Part shown: positions 1 to 64,000 of the stretch, one piece after another
Numbering within the stretch: the stretch's first letter is position 1
How the letters are laid out: each line of letters begins with the position of its first letter
From: Pseudomonas sp. MUP55
GTDB taxonomy: Bacteria > Pseudomonadota > Gammaproteobacteria > Pseudomonadales > Pseudomonadaceae
DNA length: 64,000 bases
Assembly (NCBI RefSeq): GCF_034043515.1
Contig: NZ_CP138214.1
Location: 2,852,001-2,916,000, forward strand
Reading direction: 5' to 3'
The notes under the pieces: model-generated
Databases searched by the model: none
What the model was told of the DNA's origin: nothing
The model's input: only the letters and a program-made list of their open reading frames with translations
Position numbers and translations under genes: made by a program

Positions 1-692
1 TGTTGCCGCGCCTGCGGCGCAAGCTGGGTGAGCCGAGACAACCCAAGGCCAAGCCACGGGACCTCACGCGCCTGGACCTCGCCCTGGCATTCCCCGAGCC
101 GCTGATGTCGGTGGAGTATTGCGTGCAGGCCCATCTGAGCGAGCCGGACGCGCCGGTGCACTACGTGGAGAACGGCCTGATCAATTCGCTGTTCGGCCTG
201 CTGTGCTGGGACGTGATTTTCGCGCCGCTGCCAGGCGCGTTTTTCCACCCGTTCCAGCGCGGGCCCGCCGACCTGCACAGCGAAGACTTCCAGCAACGTC
301 GCGCCGCGTTGTTCAGCGCCTGCTTCGAGCAACTGCGCGACGAGCGCTACAAGGCCACCATCCGCCAGCGCTATGCGGAAAAATGGGGGATTCAATCGCC
401 TTTCGTGTTCTGGAACCTGCTCAGCGAAGAACTGCTGGAGCAAGCCCTGACCTGCCTGCCCGCCGAGCACCTGCGCTATTGGTTCGAGCGGCTGTTGCTG
501 GACATCCGTGCCAACCGCACCGGAATGCCCGACCTGATCCAGTTCTGGCCGGCGCAGAAAACCTACCGCATGATCGAGGTCAAGGGCCCTGGCGACCGCC
601 TGCAGGACAACCAGTTGCGCTGGCTGGAGTTCTGCGGTGAATACCAGATGCCGGTCACGGTCTGTTACGTGCGCTGGGAGCAGGCCGCTTGA
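1..692 (+). CDS. VRR-NUC domain nuclease, C-terminal part (cut by window edge)
   Basis: The reading frame is already open at the window edge, so only the last 229 or so residues are present. Near the end lies a VRR-NUC signature: GMPDLIQFW, then IEVKGPGDRL and a Q..WLEF helix. This is the metal-binding nuclease core of FAN1-like structure-specific nucleases, which cleave branched or cross-linked DNA. Family members are about 550 residues long, so the N-terminal DNA-binding part should lie upstream. The stop overlaps the TTG start of the helicase by 4 bp, indicating translational coupling and a joint DNA-repair role. The family call is strong; the exact substrate is inferred. Confidence 0.85.
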   Translation, partial: LPRLRRKLGEPRQPKAKPRDLTRLDLALAFPEPLMSVEYCVQAHLSEPDAPVHYVENGLINSLFGLLCWDVIFAPLPGAFFHPFQRGPADLHSEDFQQRRAALFSACFEQLRDERYKATIRQRYAEKWGIQSPFVFWNLLSEELLEQALTCLPAEHLRYWFERLLLDIRANRTGMPDLIQFWPAQKTYRMIEVKGPGDRLQDNQLRWLEFCGEYQMPVTVCYVRWEQAA

Positions 693-2947
693 GTTACAGC
701 GTCGCGGTGCGGGCGTTGTGCGAGTTCACGGCCAAGGTCGGGGATCTGGACCTGCGCTTTACCCCGTCGCCCAGCGCCCAGGAAGGCATCGTCGGCCATC
801 GCACGGTGGCGTCGCGGCGCAGCGCGCACTATCAGAACGAAGTGGCGCTGGAAGGCGAGTACGCGCAGCTCAAGGTACGCGGCCGGGCCGACGGCTATGA
901 CCCGGACAGCAACCGCCTGGAAGAAGTGAAAACCTATCGCGGCGACCTCCAGGCCCAGCCGGCCAACCATCGGCAGCTGCATTGGGCCCAGGCCAAAGTC
1001 TACGGCTGGCTGATGTGCCAGAAACTCGGGCTCAGCGACATTGAGCTGGCGCTGGTGTACTTCGACATCGTCGGCGAAGGCGAAACCCTGCTCACCCAGC
1101 GCTTTGCCGCGCCCGAGCTCGAACACTTCTTCAACCAGCAATGCGCGCTGTTCCTTAAATGGGCTCACCAGCAAATGCAGCACCGCGAGGCGCGCAACCA
1201 TGCCGCGCAAGGCCTGGCCTTTCCCCACGCCGAGTTCCGCAGCGGCCAGCGTGTGCTCGCCGAATCGGTCTACAAAGCGGTGAGTACCGGCCGTTGCCTG
1301 ATGGCCCAGGCGCCCACGGGGATTGGCAAGACCGTCGGCACGCTGTTTCCGATGCTCAAGGCCCTGGCGCCCCAGCAGTTGGACACCGTGTTTTTCCTCA
1401 CCGCCAAGACCCCGGGCCGCAAGCTGGCGCTGGACGCCGCCCAGGTGTTGTACGACAGCAGCCCCGACTTGCCTTTGCGCGTGCTGGAACTGGTGGCGCG
1501 GGACAAGGCGTGCGAGCACCCGGATAAAGCCTGCCACGGCGAGTCGTGCCCGCTGGCCAAAGGCTTTTACGACCGCTTGCCCGCCGCGCGCCAGGCCGCG
1601 ACCGGGGTGCGCCTGCTCGATCAACGTCATCTGCGCGAGGTGGCGCTGGCCCACGATGTCTGCCCGTATTACCTGAGCCAGGAAATGGCGCGCTGGACCG
1701 ACGTGGTGGTCGCCGACTACAACTACTATTTCGACTTTGGCGCGATGCTCTTCGGCCTGGCCCAGCTCAACCAGTGGCGGGTCGCGGTGCTGGTGGACGA
1801 AGCCCATAACCTGGTCGAGCGGGCGCGTTCGATGTACAGCGCCAGCCTTGATCAGTACAGCCTCAAGACCTTGCGCGAGGGTGCACCCGAGGCGCTGAAA
1901 AAGCCCTTGCAGCGCCTGAACCGCGAGTGGAATGCGTTGCACAAGGACCAGCTCGCGCCGTATCAGGCCTATGCGAGCAAACCCGACAAGCTGCTCCAGG
2001 CCCTGAGCCTGTGTGCCAGCGCCATGGGCGATTACTTCAACGACCACCCCGAAGCCCTCAGCGGCGACCTGCAAGCCTTCTACTTCGAGGCGCTGCAATT
2101 TGCCAAGGTGGCCGAGCTGTTCAATGAACACTTCATTTTCGATATCAGCAAACGCCAGTACAGCAGCAAGCGCAGCAGTTCGACCCTGTGCCTGCGCAAC
2201 GTGGTGCCGGCCGAATTCATCCGGCCCAGGTTGACCGCCGCGCGCAGCAGCGTGCTGTTTTCCGCGACCCTGAGCCCGCGCCACTATTACGCCGACTTGC
2301 TCGGGTTGCCGACCGACACCGCCTGGGTCGACGTCGAGTCGCCGTTCAACGCCGAGCAATTGCGGGTGAGCATCATCGACCGCATTTCCACGCGGTTCGT
2401 GCACCGTCAAGCGTCGCTGGAACCCATCGTGGCGCTGATTGCCCGGCAATTCGCCGAGCAACCGGGCAACTACCTGGCGTTTTTCTCAAGCTTCGATTAC
2501 CTGCAACAGGTGGCGCAGTTGATGGCCGAGCGTCATCCCCAGGTCGCGCTGTGGTTGCAATCGCGGGGCATGGCCGAGGCGCAGCGCCAGGCGTTTCTCG
2601 ACCAGTTCACCCAGCACAGCCAGGGTATCGGGTTTGCCGTGCTGGGCGGTGCTTTTGGCGAAGGCATCGATTTACCCGGTGCGCGCCTGATCGGGGCGTT
2701 TGTCGCGACCCTGGGCTTGCCGCAGCTCAACCCGGTGAATGAACAGATGAAAGCGCGCATGGGCGCGATTTTCGGTGCGGGCTACGACTACACCTACCTG
2801 TATCCCGGTATCCAGAAAGTCGTGCAGGCAGCGGGGAGGGTGATCCGCAGCCAGCACGACCGCGGCGTGGTGATGCTGATCGACGACCGTTTCGGTGAAG
2901 CGCGGGTGCGCCAGTTGCTGCCCAGCTGGTGGTCGATCGCTACCTAG
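689..2947 (+). CDS. Iron-sulfur DNA helicase (XPD/DinG type) with N-terminal PD-(D/E)xK domain
   Basis: 752 residues. The first 150 residues carry RGRADGYDP (D68) followed by LEEVKTY (E79, K81), the layout of a Cas4/RecB-like nuclease domain. A superfamily 2 helicase follows: Walker A APTGIGKT (208-215), then a four-cysteine block (CEHPDKAC, C.., HDVCPYY) expected to hold a 4Fe-4S cluster, then the DEAH box LVDEAHNL. The C-terminal motifs include GAFGEGIDLPG and QAAGRVIRS. The start is TTG inside the stop of the VRR-NUC gene; no better start is visible. The pair probably unwinds and trims damaged DNA. Helicase assignment is secure; the nuclease domain rests on motif spacing. Confidence 0.9.
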   Translation: MSYSVAVRALCEFTAKVGDLDLRFTPSPSAQEGIVGHRTVASRRSAHYQNEVALEGEYAQLKVRGRADGYDPDSNRLEEVKTYRGDLQAQPANHRQLHWAQAKVYGWLMCQKLGLSDIELALVYFDIVGEGETLLTQRFAAPELEHFFNQQCALFLKWAHQQMQHREARNHAAQGLAFPHAEFRSGQRVLAESVYKAVSTGRCLMAQAPTGIGKTVGTLFPMLKALAPQQLDTVFFLTAKTPGRKLALDAAQVLYDSSPDLPLRVLELVARDKACEHPDKACHGESCPLAKGFYDRLPAARQAATGVRLLDQRHLREVALAHDVCPYYLSQEMARWTDVVVADYNYYFDFGAMLFGLAQLNQWRVAVLVDEAHNLVERARSMYSASLDQYSLKTLREGAPEALKKPLQRLNREWNALHKDQLAPYQAYASKPDKLLQALSLCASAMGDYFNDHPEALSGDLQAFYFEALQFAKVAELFNEHFIFDISKRQYSSKRSSSTLCLRNVVPAEFIRPRLTAARSSVLFSATLSPRHYYADLLGLPTDTAWVDVESPFNAEQLRVSIIDRISTRFVHRQASLEPIVALIARQFAEQPGNYLAFFSSFDYLQQVAQLMAERHPQVALWLQSRGMAEAQRQAFLDQFTQHSQGIGFAVLGGAFGEGIDLPGARLIGAFVATLGLPQLNPVNEQMKARMGAIFGAGYDYTYLYPGIQKVVQAAGRVIRSQHDRGVVMLIDDRFGEARVRQLLPSWWSIAT

Positions 2948-2953
2948 CCCCAT

Positions 2954-3042
2954 TGTGGGAGGGGGCTTTCCCCGATGGCGGTAGATCAGTCAATAACTCT
3001 GTCGACTGTCACACCGCTATCGGGGGCAAGCCGCCTCCCACA
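2954..3042. repeat. REP doublet
   Basis: Two inverted arms, tgtgggagggggctttcc and gcaagccgcctcccaca, flank a short loop. This is the classic Pseudomonas REP pair. It lies just after the helicase stop and could act as a transcript end or mRNA-stabilising hairpin. Confidence 0.85.
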
Positions 3043-3133
3043 TTGGATCTCCAGTGTTGTTGGTGCTCGAGGCCGACCTGCTGATCCAACTGCTTGAAGC
3101 ACTACCAGTTCCAACTGACACACCCTAAGTAAC

Positions 3134-3222
3134 TGTGGGAGGGGGCTTGCCCCCGATAGCGGTGGGTCAGCTACAAATAAGCTGGCTGAGAGACAGCCAT
3201 CGGGGGCAAGCCCCCTCCCACA
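3134..3222. repeat. REP doublet
   Basis: Second REP pair in the same gap, 180 bp after the first. Its arms (tgtgggagggggcttgcccc and gcaagccccctcccaca) are closer to consensus than those of the first copy. It sits between convergent genes, where it can fold in transcripts from both sides. Confidence 0.85.
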
Positions 3223-3240
3223 TTTGCACGGTGTTGGGGC

Positions 3241-4191
3241 TTAGACCACTTCCAGGTAGGAGCTTTGTATCGCCCGCGCCAACTCGCGCACGGTGTCGAT
3301 AAAGTCGGTCAGCCGGGTGTGCAGCCCGTCTTCCAGAATTTCGTCGATCCCGGTGTACCGCAACCGCGCTTCGAACTCCGCCGCCAGGCGCTGCGCGGTG
3401 CGCCCGTAACTGCCGGGCAGGTCGGCGAGGATATGGCTCAATTCCTCGACGCACGCATGCAGCGAGCGCGGCACGTCACTGCGCAGCAACAGCAATTCCG
3501 ACACCGAGCGCGCATTCAAGGCGTTCGGGTAGAGCTCGGTATACGCCTCGAACGACGACAGTGCGCGCAGCAGGGCGCTCCACTGGTAGTAACCGCGCGC
3601 CGACAGGTCGCTGACTTCCTCGGACTCTTCGCCAAACATCTCATAGCGCGCATCCAGCAGCCGCAGGGTGTTATCCGCACGCTCGACAAAGGTGCCCAGG
3701 CGAATGAACCGATAGGCGTCATTGCGCATGATGGTGCCGGAAGTTGCGCCGCGAAACAGGTGCGAGCGCTGCTTGACCCAATCACAGAAGTGGCTGATGC
3801 CATGGCGCGCCAGGCCGCCGGCGGCGATGCTGCGCATTTCCAGCCAGGTGGCGTTGAGGTTTTCCCACATGTCGGCGGTGATGCGCCCGCGCACGGCGTG
3901 GGCGTTGCCCCGGGCAGCGCGCAGGCAGTTGTAGATGCTGGCCGGGTTTTCTTCGTCGAGGGCGAAGAAATGCAGCATGCGCTCGGCGTCCAGTTGCTTG
4001 TGGCGTTCCAGGTAATTGTCCAGGGTGCCGCTGCTGAGCAGTGACATCGCCAGTTCGTCCAGGCCATCGCTGCGCCCGGCGTGGGGCATCAGCGACAGCG
4101 AATAGCTGACTTCCAGCATGCGCGCCAGGTTCTCGGCGCGCTCCAGGTAGCGGGACATCCAGTACAGATCCGCGGCGGTTCTACTCAACAT
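3241..4191 (-). CDS. Alpha-E domain protein (COG2307)
   Basis: 316 residues, starting MLSRTAADLYWMSRYLERAENLARML, cited here only for its YWMSRYLERAE core, which is the hallmark of the all-helical alpha-E family. Such proteins are nearly always encoded beside a circularly permuted ATP-grasp protein, often with a transglutaminase-like protease, and are thought to take part in a peptide-bond-forming system of unknown product. Here the gene follows the ATP-grasp gene with a 2-bp gap, so the two form an operon. No third gene is present. Family assignment is firm; the biochemical role is not known. Confidence 0.9.
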   Translation of the reverse strand: MLSRTAADLYWMSRYLERAENLARMLEVSYSLSLMPHAGRSDGLDELAMSLLSSGTLDNYLERHKQLDAERMLHFFALDEENPASIYNCLRAARGNAHAVRGRITADMWENLNATWLEMRSIAAGGLARHGISHFCDWVKQRSHLFRGATSGTIMRNDAYRFIRLGTFVERADNTLRLLDARYEMFGEESEEVSDLSARGYYQWSALLRALSSFEAYTELYPNALNARSVSELLLLRSDVPRSLHACVEELSHILADLPGSYGRTAQRLAAEFEARLRYTGIDEILEDGLHTRLTDFIDTVRELARAIQSSYLEVV

Positions 4192-4193
4192 AC

Positions 4194-5603
4194 TCAGCCC
4201 TCCACCACCCAGGTGTCCTTGGTTCCGCCGCCTTGCGACGAATTGACGATCAGCGAGCCTTCCTTCAGCGCGACCCGGGTCAGGCCACCGGGCACCAGGC
4301 GCGTTTCCTTGCCCGACAGCACGAACGGGCGCAGGTCGATATGCCGTGGCGCGATGCCGTTTTCGACAAAGGTCGGGCAGGTCGACAGGCTCAGGGTCGG
4401 CTGGGCGATGTAGGCGTGGGGGCGGGCCTTGATGCGTTGGCGAAAGTCCTCGATCTCGGCGGCGGTCGACGCCGGGCCGACCAACATCCCGTAGCCGCCG
4501 GAGCCTTGGGTTTCCTTGACCACCAGTTGCTCAAGGTTGGCCAGCACGTGGGACAGTTCATCGGGCTTGCGGCACTGGAAGGTCGGCACGTTCTGCAGCA
4601 CCGGCTCCTCATCCAGGTAGAAGCGGATCATTTCCGGCACATAGGGGTAGATCGACTTGTCATCGGCCACGCCGGTGCCGATGGCATTGGCCAGCACCAC
4701 GTTGCCGGCGCAATAGGCGGCCACCAGGCCGGGTACGCCGAGCATCGAATCGGGGTTGAAGGCCTTGGGGTCGAGGAACGCGTCGTCGATGCGTCGGTAA
4801 ATCACATCCACCGGCTTGGGGCCGTCGGTGGTGCGCATGAATACCTTGAGCTCGTGCACGAACAGGTCGGCGCCTTCCACCAGCTCCACGCCCATTTCCC
4901 GGGCGAGGAACGCATGTTCGAAGAAGGCACTGTTGAAGCGCCCAGGCGTGAGCACAACGACGTTGGGGTTGTCCAGGCGGCTGGCGCTTTTGAGGGTCTT
5001 GAGCAGCAGGTTGGGGTAGTGGTCCACTGGCGCGATGCGCTGCCTGGCGAACACTTCCGGGAACAGGCGCATCATCATCTTCCGGTCTTCGAGCATGTAG
5101 CTCACGCCGCTGGGGGTGCGCAGGTTGTCTTCGAGCACGTAGTAGGTGCCGTCGCCGTCGCGCACCAGGTCGACGCCGGAGATGTGCGAGTAAATGTCGC
5201 GGTGCAGGTCCAGGCCGACCATCGCCTGTTGATACCCCTCGTTACCCAGCACCTGGTCGGCGGGGATGATCCCGGCCTTGATGATGCGCTGGTCGTGGTA
5301 GATATCGGCCAGGAACATGTTCAACGCCGTGACCCGCTGGATACAGCCGCGCTCGATCACGCTCCATTCGCTGGCGGGGATGCTGCGCGGGATGATGTCG
5401 AAGGGGATCAGGCGTTCGGTGTCCTGCTCGTCGCCATACAGCGTGAAGGTGATCCCGGCGCGGTGGAACAGCAAATCAGCCTCACGGCGCCGCTGGGCCA
5501 GCAGTTCCGGCGGCGTATTGGCCAGCCAGCGCGAGAAATCCTGATAGTGCGCGCGGCACGCGCCGTCTGCGTCATTCATTTCATCGAAGAAAGATCGAGC
5601 CAT
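4194..5603 (-). CDS. Circularly permuted ATP-grasp protein (COG2308)
   Basis: 469 residues. Recognisable blocks are GITFTLYGDEQ, RIIKAGIIPADQVLGN, GTYYVLEDNLRTPSG and, near the C-terminus, the ATP-binding stretch VVKETQGSGGYGMLVG. These match the CP_ATPgrasp_1 family, predicted carboxylate-amine ligases. The start at 5603 has an AAGG box upstream and gives the usual family length. The alpha-E protein gene follows 2 bp after the stop, so both should be expressed together and act in one pathway, probably modification of a small peptide. The family is certain; the substrate is unknown. Confidence 0.9.
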   Translation of the reverse strand: MARSFFDEMNDADGACRAHYQDFSRWLANTPPELLAQRRREADLLFHRAGITFTLYGDEQDTERLIPFDIIPRSIPASEWSVIERGCIQRVTALNMFLADIYHDQRIIKAGIIPADQVLGNEGYQQAMVGLDLHRDIYSHISGVDLVRDGDGTYYVLEDNLRTPSGVSYMLEDRKMMMRLFPEVFARQRIAPVDHYPNLLLKTLKSASRLDNPNVVVLTPGRFNSAFFEHAFLAREMGVELVEGADLFVHELKVFMRTTDGPKPVDVIYRRIDDAFLDPKAFNPDSMLGVPGLVAAYCAGNVVLANAIGTGVADDKSIYPYVPEMIRFYLDEEPVLQNVPTFQCRKPDELSHVLANLEQLVVKETQGSGGYGMLVGPASTAAEIEDFRQRIKARPHAYIAQPTLSLSTCPTFVENGIAPRHIDLRPFVLSGKETRLVPGGLTRVALKEGSLIVNSSQGGGTKDTWVVEG

Positions 5604-5975
5604 TCCAGTACCTTGTCAGTGCCCAGGATTGCTGGGTGGCACTGCCGCTTGAAAAAACGCATTTTTTTATGAGCCCGTGGCTTAGGGTGCCAACGGGCCT
5701 GGTCCTTACTTTCTTATGGAGTCGGCTCTGGGTCGGGGGGTAACGCATGCTCCTGTTTACCGGCAGATGAATGGTTTAAGCAAAGCGTGTGCCGAAACGG
5801 CCAAGTCAACGCGATCGCCCTGTGGCGAGGGCGCTTGCTCCCGCCGGGCTGCGAAGCGCCCCCCTGAGCAGTCCTCGGGGTCTTCAAGAGCGCTCCAATT
5901 TGGTGCGCGAAAAACTTGAACTTCACCCAGCCCGATTTCTTCTAATTAAGTCTTGAAACCACGTGGAGCCACGTC
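5604..5975. other. Gene-free gap with a single REP-like sequence
   Basis: 372 bp between divergent genes. At 5821-5862 there is one REP-like unit (tgtggcgagggcgcttgctc followed by the GC-rich ccgccgggctgcgaagcg part). Near 5672-5697 an imperfect hairpin (gcccgt/acgggc) lies in the leader of the ATP-grasp gene. Short open frames here lack good ribosome sites and I do not call a gene. Confidence 0.6.
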
Positions 5976-6521
5976 GTGCCCAGAATCATTTCGCCCGACA
6001 CCCCGGAAGCGGCCCTGACCGACCACAGCGAGCACAACGCCAAGATCTTCGGTTCGCCCAAGGACCGGCTCGATTTCTATCGTCGCGAGATCCAGTACGA
6101 AACCAGTATCCTGGCCAACCGTACCGACGCCTACCTCACCGCGCAGTCGTTCCTGGTGATTGCTTTCGTTTCCGGTATGGGCAACCTCAACCCGGAGTGG
6201 GGCAAGTTGTTCACCCTGGTGGTGCCGGTGTTTCTCGCCTTGCTGGGCATTCTCAGTTCCCTCAACGCCTGGCCTGGCATACGCGCCGCCTACGAGATCA
6301 TCGACCACTGGCACTACAAGCAAAGCGAGCTGCTGCGCAGTGAACCGGTGATGGGCATGGCCTACGATGAGTCGCCGCTATTCTCCGAGATGGAGTCGTC
6401 GCACAAGGGCTATCGCAAGTCGCTGCTGTTTTCCATGCGTGCGCCGTGGCTGTTCATGGTGTTCTGGCTGGTGTTGGGCGTCTATGCCTTCTATATCCAG
6501 GTCGACAACCCGTTGCATTGA
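5976..6521 (+). CDS. Small membrane protein, RipA-like
   Basis: 181 residues with a GTG start. A charged N-terminal segment (about 1-48) is followed by two hydrophobic stretches close together (about 55-90, with SFLVIAFVSGMG and LVVPVFLALLGIL). Then comes a soluble section and a third hydrophobic stretch near the end (APWLFMVFWLVLGVYAFYI). The layout resembles small RipA-like bacterial inner-membrane proteins. I cannot assign a function. It stands alone, with divergent and unrelated neighbours. That it encodes a real membrane protein is well supported; the family label is tentative. Confidence 0.7.
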   Translation: MPRIISPDTPEAALTDHSEHNAKIFGSPKDRLDFYRREIQYETSILANRTDAYLTAQSFLVIAFVSGMGNLNPEWGKLFTLVVPVFLALLGILSSLNAWPGIRAAYEIIDHWHYKQSELLRSEPVMGMAYDESPLFSEMESSHKGYRKSLLFSMRAPWLFMVFWLVLGVYAFYIQVDNPLH

Positions 6522-6606
6522 GCAATCGGACTGAACTTCACGGGTTGACGCAGCGCCTTAGTTTTACGTGGTACAGATTTCCCACAGGCCTGCGAAGAGG
6601 TGCGCC

Positions 6607-6822
6607 ATGACGACAGATAACGATCCCCAGACCCACAACCGCAACGACCCGGTGATTGACGGTGGCGAGCCGGCCCCCGGCACCGCCGCCGATGCACCCA
6701 AGGATCCAGCACCGGCAAGTGATCCGGTGGCCGAGGAAAACGACTACAGTCCAGACTTCAAGCCTGAGCCGCTCGAGCCCAAGCCTGAAACCGATGCCGA
6801 TATCGATACCCAAGGCGGTTAG
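6607..6822 (+). CDS. Small acidic, proline-rich hypothetical protein
   Basis: 71 residues. The first ATG with sense is at 6607, after gaagaggtgcgcc; the frame is open further upstream but without a plausible start. Composition is strongly biased to Asp, Glu, Pro, Thr and Asn, with a proline/glutamate repeat near the end (KPEPLEPKPE). The protein is likely disordered and has no signal peptide or membrane segment. A second small acidic gene follows after 11 bp with a strong ribosome site, so they are probably co-transcribed. Function unknown. Confidence 0.6.
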   Translation: MTTDNDPQTHNRNDPVIDGGEPAPGTAADAPKDPAPASDPVAEENDYSPDFKPEPLEPKPETDADIDTQGG

Positions 6823-6833
6823 AGGAGAAGGTC

Positions 6834-6968
6834 ATGTCAAAAGAATTGGATGAAGAACTCAACGATCCTGGCAATGAAGACCCAGGCTCGCTGATGGACG
6901 ATGCCGAAGTGCCGCTCAACGATCTGGATGAAGCGGCGGACGTCGGTCACACCGAAGATCAGGACTGA
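6834..6968 (+). CDS. Very small acidic protein (44 residues)
   Basis: ATG at 6834 is preceded by a strong ribosome site (agaggagaaggtc). The frame runs 44 codons to TGA and is rich in Asp and Glu (MSKELDEELNDPGNED start). It follows the previous acidic gene by 11 bp and overlaps the convergent HTH gene by 10 bp at the 3' end. The good ribosome site and biased but non-random composition support a real gene. No function can be given. Confidence 0.6.
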   Translation: MSKELDEELNDPGNEDPGSLMDDAEVPLNDLDEAADVGHTEDQD

Positions 6969-7306
6969 TCCGGTGGCGGGCCGGAGGGATCGCTGAGCTT
7001 GAAGTAGAGATCTTCTTCAGGCGGGCCGTCCAGCGCTACCTCCTGGCCTACCACGCGGTTGTCCATCAAGGTCTGCGCCTGATGGCGGCTGATGTTGATC
7101 ACCGTGCTGCGCTTGCCGGTCACCACATACACCACATCCACCCCATGGGCGGCCAACTGGGCCAGATAGTCGGCCCGGGGCAGGTCTTCGCCCTGTTCAT
7201 ATTGATGCTGCTCGTGCACGCTCACGCCGCCCGCCTGTGCCAGATACTGCTGGGAATACCCCAGGCGCTGGCGTTCCTCAAGCAATCGTTGCCCTATGTT
7301 TTTCAT
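6959..7306 (-). CDS. XRE-family helix-turn-helix regulator
   Basis: 115 residues from the ATG at 7306; the frame is open upstream, but this start places the helix-turn-helix at the N-terminus as usual. Residues 1-60 hold the HTH (GQRLLEERQRLGYSQQYLAQ, then a VSVHEQHQYEQG recognition region). Then follows a segment typical of Pseudomonas repressors, GVDVVYVVTGKR, and a short tail without known domains. It probably acts as a DNA-binding repressor with unknown targets. It lies downstream of the antiporter gene on the same strand with a 55-bp gap. Confidence 0.8.
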   Translation of the reverse strand: MKNIGQRLLEERQRLGYSQQYLAQAGGVSVHEQHQYEQGEDLPRADYLAQLAAHGVDVVYVVTGKRSTVINISRHQAQTLMDNRVVGQEVALDGPPEEDLYFKLSDPSGPPPDQS

Positions 7307-7361
7307 CTGTTGACTCGCGCTGTAGGTACTGACTGTTTGAAACCCGGGCGCGGCGCAGGAT

Positions 7362-8708
7362 TCAATTTTTTTGCGCGGCGCGGCGCTCGTACCACACCAG
7401 CATCGGCTGAGTGCTGAGGCCATGCACCACCACGCTCAACGCGATCACCGAGAGGGTCAGGTTCACCGCCACCGCGCTGCTGGTGCCGACCAGCCCGTGG
7501 TTGAGGGCATAGAACAGGTAATAGATGCTGCCGATCCCGCGAATGCCGAACCAACTGACCAGGCTGCGTTGCCGGCGGTCCATCAGGCGGCCCCAAGGCA
7601 TTGCGAACACGCTGAGCGGGCGGATCACACAGAACAGCAACGCGGCCACCGCCAGCGCGCGCCAGTCCCAATGACTGACCAGCACAATACCCAGCAGCGT
7701 CACCAGGAACACTTCCATGGAGCGCTCCACCAGGCTGCCGAAAGCCAGCATATCGCCCATCATCACACCGGCCGCGATCTGCGTATCCTGCAATTGGCTG
7801 ACATCACCGTGCAGGGCTCGCTCAGGCTCGATCTCCAGGTGGCCCACCACCGGCTGCGCCAGATGCTCGGCGGGGGTCGGGGCGTAACCGGTGGATTTGA
7901 ACTCGGCCTGGCGCAGCCCCAGGCCCGCTGCGAACACTGACAGAAACCCGTAACCGCCGACGGCTTCGGCGCTCACATACGCCAGGGCGATCAGCGCCAG
8001 CGTCAGGTAGTCATTGGGTGACAAGGTGCTGTCGGCATTGATCAGGCGCAGGCGCAAGGTCACGCGACCGATGCCACGCCCCATCCAGTAACCAATCAAC
8101 AGCCCGACCGGCACCGCCCACAGCAGGTTTTTCAGCACCCAACCGCCGAACCAGTTGCCGTCGAAGCCGCCGTGCTGCATGAACAACAGGCCAAAGATCA
8201 CGAAGGGAAAGGCGGTGCCGTCGTTCATGCCGGCTTCGCCCGACAGGCCGAAACGCAGCGCGTCATAGTCCTGGGCATTGTTGACCTGAACCAGTCCGGC
8301 AAGCACCGGGTCGGTAGGTGCCAGGATCGCGCCCACCAGCATCGACACTCCCCATGGCAGTTCGAACAGGTAATGCAACGCCAGGCAAACGCCGAGGATA
8401 GTCAGCAACATCACCGGCCCCGCCATGCCAAAGGCGATACGCCAGGTGCGATGCTTAAGGGGCAGGCGCAGTTTCAGACCGCTGACGAACAGCGAAAACA
8501 GCACCGCGACTTCGGTCAGGTGCTCCATCCAGCGCGCCGAACCCTTGATGTCCAGGCGCAACAGGTCCACGCCCAGCGGACCGATCGCCACACCCAGCAA
8601 CAGGCACACCGCCGAGGTGGTCACCGGCATCCAGCGCAGGTAGGAGGAGGTGAGGGCCAGTATCAGCAAAATGGCCCCCAGTACGGCCATCCATAGAATA
8701 AACGTCAT
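7362..8708 (-). CDS. Sodium/proton antiporter, NhaP type (CPA1)
   Basis: 448 residues with about twelve hydrophobic segments. Family signatures include ILAPTDPVLAGLVQ in the middle and the neighbouring GLSGEAGMNDGTAFPF, whose acidic residues match the ND-type ion-binding site of CPA1 exchangers. The protein exchanges internal Na+ (or K+) for external H+ in the inner membrane and helps pH and salt tolerance. It ends near residue 448 without the long cytosolic tail seen in larger NhaP2-like members. Start at 8708 gives an N-terminal membrane helix directly. Confidence 0.88.
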   Translation of the reverse strand: MTFILWMAVLGAILLILALTSSYLRWMPVTTSAVCLLLGVAIGPLGVDLLRLDIKGSARWMEHLTEVAVLFSLFVSGLKLRLPLKHRTWRIAFGMAGPVMLLTILGVCLALHYLFELPWGVSMLVGAILAPTDPVLAGLVQVNNAQDYDALRFGLSGEAGMNDGTAFPFVIFGLLFMQHGGFDGNWFGGWVLKNLLWAVPVGLLIGYWMGRGIGRVTLRLRLINADSTLSPNDYLTLALIALAYVSAEAVGGYGFLSVFAAGLGLRQAEFKSTGYAPTPAEHLAQPVVGHLEIEPERALHGDVSQLQDTQIAAGVMMGDMLAFGSLVERSMEVFLVTLLGIVLVSHWDWRALAVAALLFCVIRPLSVFAMPWGRLMDRRQRSLVSWFGIRGIGSIYYLFYALNHGLVGTSSAVAVNLTLSVIALSVVVHGLSTQPMLVWYERRAAQKN

Positions 8709-8791
8709 TAAGCGTGCGTCCGGGCGTGGTCTATCTAGGTTGGAGGCGCACGGTCCGATACAGGTTCAATGTGGTTTGGCGCTGGCGCGCA

Positions 8792-10045
8792 TCATGCCCC
8801 GGCTCGGTGCTCCAGCAGCAGGCGCTCCACACTGGCCCCTGGCAACGGTCGACTGAACAGATAGCCCTGGATCTGATCGCAGCCGGCTTGCTTCAAGAAT
8901 TCCAGTTGCTCCGGCGTTTCCACGCCTTCGGCGACCGTCTGCAGGTTCAGGCTGTGGGCCAGTTCGATGATGGTGCGGGTGATGGCCGCGTCCTGGGGGT
9001 TGGTGGTGACTTCCCTGATAAACGCGATGTCGATTTTGAGGGTGTCGATGGGAAAACGGCGCAGGTACGCCAGGCTTGAATAGCCGGTGCCGAAGTCATC
9101 GATGGAGATTTTTACCCCCAGGGTGCGCAGGCGCTGCAGGCTGGCGATGGTGTGCTGGGTGTCTTCCATCAACGAGCCTTCGGTCAGTTCGACTTCCAGG
9201 TAACGCGCCTGAACCCCGGTGCTGGCCAGGATCTGCGCGATATCGGCAATCAGGTCGCCCTCGATCAGTTGGTGCCCCGAGACGTTGACCGACACTTGCA
9301 CCGCACCGACGGCACCGTCCTGCCACGTGGCGATCTGCTGACACACACGCTCGATTACCCAGCGCCCAACGCTCACGATCAACCCCAGGCTTTCGAGCAG
9401 CGGCACGAACACCGCCGGGGAGATCGCGCCATGGCCTGGGCGATCCCAGCGCAGCAGGGCTTCCAACGCCGCGATCTGGCCGCCGGCCAGCTCGAGCTTG
9501 GGTTGATAGTGCAAAGTGAAATCCCCGTGTTCCACCGCCAGGCGCAGGTCCTTTTCCATGTCCTGGCGTGCCAGGTCAGGCAGGCTCGTGCCGGCGGTTT
9601 CATCGGTTTGGCGCTGCAGTTGCTGTTCGAGCAACAGGCTATGCGTTTTGAACTGGTCACCACGGGCCTTGAGCCGCAGCAGGTTGCGCACCCGCAGCCA
9701 CAGCTCGACGCGCTCCACCGGCTTGCTCAGAAACTCCTCGGCACCCGATTGCAGCCCACTGACGCGGGCGCTGGGCTCGTTGAGGGCCGACAGCATGATG
9801 ATCGGAATGCTGGCGGTGGACTCGTCAGCCTTCAAGTGGCTGGCCACTTCATAACCGTCCATGCCCGGCATCATGATGTCCAGCAGGATCAGGTCCGGTG
9901 GTTGTTGGGCCACCAGGCGCAGGGCTTCTTCACCACTGTCGGCGCTCAATATGCGGTAGCCCTCGGGCTGCAGCAGGGTTTCGAGCAGCTTGCGAACCAG
10001 GGGTTCGTCGTCAACGATCAACAGCGTGGCGGGTGGGCTGGCCAT
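8792..10045 (-). CDS. Response regulator with EAL phosphodiesterase domain
   Basis: 417 residues. A receiver domain occupies about 1-120 (phospho-acceptor Asp in [13 protein letters not shown]). A linker and an EAL domain follow. The EAL motif reads EALLR, and the metal and catalytic motifs [10 protein letters not shown] and AEGVE are intact, so hydrolysis of cyclic di-GMP is expected. It is the third gene of an operon with a PAS histidine kinase and a single receiver; the gap to the receiver gene is 9 bp. Phosphorylation by the kinase probably controls phosphodiesterase output. Confidence 0.92.
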
Positions 10046-10054
10046 GGAGAGGAC

Positions 10055-10438
10055 TCATGTGAGGGGGCTGATGGTCTGTTGCAGCAAGTTGTCGATCACC
10101 TGATACAGCTCTTTGTAGCGCAGCGGCTTGATGATGTACGCATCGCAGCCGGCCAGCCGGGTCTTTTCCCGGTCCTCTTTCATCGCCATCGCGGTCAGGG
10201 CGATCACCGGGATATGGGCCGTGACGGGGTCTTGCTTGAGCAGGGCGGTGGCGGCCAGGCCGTCCATGCCCGGCAGCTGGATGTCCATCAGCAACAGCGC
10301 CGGCTGTTTTTCCCGGGCCAGGGTCAGGCCGGTTTCGGCATCCGTGGCGCACAGCACCGTATGCCCGGCGTGGACCAACAGCAGGCGGGCCAGGCGCATG
10401 TTCGCCTCGTTGTCTTCGACGATCAGGATCTCGGCCAT
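10055..10438 (-). CDS. Single-domain response regulator (CheY-like)
   Basis: 127 residues, only a receiver domain: acidic pocket IVEDNE near the start, phospho-acceptor in LLLMDIQLPGMDG, and the conserved Lys in IIKPL. The start at 10438 lies inside the end of the kinase gene (16-bp overlap) and gives the normal length; the frame extends upstream without need. With no output domain it probably relays phosphate between the kinase and other partners, as in DivK-type phosphorelays. Confidence 0.9.
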   Translation of the reverse strand: MAEILIVEDNEANMRLARLLLVHAGHTVLCATDAETGLTLAREKQPALLLMDIQLPGMDGLAATALLKQDPVTAHIPVIALTAMAMKEDREKTRLAGCDAYIIKPLRYKELYQVIDNLLQQTISPLT

Positions 10439-11763
10439 GATGCCTCCGCGGCACGATGCAATGGCAGCCACACCACAAAGCGAGCGCCCAGGCCCACGCG
10501 ACTGGCCACGGCGACGCTGCCGCCGTGCAGGTCGGTCAGTTGCTTGACCAGCGCCAACCCAAGGCCGGTGCCTTCAAACTTGCGCGCCAGGCTGCTGTCG
10601 ATCTGGCTGAAGGCCTTGAACAGCTTGTCCATGTCGTCTTCGGCGATACCGATGCCGGTGTCGCTCACGCTCAGTTCCAGAAAGCACTGGAACGCGCTGG
10701 GTGGCAGGGCGAACCCGTGTGTCGGCCAATCCTCAGGCACCTGGCCGACCTCGGCGCGGCTGACTTCACGCACTGCGAGGGTCACGCGGGCACCGTGTTC
10801 ACTGAACTTCACCGCATTGGCCAGCAGGTTGTAGATGATTTGCTTGGTCTTGCGCAGGTCCAGAGCAAGCACGCCAAAATCCGTCGCGCAGTCGAGTTTG
10901 AGCTCAATGCGCTGCAGCGCGGCCTTTTCCCGCACGATCAGCAAGCTGTTGGCCAGCAGCCCGTCGAGTTCTACGGGCTCCAGCTCCAGGTCCATCATCC
11001 CGGCCTCGACCTTGGACAGGTCGAGAATGTCGTTGATCAGCGACAGCAGATGCTGGCCGCTGGTGAAAATATCGCCGATGTATTCGCGCTGCACCTCACT
11101 CATCTCACCCACCAGCCCATCCTTGAGCGCCTCGGAAAAGCCGATCACCGCGTTCAGCGGCGTACGCAGTTCGTGGGACATGGTGGCGAGGAACTCCGTC
11201 TTCATGCGGCTGGCGTGTTCCAGCTCCAGGTTCTTTTCTTCCAGCGCGCGCTCAAAGCCCTTGCGCTCGGCTTCTTCCTGCTTGCGCGCGGTGTTGTCGG
11301 TACCGATCAGCAGGTAGCCAATGATGGTGTCATGGCGATTGCGCAACGCGGTCACAGACACCATCGCGGACAAGCGACTGCCGTCCTTGCGGATATAGGT
11401 TAGTTCGTAAATGTCTTCGATGCCTCGGGACGCCTTGAACACCAGGGCTTCGAAGCCCGGCGTGATCGGCGTATCGAATTCCAGGCTCAGGGCGGCGGCG
11501 CGGGTGATCAGTTCGCCGGGGTCGGAGATGTCGGCGGGGGTAATGAGATTGAGCACATCGGCGGCGGCATAACCGAGCATCCGTTCGGCGCCGACGTTGA
11601 AGATCTGGATCACGCCTTTTTCGTCCGTGGCGATACTGGAGAAATACGCGCTGTTGAAGATCGCATCCTGCAGCGCGCCGGTCTTGAGCAGGGTTTTCTG
11701 GCGTTTGAACTCGACGATCTTTTCGGCGCGTGACTGGGGCGGGTCGGGTAGGGATGTGTCCAT
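10423..11763 (-). CDS. PAS-domain sensor histidine kinase
   Basis: About 446 residues from the ATG at 11763; an ATG 33 bp upstream is also possible. No membrane segment is seen, so it is cytosolic. A PAS domain (about 45-160, with TDEKGVIQIFNVGAERMLGY) and a short coiled coil precede the HisKA dimerisation domain, where the H-box reads ATMSHELRTPLNAVIGF. A HATPase domain follows with an N-box (IIYNLLANAVKF) and G-boxes (DTGIGI, GTGLGLAL). It overlaps the single receiver gene and should phosphorylate it and the receiver-EAL protein. Confidence 0.92.
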   Translation of the reverse strand: MDTSLPDPPQSRAEKIVEFKRQKTLLKTGALQDAIFNSAYFSSIATDEKGVIQIFNVGAERMLGYAAADVLNLITPADISDPGELITRAAALSLEFDTPITPGFEALVFKASRGIEDIYELTYIRKDGSRLSAMVSVTALRNRHDTIIGYLLIGTDNTARKQEEAERKGFERALEEKNLELEHASRMKTEFLATMSHELRTPLNAVIGFSEALKDGLVGEMSEVQREYIGDIFTSGQHLLSLINDILDLSKVEAGMMDLELEPVELDGLLANSLLIVREKAALQRIELKLDCATDFGVLALDLRKTKQIIYNLLANAVKFSEHGARVTLAVREVSRAEVGQVPEDWPTHGFALPPSAFQCFLELSVSDTGIGIAEDDMDKLFKAFSQIDSSLARKFEGTGLGLALVKQLTDLHGGSVAVASRVGLGARFVVWLPLHRAAEASWPRS

Positions 11764-11962
11764 TGCCAGGCATTCCGGGAACTTCAGGCCCGCCATCGCG
11801 TAACACGCTGGCGCAGAACATGCTCACAAAAGATCGCGCAAGCGCGAAAAGGAGGAGATGAGTTCTGTAGACAATAGCAGAATTATGGCGTTTTGATGGC
11901 CGATGACATCCATTTGACGCTAGAAAGCCGGCGCTGCAAGGTTTTGCTGTTTTTGCCGTGGG

Positions 11963-11974
11963 TGAAACGTTTCA
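11963..11974. promoter_or_regulatory. Operator-like palindrome 1 (tgaaacgtttca)
   Basis: A perfect 12-bp palindrome with central CG. LacI/PurR-family repressors bind such sites, and E. coli RbsR uses a similar GAAACGTTTC core. It lies about 100 bp before the ATP-binding gene; the LacI-family gene of the operon is the natural candidate to bind. Confidence 0.65.
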
Positions 11975-11993
11975 TCAAGCCGATAAATGGCGA

Positions 11994-12007
11994 CGCAAGC
12001 GCTTGCG
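11994..12007. promoter_or_regulatory. Operator-like palindrome 2 (cgcaagcgcttgcg)
   Basis: A perfect 14-bp palindrome with central CG. Its centre is 32 bp from that of the first palindrome, about three helical turns, so two repressor dimers could sit on the same DNA face. Confidence 0.65.
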
Positions 12008-12076
12008 TAAGCAAATGTATCTGAACTAGAGTCGGCAGCACTCGACAACAAAAACAATAAATCCAGGAGCTCATCC

Positions 12077-13609
12077 ATGAGCCTTGAACCCTTGCTTGAG
12101 ATGCAGGGCATCAGCAAAACCTTCAACGGTTTGCGCGTGCTCAAAAGTGTCGGCCTGAAGGTCTACCCCGGCGAAATCCACGCCTTGATGGGGGAGAACG
12201 GCGCCGGCAAGTCCACGCTGATGAAAATCCTCTCCGGCGCCTACCAGGCCGACCCCGGCGGCGAAATCCGCATCGACGGCCAACCCGTCGCCAGCTTTAC
12301 CCCCGCCATCGCCAAAGCCCTCGGCATCGCCGTGATCTATCAGGAGTTGAGCCTGTGCCCGAACCTGAGCGTGGCCGAGAACATCTACCTGGGCCGCGAA
12401 CTGCGCCGTGGCTGGACCATCGACCGCAAAGGCATGCAAGCCGGTTGCCTGCAAGTGCTGCAACGCCTCGGCGCTGAATTCACTGCGGCCACCCCGGTGA
12501 GCAGCCTGTCGATCGCCGAACGCCAGTTGGTGGAAATCGCCCGTGCCCTGCATGCCCACGCCCGAATCCTGGTGATGGACGAGCCGACCACGCCACTGTC
12601 GTCGCGCGAGACCGACCGCCTGTTTGCGTTGATCAAGCAACTGCGCAGCCAAGGCCTGGCAATCATCTACATCAGCCACCGCATGGCCGAGATCTATGAG
12701 TTGTCGGACCGGGTGTCGGTGCTGCGCGACGGCCAGTACATCGGCGAGTTGACCCGCGATGCGCTGTCGGCCGACGTGCTGGTGAAAATGATGGTGGGCC
12801 GCGACCTGTCCGGCTTCTACAAGAAAGAACACGCCGCCTATAACCCCGGCAACGTGGTGATGCGCGTGCGCGACATGGCCGACGGCAAGCGCGTGCGCAA
12901 TTGCAGTTTCGACCTGCATGCCGGCGAAGTGCTGGGCATTGCCGGGCTGGTCGGGGCAGGGCGCACGGAGCTGGCGCGCTTGATCTTCGCCGCCGACCCG
13001 CGCACCAGCGGCACCCTGGAAGTGGTCGGCAAAACCGTCACCCAACTGCGCACCCCGGCCGATGCGATCCGCGCCGGCGTGGTGTACCTCACCGAGGACC
13101 GCAAGGCCCAGGGCCTGTTCCTGGACATGAGCGTGGCCGACAACATCAACGTATGCGCCTGCGTGCCGGACGCCCGCGCCGGTGGGGTGCTGGACCGCGC
13201 ACATGCCGCGCAGCGCGCCAACGATGCGATCAAGTCGCTGTCGATTCGCGTGGCGTCCGGCAAGGTCAATGTGGGCGCGCTGTCCGGCGGCAACCAGCAG
13301 AAGGTCTTGCTGGCGCGGCTGTTGGAGGTCAAGCCGCATGTGCTGATTCTGGATGAGCCCACCCGTGGCGTGGACATCGGCTCCAAATCCGAGATCTACC
13401 GCATCATCAATCAACTGGCCCAGGCGGGTGTCGGCATCGTGGTGATTTCCAGCGAACTGCCGGAAATCATCGGCACGTGCGACCGCGTGCTGATCATGCG
13501 CGAAGGCCAGTTGGTGGCTGAAGTCGGCGGGGCCTCCGGTCACGTCATCTCCCAGGAACGTATTATCGACCTCGCCACCGGTGGCGATCAGGTGGTGGCC
13601 AATGGCTGA
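12077..13609 (+). CDS. Sugar ABC transporter ATP-binding protein (RbsA/XylG-like)
   Basis: 510 residues with two tandem ABC domains. The first has Walker [10 protein letters not shown], a degenerate signature ([14 protein letters not shown]) and Walker [12 protein letters not shown]. The second has the altered P-loop [10 protein letters not shown] typical of RbsA-type proteins, signature [15 protein letters not shown] and Walker [12 protein letters not shown]. It powers import of a monosaccharide. The permease gene overlaps by 8 bp. The kinase at the end of the operon points to a pentose, pentulose or pentitol. Substrate is inferred. Confidence 0.92.
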
Positions 13610-14585
13610 ATTGAATATCGCAACAACAACGACGGGCAAGGCTGAGCGCGTACGCGAGTTGATGCGCACGGTGGGCATGTTGCCGGTGCTGGTGCTGCTG
13701 TTGGTGGGGTTTGCCCTGGCCAGCGAGAACTTCATGACCATGCAGAACCTGTCGATCATCACCCAGCAGGCCTCGGTGAACGTGGTACTGGCGGCCGGCA
13801 TGACCTTCGTGATTCTCACGGCGGGCATCGACCTGTCGGTGGGGGCGATCCTGGCCGCGTCGGCGGTGGTGGCGTTGCAGGCCTCGATGTCGCCGCAGTT
13901 CGGCATGTTCGGTATTGCCGCTGGGATCGGTTTCGGCCTGTTGCTGGGGCTGGTCAACGGTGGGCTGATCGCCTTCATGCGCCTGCCGCCGTTTATCGTC
14001 ACCCTCGGCGCACTCACCGCCATGCGCGGCCTGGCGCGGTTGCTGGCCGATGACAAGACGGTGTTCAACCCCGATTTGCCGTTTGCCTTTATCGGCAACG
14101 ACTCAGTCCTCGGCGTGCCGTGGCTGGTGATCATCGCCGTGGCGGTGGTGGTGATGTCGTGGTTTATCTTGCGGCGCACGGTGATGGGCGTGCAGATCTA
14201 CTCGGTGGGCGGCAACCCGGAAGCGGCGCGGCTGTCGGGGATCAAGGTGTGGAAGGTGCTGCTGTTCGTCTATGCCATGTCCGGTGCGCTGGCTGGCCTC
14301 GGCGCGGTGATGAGCGCCTCGCGCCTGTTCGCCGCCAACGGCCTGCAACTGGGGCAGTCCTATGAACTGGACGCGATTGCCGCGGTGATCCTGGGCGGCA
14401 CCAGCTTTACCGGCGGCGTCGGCACCATCGGCGGCACGCTGATCGGCGCCCTGATCATCGCGGTGCTCACCAATGGCCTGGTGCTGCTGGGGGTATCGGA
14501 TATCTGGCAGTACATCATCAAGGGCATCGTGATCATCGGCGCGGTGGCGCTGGATCGCTATCGCCAGTCCGGCGCCCGTACCTGA
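13602..14585 (+). CDS. Sugar ABC transporter permease (RbsC-like)
   Basis: 327 residues from the ATG at 13602, which overlaps the stop of the ATP-binding gene; an earlier start would only add seven unlikely residues. Eight to ten hydrophobic segments are visible. Conserved RbsC/XylH blocks are [45 protein letters not shown] and [17 protein letters not shown]. It forms the membrane channel, probably as a homodimer, together with the ATP-binding protein. Confidence 0.92.
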
Positions 14586-14619
14586 GTTCACTCCTACAAC
14601 AATCACAAGAGAGACCCCC

Positions 14620-15552
14620 ATGAACATCAAACGCATCTTTCCCGTCATTGCCTTGGCTGCCCTGATGTCCCAAGCCGTGCAAGCCCGCGAACTCAAGGCC
14701 CTGGGCATCAGCATGGGCTCGTTGGGCAACCCGTATTTCGTGACCCTGGCCGACGGCGCCACGGCGCGGGCCAAGGAACTCAACCCCAACGTCAAGGTGA
14801 CGTCGGTGTCGGCGGACTATGACCTGAGCAAGCAGTTCTCGCAGATCGACAACTTCATCTCGTCCAGGGTCGACCTGATCCTGATCAACGCCGTCGACCC
14901 GTCCGCCATGGCCTCGGCGATCAAGAAAGCGCGGGACGCCGGGATTGTGGTGGTGGCGGTGGATGTGGATGCCAAGGGCGTCAACGCCACGGTGCAGACC
15001 GACAACGTCGAAGCCGGCAAACTGGCCTGCCAGTACCTGGTGGACAAGCTCTCGGGCAAGGGCAACGTGATCATCCAGAACGGCCCGCAAGTCACCGCCG
15101 TGACGGATCGAGTCAAAGGCTGCAAGGCCGCCCTGGCCGGCGCGCCCGACATCAAGGTGCTGTCCGACGATCAGGACGGCAAAGGCTCGCGTGAAGGCGG
15201 CTTGAACGTGATGCAGGGTTACCTCACGCGCTTTGCGAAGATCGACGGCCTGTTCGCGATCAACGACCCGCAAGCCATTGGCAGCGATCTGGCGGCCAAG
15301 CAGCTCAAGCGCAGCGGCATCATTATCACCTCGGTGGACGGCGCGCCGGATATCGAGAACGCGCTCAAGACCGACACCCAGATCCAGGCCTCCGCCAGCC
15401 AGGACCCGTGGGCCATGGCCCAGACCGCCGTGGATGTAGGCAACGACCTGCTCAACGACAAAGCCCCGGCTGAAGCGGTGACCTTGCTCACGCCCAAGCT
15501 GATCACCCGTGACAACGTGGGCACCTACAGCGGCTGGTCGAGCAAACATTGA
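14620..15552 (+). CDS. Periplasmic sugar-binding protein (Peripla_BP_4)
   Basis: 310 residues with a signal peptide (MNIKRIFPVIALAALMSQAVQA, here broken for citation at about residue 22) that should be cleaved near Ala22. The mature protein has the ribose-binding fold: GISMGSLGNPYFVTL, DLILINAVDP, VVVAVDVDAKG and AINDPQAIG are typical ligand or hinge regions. It delivers substrate to the permease. The 34-bp gap and ribosome site agaga after the permease place it in the same operon. The sugar cannot be named from sequence. Confidence 0.92.
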   Translation: MNIKRIFPVIALAALMSQAVQARELKALGISMGSLGNPYFVTLADGATARAKELNPNVKVTSVSADYDLSKQFSQIDNFISSRVDLILINAVDPSAMASAIKKARDAGIVVVAVDVDAKGVNATVQTDNVEAGKLACQYLVDKLSGKGNVIIQNGPQVTAVTDRVKGCKAALAGAPDIKVLSDDQDGKGSREGGLNVMQGYLTRFAKIDGLFAINDPQAIGSDLAAKQLKRSGIIITSVDGAPDIENALKTDTQIQASASQDPWAMAQTAVDVGNDLLNDKAPAEAVTLLTPKLITRDNVGTYSGWSSKH

Positions 15553-15577
15553 GTCGTTGACCCAAGGGGATAGCGCC

Positions 15578-16570
15578 ATGGTCACCATGGATGACGTGGC
15601 ACGCAGCGCCGGGGTATCGACGTCGACGGTGTCCCATGTGTTGAACGGGACGCGCAAGGTCAGCCCGGCGACGGTGCAGGCGGTGCAGCGGGCGATTCAG
15701 GCGTTGGGCTATACGCCCAACACCCTGGCCCGCTCGCTGGCACGGTCGAGTACCAGCACCATCGGCGTGGCGATCTCGGCGCTGTCCAACCATTACTTCA
15801 GCGAGACGGTGCACGCGATTGAAACCGAGTGCGCCCGGCACGGCTACATGATGCTGTTCGTCGACACCCACGACGACCCGGAGCAAGAGTTGCGGGTCGT
15901 TACTGCGCTGCATCACCGGCGGGTCGACGGGATTGTACTGGCGCCGTCGAACGGCTCGCGGGCCCTGGAGTACCTGCGCACCAACGAGATTCCGGCCGTG
16001 CTGGTGGATCGCATGATGAGCGAGCAGTTCGACCAGGTCGGGGTGGAGAACAGCCAGGCCACCCAGGCGTTGATCGCACACCTGATTGCCCACGGGCACC
16101 GCCGCATCGGCTTTATCGCCGGGCGCAGCGGTTTCAGTACCACCGATGAGCGGGTGGCGGGATACCACGCCGCGCTGCAGGCGGCGGGGCTGGCGTTCGA
16201 TCCGCAGTTGCTGGTCAACGGCGGCTCCAACACCGAACCGGCACGCCAGGCCACCCAGCAGTTGCTGAACCTGGCCGAGCCGCCCACGGCCATCATGGCC
16301 GGCAATAACCTGATGACCCTCGGTGCCATGCACGCCCTGCGAGACGCCCACCTCGACGTGCCGGGGCACATGGCCCTGGTGGGCTTCGATGATTTCGACT
16401 GGGCGGATTTTTTCGTGCCGCGCCTGACGTTGATCGCCCAGCCGGTCCAGCAACTGGGCGCCCGTGCTGTCGAGCTGTTGTTGCAACGCATGGCAACTCC
16501 CACTGCACCCAAACACAGCGTACGCCTGGCGCCACGCCTGCACGTGCGTCATTCCTGTGGCTGTGACTGA
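15578..16570 (+). CDS. LacI-family transcriptional regulator
   Basis: 330 residues from ATG 15578; the frame is open upstream, but this start puts the HTH first. The N-terminal motif TMDDVARSAGVSTSTVSHVL is a textbook LacI HTH, followed by the hinge helix NTLARSLAR and a periplasmic-binding-type effector domain. It probably represses the operon in the absence of the sugar or its phosphate by binding the two palindromes at 11963 and 11994. It sits between the binding-protein and kinase genes on the same strand. Confidence 0.92.
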   Translation: MVTMDDVARSAGVSTSTVSHVLNGTRKVSPATVQAVQRAIQALGYTPNTLARSLARSSTSTIGVAISALSNHYFSETVHAIETECARHGYMMLFVDTHDDPEQELRVVTALHHRRVDGIVLAPSNGSRALEYLRTNEIPAVLVDRMMSEQFDQVGVENSQATQALIAHLIAHGHRRIGFIAGRSGFSTTDERVAGYHAALQAAGLAFDPQLLVNGGSNTEPARQATQQLLNLAEPPTAIMAGNNLMTLGAMHALRDAHLDVPGHMALVGFDDFDWADFFVPRLTLIAQPVQQLGARAVELLLQRMATPTAPKHSVRLAPRLHVRHSCGCD

Positions 16571-16586
16571 TTGGACCACCCCACGT

Positions 16587-18047
16587 ATGAACCGTCCTGT
16601 TTCCCTCGGTATAGACCTTGGCACCTCCGAACTCAAAGCCATCCTCATGGACCTCGACGGCACGGTGCTGGCCCACGCGGGCGTGCGCTTGAGCGTGTCG
16701 CGTCGCCATGGCGGCTGGTCCGAACAGGCGCCGCAAGACTGGTGGCAGGCGTGCCAGCAGGCGCTGGATAAGCTGAGCGAGCACGCGGCGTTTGCCCGTG
16801 TGGCCTGCATCGGCCTGTCGGGGCAGATGCATGGCGCGGTCTTGCTGGGTGCCGACAATCGCGTGCTGTACCCGGCCATCCTGTGGGACGACTCCCGTGC
16901 GGTTGCGCAGGCAGAGCAACTGGGCGCCGGCCATGCCGAGGTCACCGGCAGCTTGCCGATGGCCGGCTTGACCGCGCCGAAACTGCTCTGGCTGCAGCAG
17001 CACGAGCCCGAGGTGTTCAAGGCCATTGACTGCGTGCTGTCGCCCAAGGATTACCTGCGCTTGTGCCTGAGCGGGGAGCGCATCAGCGAGATGTCCGATG
17101 CCGCGGGCACCCTGTGGCTGGACGTGGCGCGGCGCGAGTGGTTTACCCCGATGCTGCATGCCACTGGCCTGACGCCCGCGCACATGCCCAGGCTGGTGGA
17201 GGGCGCAACCGCCAGTGCGTGTGTCACGGCGGCTGGCTTGGGCTTGTCGCCGCAGGTGGTGATTGCCGGTGGCGGCGGTGATAACCCGGTGGCGGCGGTC
17301 GGGATCGGTGCCGTCAATGCCGGTGACGGTTTCATCACCTTGGGCACCAGCGCGGCGATTGTCGCGATTACCGCCCATGCCGTCGGCAACCCGGCCAGTG
17401 CGGTGCACAGCTTCTGCCATGCGCTCCCCGATCGCTGGTACACCATGGGCGCCATGCTGGCCGGTGCCAGTTGCCTGCGCTGGGTGACGCACCTGACCGG
17501 AATGCCGGATGAGCAAACCCTGCTGGACCAAGTACAGGCGCAATGGCCCATCGAGCAAGCGGTGCCGCTGTCGGCGCCGTTGTTTCTGCCGTACCTGGCG
17601 GGTGAGCGCACGCCCCATAACGACCCGATGCTGCGTGGCGGCTTCATGGGGCTTGGCCATGACTGCACACCGGCGATGCTCGGCTATGCGGTGATGGAGG
17701 GCGTGGGGTTTGGCCTGCTCGACGCCTGGCGCGCGGTGCAGTCGACCGGGGCTGAGGTCAGCGCCTTCGCGTTGGTGGGGGGCGGGGCGCGCAGCGAGTA
17801 TTGGGCGCAGTTGCTGGCCAATATTCTGCAGCGCGAGATTTTTACCTTGCAGGGCAGCGAACTGAGCGCATGCATCGGTGCGGCAAAGTTGGGCTTCATG
17901 TCCATCGGGGAGGGCGCGGATTTGCTGGCGGCGGGGATGCCGGTGAAGGCGCGGTATGTGCCTGATGAGCAAGTGCAGCCGGTGTTGGCGGCGCGGTATC
18001 GAAAATTCCAGGGGCTGCTTGCAGCGGCGAAAGCCCTCCAGGATTAA
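16587..18047 (+). CDS. xylB: Xylulokinase-like FGGY sugar kinase
   Basis: 486 residues from ATG 16587; a longer open frame reaches into the regulator and is not needed. N-terminal phosphate motif LGIDLGTSELKAIL, then GLSGQMHGAVLL and AILWDDSRA, as in XylB. The ATP-binding C-terminal half has TLGTSAAIVA and ALVGGGARSEYW. It phosphorylates D-xylulose or a related pentulose. No isomerase or dehydrogenase is next to it, so the imported compound may be a pentulose or be converted elsewhere. Family call is strong, substrate moderate. Confidence 0.85.
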   Translation: MNRPVSLGIDLGTSELKAILMDLDGTVLAHAGVRLSVSRRHGGWSEQAPQDWWQACQQALDKLSEHAAFARVACIGLSGQMHGAVLLGADNRVLYPAILWDDSRAVAQAEQLGAGHAEVTGSLPMAGLTAPKLLWLQQHEPEVFKAIDCVLSPKDYLRLCLSGERISEMSDAAGTLWLDVARREWFTPMLHATGLTPAHMPRLVEGATASACVTAAGLGLSPQVVIAGGGGDNPVAAVGIGAVNAGDGFITLGTSAAIVAITAHAVGNPASAVHSFCHALPDRWYTMGAMLAGASCLRWVTHLTGMPDEQTLLDQVQAQWPIEQAVPLSAPLFLPYLAGERTPHNDPMLRGGFMGLGHDCTPAMLGYAVMEGVGFGLLDAWRAVQSTGAEVSAFALVGGGARSEYWAQLLANILQREIFTLQGSELSACIGAAKLGFMSIGEGADLLAAGMPVKARYVPDEQVQPVLAARYRKFQGLLAAAKALQD

Positions 18048-18097
18048 ATCGACGGCTGGAGCCGATCTAATGGGGGAGGGGGCTTGCCCGATAGCAG

Positions 18098-18588
18098 CAT
18101 AGGTATCTACACAACTTTGTAGCAGCCTACGGTAACCACGATGCGAAGCGAGCGCTCTTGATCTTGATCTTAGGCGCCCCGTTAAACCACGCTGGCCGGA
18201 ATTCGATAGTGATTTGGAGGGTAAACCGGCAGGGATGCCGGTTTAGCCGCCCCGCGCCATGGATGGCGCGTGGCGGCGGCCCTCCAAATCACTGTCGGAT
18301 TACGGGCACACCGAGCGTGAGCGAGGTGCCGAGTGGTGGGGCAGGAGCCCTTTTGGTTACTTTTGGGGCTCTTTTCCAAAAGTGACCCGCCGTAAGGGCG
18401 GAACCCTAAGCCGCCGTTACCGCAGCAACGGATATGTACTCGCTCTGATCCAACATCATTGTCGGCTTTCAGGCCGCCATCGGGGGCAAGCCCCCTCCCA
18501 CATTGGAACGCTGGGCGTCAGTTACAGAGGCTTCGGCTGCTGAGCCGTCACAGGCTTAGGGCCGCGCGAAGTTGTGTAGATACCTATG
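18098..18588. mobile_element. MITE-like element, 491 bp, 20-bp inverted ends
   Basis: The ends are perfect 20-bp inverted repeats (cataggtatctacacaactt at 18098-18117 and its reverse complement at 18569-18588). They are flanked by identical 10-bp copies of ccgatagcag at 18088-18097 and 18589-18598, a target duplication in the REP loop. No transposase is encoded. The inside holds a strongly folded region (18204-18297) and a lone REP right arm (18474-18502). The element is most simply a non-autonomous transposon; which transposase moves it is unknown. Confidence 0.75.
18204..18297. other. Three-way-junction inverted-repeat structure inside the MITE
   Basis: An outer stem pairs cgatagtgatttggaggg (18204-18221) with 18280-18297, 18 positions with one wobble. 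It encloses two perfect hairpins: taaaccggca/tgccggttta (18222-18231 and 18236-18245, GGGA loop) and gcgcc/ggcgc around 18254-18269. It could fold as RNA or as a DNA cruciform. Confidence 0.7.
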
Positions 18589-18676
18589 CCGATAGCAGTG
18601 TGTCAGTCTCCGATGTGCTGACTGACACTCCGCTATCGGGAGCAAGCCCCCTCCCACATGTTTGTGTAGTGCACTT

Positions 18677-19117
18677 TCAGTCGGTCAGGGGCGGCAAGCG
18701 CCGTTTCACCGGGGTTTTCTTGACGATGGCGGTGTTGGTTTCGGCATACCCGTTGATCCGGTCCAGCAGGCTGTCCAGTTGGTCCATGGTGCGCACGTGC
18801 AGGCGGGCGATAAAGCAGTCTTCACCGGTGACCTTGTCGCATTCGGTGAATTCGGGGATCGCCTGGATCTGGCGTTCCACTTCCTGCAACTTGCCGGGCA
18901 GGGGGCGGATGCGCACGATGGCTTGCAGCAGGTAGCCAAAGTGTTTGGGGTCGATGTCGACGGTGTAATGGGTCAGCACGCCGCGTTCTTCCAGGCGGCG
19001 CAAGCGTTCGCCGACGCTGGGCGAAGACAGCCCGGTGATGCCCGCCAGAGCCTTGAGGGACAGGCGCGAGTCGTCCATCAAGGCGGCGATCAGTTGCTGG
19101 TCGATGGTGTCAATCAT
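18677..19117 (-). CDS. Lrp/AsnC-family transcriptional regulator
   Basis: 146 residues. The N-terminal HTH (DDSRLSLKALAGITGLSSPS, cited to 20) has the Lrp pattern, followed by the RLRRLEERGVL wing and a C-terminal ligand-binding domain of the RAM/AsnC type. It is divergent from the EamA exporter gene with a 109-bp shared gap. In many bacteria such pairs make the regulator control the exporter in response to an amino acid; here this is inference from layout. Confidence 0.9.
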   Translation of the reverse strand: MIDTIDQQLIAALMDDSRLSLKALAGITGLSSPSVGERLRRLEERGVLTHYTVDIDPKHFGYLLQAIVRIRPLPGKLQEVERQIQAIPEFTECDKVTGEDCFIARLHVRTMDQLDSLLDRINGYAETNTAIVKKTPVKRRLPPLTD

Positions 19118-19226
19118 GGGGTTCGCCTAATAAGTAAAGGTGAATCGACGGTTTGGCCTTTTTTAGTCGCTGGAGCGGCTGCCTCGCAGATTGCCATAAT
19201 TGAGCCTCACTTGAGGAGCATCAATC

Positions 19227-20135
19227 ATGGATACCGCTATCCGTCGCGGAATATGGGAAATGATCGCCGCCATGCTGATCTCCGGCACCATCGGCTGGTT
19301 TGTGTTGGTGTCGGGCGTGTCAGTGATCGAAGTGGTGTTCTGGCGCTGTGTAATCGGGGCGCTGGCGCTGCTGCTGGTGTGCGCATGGCTCGGCTACCTG
19401 CGGCTGGACCTGCTCAACCGGGCCAAGTTTGGGCTGGCGGTGCTCAGCGGTGTGGCCATTGTCGGCAACTGGCTGCTGCTGTTCGAATCCTACTCGCACG
19501 CGTCGATTGCCATCAGTACGGCAGTCTATAACGTGCAGCCGTTCCTGTTGGTGATGCTGGCGGCGGTGTTTCTCGGTGAGAAAATCACCCTGCAGAAAAT
19601 CACCTGGTTGAGTGTGGCGTTTCTCGGCATGCTGGCGATTGTCATGGCCCATGGTGGGCAACCGGGTGGCGAGGACTATTTGACCGGCATCGCACTGGCC
19701 CTGGGCGCTGCGTTTTTGTACGCGGTTGCCGCGCTGATCATCAAGCAGCTCAAGGTGGTTCCGCCGCATTTGATGGCCTTGATCCAGGTAGCTACCGGCG
19801 CGGTGTTGCTGGCGCCGCTGGTGCCCTGGGACCGCTTGCCCGCGTCGACCGACGCCTGGGCGGCACTGGCGACCCTTGGCCTGGTGCACACGGGTTTGAT
19901 GTACGTGCTGTTGTACGGGGCGATTCAGAAGCTGCCGACTGCGATGACCGGCGCATTGTCGTTCATCTACCCGATTGCGGCGATCTTCGTTGACTGGATC
20001 GCCTTCGGGCATCACCTGGGCTGGCTGCAGTGGTTGGGTGTGGCGGCGATTTTGCTGGCCGCGGCGGGGTTGCAGCGGGGCTGGTGGTGGCCTCGTAACC
20101 TCGGTAGGAGCGAGCTTGCTTGCGAAGAACGCTGA
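19227..20135 (+). CDS. DMT-superfamily transporter (EamA)
   Basis: 302 residues, ten predicted membrane segments in two EamA repeats (about 10-135 and 148-285). Motifs include AISTAVYNVQPFLLVMLAAV in the first half and ALSFIYPIAAIFVDWIAFG in the second. The start at ATG 19227 has a good ribosome site (ttgaggagc). It probably exports an amino acid or metabolite. The last nine residues (RSELACEER) are encoded by the left arm of a REP sequence, so the C-terminus has been altered by that repeat. Confidence 0.88.
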   Translation: MDTAIRRGIWEMIAAMLISGTIGWFVLVSGVSVIEVVFWRCVIGALALLLVCAWLGYLRLDLLNRAKFGLAVLSGVAIVGNWLLLFESYSHASIAISTAVYNVQPFLLVMLAAVFLGEKITLQKITWLSVAFLGMLAIVMAHGGQPGGEDYLTGIALALGAAFLYAVAALIIKQLKVVPPHLMALIQVATGAVLLAPLVPWDRLPASTDAWAALATLGLVHTGLMYVLLYGAIQKLPTAMTGALSFIYPIAAIFVDWIAFGHHLGWLQWLGVAAILLAAAGLQRGWWWPRNLGRSELACEER

Positions 20136-20202
20136 CGATAACGCAGCTCATCGGGTTGATACGCGGCGTTCTCAGGTTTTTCGCGAGCAAGCTCGCTCCT
20201 AC
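20104..20202. repeat. REP pair overlapping the exporter stop
   Basis: Inverted arms gtaggagcgagcttgcttgc and gcgagcaagctcgctcctac. The left arm is inside the last codons of the EamA gene; the right arm ends 6 bp before the stop of the converging rlhA gene. It is a different REP class from the tgtgggaggg family elsewhere. Confidence 0.85.
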
Positions 20203-20208
20203 AGAGGG

Positions 20209-22188
20209 TCAGTGTGTGCCTTGGAAAATGATGTTTTCCGGATTGAAATGCTCCACCGCGCTGCCCGGCTGCGGCAAACCCAGGATGTGCCCCTTGATCT
20301 TGCCCACCACGTGCATCTCGCACGGCTTGCAGTCGAACTTCAGCGTGAGGACTTCATCGCCGTGGATCAACTGCATCGGTGCCACTTTGGTCTTCACGCC
20401 CGTTACACCCTTGGCCTGTTTAGGGCACAGGTTGAACGAGAAACGCAGGCAGTGCTTGGTGATCATCACCGGTACTTCGCCAGTTTCTTCGTGGGCCTCG
20501 AAGGCGGCATCGATCAGCTTCACCCCGTGACGGTGGTAGAAGTCGCGGGCCTTCTGGTTGTAGACGTTGGCCAGGAACGACAGGTGCGCGTCCGGGTATA
20601 CCGGCGGCGGGGTGGTTTCGGCTTTGCGTCCACCGCGTGGGTGAGCGGCCACACGGGCAGCGGTCAGCACTTCGATCACCTCACGGCGTAAAGCCTTGAG
20701 CTGCGAGTTGGGGATGAAGAACGCCTGCGGCGCATCCAGTTGGATGTCGGTCGCGTGGTATTCGGTGGTGCCCAGTTGGCCAAGCAGGTCGCGCAGTGTG
20801 TCCAGCGCCTGTTCCGGTTTGTTGGCCACGCCAAACGGGCCGGGCAGGGTGACGCTGGCGCTGATGCCTTCTTCGCTGGTGGCGGTGACTTCCAGCTGTT
20901 CTTCGCGCAGACGAGCCGCCCAGGTCAGGCCAATACGCCGCTCGGACGAGGTCTTGAGCAGCGCCTGTTGCCAGTTGTGGTCCAGGTTGCGGTTCAGCGG
21001 ATGGTTTGGGCGTAGCTGGTGCAGGCCGGCCGGCATCTCGTTGGGTTCGACGCGGTAGCGGTAGCGCTTCTCGCCGTCCTCCTCGAACTCGCCCTTGGGC
21101 TCGGCGATATTGGCGCGAAAACCCACCACTTCACGCTTGACCAGCACATTCAGGCCGTCGCCGTTGGACAGCGGCTCATGGGTGACCACCTGCAAGTCGC
21201 GCTTGCCGGCTTTTTCCACCACGCCGACCGGCAGGCCGGTGAAGGTCGGGGTGTCGAAGGCGCCGATATCGACCTTGCGGTCGGTGACGAAATAGTCGGT
21301 GCTGCCACGGTGGAAGGTTTTTTCCGGGTCGGGCAGGAAGAAGTGCGCGGTACGCCCGCTGGAGGCGCGAGCCAGGTCCGGGCGGTCTTCAAGCACGTCA
21401 TCCAGGCGCTGGCGGTAATAGGCGGTGATGTTCTTCACATAGCCCATGTCCTTGTAACGACCTTCGATCTTGAACGAGCGCACGCCGGCTTCGACCAGCG
21501 CGCGAATGTTGGCGCTCTGGTTGTTGTCTTTCATCGACAGCAGGTGCTTTTCAAAGGCGACGACGCGGCCCTGGTCATCTTTCAAGGTGTACGGCAGGCG
21601 GCAGGCCTGGGAGCAATCGCCACGGTTGGCGCTGCGGCCGTTCTGCGCGTGGGAGATATTGCACTGCCCAGAGAACGCCACGCACAAGGCGCCGTGGATG
21701 AAGAACTCGATGGCGGCATCGGTCTCATCAGCGATGGCGCGGATCTCTTGCAGGTTCAGCTCGCGAGCCAGTACCAACTGGGAGAAGCCGGCCTGGTCCA
21801 AAAACTTGGCCCGGCCGAGTGTGCGAATATCGGTCTGGGTGCTGGCGTGCAGCTCGATGGGCGGAATATCCAGCTCCATCACGCCCAGGTCTTGCACGAT
21901 CAGCGCATCGACACCGGCGTCGTAGAGCTGGTGGATCAGCTTGCGCGCCGGCTCCAGCTCGTTGTCATGCAAAATGGTGTTGATGGTGGTGAAGACGCGA
22001 GCGTGGTAACGCCGGGCGAATTCCACCAGCTGAGCGATATCGCTCACCTCGTTACACGCATTATGACGGGCGCCGAAGCTCGGCCCGCCGATATAAATGG
22101 CGTCGGCGCCATGCAAGATCGCCTCGCGAGCGATGGCAACATCGCGGGCAGGGCTGAGCAATTCCAGGTGGTGCTTGGGCAAGGACAT
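20209..22188 (-). CDS. rlhA: 23S rRNA 5-hydroxycytidine C2501 synthase (peptidase U32 family)
   Basis: 659 residues from ATG 22188; the frame is open 66 bp further but without a good start. It aligns from end to end in memory with E. coli YdcP/RlhA: ELLSPARDVAIAREAILHGA, GARHNACNE, NTILHDNELEPA, the cysteine cluster GDCSQACRLPY and HCLRFSFNLCPKQAKG. RlhA hydroxylates C2501 of 23S rRNA with prephenate-dependent factors and an Fe-S centre. It stands alone and converges with the exporter gene. Confidence 0.93.
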   Translation of the reverse strand: MSLPKHHLELLSPARDVAIAREAILHGADAIYIGGPSFGARHNACNEVSDIAQLVEFARRYHARVFTTINTILHDNELEPARKLIHQLYDAGVDALIVQDLGVMELDIPPIELHASTQTDIRTLGRAKFLDQAGFSQLVLARELNLQEIRAIADETDAAIEFFIHGALCVAFSGQCNISHAQNGRSANRGDCSQACRLPYTLKDDQGRVVAFEKHLLSMKDNNQSANIRALVEAGVRSFKIEGRYKDMGYVKNITAYYRQRLDDVLEDRPDLARASSGRTAHFFLPDPEKTFHRGSTDYFVTDRKVDIGAFDTPTFTGLPVGVVEKAGKRDLQVVTHEPLSNGDGLNVLVKREVVGFRANIAEPKGEFEEDGEKRYRYRVEPNEMPAGLHQLRPNHPLNRNLDHNWQQALLKTSSERRIGLTWAARLREEQLEVTATSEEGISASVTLPGPFGVANKPEQALDTLRDLLGQLGTTEYHATDIQLDAPQAFFIPNSQLKALRREVIEVLTAARVAAHPRGGRKAETTPPPVYPDAHLSFLANVYNQKARDFYHRHGVKLIDAAFEAHEETGEVPVMITKHCLRFSFNLCPKQAKGVTGVKTKVAPMQLIHGDEVLTLKFDCKPCEMHVVGKIKGHILGLPQPGSAVEHFNPENIIFQGTH

Positions 22189-22278
22189 AGTTTTTTTAGT
22201 CAGGCTTGTCACGGTCGAGACGCGCATTGTAGCTGCGAAAAGTCTTACCGGCATCTACCGCAGGGCTTATGGACTCAA

Positions 22279-22367
22279 TGTGGGAGGGGGGTTGCCCTCG
22301 ATGGCGGTGGGTCAGTCACATATGCGCTGACTGACACGCCCTCATCGGGGGCAAGCCCCCTCCCACA
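22279..22367. repeat. REP doublet, copy 1
   Basis: Arms tgtgggaggggggttgcc and gcaagccccctcccaca around ggtgggtcagtcacatatgc. The loop is identical to that of copy 2. Confidence 0.85.
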
Positions 22368-22374
22368 TTTTGAC

Positions 22375-22410
22375 CCGAGTCAGGTCTTGGCTGCGGTCGT
22401 CAATTCGACG
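22375..22410 (-). pseudogene. Relic of a RidA-type C-terminus
   Basis: Read leftward this stretch ends NVELTTAAKT-stop, against RVEVTAMAAKA-stop in the intact RidA gene. The nucleotides align over 36 bases with a 3-bp indel. It sits 8 bp after REP copy 1, as the intact tail does after REP copy 2. No upstream part of a gene remains, so it is a duplicated or decayed tail. Confidence 0.6.
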
Positions 22411-22485
22411 TTGCTTTGCCACGGGAAGAAAACCTGACGATGCCAGGTGCCTGTAGCAATAATCCCTGACACAACAGCGATCACA

Positions 22486-22573
22486 TGTGGGAGGGGGCTT
22501 GCCCCCGATGGCGGTGGGTCAGTCACATATGCGCTGACTGACACGCCCTCATCGGAGCAAGCCCCCTCCCACA
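22486..22573. repeat. REP doublet, copy 2
   Basis: Arms tgtgggagggggcttgcccc and gcaagccccctcccaca with the same loop as copy 1. The offset to copy 1 is 207 bp. Confidence 0.85.
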
Positions 22574-22586
22574 TTTTTGAACCGAG

Positions 22587-22967
22587 TCAGGCCTTGGCAG
22601 CCATCGCCGTCACTTCGACACGCATGCCTTCTACAGCCAATGCGGCAACACCCACCGCCGCCCGTACTGGCCATGGCTCGGCGAAAAAGCGCTTGTAGAC
22701 TTCGTTGAACGCGGCGCGGTCGGCCATGTCGGTGAGGTAGATGGTCAGGTGCATCACCCGGTCCATGGAACTGCCGGCTTTTTCCAGCGCGACTTTCAGC
22801 GCTTGCAGGGTGCATTCGCTTTGCAGGGTGATATCGCCCAGTTCCAGGCTGCCGTCGGCATGGGTTGGAATCTGGGTGGAGACCAGGATGCCGTTAAATT
22901 CGATTACATCGGATGAGATCGAATCGGCATCCGGATCGGGGGTGAACTGTAGATCGTGGTTTGCCAT
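22587..22967 (-). CDS. RidA/YjgF family protein
   Basis: 126 residues from ATG 22967, preceded by a good ribosome site (gagaggtttt). The frame is open upstream, but homologues begin here. Family features are FNGILVSTQIPTHADGS, DITLQSECTLQALKVALEKA and the C-terminal RAAVGVAALAVEGMRVEVTA. RidA proteins hydrolyse reactive enamine/imine intermediates; the catalytic Arg is expected in the RAAVGV segment. The version here belongs to a divergent RidA subgroup, so its substrate may differ from 2-aminoacrylate. Confidence 0.85.
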   Translation of the reverse strand: MANHDLQFTPDPDADSISSDVIEFNGILVSTQIPTHADGSLELGDITLQSECTLQALKVALEKAGSSMDRVMHLTIYLTDMADRAAFNEVYKRFFAEPWPVRAAVGVAALAVEGMRVEVTAMAAKA

Positions 22968-23150
22968 GAAAAAACCTCTCGCGTTGGCGTAAACGGTGCC
23001 CGGCAGTCTAACCACTGAGGACCTGCGGGTCACGGTGGTTGTCAGTGGTTTTTTGACGTCAAAAAAGAAAATCCTGCGCCAGGTAAAGTCGCTCAAGGCC
23101 GCGCCGATAGCGAGTTAGAGACTGATTCTCTGCACGCTGAGGGCGACATC

Positions 23151-24506
23151 ATGTTCAACGCTAAACTCAAACAAGAACTGGCGACCAGGACGGTCGAAGT
23201 CAATGAGTACAAAGGACTGATTGCTGCACTCGAACGCTCCATGGCCGTCGTCGAGTTCGACCTCAATGGCAAGGTGTTGCGTGCGAACGATAATTTCCTG
23301 AATACCTTGGGCTACAGCCGTGACCAATTGGCCGGCAAGTCCCATCGCGACTTTTGCTCCCCATCCCTTACCGGCAGCCCGGCCTACGCTCAGTTATGGA
23401 GCGACCTGCGCGCCGGCAAGTTTGTCTCCGGCACGTTCAAACGCGTGCACAGCAACGGCGCGACCATTTGGCTGGAGGCAAGCTATAACCCACTGATGGA
23501 TGAGCGCGGGCAGGTGTTGAAGGTGGTCAAGTACGCGCTGGACGTCACCGCCAAGGTCGAACAGGAAGCTGCCACCCGCAGCAAACTCGCCGCACTGGAC
23601 CGGGCGATGGCGGTCATCGAGTTTGATTTGAGCGGCCAGGTGCTGGACGCCAATCCCAACTTCCAGCAGGTGATGGGCTATTCGCTGGCGGAGCTCAAAG
23701 GCAAGCACCACCGATTGTTTTGCGAGCCGAGCCTGATCAACAGCAGTGAATACGCCGATTTCTGGCGCCGCTTGAATAACGGTGAGTTTTTTACCGGCCA
23801 ATTCAAACGGCTCGGCAAGCATGGTCGGGTCGTGTGGCTGGAGGCCAGTTACAACCCGGTCTACGACGGCGACGGCAAGCTGGTCAAGATCGTCAAGTTT
23901 GCCAGCGATATCACCGAGCGTGTCGAGAAGTTCGAGGAAGACTCGCGCGGGGCGTCCCGGGCTTATCATATTTCGTCCGAGACCGAGCGCTTTGCCGAAC
24001 ACGGCACTCAGGTGATCCAGGACACCGCCACCGAGATGCGCCGCATTGCCGAGAATATCGGCGCTTCGGCGCGGTTGGTGGGGCAGTTGGGCGATCGTTC
24101 CGAGCAGATCACCGCGATCGTCAATACCATTCGCGGGATTGCCGACCAGACCAACCTGTTGGCGCTTAACGCGGCCATCGAGGCGGCACGCGCCGGTGAT
24201 CAGGGCCGCGGCTTTGCGGTGGTGGCCGATGAGGTCAGGCAACTGGCGGGGCGTACCAGCCGCTCCACTGCGGAGATCGCTGACATGATCGGCATGATCC
24301 TGACCGAAACCCGTGATGCCGTGAGCAGCATGAACGCCACCCAGGAAGGCGCGCAGCGCGGCGTGAGCCTGGCCGATCAGGCCGGATCGGTGATTTTGCA
24401 GATCCGCACCAGTACCAGCGATGCGGTGCAGGCGGTGAGCATGTTTGCCTCCAAGCTGGACGAGTCGGAGGTCATTCCCAAGGCCGCGGTGGGTTGGGTC
24501 GGCTAA
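23151..24506 (+). CDS. Soluble PAS-PAS chemoreceptor (Aer-like)
   Basis: 451 residues without signal peptide or membrane helix. Two PAS domains lie at about 25-125 and 147-250. Both contain a VxEFDLxGxVLxANxNF pattern and a [16 protein letters not shown] end, so they arose by duplication. The C-terminal half is an MCP signalling hairpin with the conserved tip [21 protein letters not shown] cytosolic sensor of redox or metabolic state acting on CheA is likely. Downstream helices are shorter than in full-length receptors. Confidence 0.9.
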
Positions 24507-24529
24507 TCCGGTCCATTAAACGCCCGCTC

Positions 24530-24558
24530 CCGGTGCCGATCGCCAAGACCCGCACCGG
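24530..24558. terminator. Possible hairpin between convergent genes
   Basis: ccggtgc and gcaccgg pair over 7 bp with a 15-base loop between the chemoreceptor and decarboxylase stops. There is no U-tract, so termination is only a guess. Confidence 0.3.
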
Positions 24559-24566
24559 CGCACGAT

Positions 24567-25436
24567 TTACTCTTTCACATCCATGAATTCTTCAGCCCAC
24601 GCCACATAGCTTTCCGGCAAGGTGTAGGTGTGCGTCAGCTCGGTAGCGCTGAGGTTCGAAGTGCTGTGGGTCAACTGGCGTTGCGCCCGCAGGCTGTCGT
24701 AAGTGGCTTTGATCGCGGCGAAGTACGCGCCGTGTCCGGCCACCACGATGCGCACGCCCAGGCTCGCCAGGCGCTCGCTGTCATGCAGCTGCGGGTTGCC
24801 GTAGGTCACCAGCATCAGCGGCACGCTGAGGTTTTCGGCGATTTTTTCCAGGTGGTCGAAGTCTTTGACCCCGACCATGCAGATCCCGTCGGCGCCGGCC
24901 TTTTCATACGCCTGGGTGCGGGCGATGACGTCTTCGGTCGGCAGAACACCGGCGTTGGTACGGGCAATGATCGACAGTTCAGGATCGACACGCGCTTCGA
25001 GCGCCGCCTTGACCTTGCCGATGCCTTCTTCGACGGAGATCAGGTCCGTGGATTTACGCCCGAATTGCGCTGGCAGCAGGGTGTCTTCGATGGTCAAAGC
25101 CGCAACGCCGGCGCGTTCGAGCTCTTCAACCGTACGCATCACGTTAAGGGCATTGCCGTAGCCGTGGTCGGCGTCTGCAATGAATGGTAATTGCGCAACG
25201 CGGCCGATACGGGTGGCCTGTTCGACGAACTCACTCAGGGTAATCAACGCAAAATCAGGGGCCGCCAGTACCTGCAGGGAGGCGACGGAGCCGCCGAGGA
25301 TACCCACCTCAAAACCCAGGTCTGCCGCGATACGGGCGGACATGGGGTCGAATACCGAGGCGGTTTCAACACAGATGGGCTTGGCAAGCAGTTCGCGAAA
25401 GTTACGGCGCAGCGCTGAGTGAGAGATCTTGGGCAT
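24567..25436 (-). CDS. Oxaloacetate decarboxylase of the PEP-mutase/isocitrate-lyase family
   Basis: 289 residues. Family blocks are [20 protein letters not shown] near the N-terminus, [20 protein letters not shown] (metal-binding DADHGYG), [15 protein letters not shown] and VTYGNPQ. They match the P. aeruginosa PA4872 group, which decarboxylates oxaloacetate to pyruvate with Mg2+. The isocitrate lyase catalytic Cys motif KKCGH is absent, as expected. It stands alone, converging with the chemoreceptor gene. Confidence 0.87.
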
Positions 25437-25723
25437 GTTCTTTCCTGGCTTTTGGTCATCGTCAAGTGACGATCAATGTCTATTCGTGGTGGCGTGAGAT
25501 TACCACGCAGAGGGCCGGGGATTTATGACGTTTGAGCGCGGGCAATGTCCCTTGCGCGGCGATGGCGCAACAAAATGCAATATGTGCATTTTTATCGAAT
25601 TACGTTATGCAATATAAATATTTTACATGTCTTGCTTATAACCTCATCGTAGCCCCTTACAACCCTTACCGAGACCGCACGCGCGGATCGACTTGACGTG
25701 CCTCACGGCATCTGGAGACGAAC

Positions 25724-26680
25724 GTGCGTTACCTGAAAAAACTGGCGACTGGCATCGCCACCGCATTGCTGTGCCTGAGCGCTCACGCGCAAACGCTGGT
25801 GGTGGGCGATCAAAGCTACAACGCCCAAGCGGTGATGGAAGCGGCGGGGGTGCTTGACGATCTGCCTTACACCCTTGAGTGGAAGCAATTCACGGCCGGT
25901 TCGCCGGTGGCCGAAGCGCTCAATGTCGGCAGCCTGGACATCGGCCTGCTGGGTGACGCACCGGTGTTGTTCCTGGGCGCATTGGGCGCACCGATCAAGG
26001 TGATTGCGGTGAGTCGGCAAAACCTGGCGGGGGTGGCCATTCTGGTCAGGCAGGATTCGTCGATCCACAGCCTGGCGGACCTGGCGGGCAAACGCGCAGC
26101 CATCTGGAAAGGCTCCTGGAGCCAGCAACTGCTGTTGAGCGCCTTGGACAAAGCCGGCGTCGCCCACGACTCGCTGGAGTTGCGCTACCTCAGCGCACTG
26201 GACGCCTCCCATGCGCTGGAAGGCGGTTCGGTGGACGTCATTGCCACCTGGGAGCCCTACGTTACCCAGCAGGAACGCCAGGGTGCTCGGGTACTCGCGA
26301 CGGCCGAGGGCTTGATTCCCGCGCAGAGCTTCGTCGCCGCCAACGCCAAGGCGATCGACGACAAGCGTGCGCCCATCGGCGATTTCCTCCAGCGCCTGAA
26401 AAAAGCCCGCGACTGGGCGCGCCAGAACCCGGCCAACACCAATGCCTACGCCGATGCGTGGGCCAAACGCACCCGCGCCGACGCCGAAATAGCACGCGTC
26501 TGGTTTGCAAGGGCACGCACCACGGTCGAACCGCTGAGCGCCGAGGCGCCTGTCGAGGCGCAAAAGACCGTGGACTTTTTCGCCAGCCAAGGGCTGGTCA
26601 AGTCCTACCCGGCCGCCAGCCTGTTTGACCCGTCATTCAGCGCGGCCCTGCAGCCCGCCGTCGTGCAAACACAGCCCTGA
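25724..26680 (+). CDS. Aliphatic sulfonate-type ABC substrate-binding protein (SsuA-like)
   Basis: 318 residues with GTG start and a ribosome site tggagac. Signal peptide about 1-22 (VRYLKKLATGIATALLCLSA core). The mature part has the SsuA/TauA fold: TLEWKQFTAGSPVAEALNVG, DIGLLGDAPVL, GKRAAIWKGSWSQQ and ALEGGSVDVIATWEPYV. It binds an alkyl sulfonate or sulfur compound. No permease or ATPase gene adjoins; the LLM monooxygenase gene follows 23 bp later, which fits release of sulfite from the same compound class. The upstream gap is AT-rich and may be a sulfur-responsive promoter. Confidence 0.88.
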   Translation: MRYLKKLATGIATALLCLSAHAQTLVVGDQSYNAQAVMEAAGVLDDLPYTLEWKQFTAGSPVAEALNVGSLDIGLLGDAPVLFLGALGAPIKVIAVSRQNLAGVAILVRQDSSIHSLADLAGKRAAIWKGSWSQQLLLSALDKAGVAHDSLELRYLSALDASHALEGGSVDVIATWEPYVTQQERQGARVLATAEGLIPAQSFVAANAKAIDDKRAPIGDFLQRLKKARDWARQNPANTNAYADAWAKRTRADAEIARVWFARARTTVEPLSAEAPVEAQKTVDFFASQGLVKSYPAASLFDPSFSAALQPAVVQTQP

Positions 26681-26703
26681 ATACGCCAAGGAATCGATCC
26701 GAC

Positions 26704-28026
26704 ATGACCAAACGACAGCTCAAACTGGGCGCCTTGACCATGGGCTGCGGTGGCCCGGGCCGCCATAACCTGTGGCTCGATCCGCAGTTGCCGACCGACG
26801 CCAGCGTTAACATCGACTGGTACATCGACATCGCACGCCAGGCCGAGGCAGCGTTGTTCGACCTGATCTTTATCGTCGACAGTCAATTCATCACCCCAGG
26901 CTCGCCTTCTCATTACCTCAATCGCCTGGAACCACTGACGCTGTTATCGGCATTGGCCGTGAGTACGCGGCATATCGGCCTGGTGGGTACGCTGACCACG
27001 TCCTACAACGCGCCGTATAACGTTGCGCGGCGCCTGGCGTCCCTGGATTTGATCAGCAAAGGCCGCGCCGGCTGGAACGTGGTAACCAGCGGCGATGCCG
27101 GCACTGCCGGCAATTACAGCCTTGACGAGCATTATGACTACACCACGCGCTACGGCCGCGCCGCCGAACATGTGCAGGTGGTGCAGGGGCTGTGGAACTC
27201 TTATGAGGACGACGCCTTTGTGCGCGACCGCGCCACCGGGCAGTTTCTCGACCCGAGCAAACTGCATCGCCTGAATCACCAGGGCGAGCACTTTTCGGTG
27301 GTCGGCCCGCTGAACATCCAGCGCTCCCCCCAGGGCCAGCCGGTGATCTTCCAGGCCGGGGATTCCGAGCAAGGCCGCGACCTGGGCGCCGCGACCGCCG
27401 ATGTGATCTTCACCCACGCGGCCAGCATCGAGCAGGGCCAGGCGTTTTACCGCGATATAAAGGGCAGGGCGGTGGCCGCAGGCCGCGATCCGGAGCAACT
27501 GTTGATCATGCCGGGTGCCGAGGTATATGTCGGCGACACCGATGAGCACGCCCGTGAAATCGAGCGCCATTATCACCAGACTGATCACAGTTTCGAGCTT
27601 GCGCTCAAAGAGTTCGGGCGTAATTTCGGCTGGCACGACTTCAGCCAGTACGACCTCGACGCGCCGTTCCCCCAGCAGAGCCTGGAAGCGGCGCGCAGCA
27701 GCTTTTTCACTGCAGCCAAACGCATCGCCGATCAGGCCCGCGAGCAGGGTTTCAGCCTGCGCCAGGCCGTGGAGTTTGGCCGACAGCTGCGACCTGGGGC
27801 TTTCACCGGCACGGCCGACACGGTTGCGCAAAAAATGGCGGACTGGCTGCAGGCGCAGGCCGTGGATGGGTTCAACATTTACATCGGGCACCCGGAGCAA
27901 TTTGCCCGGTTCACGCGGCAGGTCATTCCGTTGCTGCAGGAGCGCGGTGTCTACCGCACCGCGTACGAAGGCAAGACGTTGCGCGACAGCCTGGGACTGG
28001 ACATTCCGGCGTTTGCGCGCCGTTAG
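26704..28026 (+). CDS. LLM-class flavin-dependent monooxygenase (NtaA/SnaA/DszA family)
   Basis: 440 residues. Conserved stretches are TMGCGGPGRHNLWLDP at the N-terminus, GTLTTSYNAPYNVARRLASL, SKGRAGWNVVTSGD and PVIFQAGDSEQGRDLGA, all typical of the NtaA/DszA branch that uses reduced FMN delivered by a separate reductase. It likely oxidises a sulfur or amine compound taken up with help of the binding protein encoded just upstream (23-bp gap). No flavin reductase gene is in the window. Confidence 0.9.
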   Translation: MTKRQLKLGALTMGCGGPGRHNLWLDPQLPTDASVNIDWYIDIARQAEAALFDLIFIVDSQFITPGSPSHYLNRLEPLTLLSALAVSTRHIGLVGTLTTSYNAPYNVARRLASLDLISKGRAGWNVVTSGDAGTAGNYSLDEHYDYTTRYGRAAEHVQVVQGLWNSYEDDAFVRDRATGQFLDPSKLHRLNHQGEHFSVVGPLNIQRSPQGQPVIFQAGDSEQGRDLGAATADVIFTHAASIEQGQAFYRDIKGRAVAAGRDPEQLLIMPGAEVYVGDTDEHAREIERHYHQTDHSFELALKEFGRNFGWHDFSQYDLDAPFPQQSLEAARSSFFTAAKRIADQAREQGFSLRQAVEFGRQLRPGAFTGTADTVAQKMADWLQAQAVDGFNIYIGHPEQFARFTRQVIPLLQERGVYRTAYEGKTLRDSLGLDIPAFARR

Positions 28027-28192
28027 GTCGGCGCTCCTTGGCACAGCGGTGAACGCCAAACATCCCCGTTTGGCACAACTGCTGTGCGAATCGAGGGATT
28101 AATCCTCCGCCGCACCTATGCCTATAGTCCACTCACCCACGCAGCGCACTCAACGGCGCCGTGCATACCCGTCGCAGACTGAGGTGAGCCTG

Positions 28193-29125
28193 ATGAACCT
28201 TGAATTGAACCCCGCATTGGCCGATACCCACCAGGTGGACGCCGAGTACTTCGAGTACAGCAAGGCCGCCAACCCCATCAGTGCCAATCTGATACCGCGC
28301 ATTCCCTACCACAGCTTTCCCGCTTCGCTGTATGACAGCGGTCCTTCGCGCATTGTCCCGCTGGACCTCAGCGACACCCTCGGCTGTGAAGGCCCGGCCA
28401 CGGGGCCCGGGCTGTGCGCGAACTTCGTGCGGCTTAACCGCGGCGACACACTGACCCTGCAGCCCAACGCGACCTCCCAGGTGTTCTACGTGATTGCCGG
28501 GGAGGGCAGCGTGACCCAGGCCGAGCATGAGATTCACTGGTCCACGGGCTGCTTTATCGCGCTGCCGGGATTGCAAGCGGCGCACTTGAGCGCCACCGAG
28601 GATGCGCGGCTCTACTATGTGCACGATGAGCCGTTGTTGCGTTACCTGGGGGTGACACGCAGCACAGATCGCTTTACCCCCACGCTGTACCCTGCGGAAC
28701 TGGCCAACACGAAGCTGCGCGAAGCGGCGGACGATCCTCGCGCCCAGGACCGCAGCCGCATCAGTATTCTGCTGGGCAACCGCCACTTCCCGCAAACGCG
28801 CACTGTCACGCACGTGTTGTGGGCGATGTACGGAATCCTGCCGGCCGGGTCGGTGCAAAAGCCCCATCGGCATCAGTCGATTGCCCTGGATTTCATCATA
28901 GATTGCCCGCCAAGTTGCTACTCCCTGGTCGGCACCGAGCTGGACACCGATGGGCAGATCCGCAACCCGGTGCGCGTCGACTGGTCGCCCGGCCTGGCAT
29001 TCGTCACGCCGCCGGGGTATTGGCATGCGCATTTCAATGAATCCGATAGCGAGGCATTCCTGATCCCGATTCAGGACGCGGGGCTGCAAACCTACCTGCG
29101 CGCCCTGGATATTCGCTTCAGTTGA
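28193..29125 (+). CDS. Bicupin protein, dioxygenase-like
   Basis: 310 residues from ATG 28193, preceded by gaggtgagcc. Two cupin barrels are visible: one around FVRLNRGDTLTLQPNATSQV and GCFIALPGLQAAHL, the second with metal-type histidines in PHRHQSIALDF and the late PGYWHAHFNE. The layout recalls gentisate 1,2-dioxygenase-like proteins, but I see no strong match to one enzyme. Its stop is 2 bp from the converging LysR stop. It could be part of the preceding monooxygenase pathway; that is inference. Confidence 0.75.
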   Translation: MNLELNPALADTHQVDAEYFEYSKAANPISANLIPRIPYHSFPASLYDSGPSRIVPLDLSDTLGCEGPATGPGLCANFVRLNRGDTLTLQPNATSQVFYVIAGEGSVTQAEHEIHWSTGCFIALPGLQAAHLSATEDARLYYVHDEPLLRYLGVTRSTDRFTPTLYPAELANTKLREAADDPRAQDRSRISILLGNRHFPQTRTVTHVLWAMYGILPAGSVQKPHRHQSIALDFIIDCPPSCYSLVGTELDTDGQIRNPVRVDWSPGLAFVTPPGYWHAHFNESDSEAFLIPIQDAGLQTYLRALDIRFS

Positions 29126-29126
29126 G

Positions 29127-30032
29127 TCAATTCCAGTCCGGTGTCTCGCCCAGGCGCTCAACCATAAAGTCGATAAAACAGCGGACCTTGGACGACACGA
29201 TGCGCTTGGGCGGGTAGACAAACCACACGGCAAACTCGCGTTCCACACCCTGGATGCGCCAGTGCGGCAACCAGACCACCAACTCGCCGGCCCGGATGCT
29301 TTGCGCCACCAGCCAGTTTGGCAACAGCGCAAACCCCAGGCCCTGGCGCGCGGCGATCAGTTGCGCGTCCAGGTCGTTTATCCGAATACAGTCGCCGTGC
29401 ACCAACGCCGATTTGCGGCCCTGGTTTAGGAAGGTGATATCTCCCACGGGGCTGGTGCCCAGTACGGCGGGCATAGACGCAAGATCGGTTGGCGTGGACG
29501 CAGGCGGGTGCTGCATCGCAAACGCCGGGCTGACCACCAGGCAATAGTGGCCATCGCAGAGCTTGCGCGCTTTCAACGTGGAATCGGCCAGGGCGCCGAC
29601 GCGAATGGCCAGATCGACACCGGCGTGGATCAGGTTGACCTGGGTGTTATCCAGCACCAATTCAATACTGATTTGCGGGTAGCGCAGGCGGAAGTCGTTC
29701 AGCGCCGGAAGAATATGATGACGGGCAAAGGCGGGAGGCAAGTTGAGCTTCAACAGTCCGCGTGGGTGCTGGTTCAACGCAGACGTAGCCGCCTTGGCAT
29801 GTTCCAGCTCATCGAGCACGGTGCGCGCATGCGTCAGGAACGTCTGGCCACCTTCGGTCAGGTGCAACGTACGCGTGGAGCGGTTGAACAGCGCAATGCC
29901 GAGATCCTGCTCAAGGTCCTTCACGTAGCGCGAAACGGTGGAGGCCTTGATGCCCAGGCGCTCGGCCGCACGGGAAAAGTTGTTGCTTCCAGCGGCTTCG
30001 ACGAAGGCGGTCAGGGCGGCGAAATAGTCCAA
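29127..30032 (-). CDS. LysR-family transcriptional regulator
   Basis: 301 residues with a TTG start (ribosome site gaggcc). The N-terminal wHTH reads FVEAAGSNNFSRAAERLGIK followed by STVSRYVKDLEQDLG, and the C-terminal substrate-binding domain ends with QSIRAGELVVWLP. It belongs to the CrgA-like subgroup, often acting on nearby oxidoreductases. Its targets are not clear: the cupin gene converges with it and the upstream metallothionein gene is on the same strand. Confidence 0.9.
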   Translation of the reverse strand: MDYFAALTAFVEAAGSNNFSRAAERLGIKASTVSRYVKDLEQDLGIALFNRSTRTLHLTEGGQTFLTHARTVLDELEHAKAATSALNQHPRGLLKLNLPPAFARHHILPALNDFRLRYPQISIELVLDNTQVNLIHAGVDLAIRVGALADSTLKARKLCDGHYCLVVSPAFAMQHPPASTPTDLASMPAVLGTSPVGDITFLNQGRKSALVHGDCIRINDLDAQLIAARQGLGFALLPNWLVAQSIRAGELVVWLPHWRIQGVEREFAVWFVYPPKRIVSSKVRCFIDFMVERLGETPDWN

Positions 30033-30150
30033 GGCGGCCTCGGGGCAGGGCGGGCAGAACAGCAGGGTGGGGAGGATGGCAGCGTGCTGTCAACTCCCAC
30101 CGCAGATCCACCTGCAGGAAGCGCTTGCTCCCGCAAGTGGATCGCCATGA

Positions 30151-30411
30151 TCAAGGTGAAATGGGATCGCTGGCCGGGAAGGTTTCCTCGATTGCCTCAT
30201 CGAGTTGGCTGTCGCTGACTGCACGGTCCTGCACCTGCACATTCGACTCGCAGTGGCATTCGGCGCTTGGGCACGCCTGCCCCTGTGGATGCAGGTCGGC
30301 GCAGGCCTGGCTGCAGTAGGCTTTGCCGTCGCGCTCATAGCGGGCGGCATCGCTGGCCTGGCAGGTGCAGCCTGGGCAGGCGCATGGCAAATCCGTCGTG
30401 GCGTGGTTCAT
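30151..30411 (-). CDS. Bacterial metallothionein with FPASDP tail
   Basis: 86 residues from ATG 30411. Residues 9-55 carry the pseudomonad metallothionein pattern: CACPGCTCQ, then YERDGKAYCSQACADLH and CPSAECHCES, ten cysteines plus histidines that bind Zn or Cd as a cluster. Residues 60-86 form an extra tail ending LDEAIEETFPASDPISP, a motif seen at the end of other small proteobacterial proteins. Known metallothioneins of this type end soon after the last cysteine. A role in metal storage is likely; that of the tail is unknown. Confidence 0.85.
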   Translation of the reverse strand: MNHATTDLPCACPGCTCQASDAARYERDGKAYCSQACADLHPQGQACPSAECHCESNVQVQDRAVSDSQLDEAIEETFPASDPISP

Positions 30412-30606
30412 GAGTCCTCCGATCATCAGTCATGGTTGAATGGTCCACACCTGGTTTTGATCATCGAGAAGCCACGAGTTTAAAAAAAGCGCAGCTCGGG
30501 GTGATGAGCGGTGATCACGACCTTGTGCGGCAAAAAAACGAACGCGTCAGTGGGACCGGCGTCTATGGTGATAACAACGTCGACACAGCAAAGAGGAGGT
30601 TTGCCA

Positions 30607-30837
30607 ATGAACGATTACCCAGCGGGCGACACCGATTCAGAAGCGCGCAACCGTTTGATCGGCGACGCCATAGGCCTGGCTTTCGATGAGGTCGAGTTGT
30701 GGGTGACCTCGGTTGAAGAGGACGGCAGCGGCATGGGCTATGTGCTGACGTTCTCCGAGCACACGCCCAGCGATGTCCTCGCCAAGGTCGAGGGGCTGGG
30801 CGCCGATCGCACGATCAACATCGGCCCGATTGACTGA
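30607..30837 (+). CDS. Small acidic hypothetical protein
   Basis: 76 residues from ATG 30607 with a very strong ribosome site (aagaggagg). The open frame upstream lacks such a site. Acidic composition; predicted mixed fold with FDEVELWVTSVEEDGSG and YVLTFSEHTPSDVL. No signal peptide, membrane segment or known domain. It is divergent from the metallothionein gene and converges with the next small gene. Function unknown. Confidence 0.65.
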   Translation: MNDYPAGDTDSEARNRLIGDAIGLAFDEVELWVTSVEEDGSGMGYVLTFSEHTPSDVLAKVEGLGADRTINIGPID

Positions 30838-30858
30838 GCGCCACCAGGCCAGGGCCAT

Positions 30859-31086
30859 TCACGGCTGCCTGTAATGCCCCGGAATGTCATGGCCCTCATC
30901 CACCGGCTTGGTACGTTTTTGCACCTGCACGTCACTCAGCCGCGCATCCTTGAGCTCGGCAAAGCGCTCCTTGAGCAGTGATTGCGCCAGTTGCGGGTCC
31001 AGCTCGTCGCCTTCGTGTTGCAGCGTGCGGCTCTGGGGTTGGTTGTCCAGAATAAAACTGACGAGGTAGTGCGGTTTATCGAACAT
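30859..31086 (-). CDS. Small hypothetical protein
   Basis: 75 residues from ATG 31086, preceded by the ribosome site tggagg. The first 15 residues (FDKPHYLVSFILDN) suggest a beta strand, then a helical, charged body. No recognised domain. The frame is open upstream to 31233, but that extension lacks a ribosome site. It converges with the 30607 gene, with 21 bp between stops. Confidence 0.6.
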   Translation of the reverse strand: MFDKPHYLVSFILDNQPQSRTLQHEGDELDPQLAQSLLKERFAELKDARLSDVQVQKRTKPVDEGHDIPGHYRQP

Positions 31087-31247
31087 GGGCGTTCCTCCAT
31101 TACAATCAACACGTGTTACCCGCATAGGGTCTATTCGTTTGATGACTGGACGGCGTGGTGATTCAGAAAAAATCAGAAGTTCTTCAGGCTGGATTCGCCC
31201 TGCGGACAACACACCGAACGCTATGTCCGCCATGGGAGCAGGTCAAA

Positions 31248-31865
31248 ATGAGTCGCGCGCTGTTCGTTTCACTGGACGGGCCCAAGGGCACCGGCAAGAC
31301 CACACTGCTGGAAGCGGTGACGTCGGCACTCAGGGCCGACAACAAGAAAGTGATCCGACTGTGCGAGAAAAAGAGCGATCCCCATCGGGGTGAAACCATG
31401 GCGCTGGTCAACCAGCTTGTCAGGAACCCCAGCCGCGCGCTGGAGCTGGCGGTGTGTGAGCGCTTTGCCGAGAGCCGCAGCTGGATGTCCAGGCACGTAC
31501 TGCCTAGGCAGCCACCGGACAGCATCATTCTGATCGACCGTTGGTACCCATCCGACGCGGCGTTTCGTCGCCTGATCCCGTTTGAGCAGATCCTGCAACT
31601 GAACATTGATCGCAACGTGCAGGTGCCCGACCTGCATGTCGGGGTGGTCACCGGCGCTGAATTGTCCTGGGCGAGGGCCGCGGCGCGACGGCGTGGGCTG
31701 AGCAGTACGGTGCTGCATACCCTGGAAGAACACGTCGCCTGCACCCAGGCGTTTGAACGAGCGGTCGCCGATCACGGGTGGGTTTTATGCCGCAATGAAG
31801 GCACGATCGAGGCGGCGACGAGGCAGGTGGTTGGCGAGATTGATCGCGTGTTGAGCGCGCGCTAG
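31248..31865 (+). CDS. Thymidylate-kinase-like P-loop kinase
   Basis: 205 residues from ATG 31248, after ggagcaggtc; earlier starts add only an unlikely extension. Walker A reads SLDGPKGTGKTTL. A DRW motif (ILIDRWYPSDAAF) corresponds to the DRY/DRW of nucleotide monophosphate kinases. The lid region (ARAAARRRGL) is basic. It is not the housekeeping tmk, which differs at the P-loop and is usually beside holB. It may phosphorylate a nucleotide or another small molecule; substrate unknown. Confidence 0.75.
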   Translation: MSRALFVSLDGPKGTGKTTLLEAVTSALRADNKKVIRLCEKKSDPHRGETMALVNQLVRNPSRALELAVCERFAESRSWMSRHVLPRQPPDSIILIDRWYPSDAAFRRLIPFEQILQLNIDRNVQVPDLHVGVVTGAELSWARAAARRRGLSSTVLHTLEEHVACTQAFERAVADHGWVLCRNEGTIEAATRQVVGEIDRVLSAR

Positions 31866-32010
31866 CTCCGTATCGCAATGTATCCAAGGGCCACGTGGAT
31901 ACGTACCGATTCAATAGAGCACCTTGCCGACACACGTGCGATACCTCCCCGCGTTTCAATGGGCGCCAGCGAGGGACTTGACCTCGGCCAAACCAACAGC
32001 AGGTGGCGCC

Positions 32011-33222
32011 ATGTTATTGATCGCATTTCTCGGCGGTATCGTCACGGTGCTCAGCCCGTGCATTCTCCCCGTCGTGCCGTTTTTATTCGCCCGTGCCGAT
32101 CGCTCGCCGTCGTCAGTGGTGTGCACGCTCCTCGGCCTGGCGCTGACCTTTGCCCTGGTTTCCAGCCTCGCCGTCGTCAGCAGTGACTGGGTGGTGACGG
32201 CCAACGGTGTCGGTCGCCAACTGGCGCTGGTGGTGCTGGTGCTGTTCGCCCTGTCGTTGCTGTCCGCCAGGGTTGCCAACTGGCTGATGCGGCCGTTAAC
32301 GGTACTGGGTAATCGCCTCGATCCGGCAACGCGCAGATGGTCAGGGCCCGGCGCTTCGCTGCTGATCGGGGTCGCCACCGGACTGCTGTGGGCGCCCTGC
32401 GCGGGGCCGATCCTGGGCATTATTCTGACCAGCGCGATGCTGCAAGGCCCCAGTGCTCAAACCAGCCTCCTGCTGTTGGCGTATGGCTTGGGCAGCTCCC
32501 TTTCATTGGGCGCGCTGATCTTCGCCGGCCGAGGCTTGATGTCTCGATTGAAACTGTCGTTGCCGGTTACCGCCTGGCTGCGGCGTGGCGCAGGGCTTGC
32601 CACGCTGGTGGCGGCGGTGGTGATCGGCAGTGGCGCACAGAGCCAACTGCTCGCGGGCACTTCATCCGAGGGGGCGGCGAAGGTGGAGCAATCGCTGCTG
32701 AGCGGTGTACCCAGGATCGTTGATTCCCTGGTGGACAGCGTGAAGGCCGCGACCGTGCCTGAGATGAGCGTGAAGGATGAAATGCCGTCCCTGTCGGGTG
32801 CCGTCCAGTGGCTCAACTCACCCGAGCTGAGCAAGGAGTCCTTGCGAGGCAAGGTGGTGCTGGTGGAGTTCTGGACCTTCGACTGCATCAATTGCCAGCG
32901 CAGCATTCCGTACGTGAAGGAGTGGGCGAGCAAATACGAAAAGGACGGGCTGGTGGTCATCGGCGTGCACACGCCGGAGTACCCCTTTGAGAGGGTCATC
33001 GACAACGTGCGCAAAAATGTAGCGAAGCTGGGCCTGAATTACCCGATCGCCATCGACAACAACTATGCGATCTGGCGCGCCTTCGACAATCAGTACTGGC
33101 CCGCCCACTACATCGTCGACGCCGAGGGCAAGGTTCGCTACACCCATTTTGGCGAAGGCAGCTATGACGCCCAGGAAAAAGTGATCCAGCAGTTGCTGGC
33201 TGAGGCAAAGACCAAGGGCTGA
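32011..33222 (+). CDS. DipZ-like thiol-disulfide protein (CcdA plus thioredoxin domain)
   Basis: 403 residues from ATG 32011. The N-terminal half is a six-helix CcdA domain, with the first Cys in LSPCILPVVPFLF and the second in LLWAPCAGPILG. The C-terminal half is a periplasmic TlpA-like thioredoxin domain with active site FWTFDCINCQRS and a later PAHYIVDAEGKV (cis-Pro region). It moves electrons across the inner membrane to reduce periplasmic disulfides. The C-terminal beta domain of M. tuberculosis DipZ is missing. Its stop abuts that of the converging sensor kinase gene. Confidence 0.87.
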   Translation: MLLIAFLGGIVTVLSPCILPVVPFLFARADRSPSSVVCTLLGLALTFALVSSLAVVSSDWVVTANGVGRQLALVVLVLFALSLLSARVANWLMRPLTVLGNRLDPATRRWSGPGASLLIGVATGLLWAPCAGPILGIILTSAMLQGPSAQTSLLLLAYGLGSSLSLGALIFAGRGLMSRLKLSLPVTAWLRRGAGLATLVAAVVIGSGAQSQLLAGTSSEGAAKVEQSLLSGVPRIVDSLVDSVKAATVPEMSVKDEMPSLSGAVQWLNSPELSKESLRGKVVLVEFWTFDCINCQRSIPYVKEWASKYEKDGLVVIGVHTPEYPFERVIDNVRKNVAKLGLNYPIAIDNNYAIWRAFDNQYWPAHYIVDAEGKVRYTHFGEGSYDAQEKVIQQLLAEAKTKG

Positions 33223-34566
33223 TTATCGCGGGGGATGATCCACCGGCGTCTTGGCGGAAAGTTTGAGCGTTGGCGGCAGTGTCAACTCCGCACACAGGCC
33301 GCCGCCGTCGCGGTTCACCAGGCGCAGGGAGCCTTGCAGTGTCAGTGCCAGTTGTTGGGAAATCGCCAAGCCAAGTCCGGCCCCGCCGGTTTCCCGATTT
33401 CGCGAGCTCTCGACGCGATAAAAAGGCTTCAGCACTTCGGGCAACTGGTGTTCCGGTATTCCGGGGCCACGGTCCAGCACCTGGATCAGCAACCCACCCT
33501 CCGGCGTGCTCTGTACGTTGAGTTCTACCGCTGAGCCAAACTTCAACGCATTGTCCACAAGGTTGACCAGAATCCTGCGCAGCGCATGGGGGCGCGTGTC
33601 GATGGCTACGCCGCCGTTCGCCACCAACGCGACTTCCTTGCCCGTATCGAGGTAATCGAACACCAGGCTTTCCAGAAAGGAATCGACGTCCACGCGCCGG
33701 CTTGGCTCATTGGCCCCGGCCATACTGCGCGCGTAGGCCACACCTTCCTGGACCAGGTGCTGCATTTCATCCAGGTCGCTGCACAGTTTGTCCTTTTCAA
33801 TCGAATCGTCCATGAACTCGGCACGAAGCTTCATGCGTGTGATGGGGGTCTGTAGGTCGTGGGAAATAGCCGCCAATAACTGCATGCGTTCCTTGACGTA
33901 AGTGGCGATGCGCTCCTGCAGGGTATTGAAAGCGACGGCAGCGTAGGCCACCTCGACGGGCCCGTCCTCCTTGAGCGGTTCGCCCTGGCCATTTGGATCA
34001 AGCCCGTCCACCGCCTGGGAAAGCCGCGTCAAGGGGCGGATGACCGTGCGTATGGCGAGCCAGGTGCAGATGAACAACAGCAACAGTTGCGCAACCAGCA
34101 CCACGGGTAGCCAGGGCGATAGCGGCATTACCAATGGCCGGACATCAATCGTCAGTGGGCTGCCGTCCTCGAGGCGCAAGTGGGCCTGATAGTGGGGACG
34201 CACGTCCGCGATGTCGGTGAAGCTCAGTGCATAGTCCGCGCCCAGCGTCGCTTGCATGGAGCGCACGGATACGGGCGCCGTGGCCATGTCCATTGGCGAA
34301 CCTGGCTGGCCTTGATCCAGTGCGTATCGGTAGTTCGGGTGTTCGAAACGGGGCAGCCAGGCCTCACGCTCATTGGCCGGCAGCCGTTCCAGTACCGCTA
34401 CCGTGGTGGCCAGGTCCTGTTCGAAATTGTCCAGCATCAAGGTCTTTGCGCTTTGGTAACGCTCATAAAATTGCAGGCCGAATGACATTCCATGAGCCAC
34501 CACCAGACTGACCAGGAAGATGAGTGACAACCGCGAGGCCAACGTGCGTGGCCAACGCCTGCTCAT
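33223..34566 (-). CDS. Membrane sensor histidine kinase
   Basis: 447 residues. Membrane helices at about 10-32 and 150-172 border a periplasmic sensor loop. HAMP follows, then HisKA with H-box ISHDLQTPITRMKL (Gln where Leu/Arg is common) and HATPase with N-box ILVNLVDNALKFGS and GGAGLGLAI. The start overlaps the response-regulator stop by 4 bp (ATGA), so the pair is co-translated. The signal is unknown. Possible targets are the DipZ gene downstream and the exported hydrolase cluster starting at 35.6 kb. Confidence 0.92.
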   Translation of the reverse strand: MSRRWPRTLASRLSLIFLVSLVVAHGMSFGLQFYERYQSAKTLMLDNFEQDLATTVAVLERLPANEREAWLPRFEHPNYRYALDQGQPGSPMDMATAPVSVRSMQATLGADYALSFTDIADVRPHYQAHLRLEDGSPLTIDVRPLVMPLSPWLPVVLVAQLLLLFICTWLAIRTVIRPLTRLSQAVDGLDPNGQGEPLKEDGPVEVAYAAVAFNTLQERIATYVKERMQLLAAISHDLQTPITRMKLRAEFMDDSIEKDKLCSDLDEMQHLVQEGVAYARSMAGANEPSRRVDVDSFLESLVFDYLDTGKEVALVANGGVAIDTRPHALRRILVNLVDNALKFGSAVELNVQSTPEGGLLIQVLDRGPGIPEHQLPEVLKPFYRVESSRNRETGGAGLGLAISQQLALTLQGSLRLVNRDGGGLCAELTLPPTLKLSAKTPVDHPPR

Positions 34567-35303
34567 GGCTGTTCTCCCGAGACTTCCACCGCGTAGGTAA
34601 ACACATAGCCCTCGCTGCGAACCGTCTTGATGTAGGCAGGGGCGCGCGCGTCGTCCTGCAACCGGTGGCGCAGCCGACTGACGAGCAAGTCAATCGATCG
34701 GTCAAAGAGGTCGGCATCCCGCCCCTGTGTGAGGTTCAGCAGTTGATCGCGATTGAGAACGCGCTGCGGGTGGTCAAGGAACACGCGAAGCAGCCGATAC
34801 TCACCGCCGCTTAACGTCACGATGGTTCCTTCACCGTCCAGCAGATGCCGCGCCGTGGTATCCAGCCGCCATTTGCCAAATGCAAGCAGCCGGCCTGCTT
34901 CGGTGAGGACAAGATTGGGCGGCAACATGCGTGTGCGGCGCAGTACGGCGTTAATTCGCGCCAGTAACTCCCGGGCGACGAAGGGCTTGACCAGGTAATC
35001 ATCGGCGCCCATTTCCAGGCCGATGATTCGGTCAGTGTCGTCATTGCGCGCGGTGAGCATCAGAATCGGTGTGGCTTTGTGCTTGCCTGCTCGCAGTTCC
35101 CGACACAGCACCAGCCCATCGTCGCCGGGCATCATGATATCCAGCACAATCAAGTCGACCGGCGTGGACTCCAGAAAGTGGCGCATCTGGCGACCATCGG
35201 CCACCACCGTGGTACGCAGCCCGTTTTTTTGAAGGTAATTGCCGACCAGCTCCCTGATCTCGCGATCATCATCAACGATGAGAATGTGATCTACGTGCTC
35301 CAC
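34563..35303 (-). CDS. OmpR-family response regulator
   Basis: 246 residues from GTG 35303, which has the ribosome site aaggtggg; a GTG 42 bp upstream lacks one. Receiver domain: acidic pocket IVDDDREIR, phospho-acceptor VLDIMMPGDDG, Lys in LVKPF. The C-terminal winged helix has LSGGEYRLLRVFL, RSIDLLVSRLRHRL and a typical IKTVRSEGYVF end. It is the partner of the sensor kinase in the same operon. It is divergent from the hydrolase/P460 cluster and may control it. Confidence 0.92.
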   Translation of the reverse strand: MEHVDHILIVDDDREIRELVGNYLQKNGLRTTVVADGRQMRHFLESTPVDLIVLDIMMPGDDGLVLCRELRAGKHKATPILMLTARNDDTDRIIGLEMGADDYLVKPFVARELLARINAVLRRTRMLPPNLVLTEAGRLLAFGKWRLDTTARHLLDGEGTIVTLSGGEYRLLRVFLDHPQRVLNRDQLLNLTQGRDADLFDRSIDLLVSRLRHRLQDDARAPAYIKTVRSEGYVFTYAVEVSGEQP

Positions 35304-35606
35304 TTGACCCACCTTTAGCCCTTGGCTGTTGTTGTTTGTTAACACGAAGGTGCCGACGAGTATATCCAGGTGCCGGCGCCCATCGCGTCAGCCTTTTTCA
35401 GCAGACGTGCCCAGATTGTCACCAGACGCACCTCAACGCGTGGTCGGTTTGTAGTGTTTTGTATCTAAAGGGCAGTGGGATACACAGTGATTCTTTTCAG
35501 GCAGTAGGTGACACATACCGGATACCTGCGCGGCGTTAAATGAACCCATCGAGAAGGCGCACGCCTGCTCCCACTGATGACTCATTTGATGCTCGGAGAT
35601 CCGATT
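35304..35606. other. Divergent promoter gap
   Basis: 303 bp between the response regulator and the hydrolase relic. I see no gene, no clear operator repeat and no terminator. It should hold promoters for both directions. Confidence 0.5.
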
Positions 35607-35919
35607 ATGAACTGGAAAAACCCTGTGAAGAGGGGCGTGTTTGGTTTGGCCCTGATAGCCGGGAGCGGGGGTGCCTGGGCTGCCAGTCCCGTCGCCGAGG
35701 CGTCAGCTGTCAGCGCGGCCTCGACCGGTTCCGAATCGATTCGACCTTACCGAATTCATGTCGATGAAGCTCAATTATCCGTCACTTGCCTATTACAGCC
35801 AGGTGAGCAAGGGCGGCCACTTCGCTTCCTGGGAGCAGCCTCAATTGTTCAGCGAAGAGTTGCGTGAAGCCTTCCGGCCGCTGCGCGCCAAGCTGGGCGC
35901 AACCAAGACCGCGCAGTGA
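35607..35919 (+). pseudogene. Epoxide hydrolase gene with central deletion and frame change
   Basis: From ATG 35607 the frame gives an exported N-terminus (MNWKNPVKRGVFGLALIAGS start, Ala-X-Ala cut) and then SIRPYRIHVDEAQLS, the opening of the epoxide hydrolase N-terminal (EHN) domain. It then drifts to a stop at 35867. In the next frame, before the stop at 35919, the sequence reads SKGGHFASWEQPQLFSEELR, the catalytic-His end of the same family. About 300 codons between these parts are gone; the join is near 35770-35800. The product cannot be active. Confidence 0.75.
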
Positions 35920-35981
35920 CTCAGATGCATCCCAGTCAACACACCGGGCCTTTACTCGCAGGCCCGCCACGGAGAAACACG

Positions 35982-37055
35982 ATGGATATGGCCTTGCTGA
36001 ACAACCCACGTAAACCCGGGCGCCTGCTTGCTTTTGCCCCAACGCTCGTGGCCGCCGCGCTGCTGCAATTTACCGCTGTGGCGGCAGGTTTTGCCCACGC
36101 CAGCGCTGCCGAGGTACCGCCTGCCACGGTGGGGGCTATCACACCGGGAGCCAATACTTCCCTGGGCGCGCTTAAGCATGTGAAGGCTGGCGTGCTGGAC
36201 GTTTCCTACGCGGAACTTGGCCCAGCGGACGGTCCGGTGGTTATTCTGCTGCACGGCTGGCCCTACGATATCAACGCCTTCGCTGATGTCGCTCCTGCTT
36301 TGGCCGGCAAGGGCTATCGGGTGTTGATCCCTTCTGCCCGTGGTTATGGCGACACGCGTTTTCTCTCGGCCAAGACCGTTCGCAATGGCCAACCTGCCGC
36401 GCTGGCGAGCGACCTGATCGACTTCATGGATGCGCTGAAGATCAACAAGTCCGTGCTGGGCGGGTTTGACTGGGGCGCCCGCACCGCCGATATCGTTGCC
36501 GCACTGTGGCCGGAACGAGTCAAAGCGCTGGTCGGGGTAAGCGGCTACCTTATCGGCAGCCAGCAGGCGGGCCAGGCGCCACTGCCGCCAGCGGCCGAGT
36601 TGCAGTGGTGGTACCAGTTCTACTTCGCGACCGAGCGCGGCCGTCTGGGTTACGAGAAAAACACCCACGACTTCGCCAAGCTCATCTGGAAGCTGGCGTC
36701 GCCGAAGTGGAATTTCGACGATGCCACGTTTGATCGCAGCGCAGCGTCGCTGCACAACCCCGATCACGTAGCCGTGTCGATTTTCAACTATCGCTGGCGC
36801 CTGAATCTGATCAAAGGCGAGCCCAAATACGACGCGATCGAGAAGAAACTGGCGGCATTTCCTTCCATCAGCGTGCCGACTATCACGATGGAAGGCGATG
36901 CGAACGGCGCGCCCCATCCGCCGGCCGAGGCTTATGCAAAACGCTTCACTGGCAAGTATGAATTCCGCCTTGTCAGCGGTGGAGTAGGGCACAACCTGCC
37001 CCAGGAAGCGCCGCAAGCGTTCGCCCAGGCGGTGATTGACGCTGATCACCTCTGA
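35982..37055 (+). CDS. Exported alpha/beta hydrolase, epoxide hydrolase/dehalogenase-like
   Basis: 357 residues from ATG 35982 after cggagaaacacg. A signal-like N-terminus (hydrophobic 15-42) indicates export. Core motifs are VVILLHGWPYD (oxyanion HGWP 91-94), nucleophile GGFDWGAR (Asp163) and the late catalytic His in GGVGHNLPQEAP. An Asp nucleophile fits epoxide hydrolases and haloalkane dehalogenases. It lies 62 bp after a broken epoxide hydrolase gene and upstream of a cytochrome P460 gene; the cluster may process a xenobiotic in the periplasm. Confidence 0.82.
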   Translation: MDMALLNNPRKPGRLLAFAPTLVAAALLQFTAVAAGFAHASAAEVPPATVGAITPGANTSLGALKHVKAGVLDVSYAELGPADGPVVILLHGWPYDINAFADVAPALAGKGYRVLIPSARGYGDTRFLSAKTVRNGQPAALASDLIDFMDALKINKSVLGGFDWGARTADIVAALWPERVKALVGVSGYLIGSQQAGQAPLPPAAELQWWYQFYFATERGRLGYEKNTHDFAKLIWKLASPKWNFDDATFDRSAASLHNPDHVAVSIFNYRWRLNLIKGEPKYDAIEKKLAAFPSISVPTITMEGDANGAPHPPAEAYAKRFTGKYEFRLVSGGVGHNLPQEAPQAFAQAVIDADHL

Positions 37056-37077
37056 CAGGTCCCAAGGGAGAGTCACG

Positions 37078-37587
37078 ATGAAACTTCTGCATCTGGCCGT
37101 TTTGTCAGGGGTTGCTGCGCTGGTTGCACTCAGCGTCGCTGGCGCCGCCATGGGCGATTCCGGTGGTGGTGATGCTTCACCGATCTACGGCGTGCAGGTT
37201 CCAGATGGCTATCGCAAGTGGGCGCTCATCGCTCCCGCGCAGGAAGCCGCCCCCTTGAACGAATTGCGCGCCGTGGTTGGCAATGACCTGGCGATCAAGG
37301 CCTACCAGGACTCGGCGCTGCCTTTTCCCGATGGCACGGTGCTGGTGAAACTGGCCTGGAAGCACGTGCAATCGCCTGAATTCGAGCCGGCTTCCATACC
37401 CGGCGCAGCCACAACGGTTCAAGTGATGGTGAAGGATTCGAGCAAGTACGCCGCGACCGGCGGGTGGGGCTTTGGCCGTTTTATCAACGGCAAGGCAGTC
37501 GATCAGGCTCAGCACGAGACGTGTTTTGCCTGCCACCAGGCACGCGTTAAAAACCATGATTTTGTGTTCACACGGTACGCCCCATAA
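37078..37587 (+). CDS. Cytochrome P460 family protein
   Basis: 169 residues from ATG 37078, preceded by caagggagagtc. Signal peptide about 1-25. The C-terminus carries a c-type haem site CFACHQARVKNHDFVF (Cys149, Cys152, His153), and the body has GWGFGRFINGKAVDQ as in P460 proteins. Known P460s oxidise hydroxylamine in the periplasm, while many relatives are uncharacterised. It lies between two exported hydrolase genes with gaps of 22 and 23 bp, so it belongs to the same transcript. Confidence 0.85.
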   Translation: MKLLHLAVLSGVAALVALSVAGAAMGDSGGGDASPIYGVQVPDGYRKWALIAPAQEAAPLNELRAVVGNDLAIKAYQDSALPFPDGTVLVKLAWKHVQSPEFEPASIPGAATTVQVMVKDSSKYAATGGWGFGRFINGKAVDQAQHETCFACHQARVKNHDFVFTRYAP

Positions 37588-37610
37588 CCCCAGACTCAAC
37601 GGAGTTGCCC

Positions 37611-38387
37611 ATGAAAAAAACCCTTGCCTCGCTGGCAGTCGCAGCCAGCCTGTTTGCCGGCGCCAACGCGTTCGCACAGACCGAAAAGCCCACCATCGTG
37701 CTCGTTCACGGAGCCTTCGCCGACGCCTCAAGCTGGAACGGAGTGGCCAGGATTCTCGAACAGGATGGCTACACCGTGGTCGCTGCAGCCAACCCGCTGC
37801 GCAGCGTGAAAAGCGATGCCGCCTCCGTCGCCTCACTGATCGCCAGTATCCAGTCGCCGGTCGTGCTGGTGGGCCATTCATACGGCGGCAATGTCATCAG
37901 TGCCGCGGCGAATGACCAGGCCAACGTCAAGGCGCTGGTGTACGTCAGCGCGTTCGCCCCCGACACCGGCGAAACCGTCGCAGGTCTGGCCGGCAAGTTT
38001 CCGGGCAGCACGTTGGGGCCGACCCTCGCCGCTCCGGTGCCATTGAGTGATGGAGGCAAGGACCTGTACATCCAGCAGAGCCAGTTCCACGAGCAATTCG
38101 CCGCTGATGTTCCCGCCGTGGAGGCTGCATTGATGGCCGCAACCCAGCGCCCGGTCACCGACGCCGCGCTGAACGAGCCATTCGGCACGCCGGCGTGGAA
38201 GCACATCCCGAGCTGGTCGATCTACGGCGACCAGGACAAAAACATCCCGCCCCAGGCGCTGGCCTTCATGGCCAAGCGAGCGGACGCTAAAGCAGTGGAG
38301 GTGGTGAAGGGGGCGTCCCATGTGGTGATGGTCTCACACCCGGCGCCCGTGGCTCGCTTGATTGAGAGGGCGGCGACTGCGAAATAG
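37611..38387 (+). CDS. Exported alpha/beta hydrolase
   Basis: 258 residues from ATG 37611 with ribosome site ggagttgccc. Signal peptide MKKTLASLAVAASLFAGANA is clear. The fold motifs are IVLVHGAFADASSW, the serine nucleophile in VLVGHSYGGNVIS and the late His in GASHVVMVSHP. It resembles the Pseudomonas esterase-like hydrolases often annotated as chloroperoxidase or salicylate-esterase-like. It follows the P460 gene by 23 bp. Substrate unknown. Confidence 0.85.
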   Translation: MKKTLASLAVAASLFAGANAFAQTEKPTIVLVHGAFADASSWNGVARILEQDGYTVVAAANPLRSVKSDAASVASLIASIQSPVVLVGHSYGGNVISAAANDQANVKALVYVSAFAPDTGETVAGLAGKFPGSTLGPTLAAPVPLSDGGKDLYIQQSQFHEQFAADVPAVEAALMAATQRPVTDAALNEPFGTPAWKHIPSWSIYGDQDKNIPPQALAFMAKRADAKAVEVVKGASHVVMVSHPAPVARLIERAATAK

Positions 38388-38399
38388 CAGCGCGGATGC

Positions 38400-38426
38400 G
38401 CCGAGTCGACCGAAGGACGACTCGGC
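38400..38426. terminator. Possible terminator hairpin
   Basis: gccgagtc and gactcggc pair over 8 bp with an 11-base loop, 12 bp after the hydrolase stop and before the converging YjbR gene. No clear U-run follows, so confidence is low. Confidence 0.4.
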
Positions 38427-38520
38427 CGGCATCACCCAGTCTCTTGCATTCGTTTGTGTGATGATCGTTGAACGCCAAACCCATATGACAGCTTGACAGC
38501 TGCGCGCCGTGGAATCGGTC

Positions 38521-38874
38521 TCAGCGGGTGAGTCGAAAGCTATCGTCAATCAGTGAATGGATTTCCTTTGCTCCGAGTGGGCCGTTCAGAAGGACGGTAA
38601 TCCAGTGCTCCTTATTCATATGATAAACCGGGTAAATGCCCGGCTTTTTTCTCAAGGAACCCACCAGCTCCGGCTCAACTTTCAGGTCGAGGACGTCGAT
38701 TCGCCCATCTTGATCAAGACCTATTTTCTCGGCAGGGATGTCCATGAGCAGGGCATACCATTTTTCGTTATCCGAGTGCCTGAAGACGGCATAGTCAGGG
38801 AACTTTTCCCATGGATGATCGGGCTTCGTCTGGTATTTTTTCTGCATGTAATCAATCAATTGCTGACGGTTCAT
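38521..38874 (-). CDS. MmcQ/YjbR-family protein
   Basis: 117 residues from ATG 38874 with ribosome site caaggagc. The family is marked by YAVFRHSDNEKWYALLMDIP, LDLKVEPELVGSL and the C-terminal MNKEHWITVLLNGPL. These small proteins have a CyaY-like fold with possible DNA-binding activity; their cellular role is not settled. It stands alone. Confidence 0.87.
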   Translation of the reverse strand: MNRQQLIDYMQKKYQTKPDHPWEKFPDYAVFRHSDNEKWYALLMDIPAEKIGLDQDGRIDVLDLKVEPELVGSLRKKPGIYPVYHMNKEHWITVLLNGPLGAKEIHSLIDDSFRLTR

Positions 38875-39046
38875 GTATTGCTCCTTGGTCTGAAATTGAG
38901 GGAAGTCCAGAGGCCATCATCGGTGAGGCTCAAGCCTTATCAATATTGAACTATTCATAGCACCCGCATCCCTAACGCTGTGCATGTAGCCCATAGCTCA
39001 GGCCATCCCTGAGCTACCTAAAGACACATAAAAGGTCTGGTGAACT

Positions 39047-39295
39047 ATGAAGAGTGAACAAGTAGAAGGTATGTCGCAAAAGGTCGCTGGGAAGGCTCAG
39101 AGCGTTGTTGGAAAACTGTTTGGCGATTCGAAGCTGGAAGCTGAAGGCGCTGGGCGGCAGGCTGCGGGTCAGGTCACCCAGGCCTACGGCGATGCATTGG
39201 ACAGCGTGTCGACTTTCGTCAAGGAAAAACCAGTTGCTGCAATCGCAATTGGCGCAGTAGCCCTGCTGGTTCTGGACCGTCTCTTTCGCCGCTGA
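39047..39295 (+). CDS. CsbD-like stress protein with C-terminal membrane segment
   Basis: 82 residues from ATG 39047 (ribosome site aaaggtctgg). The N-terminal half has the CsbD pattern KVAGKAQSVVGKLFGDSKLE. The second half resembles the DUF883/ElaB anchor: VKEKPVAAIAIGAVALLVLD followed by Arg-rich end. It is probably a stress-induced protein held at the inner membrane. No operon partner. Confidence 0.8.
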   Translation: MKSEQVEGMSQKVAGKAQSVVGKLFGDSKLEAEGAGRQAAGQVTQAYGDALDSVSTFVKEKPVAAIAIGAVALLVLDRLFRR

Positions 39296-39384
39296 AGCGG
39301 GACGCAAAGAGCCCGGTATCTGAAGAATCTTGTCCTTGTGCTTTCCAGGCGGCTTGCCTGGGGAGTGCCAGGACGGGTTGTGAT

Positions 39385-39843
39385 CTACTTTGCTTTCAAC
39401 GTGGACTGCTCGTCCGATGCAGGTTGGGACGCCGGCAACTCGCAACGGTTGTCGCGACAGCGACGGGCACCGTCCGGGTGCGGTAGCCACGCCAGGTGTG
39501 GACGTAAGCGGCGGAAAAGGCGATAGCCGAACTCAAATAACGGGCGCAATGCACTCCACGTCAGTGGCGTCGCCCAGACACCCAAACCGGCCGCTCGCCA
39601 GCTCCACAGGGTGGCATCCAGACCGGTTACCCAGCGCCCATCAGCGAAACGGGCATGCAGCAAAGACTGCATGTGCTCTAGCTTGAATCCGAGTTCGCTG
39701 GCGTCGAATTCGCTGCTACTGATGTCCACAAAAAACAGCCGATCGTCTACGGCATGTTCGCGCAGGAGCTTGATTTCCCGCGCGCAAAGAGGGCATTCGC
39801 CATCAAAGTAGAGCGTCAGCGGCCACTTCACTTTATTGTACAT
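39385..39843 (-). CDS. DCC1-like thiol-disulfide oxidoreductase (DUF393)
   Basis: 152 residues from ATG 39843; a longer frame to 39900 lacks a better start. The DxxCxxC hallmark reads LYFDGECPLCAREI near the N-terminus, followed by FVDISSSEFD and GLDATLWSWRAAGLG. These proteins have a thioredoxin-like fold and are thought to act on thiols. A C-terminal tail (RCRDNRCELPASQ) adds two more cysteines. It converges with the CsbD gene and is divergent from the DUF3429 gene. Confidence 0.83.
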   Translation of the reverse strand: MYNKVKWPLTLYFDGECPLCAREIKLLREHAVDDRLFFVDISSSEFDASELGFKLEHMQSLLHARFADGRWVTGLDATLWSWRAAGLGVWATPLTWSALRPLFEFGYRLFRRLRPHLAWLPHPDGARRCRDNRCELPASQPASDEQSTLKAK

Positions 39844-39990
39844 TGATCGTTCTCGTGTATAGGTATTGTATAAGATAGGCTGAAAGAAACAGACTGACAA
39901 TCAGCACCCTGCTGCAGCTGCGCGAGGGTCTCTCACGCAGGCTTTCTGTGAACGAATCGCCCGCAGCTGTACCGACTGCAAGGAATACAA

Positions 39991-40455
39991 ATGAGCGCGT
40001 TGCCTTCAACCTCTCTGCCAAAGTACGTCCGCCTGCTTGGTTATGGCGGGGTGCTGCCGTTCATTTTTCTGGCGCTGCTGATCCCGTTCTCTCTCGACCA
40101 TCGAGCGTTGTTTGCGATGGCGCTGGTTAACTATGGCGCGGTCATACTGAGCTTTGTCGGCGCCTTACACTGGGGCTTTGCCATGACGATGCAAGACCTG
40201 AGCGCCGAGCAGGGCAGGGGCCGATTCATCTGGAGTGTCGTTCCTGCGCTTGTTGCCTGGATTGCCACGCTGCTGCCAATGCCATGGGGTTGCTTGCTAC
40301 TGGTCATTGGCTTGGTCGTCCACCTCCGGCAGGACAGGCAGTTGTTACGGGTTAGTCGCTTGCCTGCCTGGTACCTGCCGATGCGATTACGGCTTACGTT
40401 CGTGGCTAGCGCCTGCCTGTTGTTTGCCGCGATGGTCGAGGCGCTTGGCTCATGA
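39991..40455 (+). CDS. DUF3429 membrane protein
   Basis: 154 residues from ATG 39991 after aaggaatac. Five hydrophobic segments; the motif YGAVILSFVGALHWGFAM in the middle is the family hallmark. Inner-membrane protein of unknown function. It is divergent from the DCC1-like gene; the two families are often encoded near each other, which hints at a shared role. Confidence 0.8.
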   Translation: MSALPSTSLPKYVRLLGYGGVLPFIFLALLIPFSLDHRALFAMALVNYGAVILSFVGALHWGFAMTMQDLSAEQGRGRFIWSVVPALVAWIATLLPMPWGCLLLVIGLVVHLRQDRQLLRVSRLPAWYLPMRLRLTFVASACLLFAAMVEALGS

Positions 40456-40477
40456 AGCCTGTTTGTGCTGGAACGAC

Positions 40478-41539
40478 CTAGGGTATCAAGCGCATATCCC
40501 GCAGCTTGTCGAACACATCGAAAAATGCCTGATCGCTCGCCTGGTAGGCGGTGAAGCCCATTGCCCGGCTTTTTGACATATCCGTGACAACTTCGATGGG
40601 TCGGCCAAGGTCAGCATCGGTGTGCCATGGGGACACCAGACGACCCATATCGGGTTCTTTCAGACCGTGATCTGCGACTATTTGCGACCAAACGGCCTGG
40701 TCGTTACTCATCTGCGTTTCAAGGGGGGAGAGGGCAGCGGGATAATCGGCAGCAGGCAAGTCGAAATATTCGGCAATTCGGCTCCACATCCATTTCCAGC
40801 GAAATATGTCGCCATTGGTCACATTGAACGCCTGATTGGCCGCCGCCGGCGTGGTGGCCGCCCACAGTTGTTGTTTCGCCAACTGGCGTGCGTCCGTCAT
40901 ATCGGTGAGGCTTTCCCACTGCACCTTCGATCCAGGAAACACAAAGGGCCGATGGGTGTGTTTGCAAATCGAGGCATAGACGGCGAGGGTGGTTGCCATG
41001 TTCATCGCATTGCCGACCGCAACCCCGGTGACGGTATGCGGGCGATGAACGCTCCACGTGAAGCCGTCCTTTTCAGCGGCGGCGAATAGCTCGTCCTCCT
41101 GGGCGTAGTAGAAATTTTCGATATCCAGACGACCCTGTTCTTCACGAAAGGGTGTCTGCGGAAGGCTGCCTTTGCCATACGCTTCGAACGGGCCCAGGTA
41201 ATGCTTCAGGCCAGTAACCAGTGCGACGTGCTCAACGCTCCTGGCTGGGCGAATGGCGGTGAGCACGTTGCGTACCATGGCGGCATTCACCCGAATGTTC
41301 TCGGCCTCGGTGGCTTGGCGTGACCACGTAGTAATGAACACATGCGTGGGTTTCAAATCCGCCAGCGCCTGTTCCAGCGAAGCCGGATCCTGAAGGTCTG
41401 CCGCGACAGGGATAACGCCTTGCACCTGCGAAGGGTGCCTCGACAGCGCGGCGACCTGCCAGTGGTTGTCGATCAGTAACTGAGTGATGGCGCTGCCGAC
41501 GATGCCGCTGGCGCCCACGACTAAAGCTGTTTGGCTCAT
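40478..41539 (-). CDS. SDR reductase of the PRISE (progesterone 5-beta-reductase-like) type
   Basis: 353 residues from ATG 41539 with ribosome site caaggag. The Rossmann motif is ALVVGASGIVGSAI. Family-specific blocks are VFITTWSRQ, VALVTGLKHYLGPFEAYGKG (catalytic Lys in TGxKHY) and FYYAQEDELF (the Tyr of the motif), then WSVHRPHTVTG. PRISE enzymes reduce activated C=C bonds of enones with NADPH. The natural substrate here is unknown. It is the last clearly core-like gene before the accessory region. Confidence 0.87.
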   Translation of the reverse strand: MSQTALVVGASGIVGSAITQLLIDNHWQVAALSRHPSQVQGVIPVAADLQDPASLEQALADLKPTHVFITTWSRQATEAENIRVNAAMVRNVLTAIRPARSVEHVALVTGLKHYLGPFEAYGKGSLPQTPFREEQGRLDIENFYYAQEDELFAAAEKDGFTWSVHRPHTVTGVAVGNAMNMATTLAVYASICKHTHRPFVFPGSKVQWESLTDMTDARQLAKQQLWAATTPAAANQAFNVTNGDIFRWKWMWSRIAEYFDLPAADYPAALSPLETQMSNDQAVWSQIVADHGLKEPDMGRLVSPWHTDADLGRPIEVVTDMSKSRAMGFTAYQASDQAFFDVFDKLRDMRLIP

Positions 41540-41808
41540 AGGTTTCTCCTTGGTTTAGGTTGGGAGTTCACTTGAGCCGAGGAGGTTCAACCTGAACCGG
41601 ATTCGCGTTGGGGGGCGTTGTGGGAGGTAGGCTGTTGATTGGGCGAATATGTGATCTAACTTATGGGCGATGTTATTTGTTCATGACCGATCCTTACATC
41701 AATCACTACTGGGTTTAGCTACGATTTTTGGAGCCTAATGTTCACAGATTTATGTTCATGAGGGGCCTCTGACTTGTCTGTTGAAGACTCCCAGTTTTGA
41801 TTTTCAGA

Positions 41809-42660
41809 TTAGAATTTTTTTCCCGCCAGACGAGTATGCTCGTGCAACAAGAATGTGATGAAGCTTCGTGACAGGTCGCAGAAAAGACGAGCCTCACCCA
41901 CGGTTAGCTCCTCATGCTCGCTAAGTGAGGCCCCATGGCGGATCCCTCCACCATCTGGCGCGGACAAGTAACCATAAATGCTGTCCAGCCAGACGCTCAC
42001 TCGATCTAAAGTTTTGCCCTTGTTGAGCCGACGTAAGTCGCCAATAATTTTTGAGAAGTACTTCCCCGTGACGTTGCCGTCCGGAAACTCGGTTCCGCGA
42101 AAAGCGGTTGAAATCGTTTCGAGCAGCCAGAGTATTTCCTGCACTGCTGCCCGATTTTTCCCCGACGCCAACATATGTTCTGAGTCGCTGAGTGAGCGCT
42201 GGATTTTCTCGTTGGCCCTGGCGTCAAGCGACGGGACATTTTGCGGGACAGGAATTGGCTTGAATTCAGCCGTCGTTATCAGGTTTGGAGGGGCAATGGC
42301 AAACCCACAAGGGGCAAGGTACTTATTGACATAGAGCCACGGAGGAATAGCAGCGTTCACATCCATCGAGTCGATGTCCGCAAGCCCGTCATAAAGAGCC
42401 TCTGCGAACAGCGCTGCGTTCTGGCCTGCAGATTGAGCCATGAATGTTTCAAGATCTGATTCTGCCCAGCTTTCAGATGAGCTGGTGCCCGTTGTAGTGC
42501 CGATAGATTGAGCAAAGCGGCGTTTGAATGTTTCCAGTATATGCTTTCTGCTGCACGTGCCAGCCACCCGATTTATCACATGTTGGAGGATGTCGCTGAC
42601 GACATTTGCACCCACGGTGCCAGGGGATTCAAACCGCCAATTTGGATCGAATTGCAGCAT
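41809..42660 (-). CDS. Putative abortive-infection C-terminal domain protein
   Basis: 283 residues from ATG 42660 with ribosome site aagga. The N-terminal part has no recognised motif. The C-terminal third (KYFSKIIGDLRRLNKGKTLD, then GGIRHGASLSEHEELTVGEA and a helix ending FLLHEH) resembles the Abi_C domain found in phage-exclusion proteins, in which a short HG motif precedes an EA helix. It is the first gene of the accessory region. The base composition is lower in G+C than its left neighbours. Domain call is by resemblance only. Confidence 0.5.
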   Translation of the reverse strand: MLQFDPNWRFESPGTVGANVVSDILQHVINRVAGTCSRKHILETFKRRFAQSIGTTTGTSSSESWAESDLETFMAQSAGQNAALFAEALYDGLADIDSMDVNAAIPPWLYVNKYLAPCGFAIAPPNLITTAEFKPIPVPQNVPSLDARANEKIQRSLSDSEHMLASGKNRAAVQEILWLLETISTAFRGTEFPDGNVTGKYFSKIIGDLRRLNKGKTLDRVSVWLDSIYGYLSAPDGGGIRHGASLSEHEELTVGEARLFCDLSRSFITFLLHEHTRLAGKKF

Positions 42661-42991
42661 GGCTTTTTCCTTGGAGAAAATGGACGTCAGCGGGTTGTGG
42701 CATCCGAAGGCGCTGCTTCTTTAGTACTTGTGCAACGCCTTAATGGGCGATCGATCTACGCGGTGAAATCATACTCGAAACGAGTCAAAGCAGTGGAGCA
42801 GCAATAAAGTTGGTCAGTATTCTGAGGCAGGTATCGCGGATGAAATCCTACGCTCATGTAATTGACGACTTTTCGGGCTAGGGATACTAGATGACTGGGC
42901 TATGACATGGTGCTTGAGCATTTCACCCTTGTGCACTGAATTTTATTTATAGGATGCCCATCAGTAAGTTTAGGAGCTTTCCAACAGTGAA
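42661..42991. other. Gene-free stretch in accessory region
   Basis: 331 bp. A rightward open frame covering the start of the Abi_C-like gene ends at 42807 and is antisense to it for most of its length. No promoter repeat or known element is clear. Probably decayed sequence. Confidence 0.4.
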
Positions 42992-43339
42992 GTGGGCAAG
43001 AAGGCTAAAGATGCCTCTCCAGGCCTGAACGTCATCCTCTTTCACAAGGCCAGTGGCGTCGAGAAGACCGACGATCATGAAGCCCTTGAGCACGTGAATC
43101 TATGGGAGCCGGATGAGGATCAGCGGATCTTTTATCCGCAAATTTGGGAAGGCAGTCCATCGATGCAAGAACCAGCGACTCGCTATATGGGTTACGTACA
43201 TGCGCTAGAGCCCAGTCTGAGGCTAAACCGGGGTGGCATCGCAATTCACAAAATTCAAGGCGTGAGTTTCACCTACAAATCCGATCCAGTTCGGCACGAG
43301 CTTTGGTCAGAAGGAGCCCGTCACTACGGGTTTCGATGA
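42992..43339 (+). CDS. Hypothetical protein, possibly a fragment
   Basis: 115 residues from GTG 42992; taggag lies 15 bp upstream, a long spacing. Sequence features include HEALEHVNLWEPDEDQRIFY and a C-terminal SFTYKSDPVRHELWSEGARH. I recognise no family. It may be a small gene or the remaining end of a larger one; the surrounding DNA shows decay and the start is weak. Confidence 0.4.
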   Translation: MGKKAKDASPGLNVILFHKASGVEKTDDHEALEHVNLWEPDEDQRIFYPQIWEGSPSMQEPATRYMGYVHALEPSLRLNRGGIAIHKIQGVSFTYKSDPVRHELWSEGARHYGFR

Positions 43340-43503
43340 CTACCAATGCTGTAGGCACTCCCGGGAACCGTAACGCACGCCGCCCGGGAGGGCAGGGTGG
43401 TAGCACACGGCGCGAGAGGGGATCGACAGGGCTAACACTTCGCCTATAGCATCGCGGGCAACTAGATTCGACTACAGACAAAACCGAATTTTTCGCCAAA
43501 GGA
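43340..43503. other. Short GC-rich gap
   Basis: 164 bp with a locally GC-rich block (43360-43440) unlike its AT-rich surroundings. No gene is supported. It may be a recombination scar. Confidence 0.35.
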
Positions 43504-43512
43504 ATGACGATC

Positions 43513-43668
43513 ATGATCACTAGAATCCACATCCGTGGCTACCGCATTTACAAGGACTTCAACCTTCTCCCTAACGTGATGGCAGCACACAATCAGGCCG
43601 TCGCATCTATCGAGGCCCGAATAAACGGGTTGAAAACCGCGCGTGCCATGGCAGAAAGTGATTATTAA
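43513..43668 (+). pseudogene. Truncated N-terminus of a RecF/OLD-like ATPase
   Basis: An intact ribosome site (aaagga, 43498-43503) and ATG 43513 (a second ATG at 43504 is in frame) lead into MITRIHIRGYRIYKDFNLLP. This is the typical first strand pair of RecF/OLD/SMC-like ATPases that normally precedes a P-loop within about 15 residues. No P-loop follows; instead 30 residues of unrelated helical sequence end at a TAA. The gene has lost nearly all of its body, or a deletion joined its start to another tail. It ends 37 bp before the large NTPase gene. Confidence 0.55.
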
Positions 43669-43705
43669 CTCGAAAGATGCAATGGATTGGTAAGGGATTG
43701 AAACC

Positions 43706-46700
43706 ATGGTGAGCAGTACAAAAGAGCAAAGTAATCCTTTTTCTACTGGTGGGGGTGGTGTTGTTTTTGAGAACAAAGTTCAAGCAATTTTCACTTTAGC
43801 GCTGCTTGCTGACGCTCCGATCCCAGGCTTGCCACATGCCGCAAGGGCTACATCTATCAAGCTTCAAGCAAAATACGAGGGTGTCAATACGGACGATTTC
43901 GTGATGGAGGCTGTTGACAGAGCAGGCTCTACTTGCAGGCTGTTCGGACAGGTTAAGCATGAGATTAAAATTGGAAGTTCGGAAGACTCTACATTCTCTG
44001 AGGTGATGACCAGCGCCTGGAAAGATTTCTCCGGAGGGAACTTCAATCCAAAAACGGATGCTATCGCTCTTGTCGTAGGCGTCCTGCCGAAAAATGATGT
44101 CAACAACACCTTGCCAGTGCTGGAATGGGCCAGGTATTCCAGCGACGCTGCAGAGTTTATTCGAAAAAGCCAAACGAAAGGCTTTACTAGTGATGCCAAG
44201 AAAAATCGCTTGCAGATGTTCAGGGATCAATTAAATTCCGCAAATGACGGGGTTGCCCTGTCGGATCATGAACTGTGGAGTTTTCTCAAGGTTTTCTATG
44301 TGCTGTCTTATGATGTAGACGCCAAAGCCTCGGTTGTCAGCACTTTCGTCAATGCATTGATTTCTTGCTATACCGACCAGCCATCGCATGCCGTAATGGC
44401 TCGAATTGTCGAGCATGTGCAAAGCTTTAACCACAATGGTGGCACGATCACCCGAGAAAACTTGGGTGAGCTCGGTGAAATATTCAAGCCAGCAGTGTCC
44501 GCGAAGCTGGCTCAGGATATCCTCAAGCTGAGCGAACAGGGGGAGTATATTTACGAAGGTATCAGGGACAGCATTCAGAATGTGCACGTCAACCGTGACG
44601 TTGAAATGACCAACTTGGAGCAACTGTTTCTAGAAGATGGAATAATTCTGGTTTCTGGCGATCGTGGCGCTGGCAAATCAGCGCTGGTGAAACATTTCTT
44701 GAGTCAGCGATTGAAGGACTGTGTGCCTTTTTACCTTCGTGCTGAGGATCTAGACAAGCCGAGTCTCGGCCAGGTGTTTAGCTCGATAGGTCTGGAGAGT
44801 ACAATTGGGCAAATTGCTGGTCACCTTGCGCTCATCAAAAATAAAGTATTAGTGATTGAGTCCATTGAGCGCATATTGGAGTTGAAGGATCCCACTGCGT
44901 TTCAACAGCTGCTGAGGTTTATTCAGAAGTCTGGTGGGTGGACGTTCATCGCGACCGGGCGAAGCTATGGCATGCAGCAGTTGAATTTCACGCATCTGCA
45001 GCCGGCCGATATAAAGTTCCAAACGGTTTCGATAGGTGGCTTCACGATTGAGCAGTTAGCGCACTTGTGCGTGGAACTGCCTGCCCTGGGACCGCTTATC
45101 AAAAACCCTTCACTCTCTGCGATCATGCGCGTGCCATTCTTTGTTGATTTGGCGGTTCGCGCATTGGCAAACAACCAAACGTTCACTGATACAGACACAG
45201 AATCTGAGTTTCGTAGCAGAATTTGGGAATCGGTGATTGCAAGGAGCGACAGGCGTGGAGACGGAATGCCTGATCGTAGGGAAAGAACTTTTGTAGAAAT
45301 TTCGAAGAAGCGTGCCAAGAGTATGGTGTTTGGTGTTCCAGCAAGGGATTTCGATGCTGGTGCTGTCGAGCAGCTTGAGGCTGACGATCTAATTCTCCGC
45401 GTCCAAAACTCATACGTTAGCCCGAGCCACGACGTTTTCGAAGATTGGGCGTTGGATAAGTTTATAGATCAGGAGTATGAGGATCACGCGGATTCTGCTT
45501 TTGAATTTTTGAATGCTATCGGCAGCGAACCTGCGATCAATCGTGGTTTTCGATTATGGTTGCTGCGCCGCCTTCGAGAAGATGCGACAGTAGTAGAGTT
45601 GGTGGAGCAGATACTTTCCAGTGAGTCAATTCCTGATTACTGGAAGGATGAGACGCTTGCGGCAGTGCTTCATAGTGACACCCCTAGGGAATTACTGAAC
45701 TCCATCCAGTTGCTGATTGTTAAAAACGACTTCGCGTTATTTGAAAAGCTACTGTTTATACTCAGAACAACTTGTCAGCGCCCGTGGGAAGGCCTAAAAG
45801 GGCTTCTCCCCAGCGAGGCGCTTGAACAGTTTCCGAACACTTTAATTCTGACCCCGTTTGGGCGAGGATGGAGTGCGTGCTTTGAGTTTGCCTATAACCA
45901 CCGACAATCATTGCATGCCGAAATTCTCAGAAATGTTTTTGAGGCGTTGAGTGTTTGGGGGGATAGTTATCATTTAGACGGCTGGGCGGATGAAGCTCTC
46001 AGGGAGGCTGCATTATTAGCCTTGCATATTATTGATGTGAACAAAGACTCTTATTCGCGCGATGAGATGAGATCTAAGCTGATCTTAATTGTCCTGAGGC
46101 TAGCTCATGTGGTTAGAGAAGAGCTTGCTGCATTGTTTGAGCGTGATGTATTCATAGTCAAAAGCGCGAATAGGCCGCGCTACGTCAGATCGCTCACCCA
46201 ACTAGTGCTCAATCGAGAAAGTGCTGGTGTACTGTGTCAGCATATGCCAGATACTGTCATACGCCTAGCGCGTCACGAGTGGTTTAAGGTGGAAGACGAC
46301 CATTATTACGCATATAGGAGAAATGATTCGTTCGGGCTTGAAAATGTCGACTTGTCTCCCGGCTCAAGTGGCCTAAAAGGGCCCTTCCATGCGCTATTGA
46401 CCTATCATTCTGATAAAGCTATCAGCTTCATTCTCGAACTCTGTAATTGGTGTACGGGTGCCTTGGTTGAAGCAGAGTCACCTCATCCCAAGGCTGCGCC
46501 GGAGTGGTCAGATCTATACGATGAATCGAAGCTTGCCCAAGTCACTCTAAGGCTGAACAATGGGTCGGACATCGTGCAGTGGGTGTCCCCACAGCTTTGG
46601 AAAGCATATCGCGGGCTATCTGTAGTACCTGGGATGCTGCACTGCGCACTCATGGCACTGGAAAACTGGTTTATCCGACAAGCCCAATCAGAAGGCAACG

Positions 46701-48763
46701 ATGCCGAATTCAAAAGAGTTTTCACCTACCTTCTTGAGAATAGCGGTTCAGGATTGATTACAGGTTTGCTGGCTTCAATTGCAGTCGCGTTTCCAAAAAA
46801 GGTGGGGAGCGAAGCACTTCCAATTATTAGGTGTGAGCATTTCTACGGCCTTGAAATCAACAGGATTGTCAAAGAACGTACTCCAATGGGGTATCCACGA
46901 GTTCCCTTCGGTCGAGAACTCCTCGCGGAAGCCTATATTGATGAGCGCAATAGGTCTAATGCGCGTCCTTGGAGAACCCGTTCACTAGAGGATCTGCTAT
47001 TACAAATTCAGCTTGATCCCGAGCTTCAGCCCCACGCACTTGCTATTCTCGATAAATTCAAAAACCTCTCACCCGAAGAATCTGAGAGTATCCAGTACAT
47101 GTTGCATCGTACAGATACAAGAGATATGACGGTAGTGCCAACACAGGAGAAGAATATATTCGAGCTTAGAGTGGCGAAGCCGCTTCCAACCGAGCTGGAG
47201 CAAAAAAGAGCTGCACACCACGCTCAACAAAGTTTCGATTACCGCATTTTCCGCTTGCACAGATGGTCTGATTCAGTCTTCAACAAGAATGCACTTAGTT
47301 CAGAACCGTACGAAACTTATCATCAAGCATTACAAGAGGCCATCGGACTGCTAGATGACGTTTCTAAGGGGGTGGTTCAGACAAAGCTTGGATTGATGGC
47401 TCTGGGTGCAGTCGTAACGACGGCGGCAATAGGGCTACGCGATCACTTGGACACGCTGTCTGATGAGGATCTTCAGTGGATCATCTACCGAATAGTGGAG
47501 GTTGTAAGGTTTGGGGCTAATGATTTCAATGGCTTTGCATCTACCGGCACGGGCGACCTGGGTGGTGAATCGGCTTGTGCTGTCATGATCCCAAAACTGT
47601 TTGAGGTCGTTCAGGAGGAGGACTTTGAAGAAGTTAAACATTTAATTGCAACTTGTCTGACCCATCCGAATGATTACGTCCGGCTAGCTGCCGCGAAGGG
47701 CGTGCGTCATTATCTGTGGGACATCGACAGGGACTTTGCATTGGTCTGCAGCACTTGGCTGATGCGGCTTTCGGAGATCGAGCAAGCTTGTTACGCACTG
47801 ATTAGGTCTGGAAGAGGAGGGGTGAAGGGGGAAGAAGCTGTAGCACTTATGGAGGGCTACAGGGCAGAACTGGTGTCTGCTGAATTTTCAGCTGACGCAA
47901 CGTTTTTTTTTAATAGTCAGCATGCTGGGGCGCTGCACTTGATATTGCTCATGCAACCGTTGGCAAGTGACAATGATCATGTTAAAGCTATCTTGAGCGG
48001 GATTGTAAACTATATCTGTGACGGTAGCGAAGATGACAGGGATTCTTGGGCTGGCCTGGAGGCCCAGGAAGCAATGCAGAAGTGCTTAGCGGAGCATGTA
48101 GTGGCTTCGGTACCTGCTAATTTCGAGCCTGTTCGTGATTGGGTGCTGCAAGGCTGCCGTAATGATCCACATTTCATGTATATGGTTAAGCTTTGCGCTG
48201 AAATCGAACTAGAGAAATCCATGTCTCTGGATGCTATCTGGGGCCTCTGGAGGCTGTTCGAACCAGAGATGCAGTACGCTGCAACTGCTGACCTTGGCCT
48301 ATTACCGCACTCCAAGCGGGAGAGCGTCTTAAAGTTCCTGAGGGGGATGCTATTTCTTGATTATCCTATCAGGGGCAAGCCTAATGAGGCAGAGCGTGCA
48401 CGCATGACGCATGGGGCTCGTTACCTGATCGATTTCACGAAACAGTTTGTCATGAATTCGAGTGTTTTTGAGTCACTCACTACACATATGTATTACTATC
48501 CTGATCATTTCCTACGTCAGGGCATTCATACAGTGGCTGAAGCTCTACGCCGGGATCCAGATCTGGCCTCCAAAGAAGTTGGTGCATATTATTATCTGGA
48601 GATGGCTATTGCGCGGTTTTTAAACGTGGATGAGCGCGGGGAGTTAAGTAGGGCGCAGCACAAAGATTGCCTCACCATTTTGGATTGCACCGTGAAAAAA
48701 GGTTCTGCCCGGGCCTATTTCCTACGGGAAAATTTGGTCAGCTCGCGACGCATCTCCAAATAA
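43706..48763 (+). CDS. Giant nuclease-STAND NTPase (Avs-like, putative phage sensor)
   Basis: 1685 residues from ATG 43706 with ribosome site taaggga. N-terminal domain, about 10-130: FENKVQAIF, NTDDFVMEA (Asp63/64) and LFGQVKHE (Gln82, Lys84), the D-QxK layout of Cap4/DUF4297-type endonucleases. The P-loop domain has Walker A VSGDRGAGKSALVK (318-327), Walker-B-like KVLVIESIERIL and sensor IATGRSYG. A motif SPSHDVFEDWALDKF marks a winged-helix part near 575-590. The remaining 1000 residues look like helical repeats without known catalytic motifs. This architecture matches Avs-type STAND systems, where phage protein binding to the repeats activates the nuclease. Exact Avs class is not determined. 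Confidence 0.7.
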   Translation: MVSSTKEQSNPFSTGGGGVVFENKVQAIFTLALLADAPIPGLPHAARATSIKLQAKYEGVNTDDFVMEAVDRAGSTCRLFGQVKHEIKIGSSEDSTFSEVMTSAWKDFSGGNFNPKTDAIALVVGVLPKNDVNNTLPVLEWARYSSDAAEFIRKSQTKGFTSDAKKNRLQMFRDQLNSANDGVALSDHELWSFLKVFYVLSYDVDAKASVVSTFVNALISCYTDQPSHAVMARIVEHVQSFNHNGGTITRENLGELGEIFKPAVSAKLAQDILKLSEQGEYIYEGIRDSIQNVHVNRDVEMTNLEQLFLEDGIILVSGDRGAGKSALVKHFLSQRLKDCVPFYLRAEDLDKPSLGQVFSSIGLESTIGQIAGHLALIKNKVLVIESIERILELKDPTAFQQLLRFIQKSGGWTFIATGRSYGMQQLNFTHLQPADIKFQTVSIGGFTIEQLAHLCVELPALGPLIKNPSLSAIMRVPFFVDLAVRALANNQTFTDTDTESEFRSRIWESVIARSDRRGDGMPDRRERTFVEISKKRAKSMVFGVPARDFDAGAVEQLEADDLILRVQNSYVSPSHDVFEDWALDKFIDQEYEDHADSAFEFLNAIGSEPAINRGFRLWLLRRLREDATVVELVEQILSSESIPDYWKDETLAAVLHSDTPRELLNSIQLLIVKNDFALFEKLLFILRTTCQRPWEGLKGLLPSEALEQFPNTLILTPFGRGWSACFEFAYNHRQSLHAEILRNVFEALSVWGDSYHLDGWADEALREAALLALHIIDVNKDSYSRDEMRSKLILIVLRLAHVVREELAALFERDVFIVKSANRPRYVRSLTQLVLNRESAGVLCQHMPDTVIRLARHEWFKVEDDHYYAYRRNDSFGLENVDLSPGSSGLKGPFHALLTYHSDKAISFILELCNWCTGALVEAESPHPKAAPEWSDLYDESKLAQVTLRLNNGSDIVQWVSPQLWKAYRGLSVVPGMLHCALMALENWFIRQAQSEGNDAEFKRVFTYLLENSGSGLITGLLASIAVAFPKKVGSEALPIIRCEHFYGLEINRIVKERTPMGYPRVPFGRELLAEAYIDERNRSNARPWRTRSLEDLLLQIQLDPELQPHALAILDKFKNLSPEESESIQYMLHRTDTRDMTVVPTQEKNIFELRVAKPLPTELEQKRAAHHAQQSFDYRIFRLHRWSDSVFNKNALSSEPYETYHQALQEAIGLLDDVSKGVVQTKLGLMALGAVVTTAAIGLRDHLDTLSDEDLQWIIYRIVEVVRFGANDFNGFASTGTGDLGGESACAVMIPKLFEVVQEEDFEEVKHLIATCLTHPNDYVRLAAAKGVRHYLWDIDRDFALVCSTWLMRLSEIEQACYALIRSGRGGVKGEEAVALMEGYRAELVSAEFSADATFFFNSQHAGALHLILLMQPLASDNDHVKAILSGIVNYICDGSEDDRDSWAGLEAQEAMQKCLAEHVVASVPANFEPVRDWVLQGCRNDPHFMYMVKLCAEIELEKSMSLDAIWGLWRLFEPEMQYAATADLGLLPHSKRESVLKFLRGMLFLDYPIRGKPNEAERARMTHGARYLIDFTKQFVMNSSVFESLTTHMYYYPDHFLRQGIHTVAEALRRDPDLASKEVGAYYYLEMAIARFLNVDERGELSRAQHKDCLTILDCTVKKGSARAYFLRENLVSSRRISK

Positions 48764-49222
48764 ACTAGGTGTGACGACCCTAGGCTGTTCGGCCCAGGGC
48801 TTGTCATCCTGAATTGAAGGATCGTTGTTTGAATGGCTCAACCCTGGCTCCTTACACACCCGTCGCCGGAGGTTAACCGGAGCAGCCGGTAAGACTATCT
48901 CCCTTGAGCAATACTTCGATCCACGCTCTTCAGCTTCGAGTTTCACGACCAATCACCATGATCCGGCGCTTTTCTTGCTGGTATGCCTACGATGTTCCCA
49001 GAAGGAACAACCCTGAAAGCTTGGCGTACTCAGGATCCTGTTCGCGGCTACGGTCGAACCAATGGAGGGAGAGGTGAGAAAGAATGTCACTGTAGATGAG
49101 AGTTAATGTCTGTTGTGCGGTATTCATCGCAAGCCATTGCTTAACAATACTTCCCACAAAATGGCCAAAAGTAGCCGTGCATTTGAGTTTTGCCTCTACG
49201 GGGGGTGTTAGTAGCCGAAAAT
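48764..49222. other. Gap without recognisable gene
   Basis: 459 bp. Only short overlapping open frames without ribosome sites. Some fragments look coding-like in composition but match nothing I know. Possibly the scar of a lost gene. Confidence 0.4.
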
Positions 49223-49923
49223 CTAGACCTCGATCTCCGTTCGCAAATTCTTGATTAAGTCTTCGTCTGTTACGTCTGAATAGGCGAAATCACCAGCGAG
49301 AAAGAATTTGAGAAGCGGAATATATTCTATGTCTGTGCGTTTTATTAACTGTCGCAGTGACGCTTCTCCTTCAATTTCACCTTTAATCTCAATCCCCTCA
49401 GCATCACCAATCATTTCGAAAACCAAATAGTTGGGCCCCAGTTGATCCATGGTGTTATTTGCGGCGTTGGATCATATATCGCGCATTGGAGCACCGTCTG
49501 CCGAAACACTCGGTGCGTTAGTTCGACAAAGAGGAGAGTTGTATCGACTGCTAACTCAGCCTGTTCTCGTGTCGGATTGACAAAGTCATGCTCAATCGTA
49601 TTTCGCAGTTTGTTGATTTTTTCTAAAATACGCGGAGCCACCAGACCGATCGTTCGGATTGCAGCTAACCTAGACGGGAAGGTGTTGCCACCGCGAAGCC
49701 CAAGCGTCTCGATGACCGCTTCAATTTGGCAGTCAATTGCTCTCTTTGCATTTGCAACTGCCTCACGGTAACCGCCGGAGGTCAACCTCGATAATGATGC
49801 CTCTGCTTCGCTCAAATAGTTGTGAGGGGTTACTTCGTAGGGAAATACGAAGTCGCGAAACGCACTGCGCTCATACTCCGTCAGCAAAGGGTGGAATTCA
49901 TTCAGGAAGCGTTGCAAATCCAT
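49223..49923 (-). pseudogene. HEPN-domain protein gene, probably frameshifted
   Basis: From ATG 49923 a 170-codon frame runs to a stop at 49411. It is helical and holds KINKLRNTIEHDFVNP (Arg107-X4-His112), the active-site motif of HEPN ribonucleases. A second frame continues from about 49450 to 49223 and reads sensibly (GPNYLVFEMIGDAEGIEIKG onward). Joining frames at the CCCC run 49436-49439 (one base short on the coding strand) gives NWGPNYLVFE with no break, for a protein of about 233 residues. So either a real frameshift, a sequencing error, or two overlapping genes. Confidence 0.6.
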
Positions 49924-50201
49924 GGTGTGCTACCTAAAGCTAGTTAATTTGCGCCTATGCGATGCACAGACGTATTGCGAATTTCAGTGCTCCCGCCTAC
50001 GCGAAATGGGCTCTTGCCTAGCCCTTTGGCTCTTTGAGTTGGCACTTCAAAAAGCTGCGCTGTGCCCTGGTGAGCAAACCGTATGAAACCGGGGGATCCT
50101 TTCATAGTAATGCATGATGGCTCATGGCTATATCGCGCGGGCGAGATTTTCGCTAACGTCAGTCCGATACGAAGGTGGGCACTATCAGAGGGAGTACGAC
50201 C

Positions 50202-51185
50202 GTGGAGCTGAGCAAGCTGGAACTCAAGGAATTGGTGCATCGGGTCGTCGTCGCCCAAGGAAATTCTTTCATCAAAGAGCTGCTACGCAACAGCGGCACC
50301 AAGATCGGAGTCACGAAGGAAGATTTCGCGAGCAACCTTGATTCTGCCATTGATGAAGAAGTTATCACCCAGGGGACGCTGGAAGCCTGGCTTGCAGAGG
50401 TAGAAGGCTGGGGCGATCAGCACCTCTACTTATTCCAACCTCCAGAGATCGATGCTGCCGCGCTTGCCAATGGCATAGCCGCCAGTCCGCATGCTGGCGT
50501 TCTGGGCTCTAGCGCTAGCCTTGATTTTCCCGATGGGCTTGAGCTCAAGCATATCGGTCTCGGAGATGTCGGATTATCGATGGAGTGGCACCAGAGCAAA
50601 GAAGGATGGAATCGCTGGAAGCCGAAGGATTTTATCGTGGAGGAGGAGCTCGAGCGGTTTCGGTTTGATGCCTATCGTCAACGCTTCGATCGTAGTGTTG
50701 TTCGATACGAATGGCGTTTCGGTGATGGTTATTGCGCGATCTTGATTCACCGAAACCCAGAGATTGACCACTATGCAGTTCTCGCCGATATCCATGCTGC
50801 ATTAGTGGCCATCGGTTGCCCCAATGTTCCTTTCGCAAAGATAACGCTCAGCCAAGCGGTGAAGGTGGCCGCCAGGGATGATAGGGGCGTGCATTCGACC
50901 CGGTTCGAGCTCGACAGCGGCTATGTGGAGATGGCGTCAACTCTGGCTGAAGGAGGAATTGAATCCGTGGAAGCAGTTCGGGGCGTACTCCGTGCAGTGG
51001 ATGCCAGCCAATTCGATAGAGCACAGGGCATGCTTCATTTTGTGGCTGAGGAACACGGGACGAGTCGTCGCATTGCAGTCCAAGTTTATGGTAATGAAGG
51101 GAGACTCAGGATTTGGGCACAATGCAAGCGGGAGGATGTATTCAAAATTGTTGAGCTTCTCTGGGGGTACAACAACGAAGCATGA
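50202..51185 (+). CDS. Unknown protein, first gene of a two-gene module
   Basis: 327 residues from GTG 50202, preceded by agagggag at good spacing; an upstream GTG (50175) has a poorer site. The N-terminal 75 residues look helical (ELKELVHRVVVAQGNSFIKE, then TKEDFASNLDSAIDEE). The rest is mixed with several strands, e.g. SVVRYEWRFGDGYCAILIHR. No catalytic motif, signal or membrane segment is recognised. The stop overlaps the ATG of the hydrolase gene by 4 bp, so the products are made together and probably act together. Base composition is that of the accessory region. Confidence 0.65.
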   Translation: MELSKLELKELVHRVVVAQGNSFIKELLRNSGTKIGVTKEDFASNLDSAIDEEVITQGTLEAWLAEVEGWGDQHLYLFQPPEIDAAALANGIAASPHAGVLGSSASLDFPDGLELKHIGLGDVGLSMEWHQSKEGWNRWKPKDFIVEEELERFRFDAYRQRFDRSVVRYEWRFGDGYCAILIHRNPEIDHYAVLADIHAALVAIGCPNVPFAKITLSQAVKVAARDDRGVHSTRFELDSGYVEMASTLAEGGIESVEAVRGVLRAVDASQFDRAQGMLHFVAEEHGTSRRIAVQVYGNEGRLRIWAQCKREDVFKIVELLWGYNNEA

Positions 51186-52282
51186 ACACTTCAGAATCGC
51201 AGGCGAGTCGCTGGAGAGCGGAAATTAGTCGGCGCCTAGAGCTAGGTGACGGCCTGGAATTCACACTCGCGCATTTCGCGCAGGCGGTCGGTGTGCAGGC
51301 GAGCGACCAAGCACTACATGCCTTTATCGAAGAACTGGTGGCATCAGCTGCAGCACGAAGAATCGAGACCTATCGATGCCCGCTTTGCCCTTACGTGTTT
51401 GCGCCCGGCACAGCTAAAACGATCACGATGTGCCCGAATTGCCACGCTGATTATCAGCAGGAAGGCGAGGAGGTCATCGTTGAGTATTTCTATCGCCTCG
51501 TGGGTGAAACCAGCCGCGATATAAGGTGGGTCATTGTCATCCATGGCATGAACAGTCGCGCTCCCTGGCAGGAAGAGTTCAGTTGGCAGATCGCCAATCG
51601 ACTTCGCTACTCAGCCCCAGTGCTCATATATAAATATGGCTGGGCGACAGTAGACGTCCTGATAAAGCCACTCCATCGAAGGCTAGCAAGGCAGCTAGGT
51701 GAGAGAATCAGGATTGCGATCAATCAGGCGATGGATAGCCAACGCCCCTCAAGCCCCGACATCATTGCTCATAGCTTCGGCACCCGTCTCTTCTCGCTCA
51801 TCCTGGAGGATCCTAAATTCATCGATCTTAAGTTCGGGCGCGTCATTACTGCCGGCAGCATCGTACGTCCCGATTTTGATTGGGAGCGCCCTATCGCAGA
51901 AGGTCGGGTGGAAGCCGTCTTAAATCACGTCGGAGCGAAGGACACGGCCGTACCGTTTTCGCAATACACCATTCCGGGGGCGGGCCCCGGCGGAACAGTA
52001 GGCTATGCCTCGAGGAGTGCTCTCAATGTTCGTAACAAGAATTTCGGCCACTCGGATTTCTTTGTGCCTGAAAATTTACGCGGACTGATTTCAAATGATG
52101 GTTTGTGGCATAGCTTCCTAACTCATCCGCTGGCTCATTTCAGGCCTGAAGGGGTCTTTGAACTCAATGTTAAATGGAAGCCTGCATGGTGGCCGGTGCG
52201 AGCATTTATGCGAACACTGCTCTATATCGTCTTCTGCATTTTTGGGCCATTGTCGTGGCTGCGTCGCAAGATCGACCCATAA
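51182..52282 (+). CDS. Zinc-ribbon alpha/beta hydrolase with C-terminal membrane helix
   Basis: 366 residues, start overlapping the previous stop. A four-Cys zinc ribbon lies at 66-87 (YRCPLCPY and TMCPNCHAD). Then an alpha/beta hydrolase: WVIVIHGMNSRAPW (oxyanion 121-125), nucleophile DIIAHSFGTRL (Ser198), candidate Asp254 in GAKDTAV and His290 in FGHSDFF. The end (about 338-360, FMRTLLYIVFCIFGPLSWL) is a likely membrane helix followed by a basic tail. A lipase or esterase acting at the membrane is plausible. In a defence setting such an enzyme could damage the membrane upon activation; this is inference. Confidence 0.7.
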   Translation: MNTSESQASRWRAEISRRLELGDGLEFTLAHFAQAVGVQASDQALHAFIEELVASAAARRIETYRCPLCPYVFAPGTAKTITMCPNCHADYQQEGEEVIVEYFYRLVGETSRDIRWVIVIHGMNSRAPWQEEFSWQIANRLRYSAPVLIYKYGWATVDVLIKPLHRRLARQLGERIRIAINQAMDSQRPSSPDIIAHSFGTRLFSLILEDPKFIDLKFGRVITAGSIVRPDFDWERPIAEGRVEAVLNHVGAKDTAVPFSQYTIPGAGPGGTVGYASRSALNVRNKNFGHSDFFVPENLRGLISNDGLWHSFLTHPLAHFRPEGVFELNVKWKPAWWPVRAFMRTLLYIVFCIFGPLSWLRRKIDP

Positions 52283-52615
52283 ATCAAATGTAGTTTCGTC
52301 ACGCGTTTCAGGCTTTTTGAGTCGCACCGGGGTTCGTAGACACCTCCCTGCCATAGATGGACTGCCCCAGCGCAGTAGACATCTCCAGCTAATACAGGCT
52401 CGCCACCGACGGGCATGCGCGAAGGTACCGATACCGAGTTGGCCCGGTGTTACTTCGCACTGCTGCTCATCGGTCTTTGGATTAGCAAATGTCGTGTACA
52501 TAAGCTCAAAGCGTCCGGCGGTTAGGTTACATTGCTCAGGCCGGCATTATGCCACTGATGCTTTAGCCATCGTGGAACGCTGAAAATAGGGACAGTCGTA
52601 GGGGATCGGATTCGC
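52283..52615. other. Gap with decayed sequence
   Basis: 333 bp. Leftward frames reading MYTTFANPKTDEQQCEV and, shifted, a GGEPVLAGDVYCAGAVHLWQ run suggest remains of a broken gene, but no full frame or ribosome site is present. Confidence 0.4.
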
Positions 52616-54928
52616 ATGCTCGAGAAAATCGTCTGTATCGATAACATCGGTGTCATCAAAAAGGGGATCACAAAGCCTATAGATCTGGAAAAAGTCAGCC
52701 TTATTTACGCTGATAACGCCCGTGGAAAGTCGACACTGTCATCGATCCTGCTGGCGTGTTCTACCTTCGACGCTCAGGATCTGATCGACCGCAAAACAAT
52801 TGGCGCACTGACCTCACAGAAAGTCCATTTCCGATTCCGTCCCGGGGCCGGATCACCTCCCTTCAGCACTGAATTCGATGGTGCCTCCTGGAAGGGGCAG
52901 CAACCGAACCTTCACGTGTTCAACCAGGCTTTCGTAGATCGCAATGTATACGCAACTGCTGGTGTTCTTCCCGAGCAACGGGAGGCGCTACTCAATCTGG
53001 CCCTTGGCGACGCGGCTGTAGCCCAACGGACGAAATTCGACACCGAGTCCGCGACAGTGCGGGACTGTACCGCGAAGGTCGCCGCCGCCGAGGGGGCATT
53101 GCAGGGGTATAGAGGTAATTTGTCGGTCAGCCAATTTACCAAGCTCAAGCCAATTAAAGATGTCGACGCCCAGATTGTTGAGACCGACAGGCAACTGAAC
53201 GAAGCTCGGGCATCCCAACAGATAATGAGCCGTCCAGCTTTCAAGATGGTGGATATACCAGCGTTTAATTTCGAAGGTCTGCCCAGCCTTCTGGAAGGCT
53301 CCTTCGAGAGTATTTCAGTCAACGCAGAACAAACAGCAAAAGCCCATTTTGCCAAACACAAAGGGCCAGCAACCGAGCGATGGGTTGCCGAGGGGCTCCA
53401 GCACCTTCCAGAAGATGAATGTCCGTTTTGCGGCCAGGAAACGAATGAGCTGAGTTTGCTCAAGGCTTACAAATTGTACTTCGACGGCTCCTACTCCGAA
53501 TACCAGCGCCGCATTACCGCGCTTCGTCAGACTGTGCTGCAGAGGCTGGGTGATAAGAAGCTTGGAGGGTGGAGTGCTGCCAACGAATATAATCAGGGCC
53601 TTCGAAGCGTGTGGGCCGAAAGCCTGGGAGTCGCCGATATTCCTGTTCTCGACAATGTGGCTGCTTGGCAAGTGCTCGGCCAGGTTGAGGCAGACTTGCT
53701 TGCAATAGTCAGTCAAAAGGAAGGCGATCCGCTAACTGCACTCGATTCCGCGCCGTTCCTGAAAGTGGTAGAGCGGTTGAATGAACTTGCCCAGATTGCA
53801 ACTGACTTCAACCAGCAAATCGTCAAGCTCAATGATGTGATTGCTGAATACAAGGCGAAGCTGGCTAAACCCGATATTTCGGGACTTGAGGCATCTCGAT
53901 CCTCGCTCATGCTCGGCAAGACAAGGTTTGATGCTCCGGTTGTAGCTCTCGTTGCAGAGCTGGCCACTGCAAAGACGAAGCTGAAATCCGCAGAGGCCGC
54001 AAGAGATACTGCTCGTACTGAGCTAGACAGGTTGATGGGGCAAACGCTGAAGGATTTTCAAATATCCATTAACAATTGGCTCCGTAAATTCGCGGCCCCT
54101 TTCGAGATCCAGGCCTTGGCCCCCACCTATAGAGGTGGGGGCTTGCGCTCTGAATATGCGCTGAAGGTGAGAGGCGCCACTGTCATCGTTGGCCCCGGCG
54201 TAGGAGGGGACTTGTCATTCCATTCGGCTTTGAGCGAAGGGGACAAAAGGACGTTGGCGTTTGCTTTCTTCCTTGCCCGACTGTTCGCCGACGCCAATCG
54301 ATCCGATGCTACGGTAGTACTTGACGACGTTTTCACCAGCTTGGATAAGCATCGCCGTCATAACACGGTTGAGGCAGTGCTACAGATGGTCTGCCAATGC
54401 TCACAGGTCATCGCTTTGGGCCACGATGCCCACTTTCTACGTGAGGTCAAACGGCGTGTAGCGCGTAAAAAGCTTGGAAAGATAGAAGAGCTTTCCCTTC
54501 ATCGGGATGCGGATGATTACAGTCGACTGGATGATTTCGATCTAGATGACTATTGCTCCTCGGAATACTACAAGCATTACCAACTCGTTGAGCGATTCAT
54601 CGATGGAGATACTACCGTCAGCTTGCTCGAAGTGGCCAAAGCCTTGCGTTTACTGGTTGAGGGGCACCTGCATCGATGTTTTCCAAAAAAATTCACTGAA
54701 GGGCAGACGGTGGGCGACATGCTGGGCCAGGTCAAAGGGGCGGTCGCCCCAAATCCCCTGGCACTATTGCATCCGCTTCATGCTGAGCTGGTCAGCTTCA
54801 ACGAGTTCGCTGCGGCATTTCATCATGACACCTCCGGGGGATACACCAGGGTAGAAATCAACGCTGCGGAGCTGCTGCCATTTGCCAAAGGCGCGCTGGG
54901 ATTCATCCAGATGAGAAAATTCAGCTAA
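52616..54928 (+). CDS. AAA_13-family ATPase (PrrC/RloC-like)
   Basis: 770 residues from ATG 52616. Walker A ADNARGKSTL (32-41), the family motif HVFNQAFVDRNVYA (100-113), long coiled coils with a central CPFCGQE (Cys269, Cys272, a zinc-hook-like pair), ABC signature LSEGDKRTLAFAF (539-551), Walker B VVLDDVFTSLD (567-577) and H-loop LGHDAHFL. The C-terminal 150 residues contain LRLLVEGHLHRCFPKKF and may form the effector part. AAA_13 proteins include anticodon nucleases, but the PrrC Arg-Glu-His triad is not evident to me. It is single-gene by spacing. Confidence 0.75.
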   Translation: MLEKIVCIDNIGVIKKGITKPIDLEKVSLIYADNARGKSTLSSILLACSTFDAQDLIDRKTIGALTSQKVHFRFRPGAGSPPFSTEFDGASWKGQQPNLHVFNQAFVDRNVYATAGVLPEQREALLNLALGDAAVAQRTKFDTESATVRDCTAKVAAAEGALQGYRGNLSVSQFTKLKPIKDVDAQIVETDRQLNEARASQQIMSRPAFKMVDIPAFNFEGLPSLLEGSFESISVNAEQTAKAHFAKHKGPATERWVAEGLQHLPEDECPFCGQETNELSLLKAYKLYFDGSYSEYQRRITALRQTVLQRLGDKKLGGWSAANEYNQGLRSVWAESLGVADIPVLDNVAAWQVLGQVEADLLAIVSQKEGDPLTALDSAPFLKVVERLNELAQIATDFNQQIVKLNDVIAEYKAKLAKPDISGLEASRSSLMLGKTRFDAPVVALVAELATAKTKLKSAEAARDTARTELDRLMGQTLKDFQISINNWLRKFAAPFEIQALAPTYRGGGLRSEYALKVRGATVIVGPGVGGDLSFHSALSEGDKRTLAFAFFLARLFADANRSDATVVLDDVFTSLDKHRRHNTVEAVLQMVCQCSQVIALGHDAHFLREVKRRVARKKLGKIEELSLHRDADDYSRLDDFDLDDYCSSEYYKHYQLVERFIDGDTTVSLLEVAKALRLLVEGHLHRCFPKKFTEGQTVGDMLGQVKGAVAPNPLALLHPLHAELVSFNEFAAAFHHDTSGGYTRVEINAAELLPFAKGALGFIQMRKFS

Positions 54929-55419
54929 TTGGAGTTTCTAAAGTTCTCTTCTGCGGCGAGCCCGAGAATTTGTTTCTTACTTGGGCCACCGTAATGGTGT
55001 TTCCTAATACCAGGACAACCATTGAGTCCGGCTTTGCTAAAATCTACGATCCTAGCAATCACCCTCGATGCCGTTGGTGCATAAACCCATCCGAACGGGC
55101 AATTGCTTGCCACCATGGGGCGCGGGGGGAGGGTTGCACCAGGGTGGGCAACAGAGGGCCAAAACAAGCTCGGCGCCAAGCGAGGGGACAGTGGAAGTTG
55201 TGGAGTCGGTTGCCTACATATTCACTCTGACCACCTAGTGCCCCCCGGAACACGAAGCAATTTGCCAAGGTGATTGGATGCATATCAAGGGCCCCGTGCT
55301 ACTGCTGTCGCGCGGCAGGCCGCCCTTTGGCGTACTATCCCCAGCACTTAGGGTTTGCCGGACACTGTAAGACAAGCGTCAAATTCAGTAGGAGCCATGG
55401 ATAGGATGAGCTTTTCGAC
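54929..55419. other. Gap without recognisable gene
   Basis: 491 bp. Leftward frame ending in the AAA_13 stop region has a sensible-looking stretch (IVDFSKAGLNGCPGIRKHHY) but a poor start and Pro/Arg-rich opening. I do not call a gene. A promoter for the next operon should be near 55350-55410. Confidence 0.4.
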
Positions 55420-58400
55420 ATGAGCGTGGGCATTAAACGTAGCGCTATACCCGCCAGCGGGTACATGTACCAGACACTGGTGGGGATCAAGCTACTGTGT
55501 GACTGGCTTGATACACCTTCACTTTATGACTGGGTCAAATTCGAGGCAGATGACGAGAAAGATGCTCAAGGTCTAGATGACATCGTGGCTCAACGAATCG
55601 ACGGCAGGGTAGACCTAATCCAGGTTAAATTCACTGTTGATGTCTTTGACCCCAGCAATGCGTTGTCATGGAGCTGGCTGACCACCCGCAAAGGGCAGCG
55701 CGGTAGGTCATTGCTGGAGAAGTGGTCGAGTGCGTTCTTTCGCGTTGGCTTGGCGCGGTTGGGAGCGGTCCGCCTGATCACGAATAGGCGACCGGACGCG
55801 GCATTTACGCTTCATCTGGCCGACGTAAAAGTACGTTGGGAATCGTTACCCGAGGGGCTTCGTCAAGAACTCGAACCTCATTTGGGGGGCGCCGAGAGCG
55901 CCGCACTGTTCTTTGAGAACTTCGAGTTCTCCCATAGCTTCGCCGGCTATGAATCGCTGGGCGGTACGGTGTCATCGGCATTAGAAGGAAATCACACGGA
56001 CCATCTCGGCTGGCTGACCCTCTTACGCCGCGCCACTGAGTGGAGTATTCACAAAAATGCTCCCGCCCCTGACGGGCGCATCACCTTAGAAGTGTTGCGC
56101 AGTACTATCTCCGAGCGGCAACCTCGACCGTTGGACCAGGAGTTCCGGGTACCGGCAGGCTATCTGCCGCCTGACCCCCAGTTTGCAAAGGAATTTATCG
56201 ACGAGATTCAGTCTGGCGACTGGAATGAACGGGTGCTATGGGGCTCTCCAGGGCAGGGCAAAAGCACCTTTTTAAGCTACATCTGCGAACAGCTTCGTGC
56301 CTTGGGCATGCAAGTCGTCCGCCATCACTACTTTCTCGATCTGCAAGATTCCTCTGATCGTTTTAGCTTGAAGAGTGTTGCCCGCTCGATGATGAGCCAG
56401 CTGTTGAGCGACTTCCCTGCAGACGTCGCTCATTTGGAGGATAAGCCCGAGCAGTTACGCAACTGGATAGAGGCGTGCGGTTGGGCTTGCTTAGAGCAAG
56501 GACGGCGGTTGGTCGTGGTGGTTGATGGGCTCGATCACGTTTGGCGCGAGAATGACGAAGAAATCCGGCCGCTGAATGAACTCTTCAAGCAGTTACTCCC
56601 CGCGCCACAGGGAATCACACTCATCCTAGGCACTCAGCGCGTGAGTGAGGACCAGTTGCCTCGGCGGATGCATAGTGGTCTTGATCCGCACGCGTGGGTA
56701 GAGCTGCCTCGCATGCAAATGACCTCGATCATTGCATGGCTCCGGGGGCAGCATGAGGCCGGCGTCTTTCAATTACCGCCCGGTGATCCGACAGAGCGAC
56801 AGCTGGCACTTTTGTCCGAAGCGTTCATGGCACTAAGCGAAGGTCATCCGCTAGTGCTCACTTATATGTTCATGAAAGTGGCCCATGACCGACGCGTCGT
56901 CTCATTGGCAACATTACAACAAGTGGACTTTGCTCCGCAGGGCGATGCACGAGTTTACTACCAGACGCTGTGGCAACGGTTGTCTTGGTCTGTGCGCGAC
57001 GCCCTACACCTACTAGCAGAGGATCGCTTCATCTGGCCTACCGGAGCACTTGAGCATTGTCTTGAGTTAAGGGACGTCAACCTGGAGGCGGAAATCGGCC
57101 ATCTCTTGGCTACGGTCGACGCCGGTTTGCAGGCGTTTCATGGCAGTTTATACGTGTTCATTGCGCAACAGCCTGATCACCAGCGCCGTGTGGAGATGCT
57201 GCGGCCAAAAGTGGAGGCATGGCTTGACAAGCTTGCACCCGAGTATTTGCGTTGGGCTTGGTTGTGGTTGTACGAGTCTCGTCGGGGCGATCAACACAAC
57301 CTGTTGAGCGGTACGACCAGGGGGTGGGTGCTGGATGCTCTCAGGCGTGCCTGTGAAGTCGGGCAGATCGTTCGTATCCTGAAAGCCGCGGAGCTGGTGG
57401 CTTTCGATGCGGGTTATTTCGAAATCGCGATCCGCAAGAGAGCTCTCAAACACCGGGTTGAAAACGGACTTGCTTATCAGTTGGAGGACGCTGACGCCTT
57501 GCGCGAATGCGCGCTGCAACTGACTCCAGATCCCTACCCAGCACTGCTCTTAGCCTCACAGGTCAATCAGTCCAAACTGCTTGCCCTGCAGCAGTTGGCC
57601 ACCCTGTACCTGTCATTAGATCAGGTCGAGCGGGCTAGTGAAGTGCAGGAGCGGATGCGCAGCAAAATCAATGATCGGCTTCGTGCCAAAACTCTCAAAG
57701 CGCGAGACTACGAAGAGGCTATCAGTCGCTACCTGCAAGTAGCGGCAGGCACCGGGCGATATGAGCCGGACAGCGTCCTGAAGCTACTGCGACGGCATCG
57801 AAATTCGGTAGAGCTTTTTGAGCGGTTCCTGACCAACGCAAGCAGGGCTGAAGACCTGGAAGGCATCATGGTTTTCGCCAATCTTCCGATGCCTGCGCGC
57901 TTACGGCGGGTGTTCGAAGTCCAAGCGGTGCGGGTCGCCGGTTGGGCCGGAGCCAAATTGCAAGATTGGCAACAATTTCTGGGTTTTAGGAAGCATCCGC
58001 TTTCGGCATGTTGGTCCCTGTTGTACCAGCCCAAGCAAGCTCGGCGCATCCCTCAAGTAAGCGCTCATGACGCTTTAGCCATTGGCTCCACGAGCAACGA
58101 TGAGGATGACTTCGCCCGCTATTTGCATTTCTTGTTCTTCGCAGCCGTGGCCCAGGGCCTAGCGCAAAAAGGAGCGCCGACCCCGTCCTGGCTAGGCGTC
58201 CAGACAGAAAAGAAATGGCTTTCTGCAATCCTGCTAAGTCTGGGCAACGCGGCCAATGCCACAGCAGCGATATTAGCCCGTGGTGAAATCCCACCCGCTT
58301 CGGTGGTATACCGACTCGTTGTCAGCGAGCGGCCCGCTCACAGCGATCATGAAGCTTGGAGCGACCTACGAGCTGTCCGTAGAGCGCTGGTTCTGATCAC

Positions 58401-59814
58401 CGCAGACATTTTTTTGCTTACGCGAACACGGTCTGGAGCACCCCATCTACCGGCAACAGAATGGGGCGCTTGCAAGGCTTCTGGATTCTTCGCGCTAGAG
58501 CATTGGCGAAGTGATTTCCTCATGTGCAACTACCGCTTGCTCGATGCTGTAACTGCGCATGCCTACATCGCTGAGCAGGTCCAAGCGGCCAGACATACCG
58601 TTGGCCCCTTCAATGAAAAAGCTACGGCGCTCGCGGACTTGTGTAGTTGGGCTACCGCGTATGGACTGAGGGAGCTAGCTCATGAGTTGCTTGAGCGGAC
58701 GTACGAGTATGCGATCGGCTATGGTTGGCGCAAGGACCCCGGCTTGGCGGTGGTACTGGAAGTGGTGGGTGACATTGCGAAGAGAGACCCTGCAGCAGCC
58801 GTTCAAGCAGTCAGCCGGCTAGCGCCCATTTACGACCAGATCGATGTCATGACGGAAGATTCTGGATCAAGGCCTTGTGATCTTGCCGCCTTGCTCTGGC
58901 AGTTGCTGCCTGAGGTTTACGTACGCTGCTACCGACACTTTCTGTCGCAGGGCGAATGGTATTACGCCGACCATACCTTTGCGGTTTTTGCCGAACGCGT
59001 CGACCTGAGCGCGCCGGAGAGCGCTGTTGCGCTCAGTGTTGCCTTGGGGGAGCAAACGGTTCAGGCGCTCCAGACTCGCTCGCGAACGACTGAAGGGGCG
59101 GTGATACCATCACAGGTCCGCTTATGGGATCGTGATCTTACTACTAGTTTGAAAGCTGGGGAGACATTGAACGAGCAGGCGCAGACCCATGCATCCCTCG
59201 GTGGTGCCCCAGATCTCGTTCAGCCAGATGCGCCCAATTTTGAACATTTCCCTCCCGCTCGACTCGGGGATTTTCTAGCAGAGGTTGGCAAGAAGGTAGA
59301 TTACCAGCTGCGTTCAACGCTGATCCAAAATTGGCTCATGCACTGGGATGGGAAGGGTAATGTTGCCGAGATTCTTCGCGCACTTGAGCAACTGCTACAG
59401 GACGGGGGCTCAACCTCACGCGGGACCGAGCTACTTGATCCGGCTTTTCATCTGGCTTTACGTCTGCAAGGCCCGAAGCCGGCGTTTGTCTGGCTAGTCC
59501 GAGCACACCAGTACCGCTACGGTTGGTCGGAGCGGCACTACGGCTACTCAGAGTCGATCAGGCGCCTGGAGTTGGTTGGTAAGCACTACCCCAAGCGCTG
59601 GAAGGAATTTTTGGCGCGATCATCGCTGCCTGCTCCAAATTCTTATGTTCAGGAACGGGCCATTCCTGATGCGGGCATTGTGCGCCTGTTATTGGAGGTA
59701 AACGATTTAGAGCGAGCGAAGAGTGTTTTCGAAACCATGATTGACATTGTTGTTGAAGAGTTCAGTGCCCAGCCTCTAGAGCAGCCAGAATGGTGGCAGG
59801 AGCCAGGCGCATGA
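55420..59814 (+). CDS. QxK nuclease-STAND NTPase, 1464 residues
   Basis: Start ATG 55420 with aggatgag upstream. N-terminal nuclease-like domain, about 10-165: SGYMYQTLVGIKLL, Glu42, GLDDIVAQ (Asp53/54) and DLIQVKF (Gln68, Lys70), as in Cap4/DUF4297 proteins. P-loop domain: Walker A LWGSPGQGKSTFLSY (273-287), Walker B RLVVVVDGLDHVW (363-375), LILGTQRVS as sensor. After about 520 the protein is a long helical array, probably TPR-like, in which no enzyme motif is seen. The stop overlaps the next gene by 4 bp. A sensor-effector protein of STAND type is likely; the target is unknown. Confidence 0.72.
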   Translation: MSVGIKRSAIPASGYMYQTLVGIKLLCDWLDTPSLYDWVKFEADDEKDAQGLDDIVAQRIDGRVDLIQVKFTVDVFDPSNALSWSWLTTRKGQRGRSLLEKWSSAFFRVGLARLGAVRLITNRRPDAAFTLHLADVKVRWESLPEGLRQELEPHLGGAESAALFFENFEFSHSFAGYESLGGTVSSALEGNHTDHLGWLTLLRRATEWSIHKNAPAPDGRITLEVLRSTISERQPRPLDQEFRVPAGYLPPDPQFAKEFIDEIQSGDWNERVLWGSPGQGKSTFLSYICEQLRALGMQVVRHHYFLDLQDSSDRFSLKSVARSMMSQLLSDFPADVAHLEDKPEQLRNWIEACGWACLEQGRRLVVVVDGLDHVWRENDEEIRPLNELFKQLLPAPQGITLILGTQRVSEDQLPRRMHSGLDPHAWVELPRMQMTSIIAWLRGQHEAGVFQLPPGDPTERQLALLSEAFMALSEGHPLVLTYMFMKVAHDRRVVSLATLQQVDFAPQGDARVYYQTLWQRLSWSVRDALHLLAEDRFIWPTGALEHCLELRDVNLEAEIGHLLATVDAGLQAFHGSLYVFIAQQPDHQRRVEMLRPKVEAWLDKLAPEYLRWAWLWLYESRRGDQHNLLSGTTRGWVLDALRRACEVGQIVRILKAAELVAFDAGYFEIAIRKRALKHRVENGLAYQLEDADALRECALQLTPDPYPALLLASQVNQSKLLALQQLATLYLSLDQVERASEVQERMRSKINDRLRAKTLKARDYEEAISRYLQVAAGTGRYEPDSVLKLLRRHRNSVELFERFLTNASRAEDLEGIMVFANLPMPARLRRVFEVQAVRVAGWAGAKLQDWQQFLGFRKHPLSACWSLLYQPKQARRIPQVSAHDALAIGSTSNDEDDFARYLHFLFFAAVAQGLAQKGAPTPSWLGVQTEKKWLSAILLSLGNAANATAAILARGEIPPASVVYRLVVSERPAHSDHEAWSDLRAVRRALVLITADIFLLTRTRSGAPHLPATEWGACKASGFFALEHWRSDFLMCNYRLLDAVTAHAYIAEQVQAARHTVGPFNEKATALADLCSWATAYGLRELAHELLERTYEYAIGYGWRKDPGLAVVLEVVGDIAKRDPAAAVQAVSRLAPIYDQIDVMTEDSGSRPCDLAALLWQLLPEVYVRCYRHFLSQGEWYYADHTFAVFAERVDLSAPESAVALSVALGEQTVQALQTRSRTTEGAVIPSQVRLWDRDLTTSLKAGETLNEQAQTHASLGGAPDLVQPDAPNFEHFPPARLGDFLAEVGKKVDYQLRSTLIQNWLMHWDGKGNVAEILRALEQLLQDGGSTSRGTELLDPAFHLALRLQGPKPAFVWLVRAHQYRYGWSERHYGYSESIRRLELVGKHYPKRWKEFLARSSLPAPNSYVQERAIPDAGIVRLLLEVNDLERAKSVFETMIDIVVEEFSAQPLEQPEWWQEPGA

Positions 59815-61259
59815 ATGCTAAACAGATTGCCGACATCGCGGTTGCGCGCCTAGGACTTCCCGTTCCAACGGGTAAACTGGTCATCATTCATTCCCTCGCG
59901 CAAGCGCTGCTGAATCCGCAAACTCAAGCAGTGTTCGGAGACGCTATAGTGAGGTGGTTGGCATCCTGTGAACTGGAGTCGGAATGTTTAGAGGCACTCG
60001 CCATATTTGTACTCGCTCCGCCGCAACCTGAATTCATGGTCCAAATTCAACACGCAATCTTGAAACCGTCCATAGCGTCGGATGCGCTGATATCGATAGC
60101 AACAGGCAACCCAACCGCCCCCCGGTCTTGGGCAGAATGTCATTCAGGGGCGATGCCTGTACGTTGCAATTTAACCAAGGCTGAAGAAGCACTGGCTAGC
60201 GGTACTTTCATACCGCCTTTCTTTGTCCACCAGTTGGAGGAGCTTCAAGCATCATCTGGACATCCTTTCCTCAAGCAATGGGCATTTGAGTTCAGCTCCC
60301 TCGGCGATCGTGTTAGCAGCAACAACGATGGGCATTTCAGCTACTTCGTCGGCGGTGAGCGCGACAACGTCGGGCAATTTGTTGCTCGGCAGGGACATTT
60401 GGCCAGGTCTGCTTATCTACGAGTTCTCGCGTTCGCTGTGGAGCACTGGTCTATGCCCCCCGAGCTTGCTGCAGATTATGCGCAGGTAGCATTCCCCGCT
60501 GAGCCCCTGTTTCTGAAACTGCTACCTGGAAAGGCCCCACCATGGGTGAGTAGAGTGCACCGTACTATCTATTCCGCCGCTGAACTGCCCGAGTCGTTAG
60601 TTCGCGAGTGCGTGGAGCGGGTAGAAAAATCCACCGACAGCCGCGTGATGCATTTATCAATGACTGTCATCGATACGGCCCTGCGTCATGTAGAGCTGGA
60701 AGCCTTTGCCGTGTTTGGGACGGAGCCTGTCAGAGCACAGCGTGTGCTTCGGGTTTATACAGGGATGCTCGGTGACATCACGCTGGCCCGTGATGGGCTC
60801 CGGGCGTTCGTTTCCCCGGAGCTATCGGCGGGGGCAGCAAAGAATCTAGGCTTCGTTCCGGCGTTACTACCGCTGATTGGTCCATTGGTTGGGTACTTGC
60901 AGACGGACTTTGTCGGCCGTATCCCCTATGTTCCGTTCTCGTCCAAATCACTACCCCAGATTGAACTAGCGCCAGGGGAGGGTGGGGCGCAATTGAGGTC
61001 ACGAGGCGATGTGGTGGGCAAATTTGCCTTTTGGTATTGGCATTGGCAGGCGTCCCACAAAAGAAATTGGCCCAGCCCCACCGGCTGTTGTACCTACCTC
61101 ACCCGGGAAGCCGCTGAACGCCTCGACTCAGACTATGCTGGTCAACCTCATTACGCATGGAAACTAACCACATGGGGGCGGACATCGGATTACGAGGAAT
61201 GGGAGGAATCTGTACAGGTGGGGACAATCCCATGTCACATGGATACGACTCAGCGTTGA
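59811..61259 (+). CDS. Unknown partner protein of the nuclease-STAND gene
   Basis: 482 residues from ATG 59811, inside the ATGA overlap with the NTPase gene and after the ribosome site caggagcc. The N-terminal 120 residues look helical (AKQIADIAVARLGLPVPTGK). The middle has DGHFSYFVGGERDNVGQFVA and a helical run, and the C-terminus is aromatic-rich (KFAFWYWHWQASHKRNWPSP). No P-loop, nuclease motif, signal peptide or membrane helix is visible. Tight coupling says it is needed in fixed ratio with the NTPase, as inhibitor, adaptor or second effector. I do not recognise the family. Confidence 0.65.
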   Translation: MNAKQIADIAVARLGLPVPTGKLVIIHSLAQALLNPQTQAVFGDAIVRWLASCELESECLEALAIFVLAPPQPEFMVQIQHAILKPSIASDALISIATGNPTAPRSWAECHSGAMPVRCNLTKAEEALASGTFIPPFFVHQLEELQASSGHPFLKQWAFEFSSLGDRVSSNNDGHFSYFVGGERDNVGQFVARQGHLARSAYLRVLAFAVEHWSMPPELAADYAQVAFPAEPLFLKLLPGKAPPWVSRVHRTIYSAAELPESLVRECVERVEKSTDSRVMHLSMTVIDTALRHVELEAFAVFGTEPVRAQRVLRVYTGMLGDITLARDGLRAFVSPELSAGAAKNLGFVPALLPLIGPLVGYLQTDFVGRIPYVPFSSKSLPQIELAPGEGGAQLRSRGDVVGKFAFWYWHWQASHKRNWPSPTGCCTYLTREAAERLDSDYAGQPHYAWKLTTWGRTSDYEEWEESVQVGTIPCHMDTTQR

Positions 61260-61666
61260 GCGATTTTTCCAGCCTGGCGAAGCAACACTGCTTGAATGCA
61301 ACAATGCAACGAAGGCCTGAGCATAGCGTTTCCCAGCATCGCGGGTGGACTGTCGCTGAACGAGACGCCTCAAAATGAGACCGCCCGCGAGTGTTCATCG
61401 ATTTTTGTTTATGACATCCGTTTTGATAGCCACCGATGGAAGTCTCGCTGCAGGTGACCGGCGTGGATCAGTACGACGGCCGAATGCGCTTTCACTCCAT
61501 CGTACTCAACCACTAGATCACCCTAAGTCAAGTGACAGTAGTTATAGTGCTTTCACTTGAATTCGCGTCGGCTACATGTCGAATATTAGTTTTGTGATGA
61601 TCTAACGTACGCCCGTTGATCAATGGAAGCGTTTTGTTCCATCATATTTAGATACTGGCCAAGAGT
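61260..61666. other. Gap with operator-like inverted repeat
   Basis: 407 bp. Small frames such as that starting at 61436 (MEVSLQVTGVDQYDG) may be remnants, without ribosome sites. The right half is AT-rich and should hold the promoter of the last gene. Confidence 0.45.
61528..61560. promoter_or_regulatory. 8-bp inverted repeat with 17-bp spacer (tcaagtga...tcacttga)
   Basis: Perfect arms at 61528-61535 and 61553-61560, about 107 bp before the nuclease gene. Centre-to-centre spacing of 25 bp suits a dimeric regulator spanning two turns, or it marks a weak hairpin. No regulator gene is adjacent. Confidence 0.45.
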
Positions 61667-63832
61667 TTGGCGGACAAAGGCATTCGGGAAAGTATTTTGG
61701 ATTTTTTAAGTCAGGGTCACTCGTACAAATTGCCGGGTAGTTCTCAAGACCATGAGGAACTGCCGCAAGAGTGGCCAGATCACCTTCACCCCGAGGCAAA
61801 GGTCAAACCAGTCGAACGTGTGTTTCATCGAGGCGAGTTTCTGCTCGACTTCGCCAGGATGCCAGCGGCTTCTTTCGAACAGTTCTGTTGGTCGCTGCTG
61901 ACCAAGGAGCAATCGCTGCATGGCTGTCAAAGGCTCGGTAAAAATGGAGCCGAGCAGGGCGGTATTGATCTTTTTGCTTATGATGAACGCTTTACCGACA
62001 AGCTTAATGTCTACGAGTGCAAGGCTTGGAAGAAATTCGATTCCACACGACTAACCGAGGCAATTGAGCGATTTCTTCAAGGTCGGTGGAAGAAAGATGC
62101 TCGCTCATTTACGCTTATTTTGGCACAAGAGGACCTGGGCGAGCCTCTGGCAAGACGTTGGGACATCGAAAAAAAACGCTTAAAGCGGTCTGGAATTGAA
62201 GGTGAACTTTGGACGGCTCACCATCTGACACAGAAAACCCAGTCTTATCCGGATCTGCTATCAAAGTTTTTTCCAGGGGCGCACGTCGAGACATTCGGCA
62301 ATTTGTGGATGGAGCGTAGCGGGTTTCTCGATGCAGTCTCAAAAGCAGTCTTCGATCCCAGGGAGCGAGTCGCACAGAAGGCCAGAGAGTTCATTGAAAA
62401 ATCGGGCAGGCTACTCGACAGCATTTCGGGTGGCAGTAACTTACCGGCTGGATCGACATTAGCCTCAGGCCATCAAATGACAGAGGCGCTGTCTTTTTCC
62501 ATAGACGCGTTCCGGAAAGTCAGTCATAGCGGCCGGCATTGGTTTTATAGTGGGCCATGGTTCTCAGTTAGTGTGTTCCTGCCCGACCAAATATCTTCCA
62601 AAGCATCCGCCGCTTTTGACTTCCACCAGGAAGATTTAAAGGGAGTTACGATTACGGTGAGCCACGATTGGCTCCTGAAGTGCTTTCTCTTTGCAGCAGG
62701 GGCGCTCCTGTCGAGCAAAGCTCGCACATTCATCGTTGGAAAGATGCCAGGCGAGCCCAACCAGTACCTGATTGACCTACCTAATTGCCGGCTGACTCTC
62801 CAAGAAGAGATCGTCCAAGAATTAGCCGATGTATCTGATCTGTTAACCATGGTTATGCGCGATGCGCTAAAGGCCATCGAAAGTAATTGGTCAGCTGTAG
62901 ATTTTCCATTTTTTGACTGGGGTGGGTCGCATAGAGTTGTCATTGCTTCCATACGTGAAGATGTTTGGAGAGAGATCGGACGGTTCACCGAGGAGCACGA
63001 TTATACGAATGGCTCTACACCTTGGCACATATTCGACGGCCATGCGGAGTTTCTTAAACCGTGCCATCAGGCTGCTACCGCAGAATTCGACGCAGGCTAT
63101 CACTGTTTAATTAGCGCTTTAAAAGAGGAGGGGGCAACGTCCGGTAACAGGGTTAAGCTGCTATGGGCGCCAGATGATCTCACGTACAGATCCCCTTCGT
63201 CGAAAGGATGGTGGCCTTGTGAATTCACTTTGCGCTGGTTGAATGAAACATTGCTTCCCGAGATAAAGCGGCGGGTATTTAGGCGTGAATTTGGCTCGTG
63301 GTGGAAGCGATTTCTGCATTCCAAACCAGCAGAGGAGTTCTCGAGGCACCTAGATAATATCTTCGTCGCACGGGATGCTCGGGAGCCATCACTTCTAGAT
63401 CATGGTCGTTGGAACACTGATATTCTGCGTGGGGTAGAAGCCTTACAGTATTTCTTTACATCTGCTTCGATCGGGGCTGCAGGGCTCGAGATTTGCCAGC
63501 AAGATGTGGAAAACCTATACAGGGCCATCGCCATCGTCGCGGTTCGAAAGCGTGGCTTTCCAGGATATGTGGCTTCGTCCTTAAGCTTAGACGGTCGACC
63601 GGACGATCATGCTCAGCTCATTGGAATGATTCATCATCATATCGATTCTGGGCGTGTTGTTTCTAACTGCCATGTCGTCGATTATGCATTTCGCGCGATG
63701 CTCGAATTGCTCGATGAATCCGACTCCTGTGGTAGTACTTATGATCAAGAAACAATCATGAACTGGCTGCTCCCGTTCGCACGCTTGCGGGACGATGGCC
63801 TACTGGTAAGCCGTCACACTAAACGGACATGA
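61667..63832 (+). CDS. Large protein with Mrr-like restriction nuclease N-terminus
   Basis: 721 residues from TTG 61667; the ribosome site is weak (ccaagag) and no ATG near it is better. Residues 55-160 form a PD-(D/E)xK domain: FEQFCWSLL (Glu71), GKNGAEQGGIDLFAYD (Asp101) and NVYECKAWKKF (Glu117, Lys119). The remaining 550 residues have no motif I know. It is mixed alpha/beta with strands such as WFSVSVFLP and RVVIASI. It appears to be a single-gene unit; such nuclease fusions commonly act in restriction of foreign DNA. Confidence 0.65.
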   Translation: MADKGIRESILDFLSQGHSYKLPGSSQDHEELPQEWPDHLHPEAKVKPVERVFHRGEFLLDFARMPAASFEQFCWSLLTKEQSLHGCQRLGKNGAEQGGIDLFAYDERFTDKLNVYECKAWKKFDSTRLTEAIERFLQGRWKKDARSFTLILAQEDLGEPLARRWDIEKKRLKRSGIEGELWTAHHLTQKTQSYPDLLSKFFPGAHVETFGNLWMERSGFLDAVSKAVFDPRERVAQKAREFIEKSGRLLDSISGGSNLPAGSTLASGHQMTEALSFSIDAFRKVSHSGRHWFYSGPWFSVSVFLPDQISSKASAAFDFHQEDLKGVTITVSHDWLLKCFLFAAGALLSSKARTFIVGKMPGEPNQYLIDLPNCRLTLQEEIVQELADVSDLLTMVMRDALKAIESNWSAVDFPFFDWGGSHRVVIASIREDVWREIGRFTEEHDYTNGSTPWHIFDGHAEFLKPCHQAATAEFDAGYHCLISALKEEGATSGNRVKLLWAPDDLTYRSPSSKGWWPCEFTLRWLNETLLPEIKRRVFRREFGSWWKRFLHSKPAEEFSRHLDNIFVARDAREPSLLDHGRWNTDILRGVEALQYFFTSASIGAAGLEICQQDVENLYRAIAIVAVRKRGFPGYVASSLSLDGRPDDHAQLIGMIHHHIDSGRVVSNCHVVDYAFRAMLELLDESDSCGSTYDQETIMNWLLPFARLRDDGLLVSRHTKRT

Positions 63833-64000
63833 ACCCGCGCCGACCAAGAGGGAGCGTGAGCCCGTCAGTTGGCACGCGGGCTATTGGCACCAACTGCGGT
63901 AGATATGGTCATCAACGTTGGCAATCCACTCTACGGGACGGACACCGACGATCGATACGGTAGCGCTGTTGTTCAAAGAGGGCAGAAATCGTACTTTCGC
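63833..64000. other. Right edge of window
   Basis: 168 bp after the nuclease stop. No gene or repeat is recognised; a GC-rich start may belong to a following feature. Confidence 0.4.

What the first reader, a model, noticed from the sequence alone, without database searches (positions are those of the whole stretch)
55420..61259. Two-gene nuclease-STAND module with an unknown 482-residue partner
The first protein has a QxK nuclease-like N-terminus, STAND-like Walker A/B and a roughly 900-residue helical C-terminus. The second overlaps it by ATGA and has no recognisable domain. Described Avs types are single genes, or (type I) carry other partner genes. A fixed partner of this kind is not known to me, so this may be a new immune system or subtype.
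Basis: partly seen in the sequence, partly recalled or inferred. Interest (0 to 1): 0.82.

Follow-up and report, generated by a model that had tools for sequence, protein, structure and literature searches.

The report
Split nuclease-STAND immune receptor pair
Two overlapping bacterial genes together look like one large phage-sensing immune protein (a DNA-cutting head, an ATP-driven switch and a sensing tail) whose tail end is made as a separate protein; in related bacteria the same two halves are one protein.

The parts
55420..59814 (+). Gene A: 1464-aa nuclease-NACHT-solenoid protein
55420..56139 (+). A residues 1-240: PD-(D/E)xK (Cap4-like) nuclease effector; D54, Q68, K70
   Evidence: PADLOC nuclease models at 6.7e-8 and 1.8e-7; Pfam Cap4 only E 0.2; D54, Q68, K70 in 91 of 91 rows
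56140..57099 (+). A residues 241-560: NACHT/STAND NTPase and following helices; K281, D369, D372
   Evidence: PF05729 E 8.2e-10; motifs in 91 of 91 rows; boundary approximate
57100..59811 (+). A residues 561-1464: helical solenoid, the larger part of the presumed sensor
   Evidence: AlphaFold model; whole-length match to Avs3
59811..59814 (+). ATGA overlap of A stop and B start (translational coupling inferred)
   Evidence: overlap or abutment in 11 of 11 other split loci examined
59811..61259 (+). Gene B: 482-aa detached C-terminal subunit
59811..60635 (+). B residues 1-275: helical half, continuing the solenoid
60639..61232 (+). B residues 277-474: beta-rich terminal domain

Best explanation
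Genes A and B encode one functional unit: a STAND (NLR-like) immune receptor in two polypeptides. A carries a Cap4-like nuclease effector, a NACHT switch and most of a sensing solenoid. B is the C-terminal end of that solenoid plus a beta-rich terminal domain, made separately by translational coupling and docked back onto A. By analogy with Avs3, a conserved phage protein (terminase, portal or another) would bind the composite surface formed by A's C-terminal part and B; the NACHT domain would then oligomerise with ATP and the clustered nucleases would cut DNA, aborting infection. Shown here: domain content, invariant catalytic motifs, fixed linkage, recurrent fused forms, parallel divergence of A and B, and predicted folds that tile Avs3 collinearly. 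Inferred: complex formation, the sensing role of B, the ligand, DNA cleavage and anti-phage function.
Confidence: 0.7

Rival explanations
1. B is a regulatory partner (inhibitor, lid or chaperone) that keeps the nuclease-STAND protein off, rather than part of the sensor; fusion merely fixes stoichiometry.
For: A separate gene with overlap and constant presence would also suit a restraining partner; nothing here shows that B binds a phage protein.
Against: B's model aligns with the C-terminal part of Avs3 as a continuation of A; in fused forms it lies in the terminal position described for STAND sensors (tripartite layout in PMC12931631).
Confidence: 0.2
2. The pair is simply a very divergent Avs3 whose long protein has been cut in two.
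For: Collinear fold alignment of A and B to 8dgc; weak but in-register profile matches at the C-terminus and the nuclease-NACHT region.
Against: The PADLOC Avs3a model does not match A, B or the fused relatives tested, while it scores 1990 bits on a real Avs3a. No avs3b-like gene follows B. All hhalign E-values are above 0.03.
Confidence: 0.2
3. The split is recent gene decay (a broken single gene) in this strain.
For: Fused relatives exist, and some copies elsewhere are truly broken (L006, L012, L021, L030).
Against: Both proteins are full length, the split form is conserved in 91 of 102 listed A homologues by length, overlap is kept in 11 of 11 other split loci examined, and catalytic residues are intact.
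Confidence: 0.03

Closest known systems
Avs3 (AVAST type 3, avs3a/avs3b; PDB 8dgc, bound to phage PhiV-1 terminase)
   Same: Nuclease - STAND NTPase - long solenoid - C-terminal domain in the same order; A and B models align to Avs3 273-1546 and 1548-2087. That Avs3 carries a Cap4/DUF4297-type nuclease is recalled.
   Different: No match to the Avs3a sequence model; the C-terminal quarter is a separate protein; no avs3b-like gene.
bNACHT25/32 (bNACHT clade 6)
   Same: NACHT protein with an N-terminal PD-(D/E)XK nuclease that is needed for defence (PMC12169576, passages).
   Different: No second protein of this kind is described in the passages seen; no direct sequence comparison was made.
Avs1b (AVAST type 1)
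   Same: A's NACHT region matches the Avs1b model (E 1.1e-10, residues 253-533); similar total length (1924 positions).
   Different: Only the NTPase region matches; the NCBIfam Avs1b score is 24.2 bits against a cut-off of 1500.
Single-chain (fused) relatives, e.g. the 1922-aa 'ATP-binding protein' of Serratia plasmid pPM120-2
   Same: Same family: A aligns to 1-1448 (29% identity), B to 1465-1916 (25%).
   Different: One polypeptide; no family model and no function found for it in PADLOC or Pfam beyond NACHT/nuclease matches.

Membership tests
STAND/NLR-like immune receptor | NACHT/STAND NTPase with Walker A and B | tested here: met
   PF05729 39.2 bits against cut-off 26.7; K281, D369, D372 in 91 of 91 rows
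STAND/NLR-like immune receptor | N-terminal effector | tested here: met
   PADLOC PD-(D/E)xK nuclease models at 6.7e-8 and 1.8e-7; D54-Q68-K70 invariant; Pfam Cap4 below cut-off on A itself
STAND/NLR-like immune receptor | C-terminal sensor that binds a trigger | not testable with these tools
   Solenoid and terminal domain present in models; binding needs experiment
Avs3 (AVAST type 3) | Matches the Avs3a sequence profile | tested here: not met
   No Avs3a hit for A, B or fused relatives; positive control 1990 bits on L042
Avs3 (AVAST type 3) | Avs3 fold over NTPase, solenoid and C-terminal domain | tested here: inconclusive
Avs3 (AVAST type 3) | avs3b downstream | tested here: not met
   Next + strand ORF of 80 aa or more is at 61667, 721 aa; B against one Avs3b E 0.5
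Avs3 (AVAST type 3) | Activation by phage terminase | not testable with these tools
   Needs co-expression assay
bNACHT clades 6 and 14 | NCH1 or SNaCT C-terminal domain | not tested
   No model for these domains was searched by name

The most novel reading that the evidence does not exclude
A new family of bacterial STAND immune receptors in which the end of the sensor is a separate subunit, so that the receptor is an obligate heteromer. Single-chain and two-chain forms have interchanged at least three or four times, giving natural experiments on how a sensor module can be supplied in trans to an NLR-like switch.
Probability: 0.6. Interest if true: 0.7.

Novelty: new variant of a known kind. 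Interest (0 to 1): 0.58.

Why it matters
STAND receptors are described with effector, NTPase and sensor in one chain (PMC12931631, passages). A conserved family that makes the distal sensor part separately, with many single-chain relatives, lets one test what that part does simply by adding or omitting a gene, and suggests that sensor ends could be exchangeable. The family (215 hits to the fused form and 102 to A, possibly overlapping; on plasmids of several proteobacteria and in 4 of 5426 complete E. coli genomes) had no fitting model in PADLOC 2.0 or NCBIfam and is annotated as 'ATP-binding protein', 'hypothetical protein' or 'multidrug DMT transporter permease', so finders built on such models would be expected to miss it.

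Tried and rejected
B as a known family: no match in Pfam, PADLOC, NCBIfam or PHROGs and nothing significant among PDB sequences. B as Avs3b: hhalign E 0.5 against one Avs3b. B as phage-borne: no match in 50,697 phage records and none among 25 IMG/VR candidate stretches (pattern-based); the fused form was not found in phages either. Frame decay: rejected from conservation. Alternative C-termini: apart from fragments, listed relatives of A fall in two length classes; the only A-like protein without a B match was a distant 1879-aa NACHT protein in G379. Literature: eight searches showed no title or abstract start that describes a split Avs/NACHT pair; the Avs3a/Avs3b/AVAST type 3 search gave 0 papers. 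The library lacks most subscription papers, so this is weak evidence of absence. DefensePredictor (PMC13092281, 12 of 15 passages shown) mentions NACHT systems, none recognisable as this one there; supplements were not read.

Did not work: the search for related loci with alignment A1 found no conserved stretch; A2 was used instead and gave only 3 named loci. An A-B complex could not be modelled. Families absent from the VIA-align lists are not excluded.

Full report
What is there. Gene A (55420-59814) encodes 1464 residues and gene B (59811-61259) 482 residues; the TGA of A overlaps the ATG of B. The window lies in a 5.95 Mb one-contig genome, and a DNA search finds the pair there once, beside one 38-base chance-like match. 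A second genome of the same genus (G029) carries at least 14.9 kb that is 99.66% identical to window 49072-64000; both ends of this match are ends of what was fetched.

Domains. A's N-terminus matches PADLOC models named SAVED_PDDEXK and Effector/Endonuclease (E 6.7e-8 and 1.8e-7); equating these with Cap4 is recalled. Pfam's Cap4_nuclease scores only E 0.2 on A; it is precomputed for 22 of the 120 listed fused-form relatives and for none of the 102 A relatives. NACHT is clear. In an alignment of 91 rows D54, Q68, K70, G278, G280, K281, S282, T283, D369 and D372 are identical in all 91. B matches nothing in Pfam, PADLOC, NCBIfam or PHROGs. Single-sequence and profile searches of PDB sequences named no relative of B or of A beyond P-loop and repeat matches.

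B is the C-terminal part of a larger protein. 16 plasmid records hold distant B relatives. In pMOL28, an Azonexus plasmid, a Pseudomonas aeruginosa plasmid, a Roseibium plasmid and a Klebsiella plasmid B follows an A-like gene as a separate gene. In Serratia, Klebsiella and Pseudoalteromonas plasmids and in two E. coli chromosomes A and B are in one reading frame; in that Klebsiella copy an IS element separates the first 110 or so residues. Against the 1922-aa Serratia protein, A aligns to 1-1448 and B to 1465-1916.

Linkage. I count 23 places with B-like sequence in the loci read: the window, L006-L017, L022-L024, L026-L030, L034 and L035. Some are close kin (L026 is nearly identical to the window; L022 and L023 are two E. 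coli). In 22, A's C-terminal part lies directly upstream on the same strand; 13 are split and 9 fused, counting the broken L006 as split and the broken L012 as fused. The exception is a short B remnant in G126 (L030), judged from the ORF list only. In 11 of 11 other split loci examined a B start codon lies -9 to 0 bases from the end of A's stop (L006 was not given to the script). Independently, 23 A/B protein pairs have the same longest-contig length to the base; shifting by 1-10 in one direction gives none (all 102 A and 90 B entries). In 398 genomes of the phylum the B profile hits 3 and the A-solenoid profile hits the same 3 plus one weak, distant hit without B. Other samples gave B in 3 of 369 (class), 3 of 390 (order) and 3 of 149 (genus; one is the remnant). 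The samples overlap, and each holds the window's own genome. The fused form is in 4 of 5426 complete E. coli genomes.

Recurrent fusion. Of 102 A homologues 91 are 1,389-1,556 aa, 9 are shorter and 2 are 1,923 and 1,941 aa. Of 120 listed fused-form homologues (215 found) 113 are 1,891-1,987 aa. On trees built from A residues 240-1440 only, so without B, split versus fused needs 3 changes among 91 rows, thinned from the longer lists, and 4 among 46 rows once the very divergent fused protein of L034 is added (a long branch whose place is unsure). The trees are unrooted and quick-method, and do not say which state is older. The two isolated fused proteins P0280 and P0297 are metagenomic predictions; both contain a full B-like C-terminus (30.6% and 35.7% identity).

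Co-divergence. Over 23 A/B pairs including the window, identities of A and B correlate at 0.977, with 0 of 2000 permutations as high; one pair was dropped because its A was shorter than 1380 aa. Mean identity falls from nuclease (70%) through NACHT (65%) and first solenoid half (61%) to B helical (57%), second solenoid half (53%) and B beta (52.5%). The C-terminal end of the composite is the least conserved, as expected of a sensor, but B is not more variable than A's own end by any margin.

Sequence relation to Avs3. The Avs3a model scores 1990 bits on a real Avs3a from G179 and gives no match to A, B or the fused relatives tested. hhalign of the B profile A1 against four Avs3a proteins picks their extreme C-terminus in register (B 357-475 on Avs3 1946-2065), but at E 0.24. 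B against one Avs3 C-terminus gives E 0.038 over 42 columns, the fused profile against four Avs3a gives E 0.053 over nuclease-NACHT, and profile A5 against one Avs3a gives only E 0.51. None is significant. I therefore say 'works like Avs3' (fold and order) and do not file it as Avs3.

Mechanism. STAND receptors have an N-terminal effector, central NTPase and C-terminal sensor, and Avs1-4 are nucleases triggered by conserved phage proteins such as large terminase and portal (PMC12931631, passages read). bNACHT25 and bNACHT32 have PD-(D/E)XK DNases that are needed for defence (PMC12169576, passages read). By analogy, binding of a phage protein to the A-B composite would release NACHT-driven assembly and DNA cutting. 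Whether B senses or only restrains is open.

Context. A defence island: an Avs4-like gene (43706-48763), a PDC-S06-like gene (52616-54928) and a gene with a weak Mrr-like N-terminus (61667-63832) flank the pair. In 6 of the 13 annotated loci fetched for this family an integrase or tyrosine recombinase gene is annotated within 8 kb (L007, L008, L010, L011, L014, L022).

Verdict. Novelty lies in the unnamed family and its two-chain form.

Noticed in passing
window 43706-48763 (+): 1685-aa Avs4-like protein (PADLOC Avs4, E 6.9e-151, residues 274-1678); the first 167 positions of the model are not matched, so its first 270 or so residues may be a different effector.
   Followed up: partly
window 50175-52282 (+): A second overlapping pair of unknowns, 336 and 366 aa, sharing an ATGA-like overlap at 51182-51185; no significant Pfam, PADLOC or NCBIfam match; the second reads like an alpha/beta hydrolase by eye.
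   Followed up: no
window 52616-54928 (+): 770-aa AAA_13 protein close to PADLOC candidate family PDC-S06 (E 1.3e-66).
   Followed up: no
window 61667-63832 (+): 721-aa protein with a weak Mrr_cat-like N-terminus (E 0.0063, below cut-off); possibly another restriction-type defence gene.
   Followed up: no
L026 4079-19001: G029, same genus, carries at least 14.9 kb of this island at 99.66% identity, which suggests recent transfer or shared descent.
   Followed up: partly
L040 1316-6955: 1879-aa distant NACHT protein beside an IS3-type transposase gene, without a nuclease or PADLOC match; only its NTPase region and a short solenoid stretch resemble A.
   Followed up: partly
L043 1498-8443; L044 1450-8470; L045 1483-8413: Avs3a genes overlap the next gene (annotated avs3b in two of three) by 35-107 bases.
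   Followed up: no
L006, L009, L024 (B genes): B relatives are annotated 'multidrug DMT transporter permease', which the predicted fold of B does not support.
   Followed up: yes
L012, L021, L030: Broken copies: a Piscirickettsia plasmid with A pieces on both strands, a Moraxella plasmid with IS3 genes between its A pieces, and a short B remnant near a tyrosine-recombinase-like gene in G126.
   Followed up: partly
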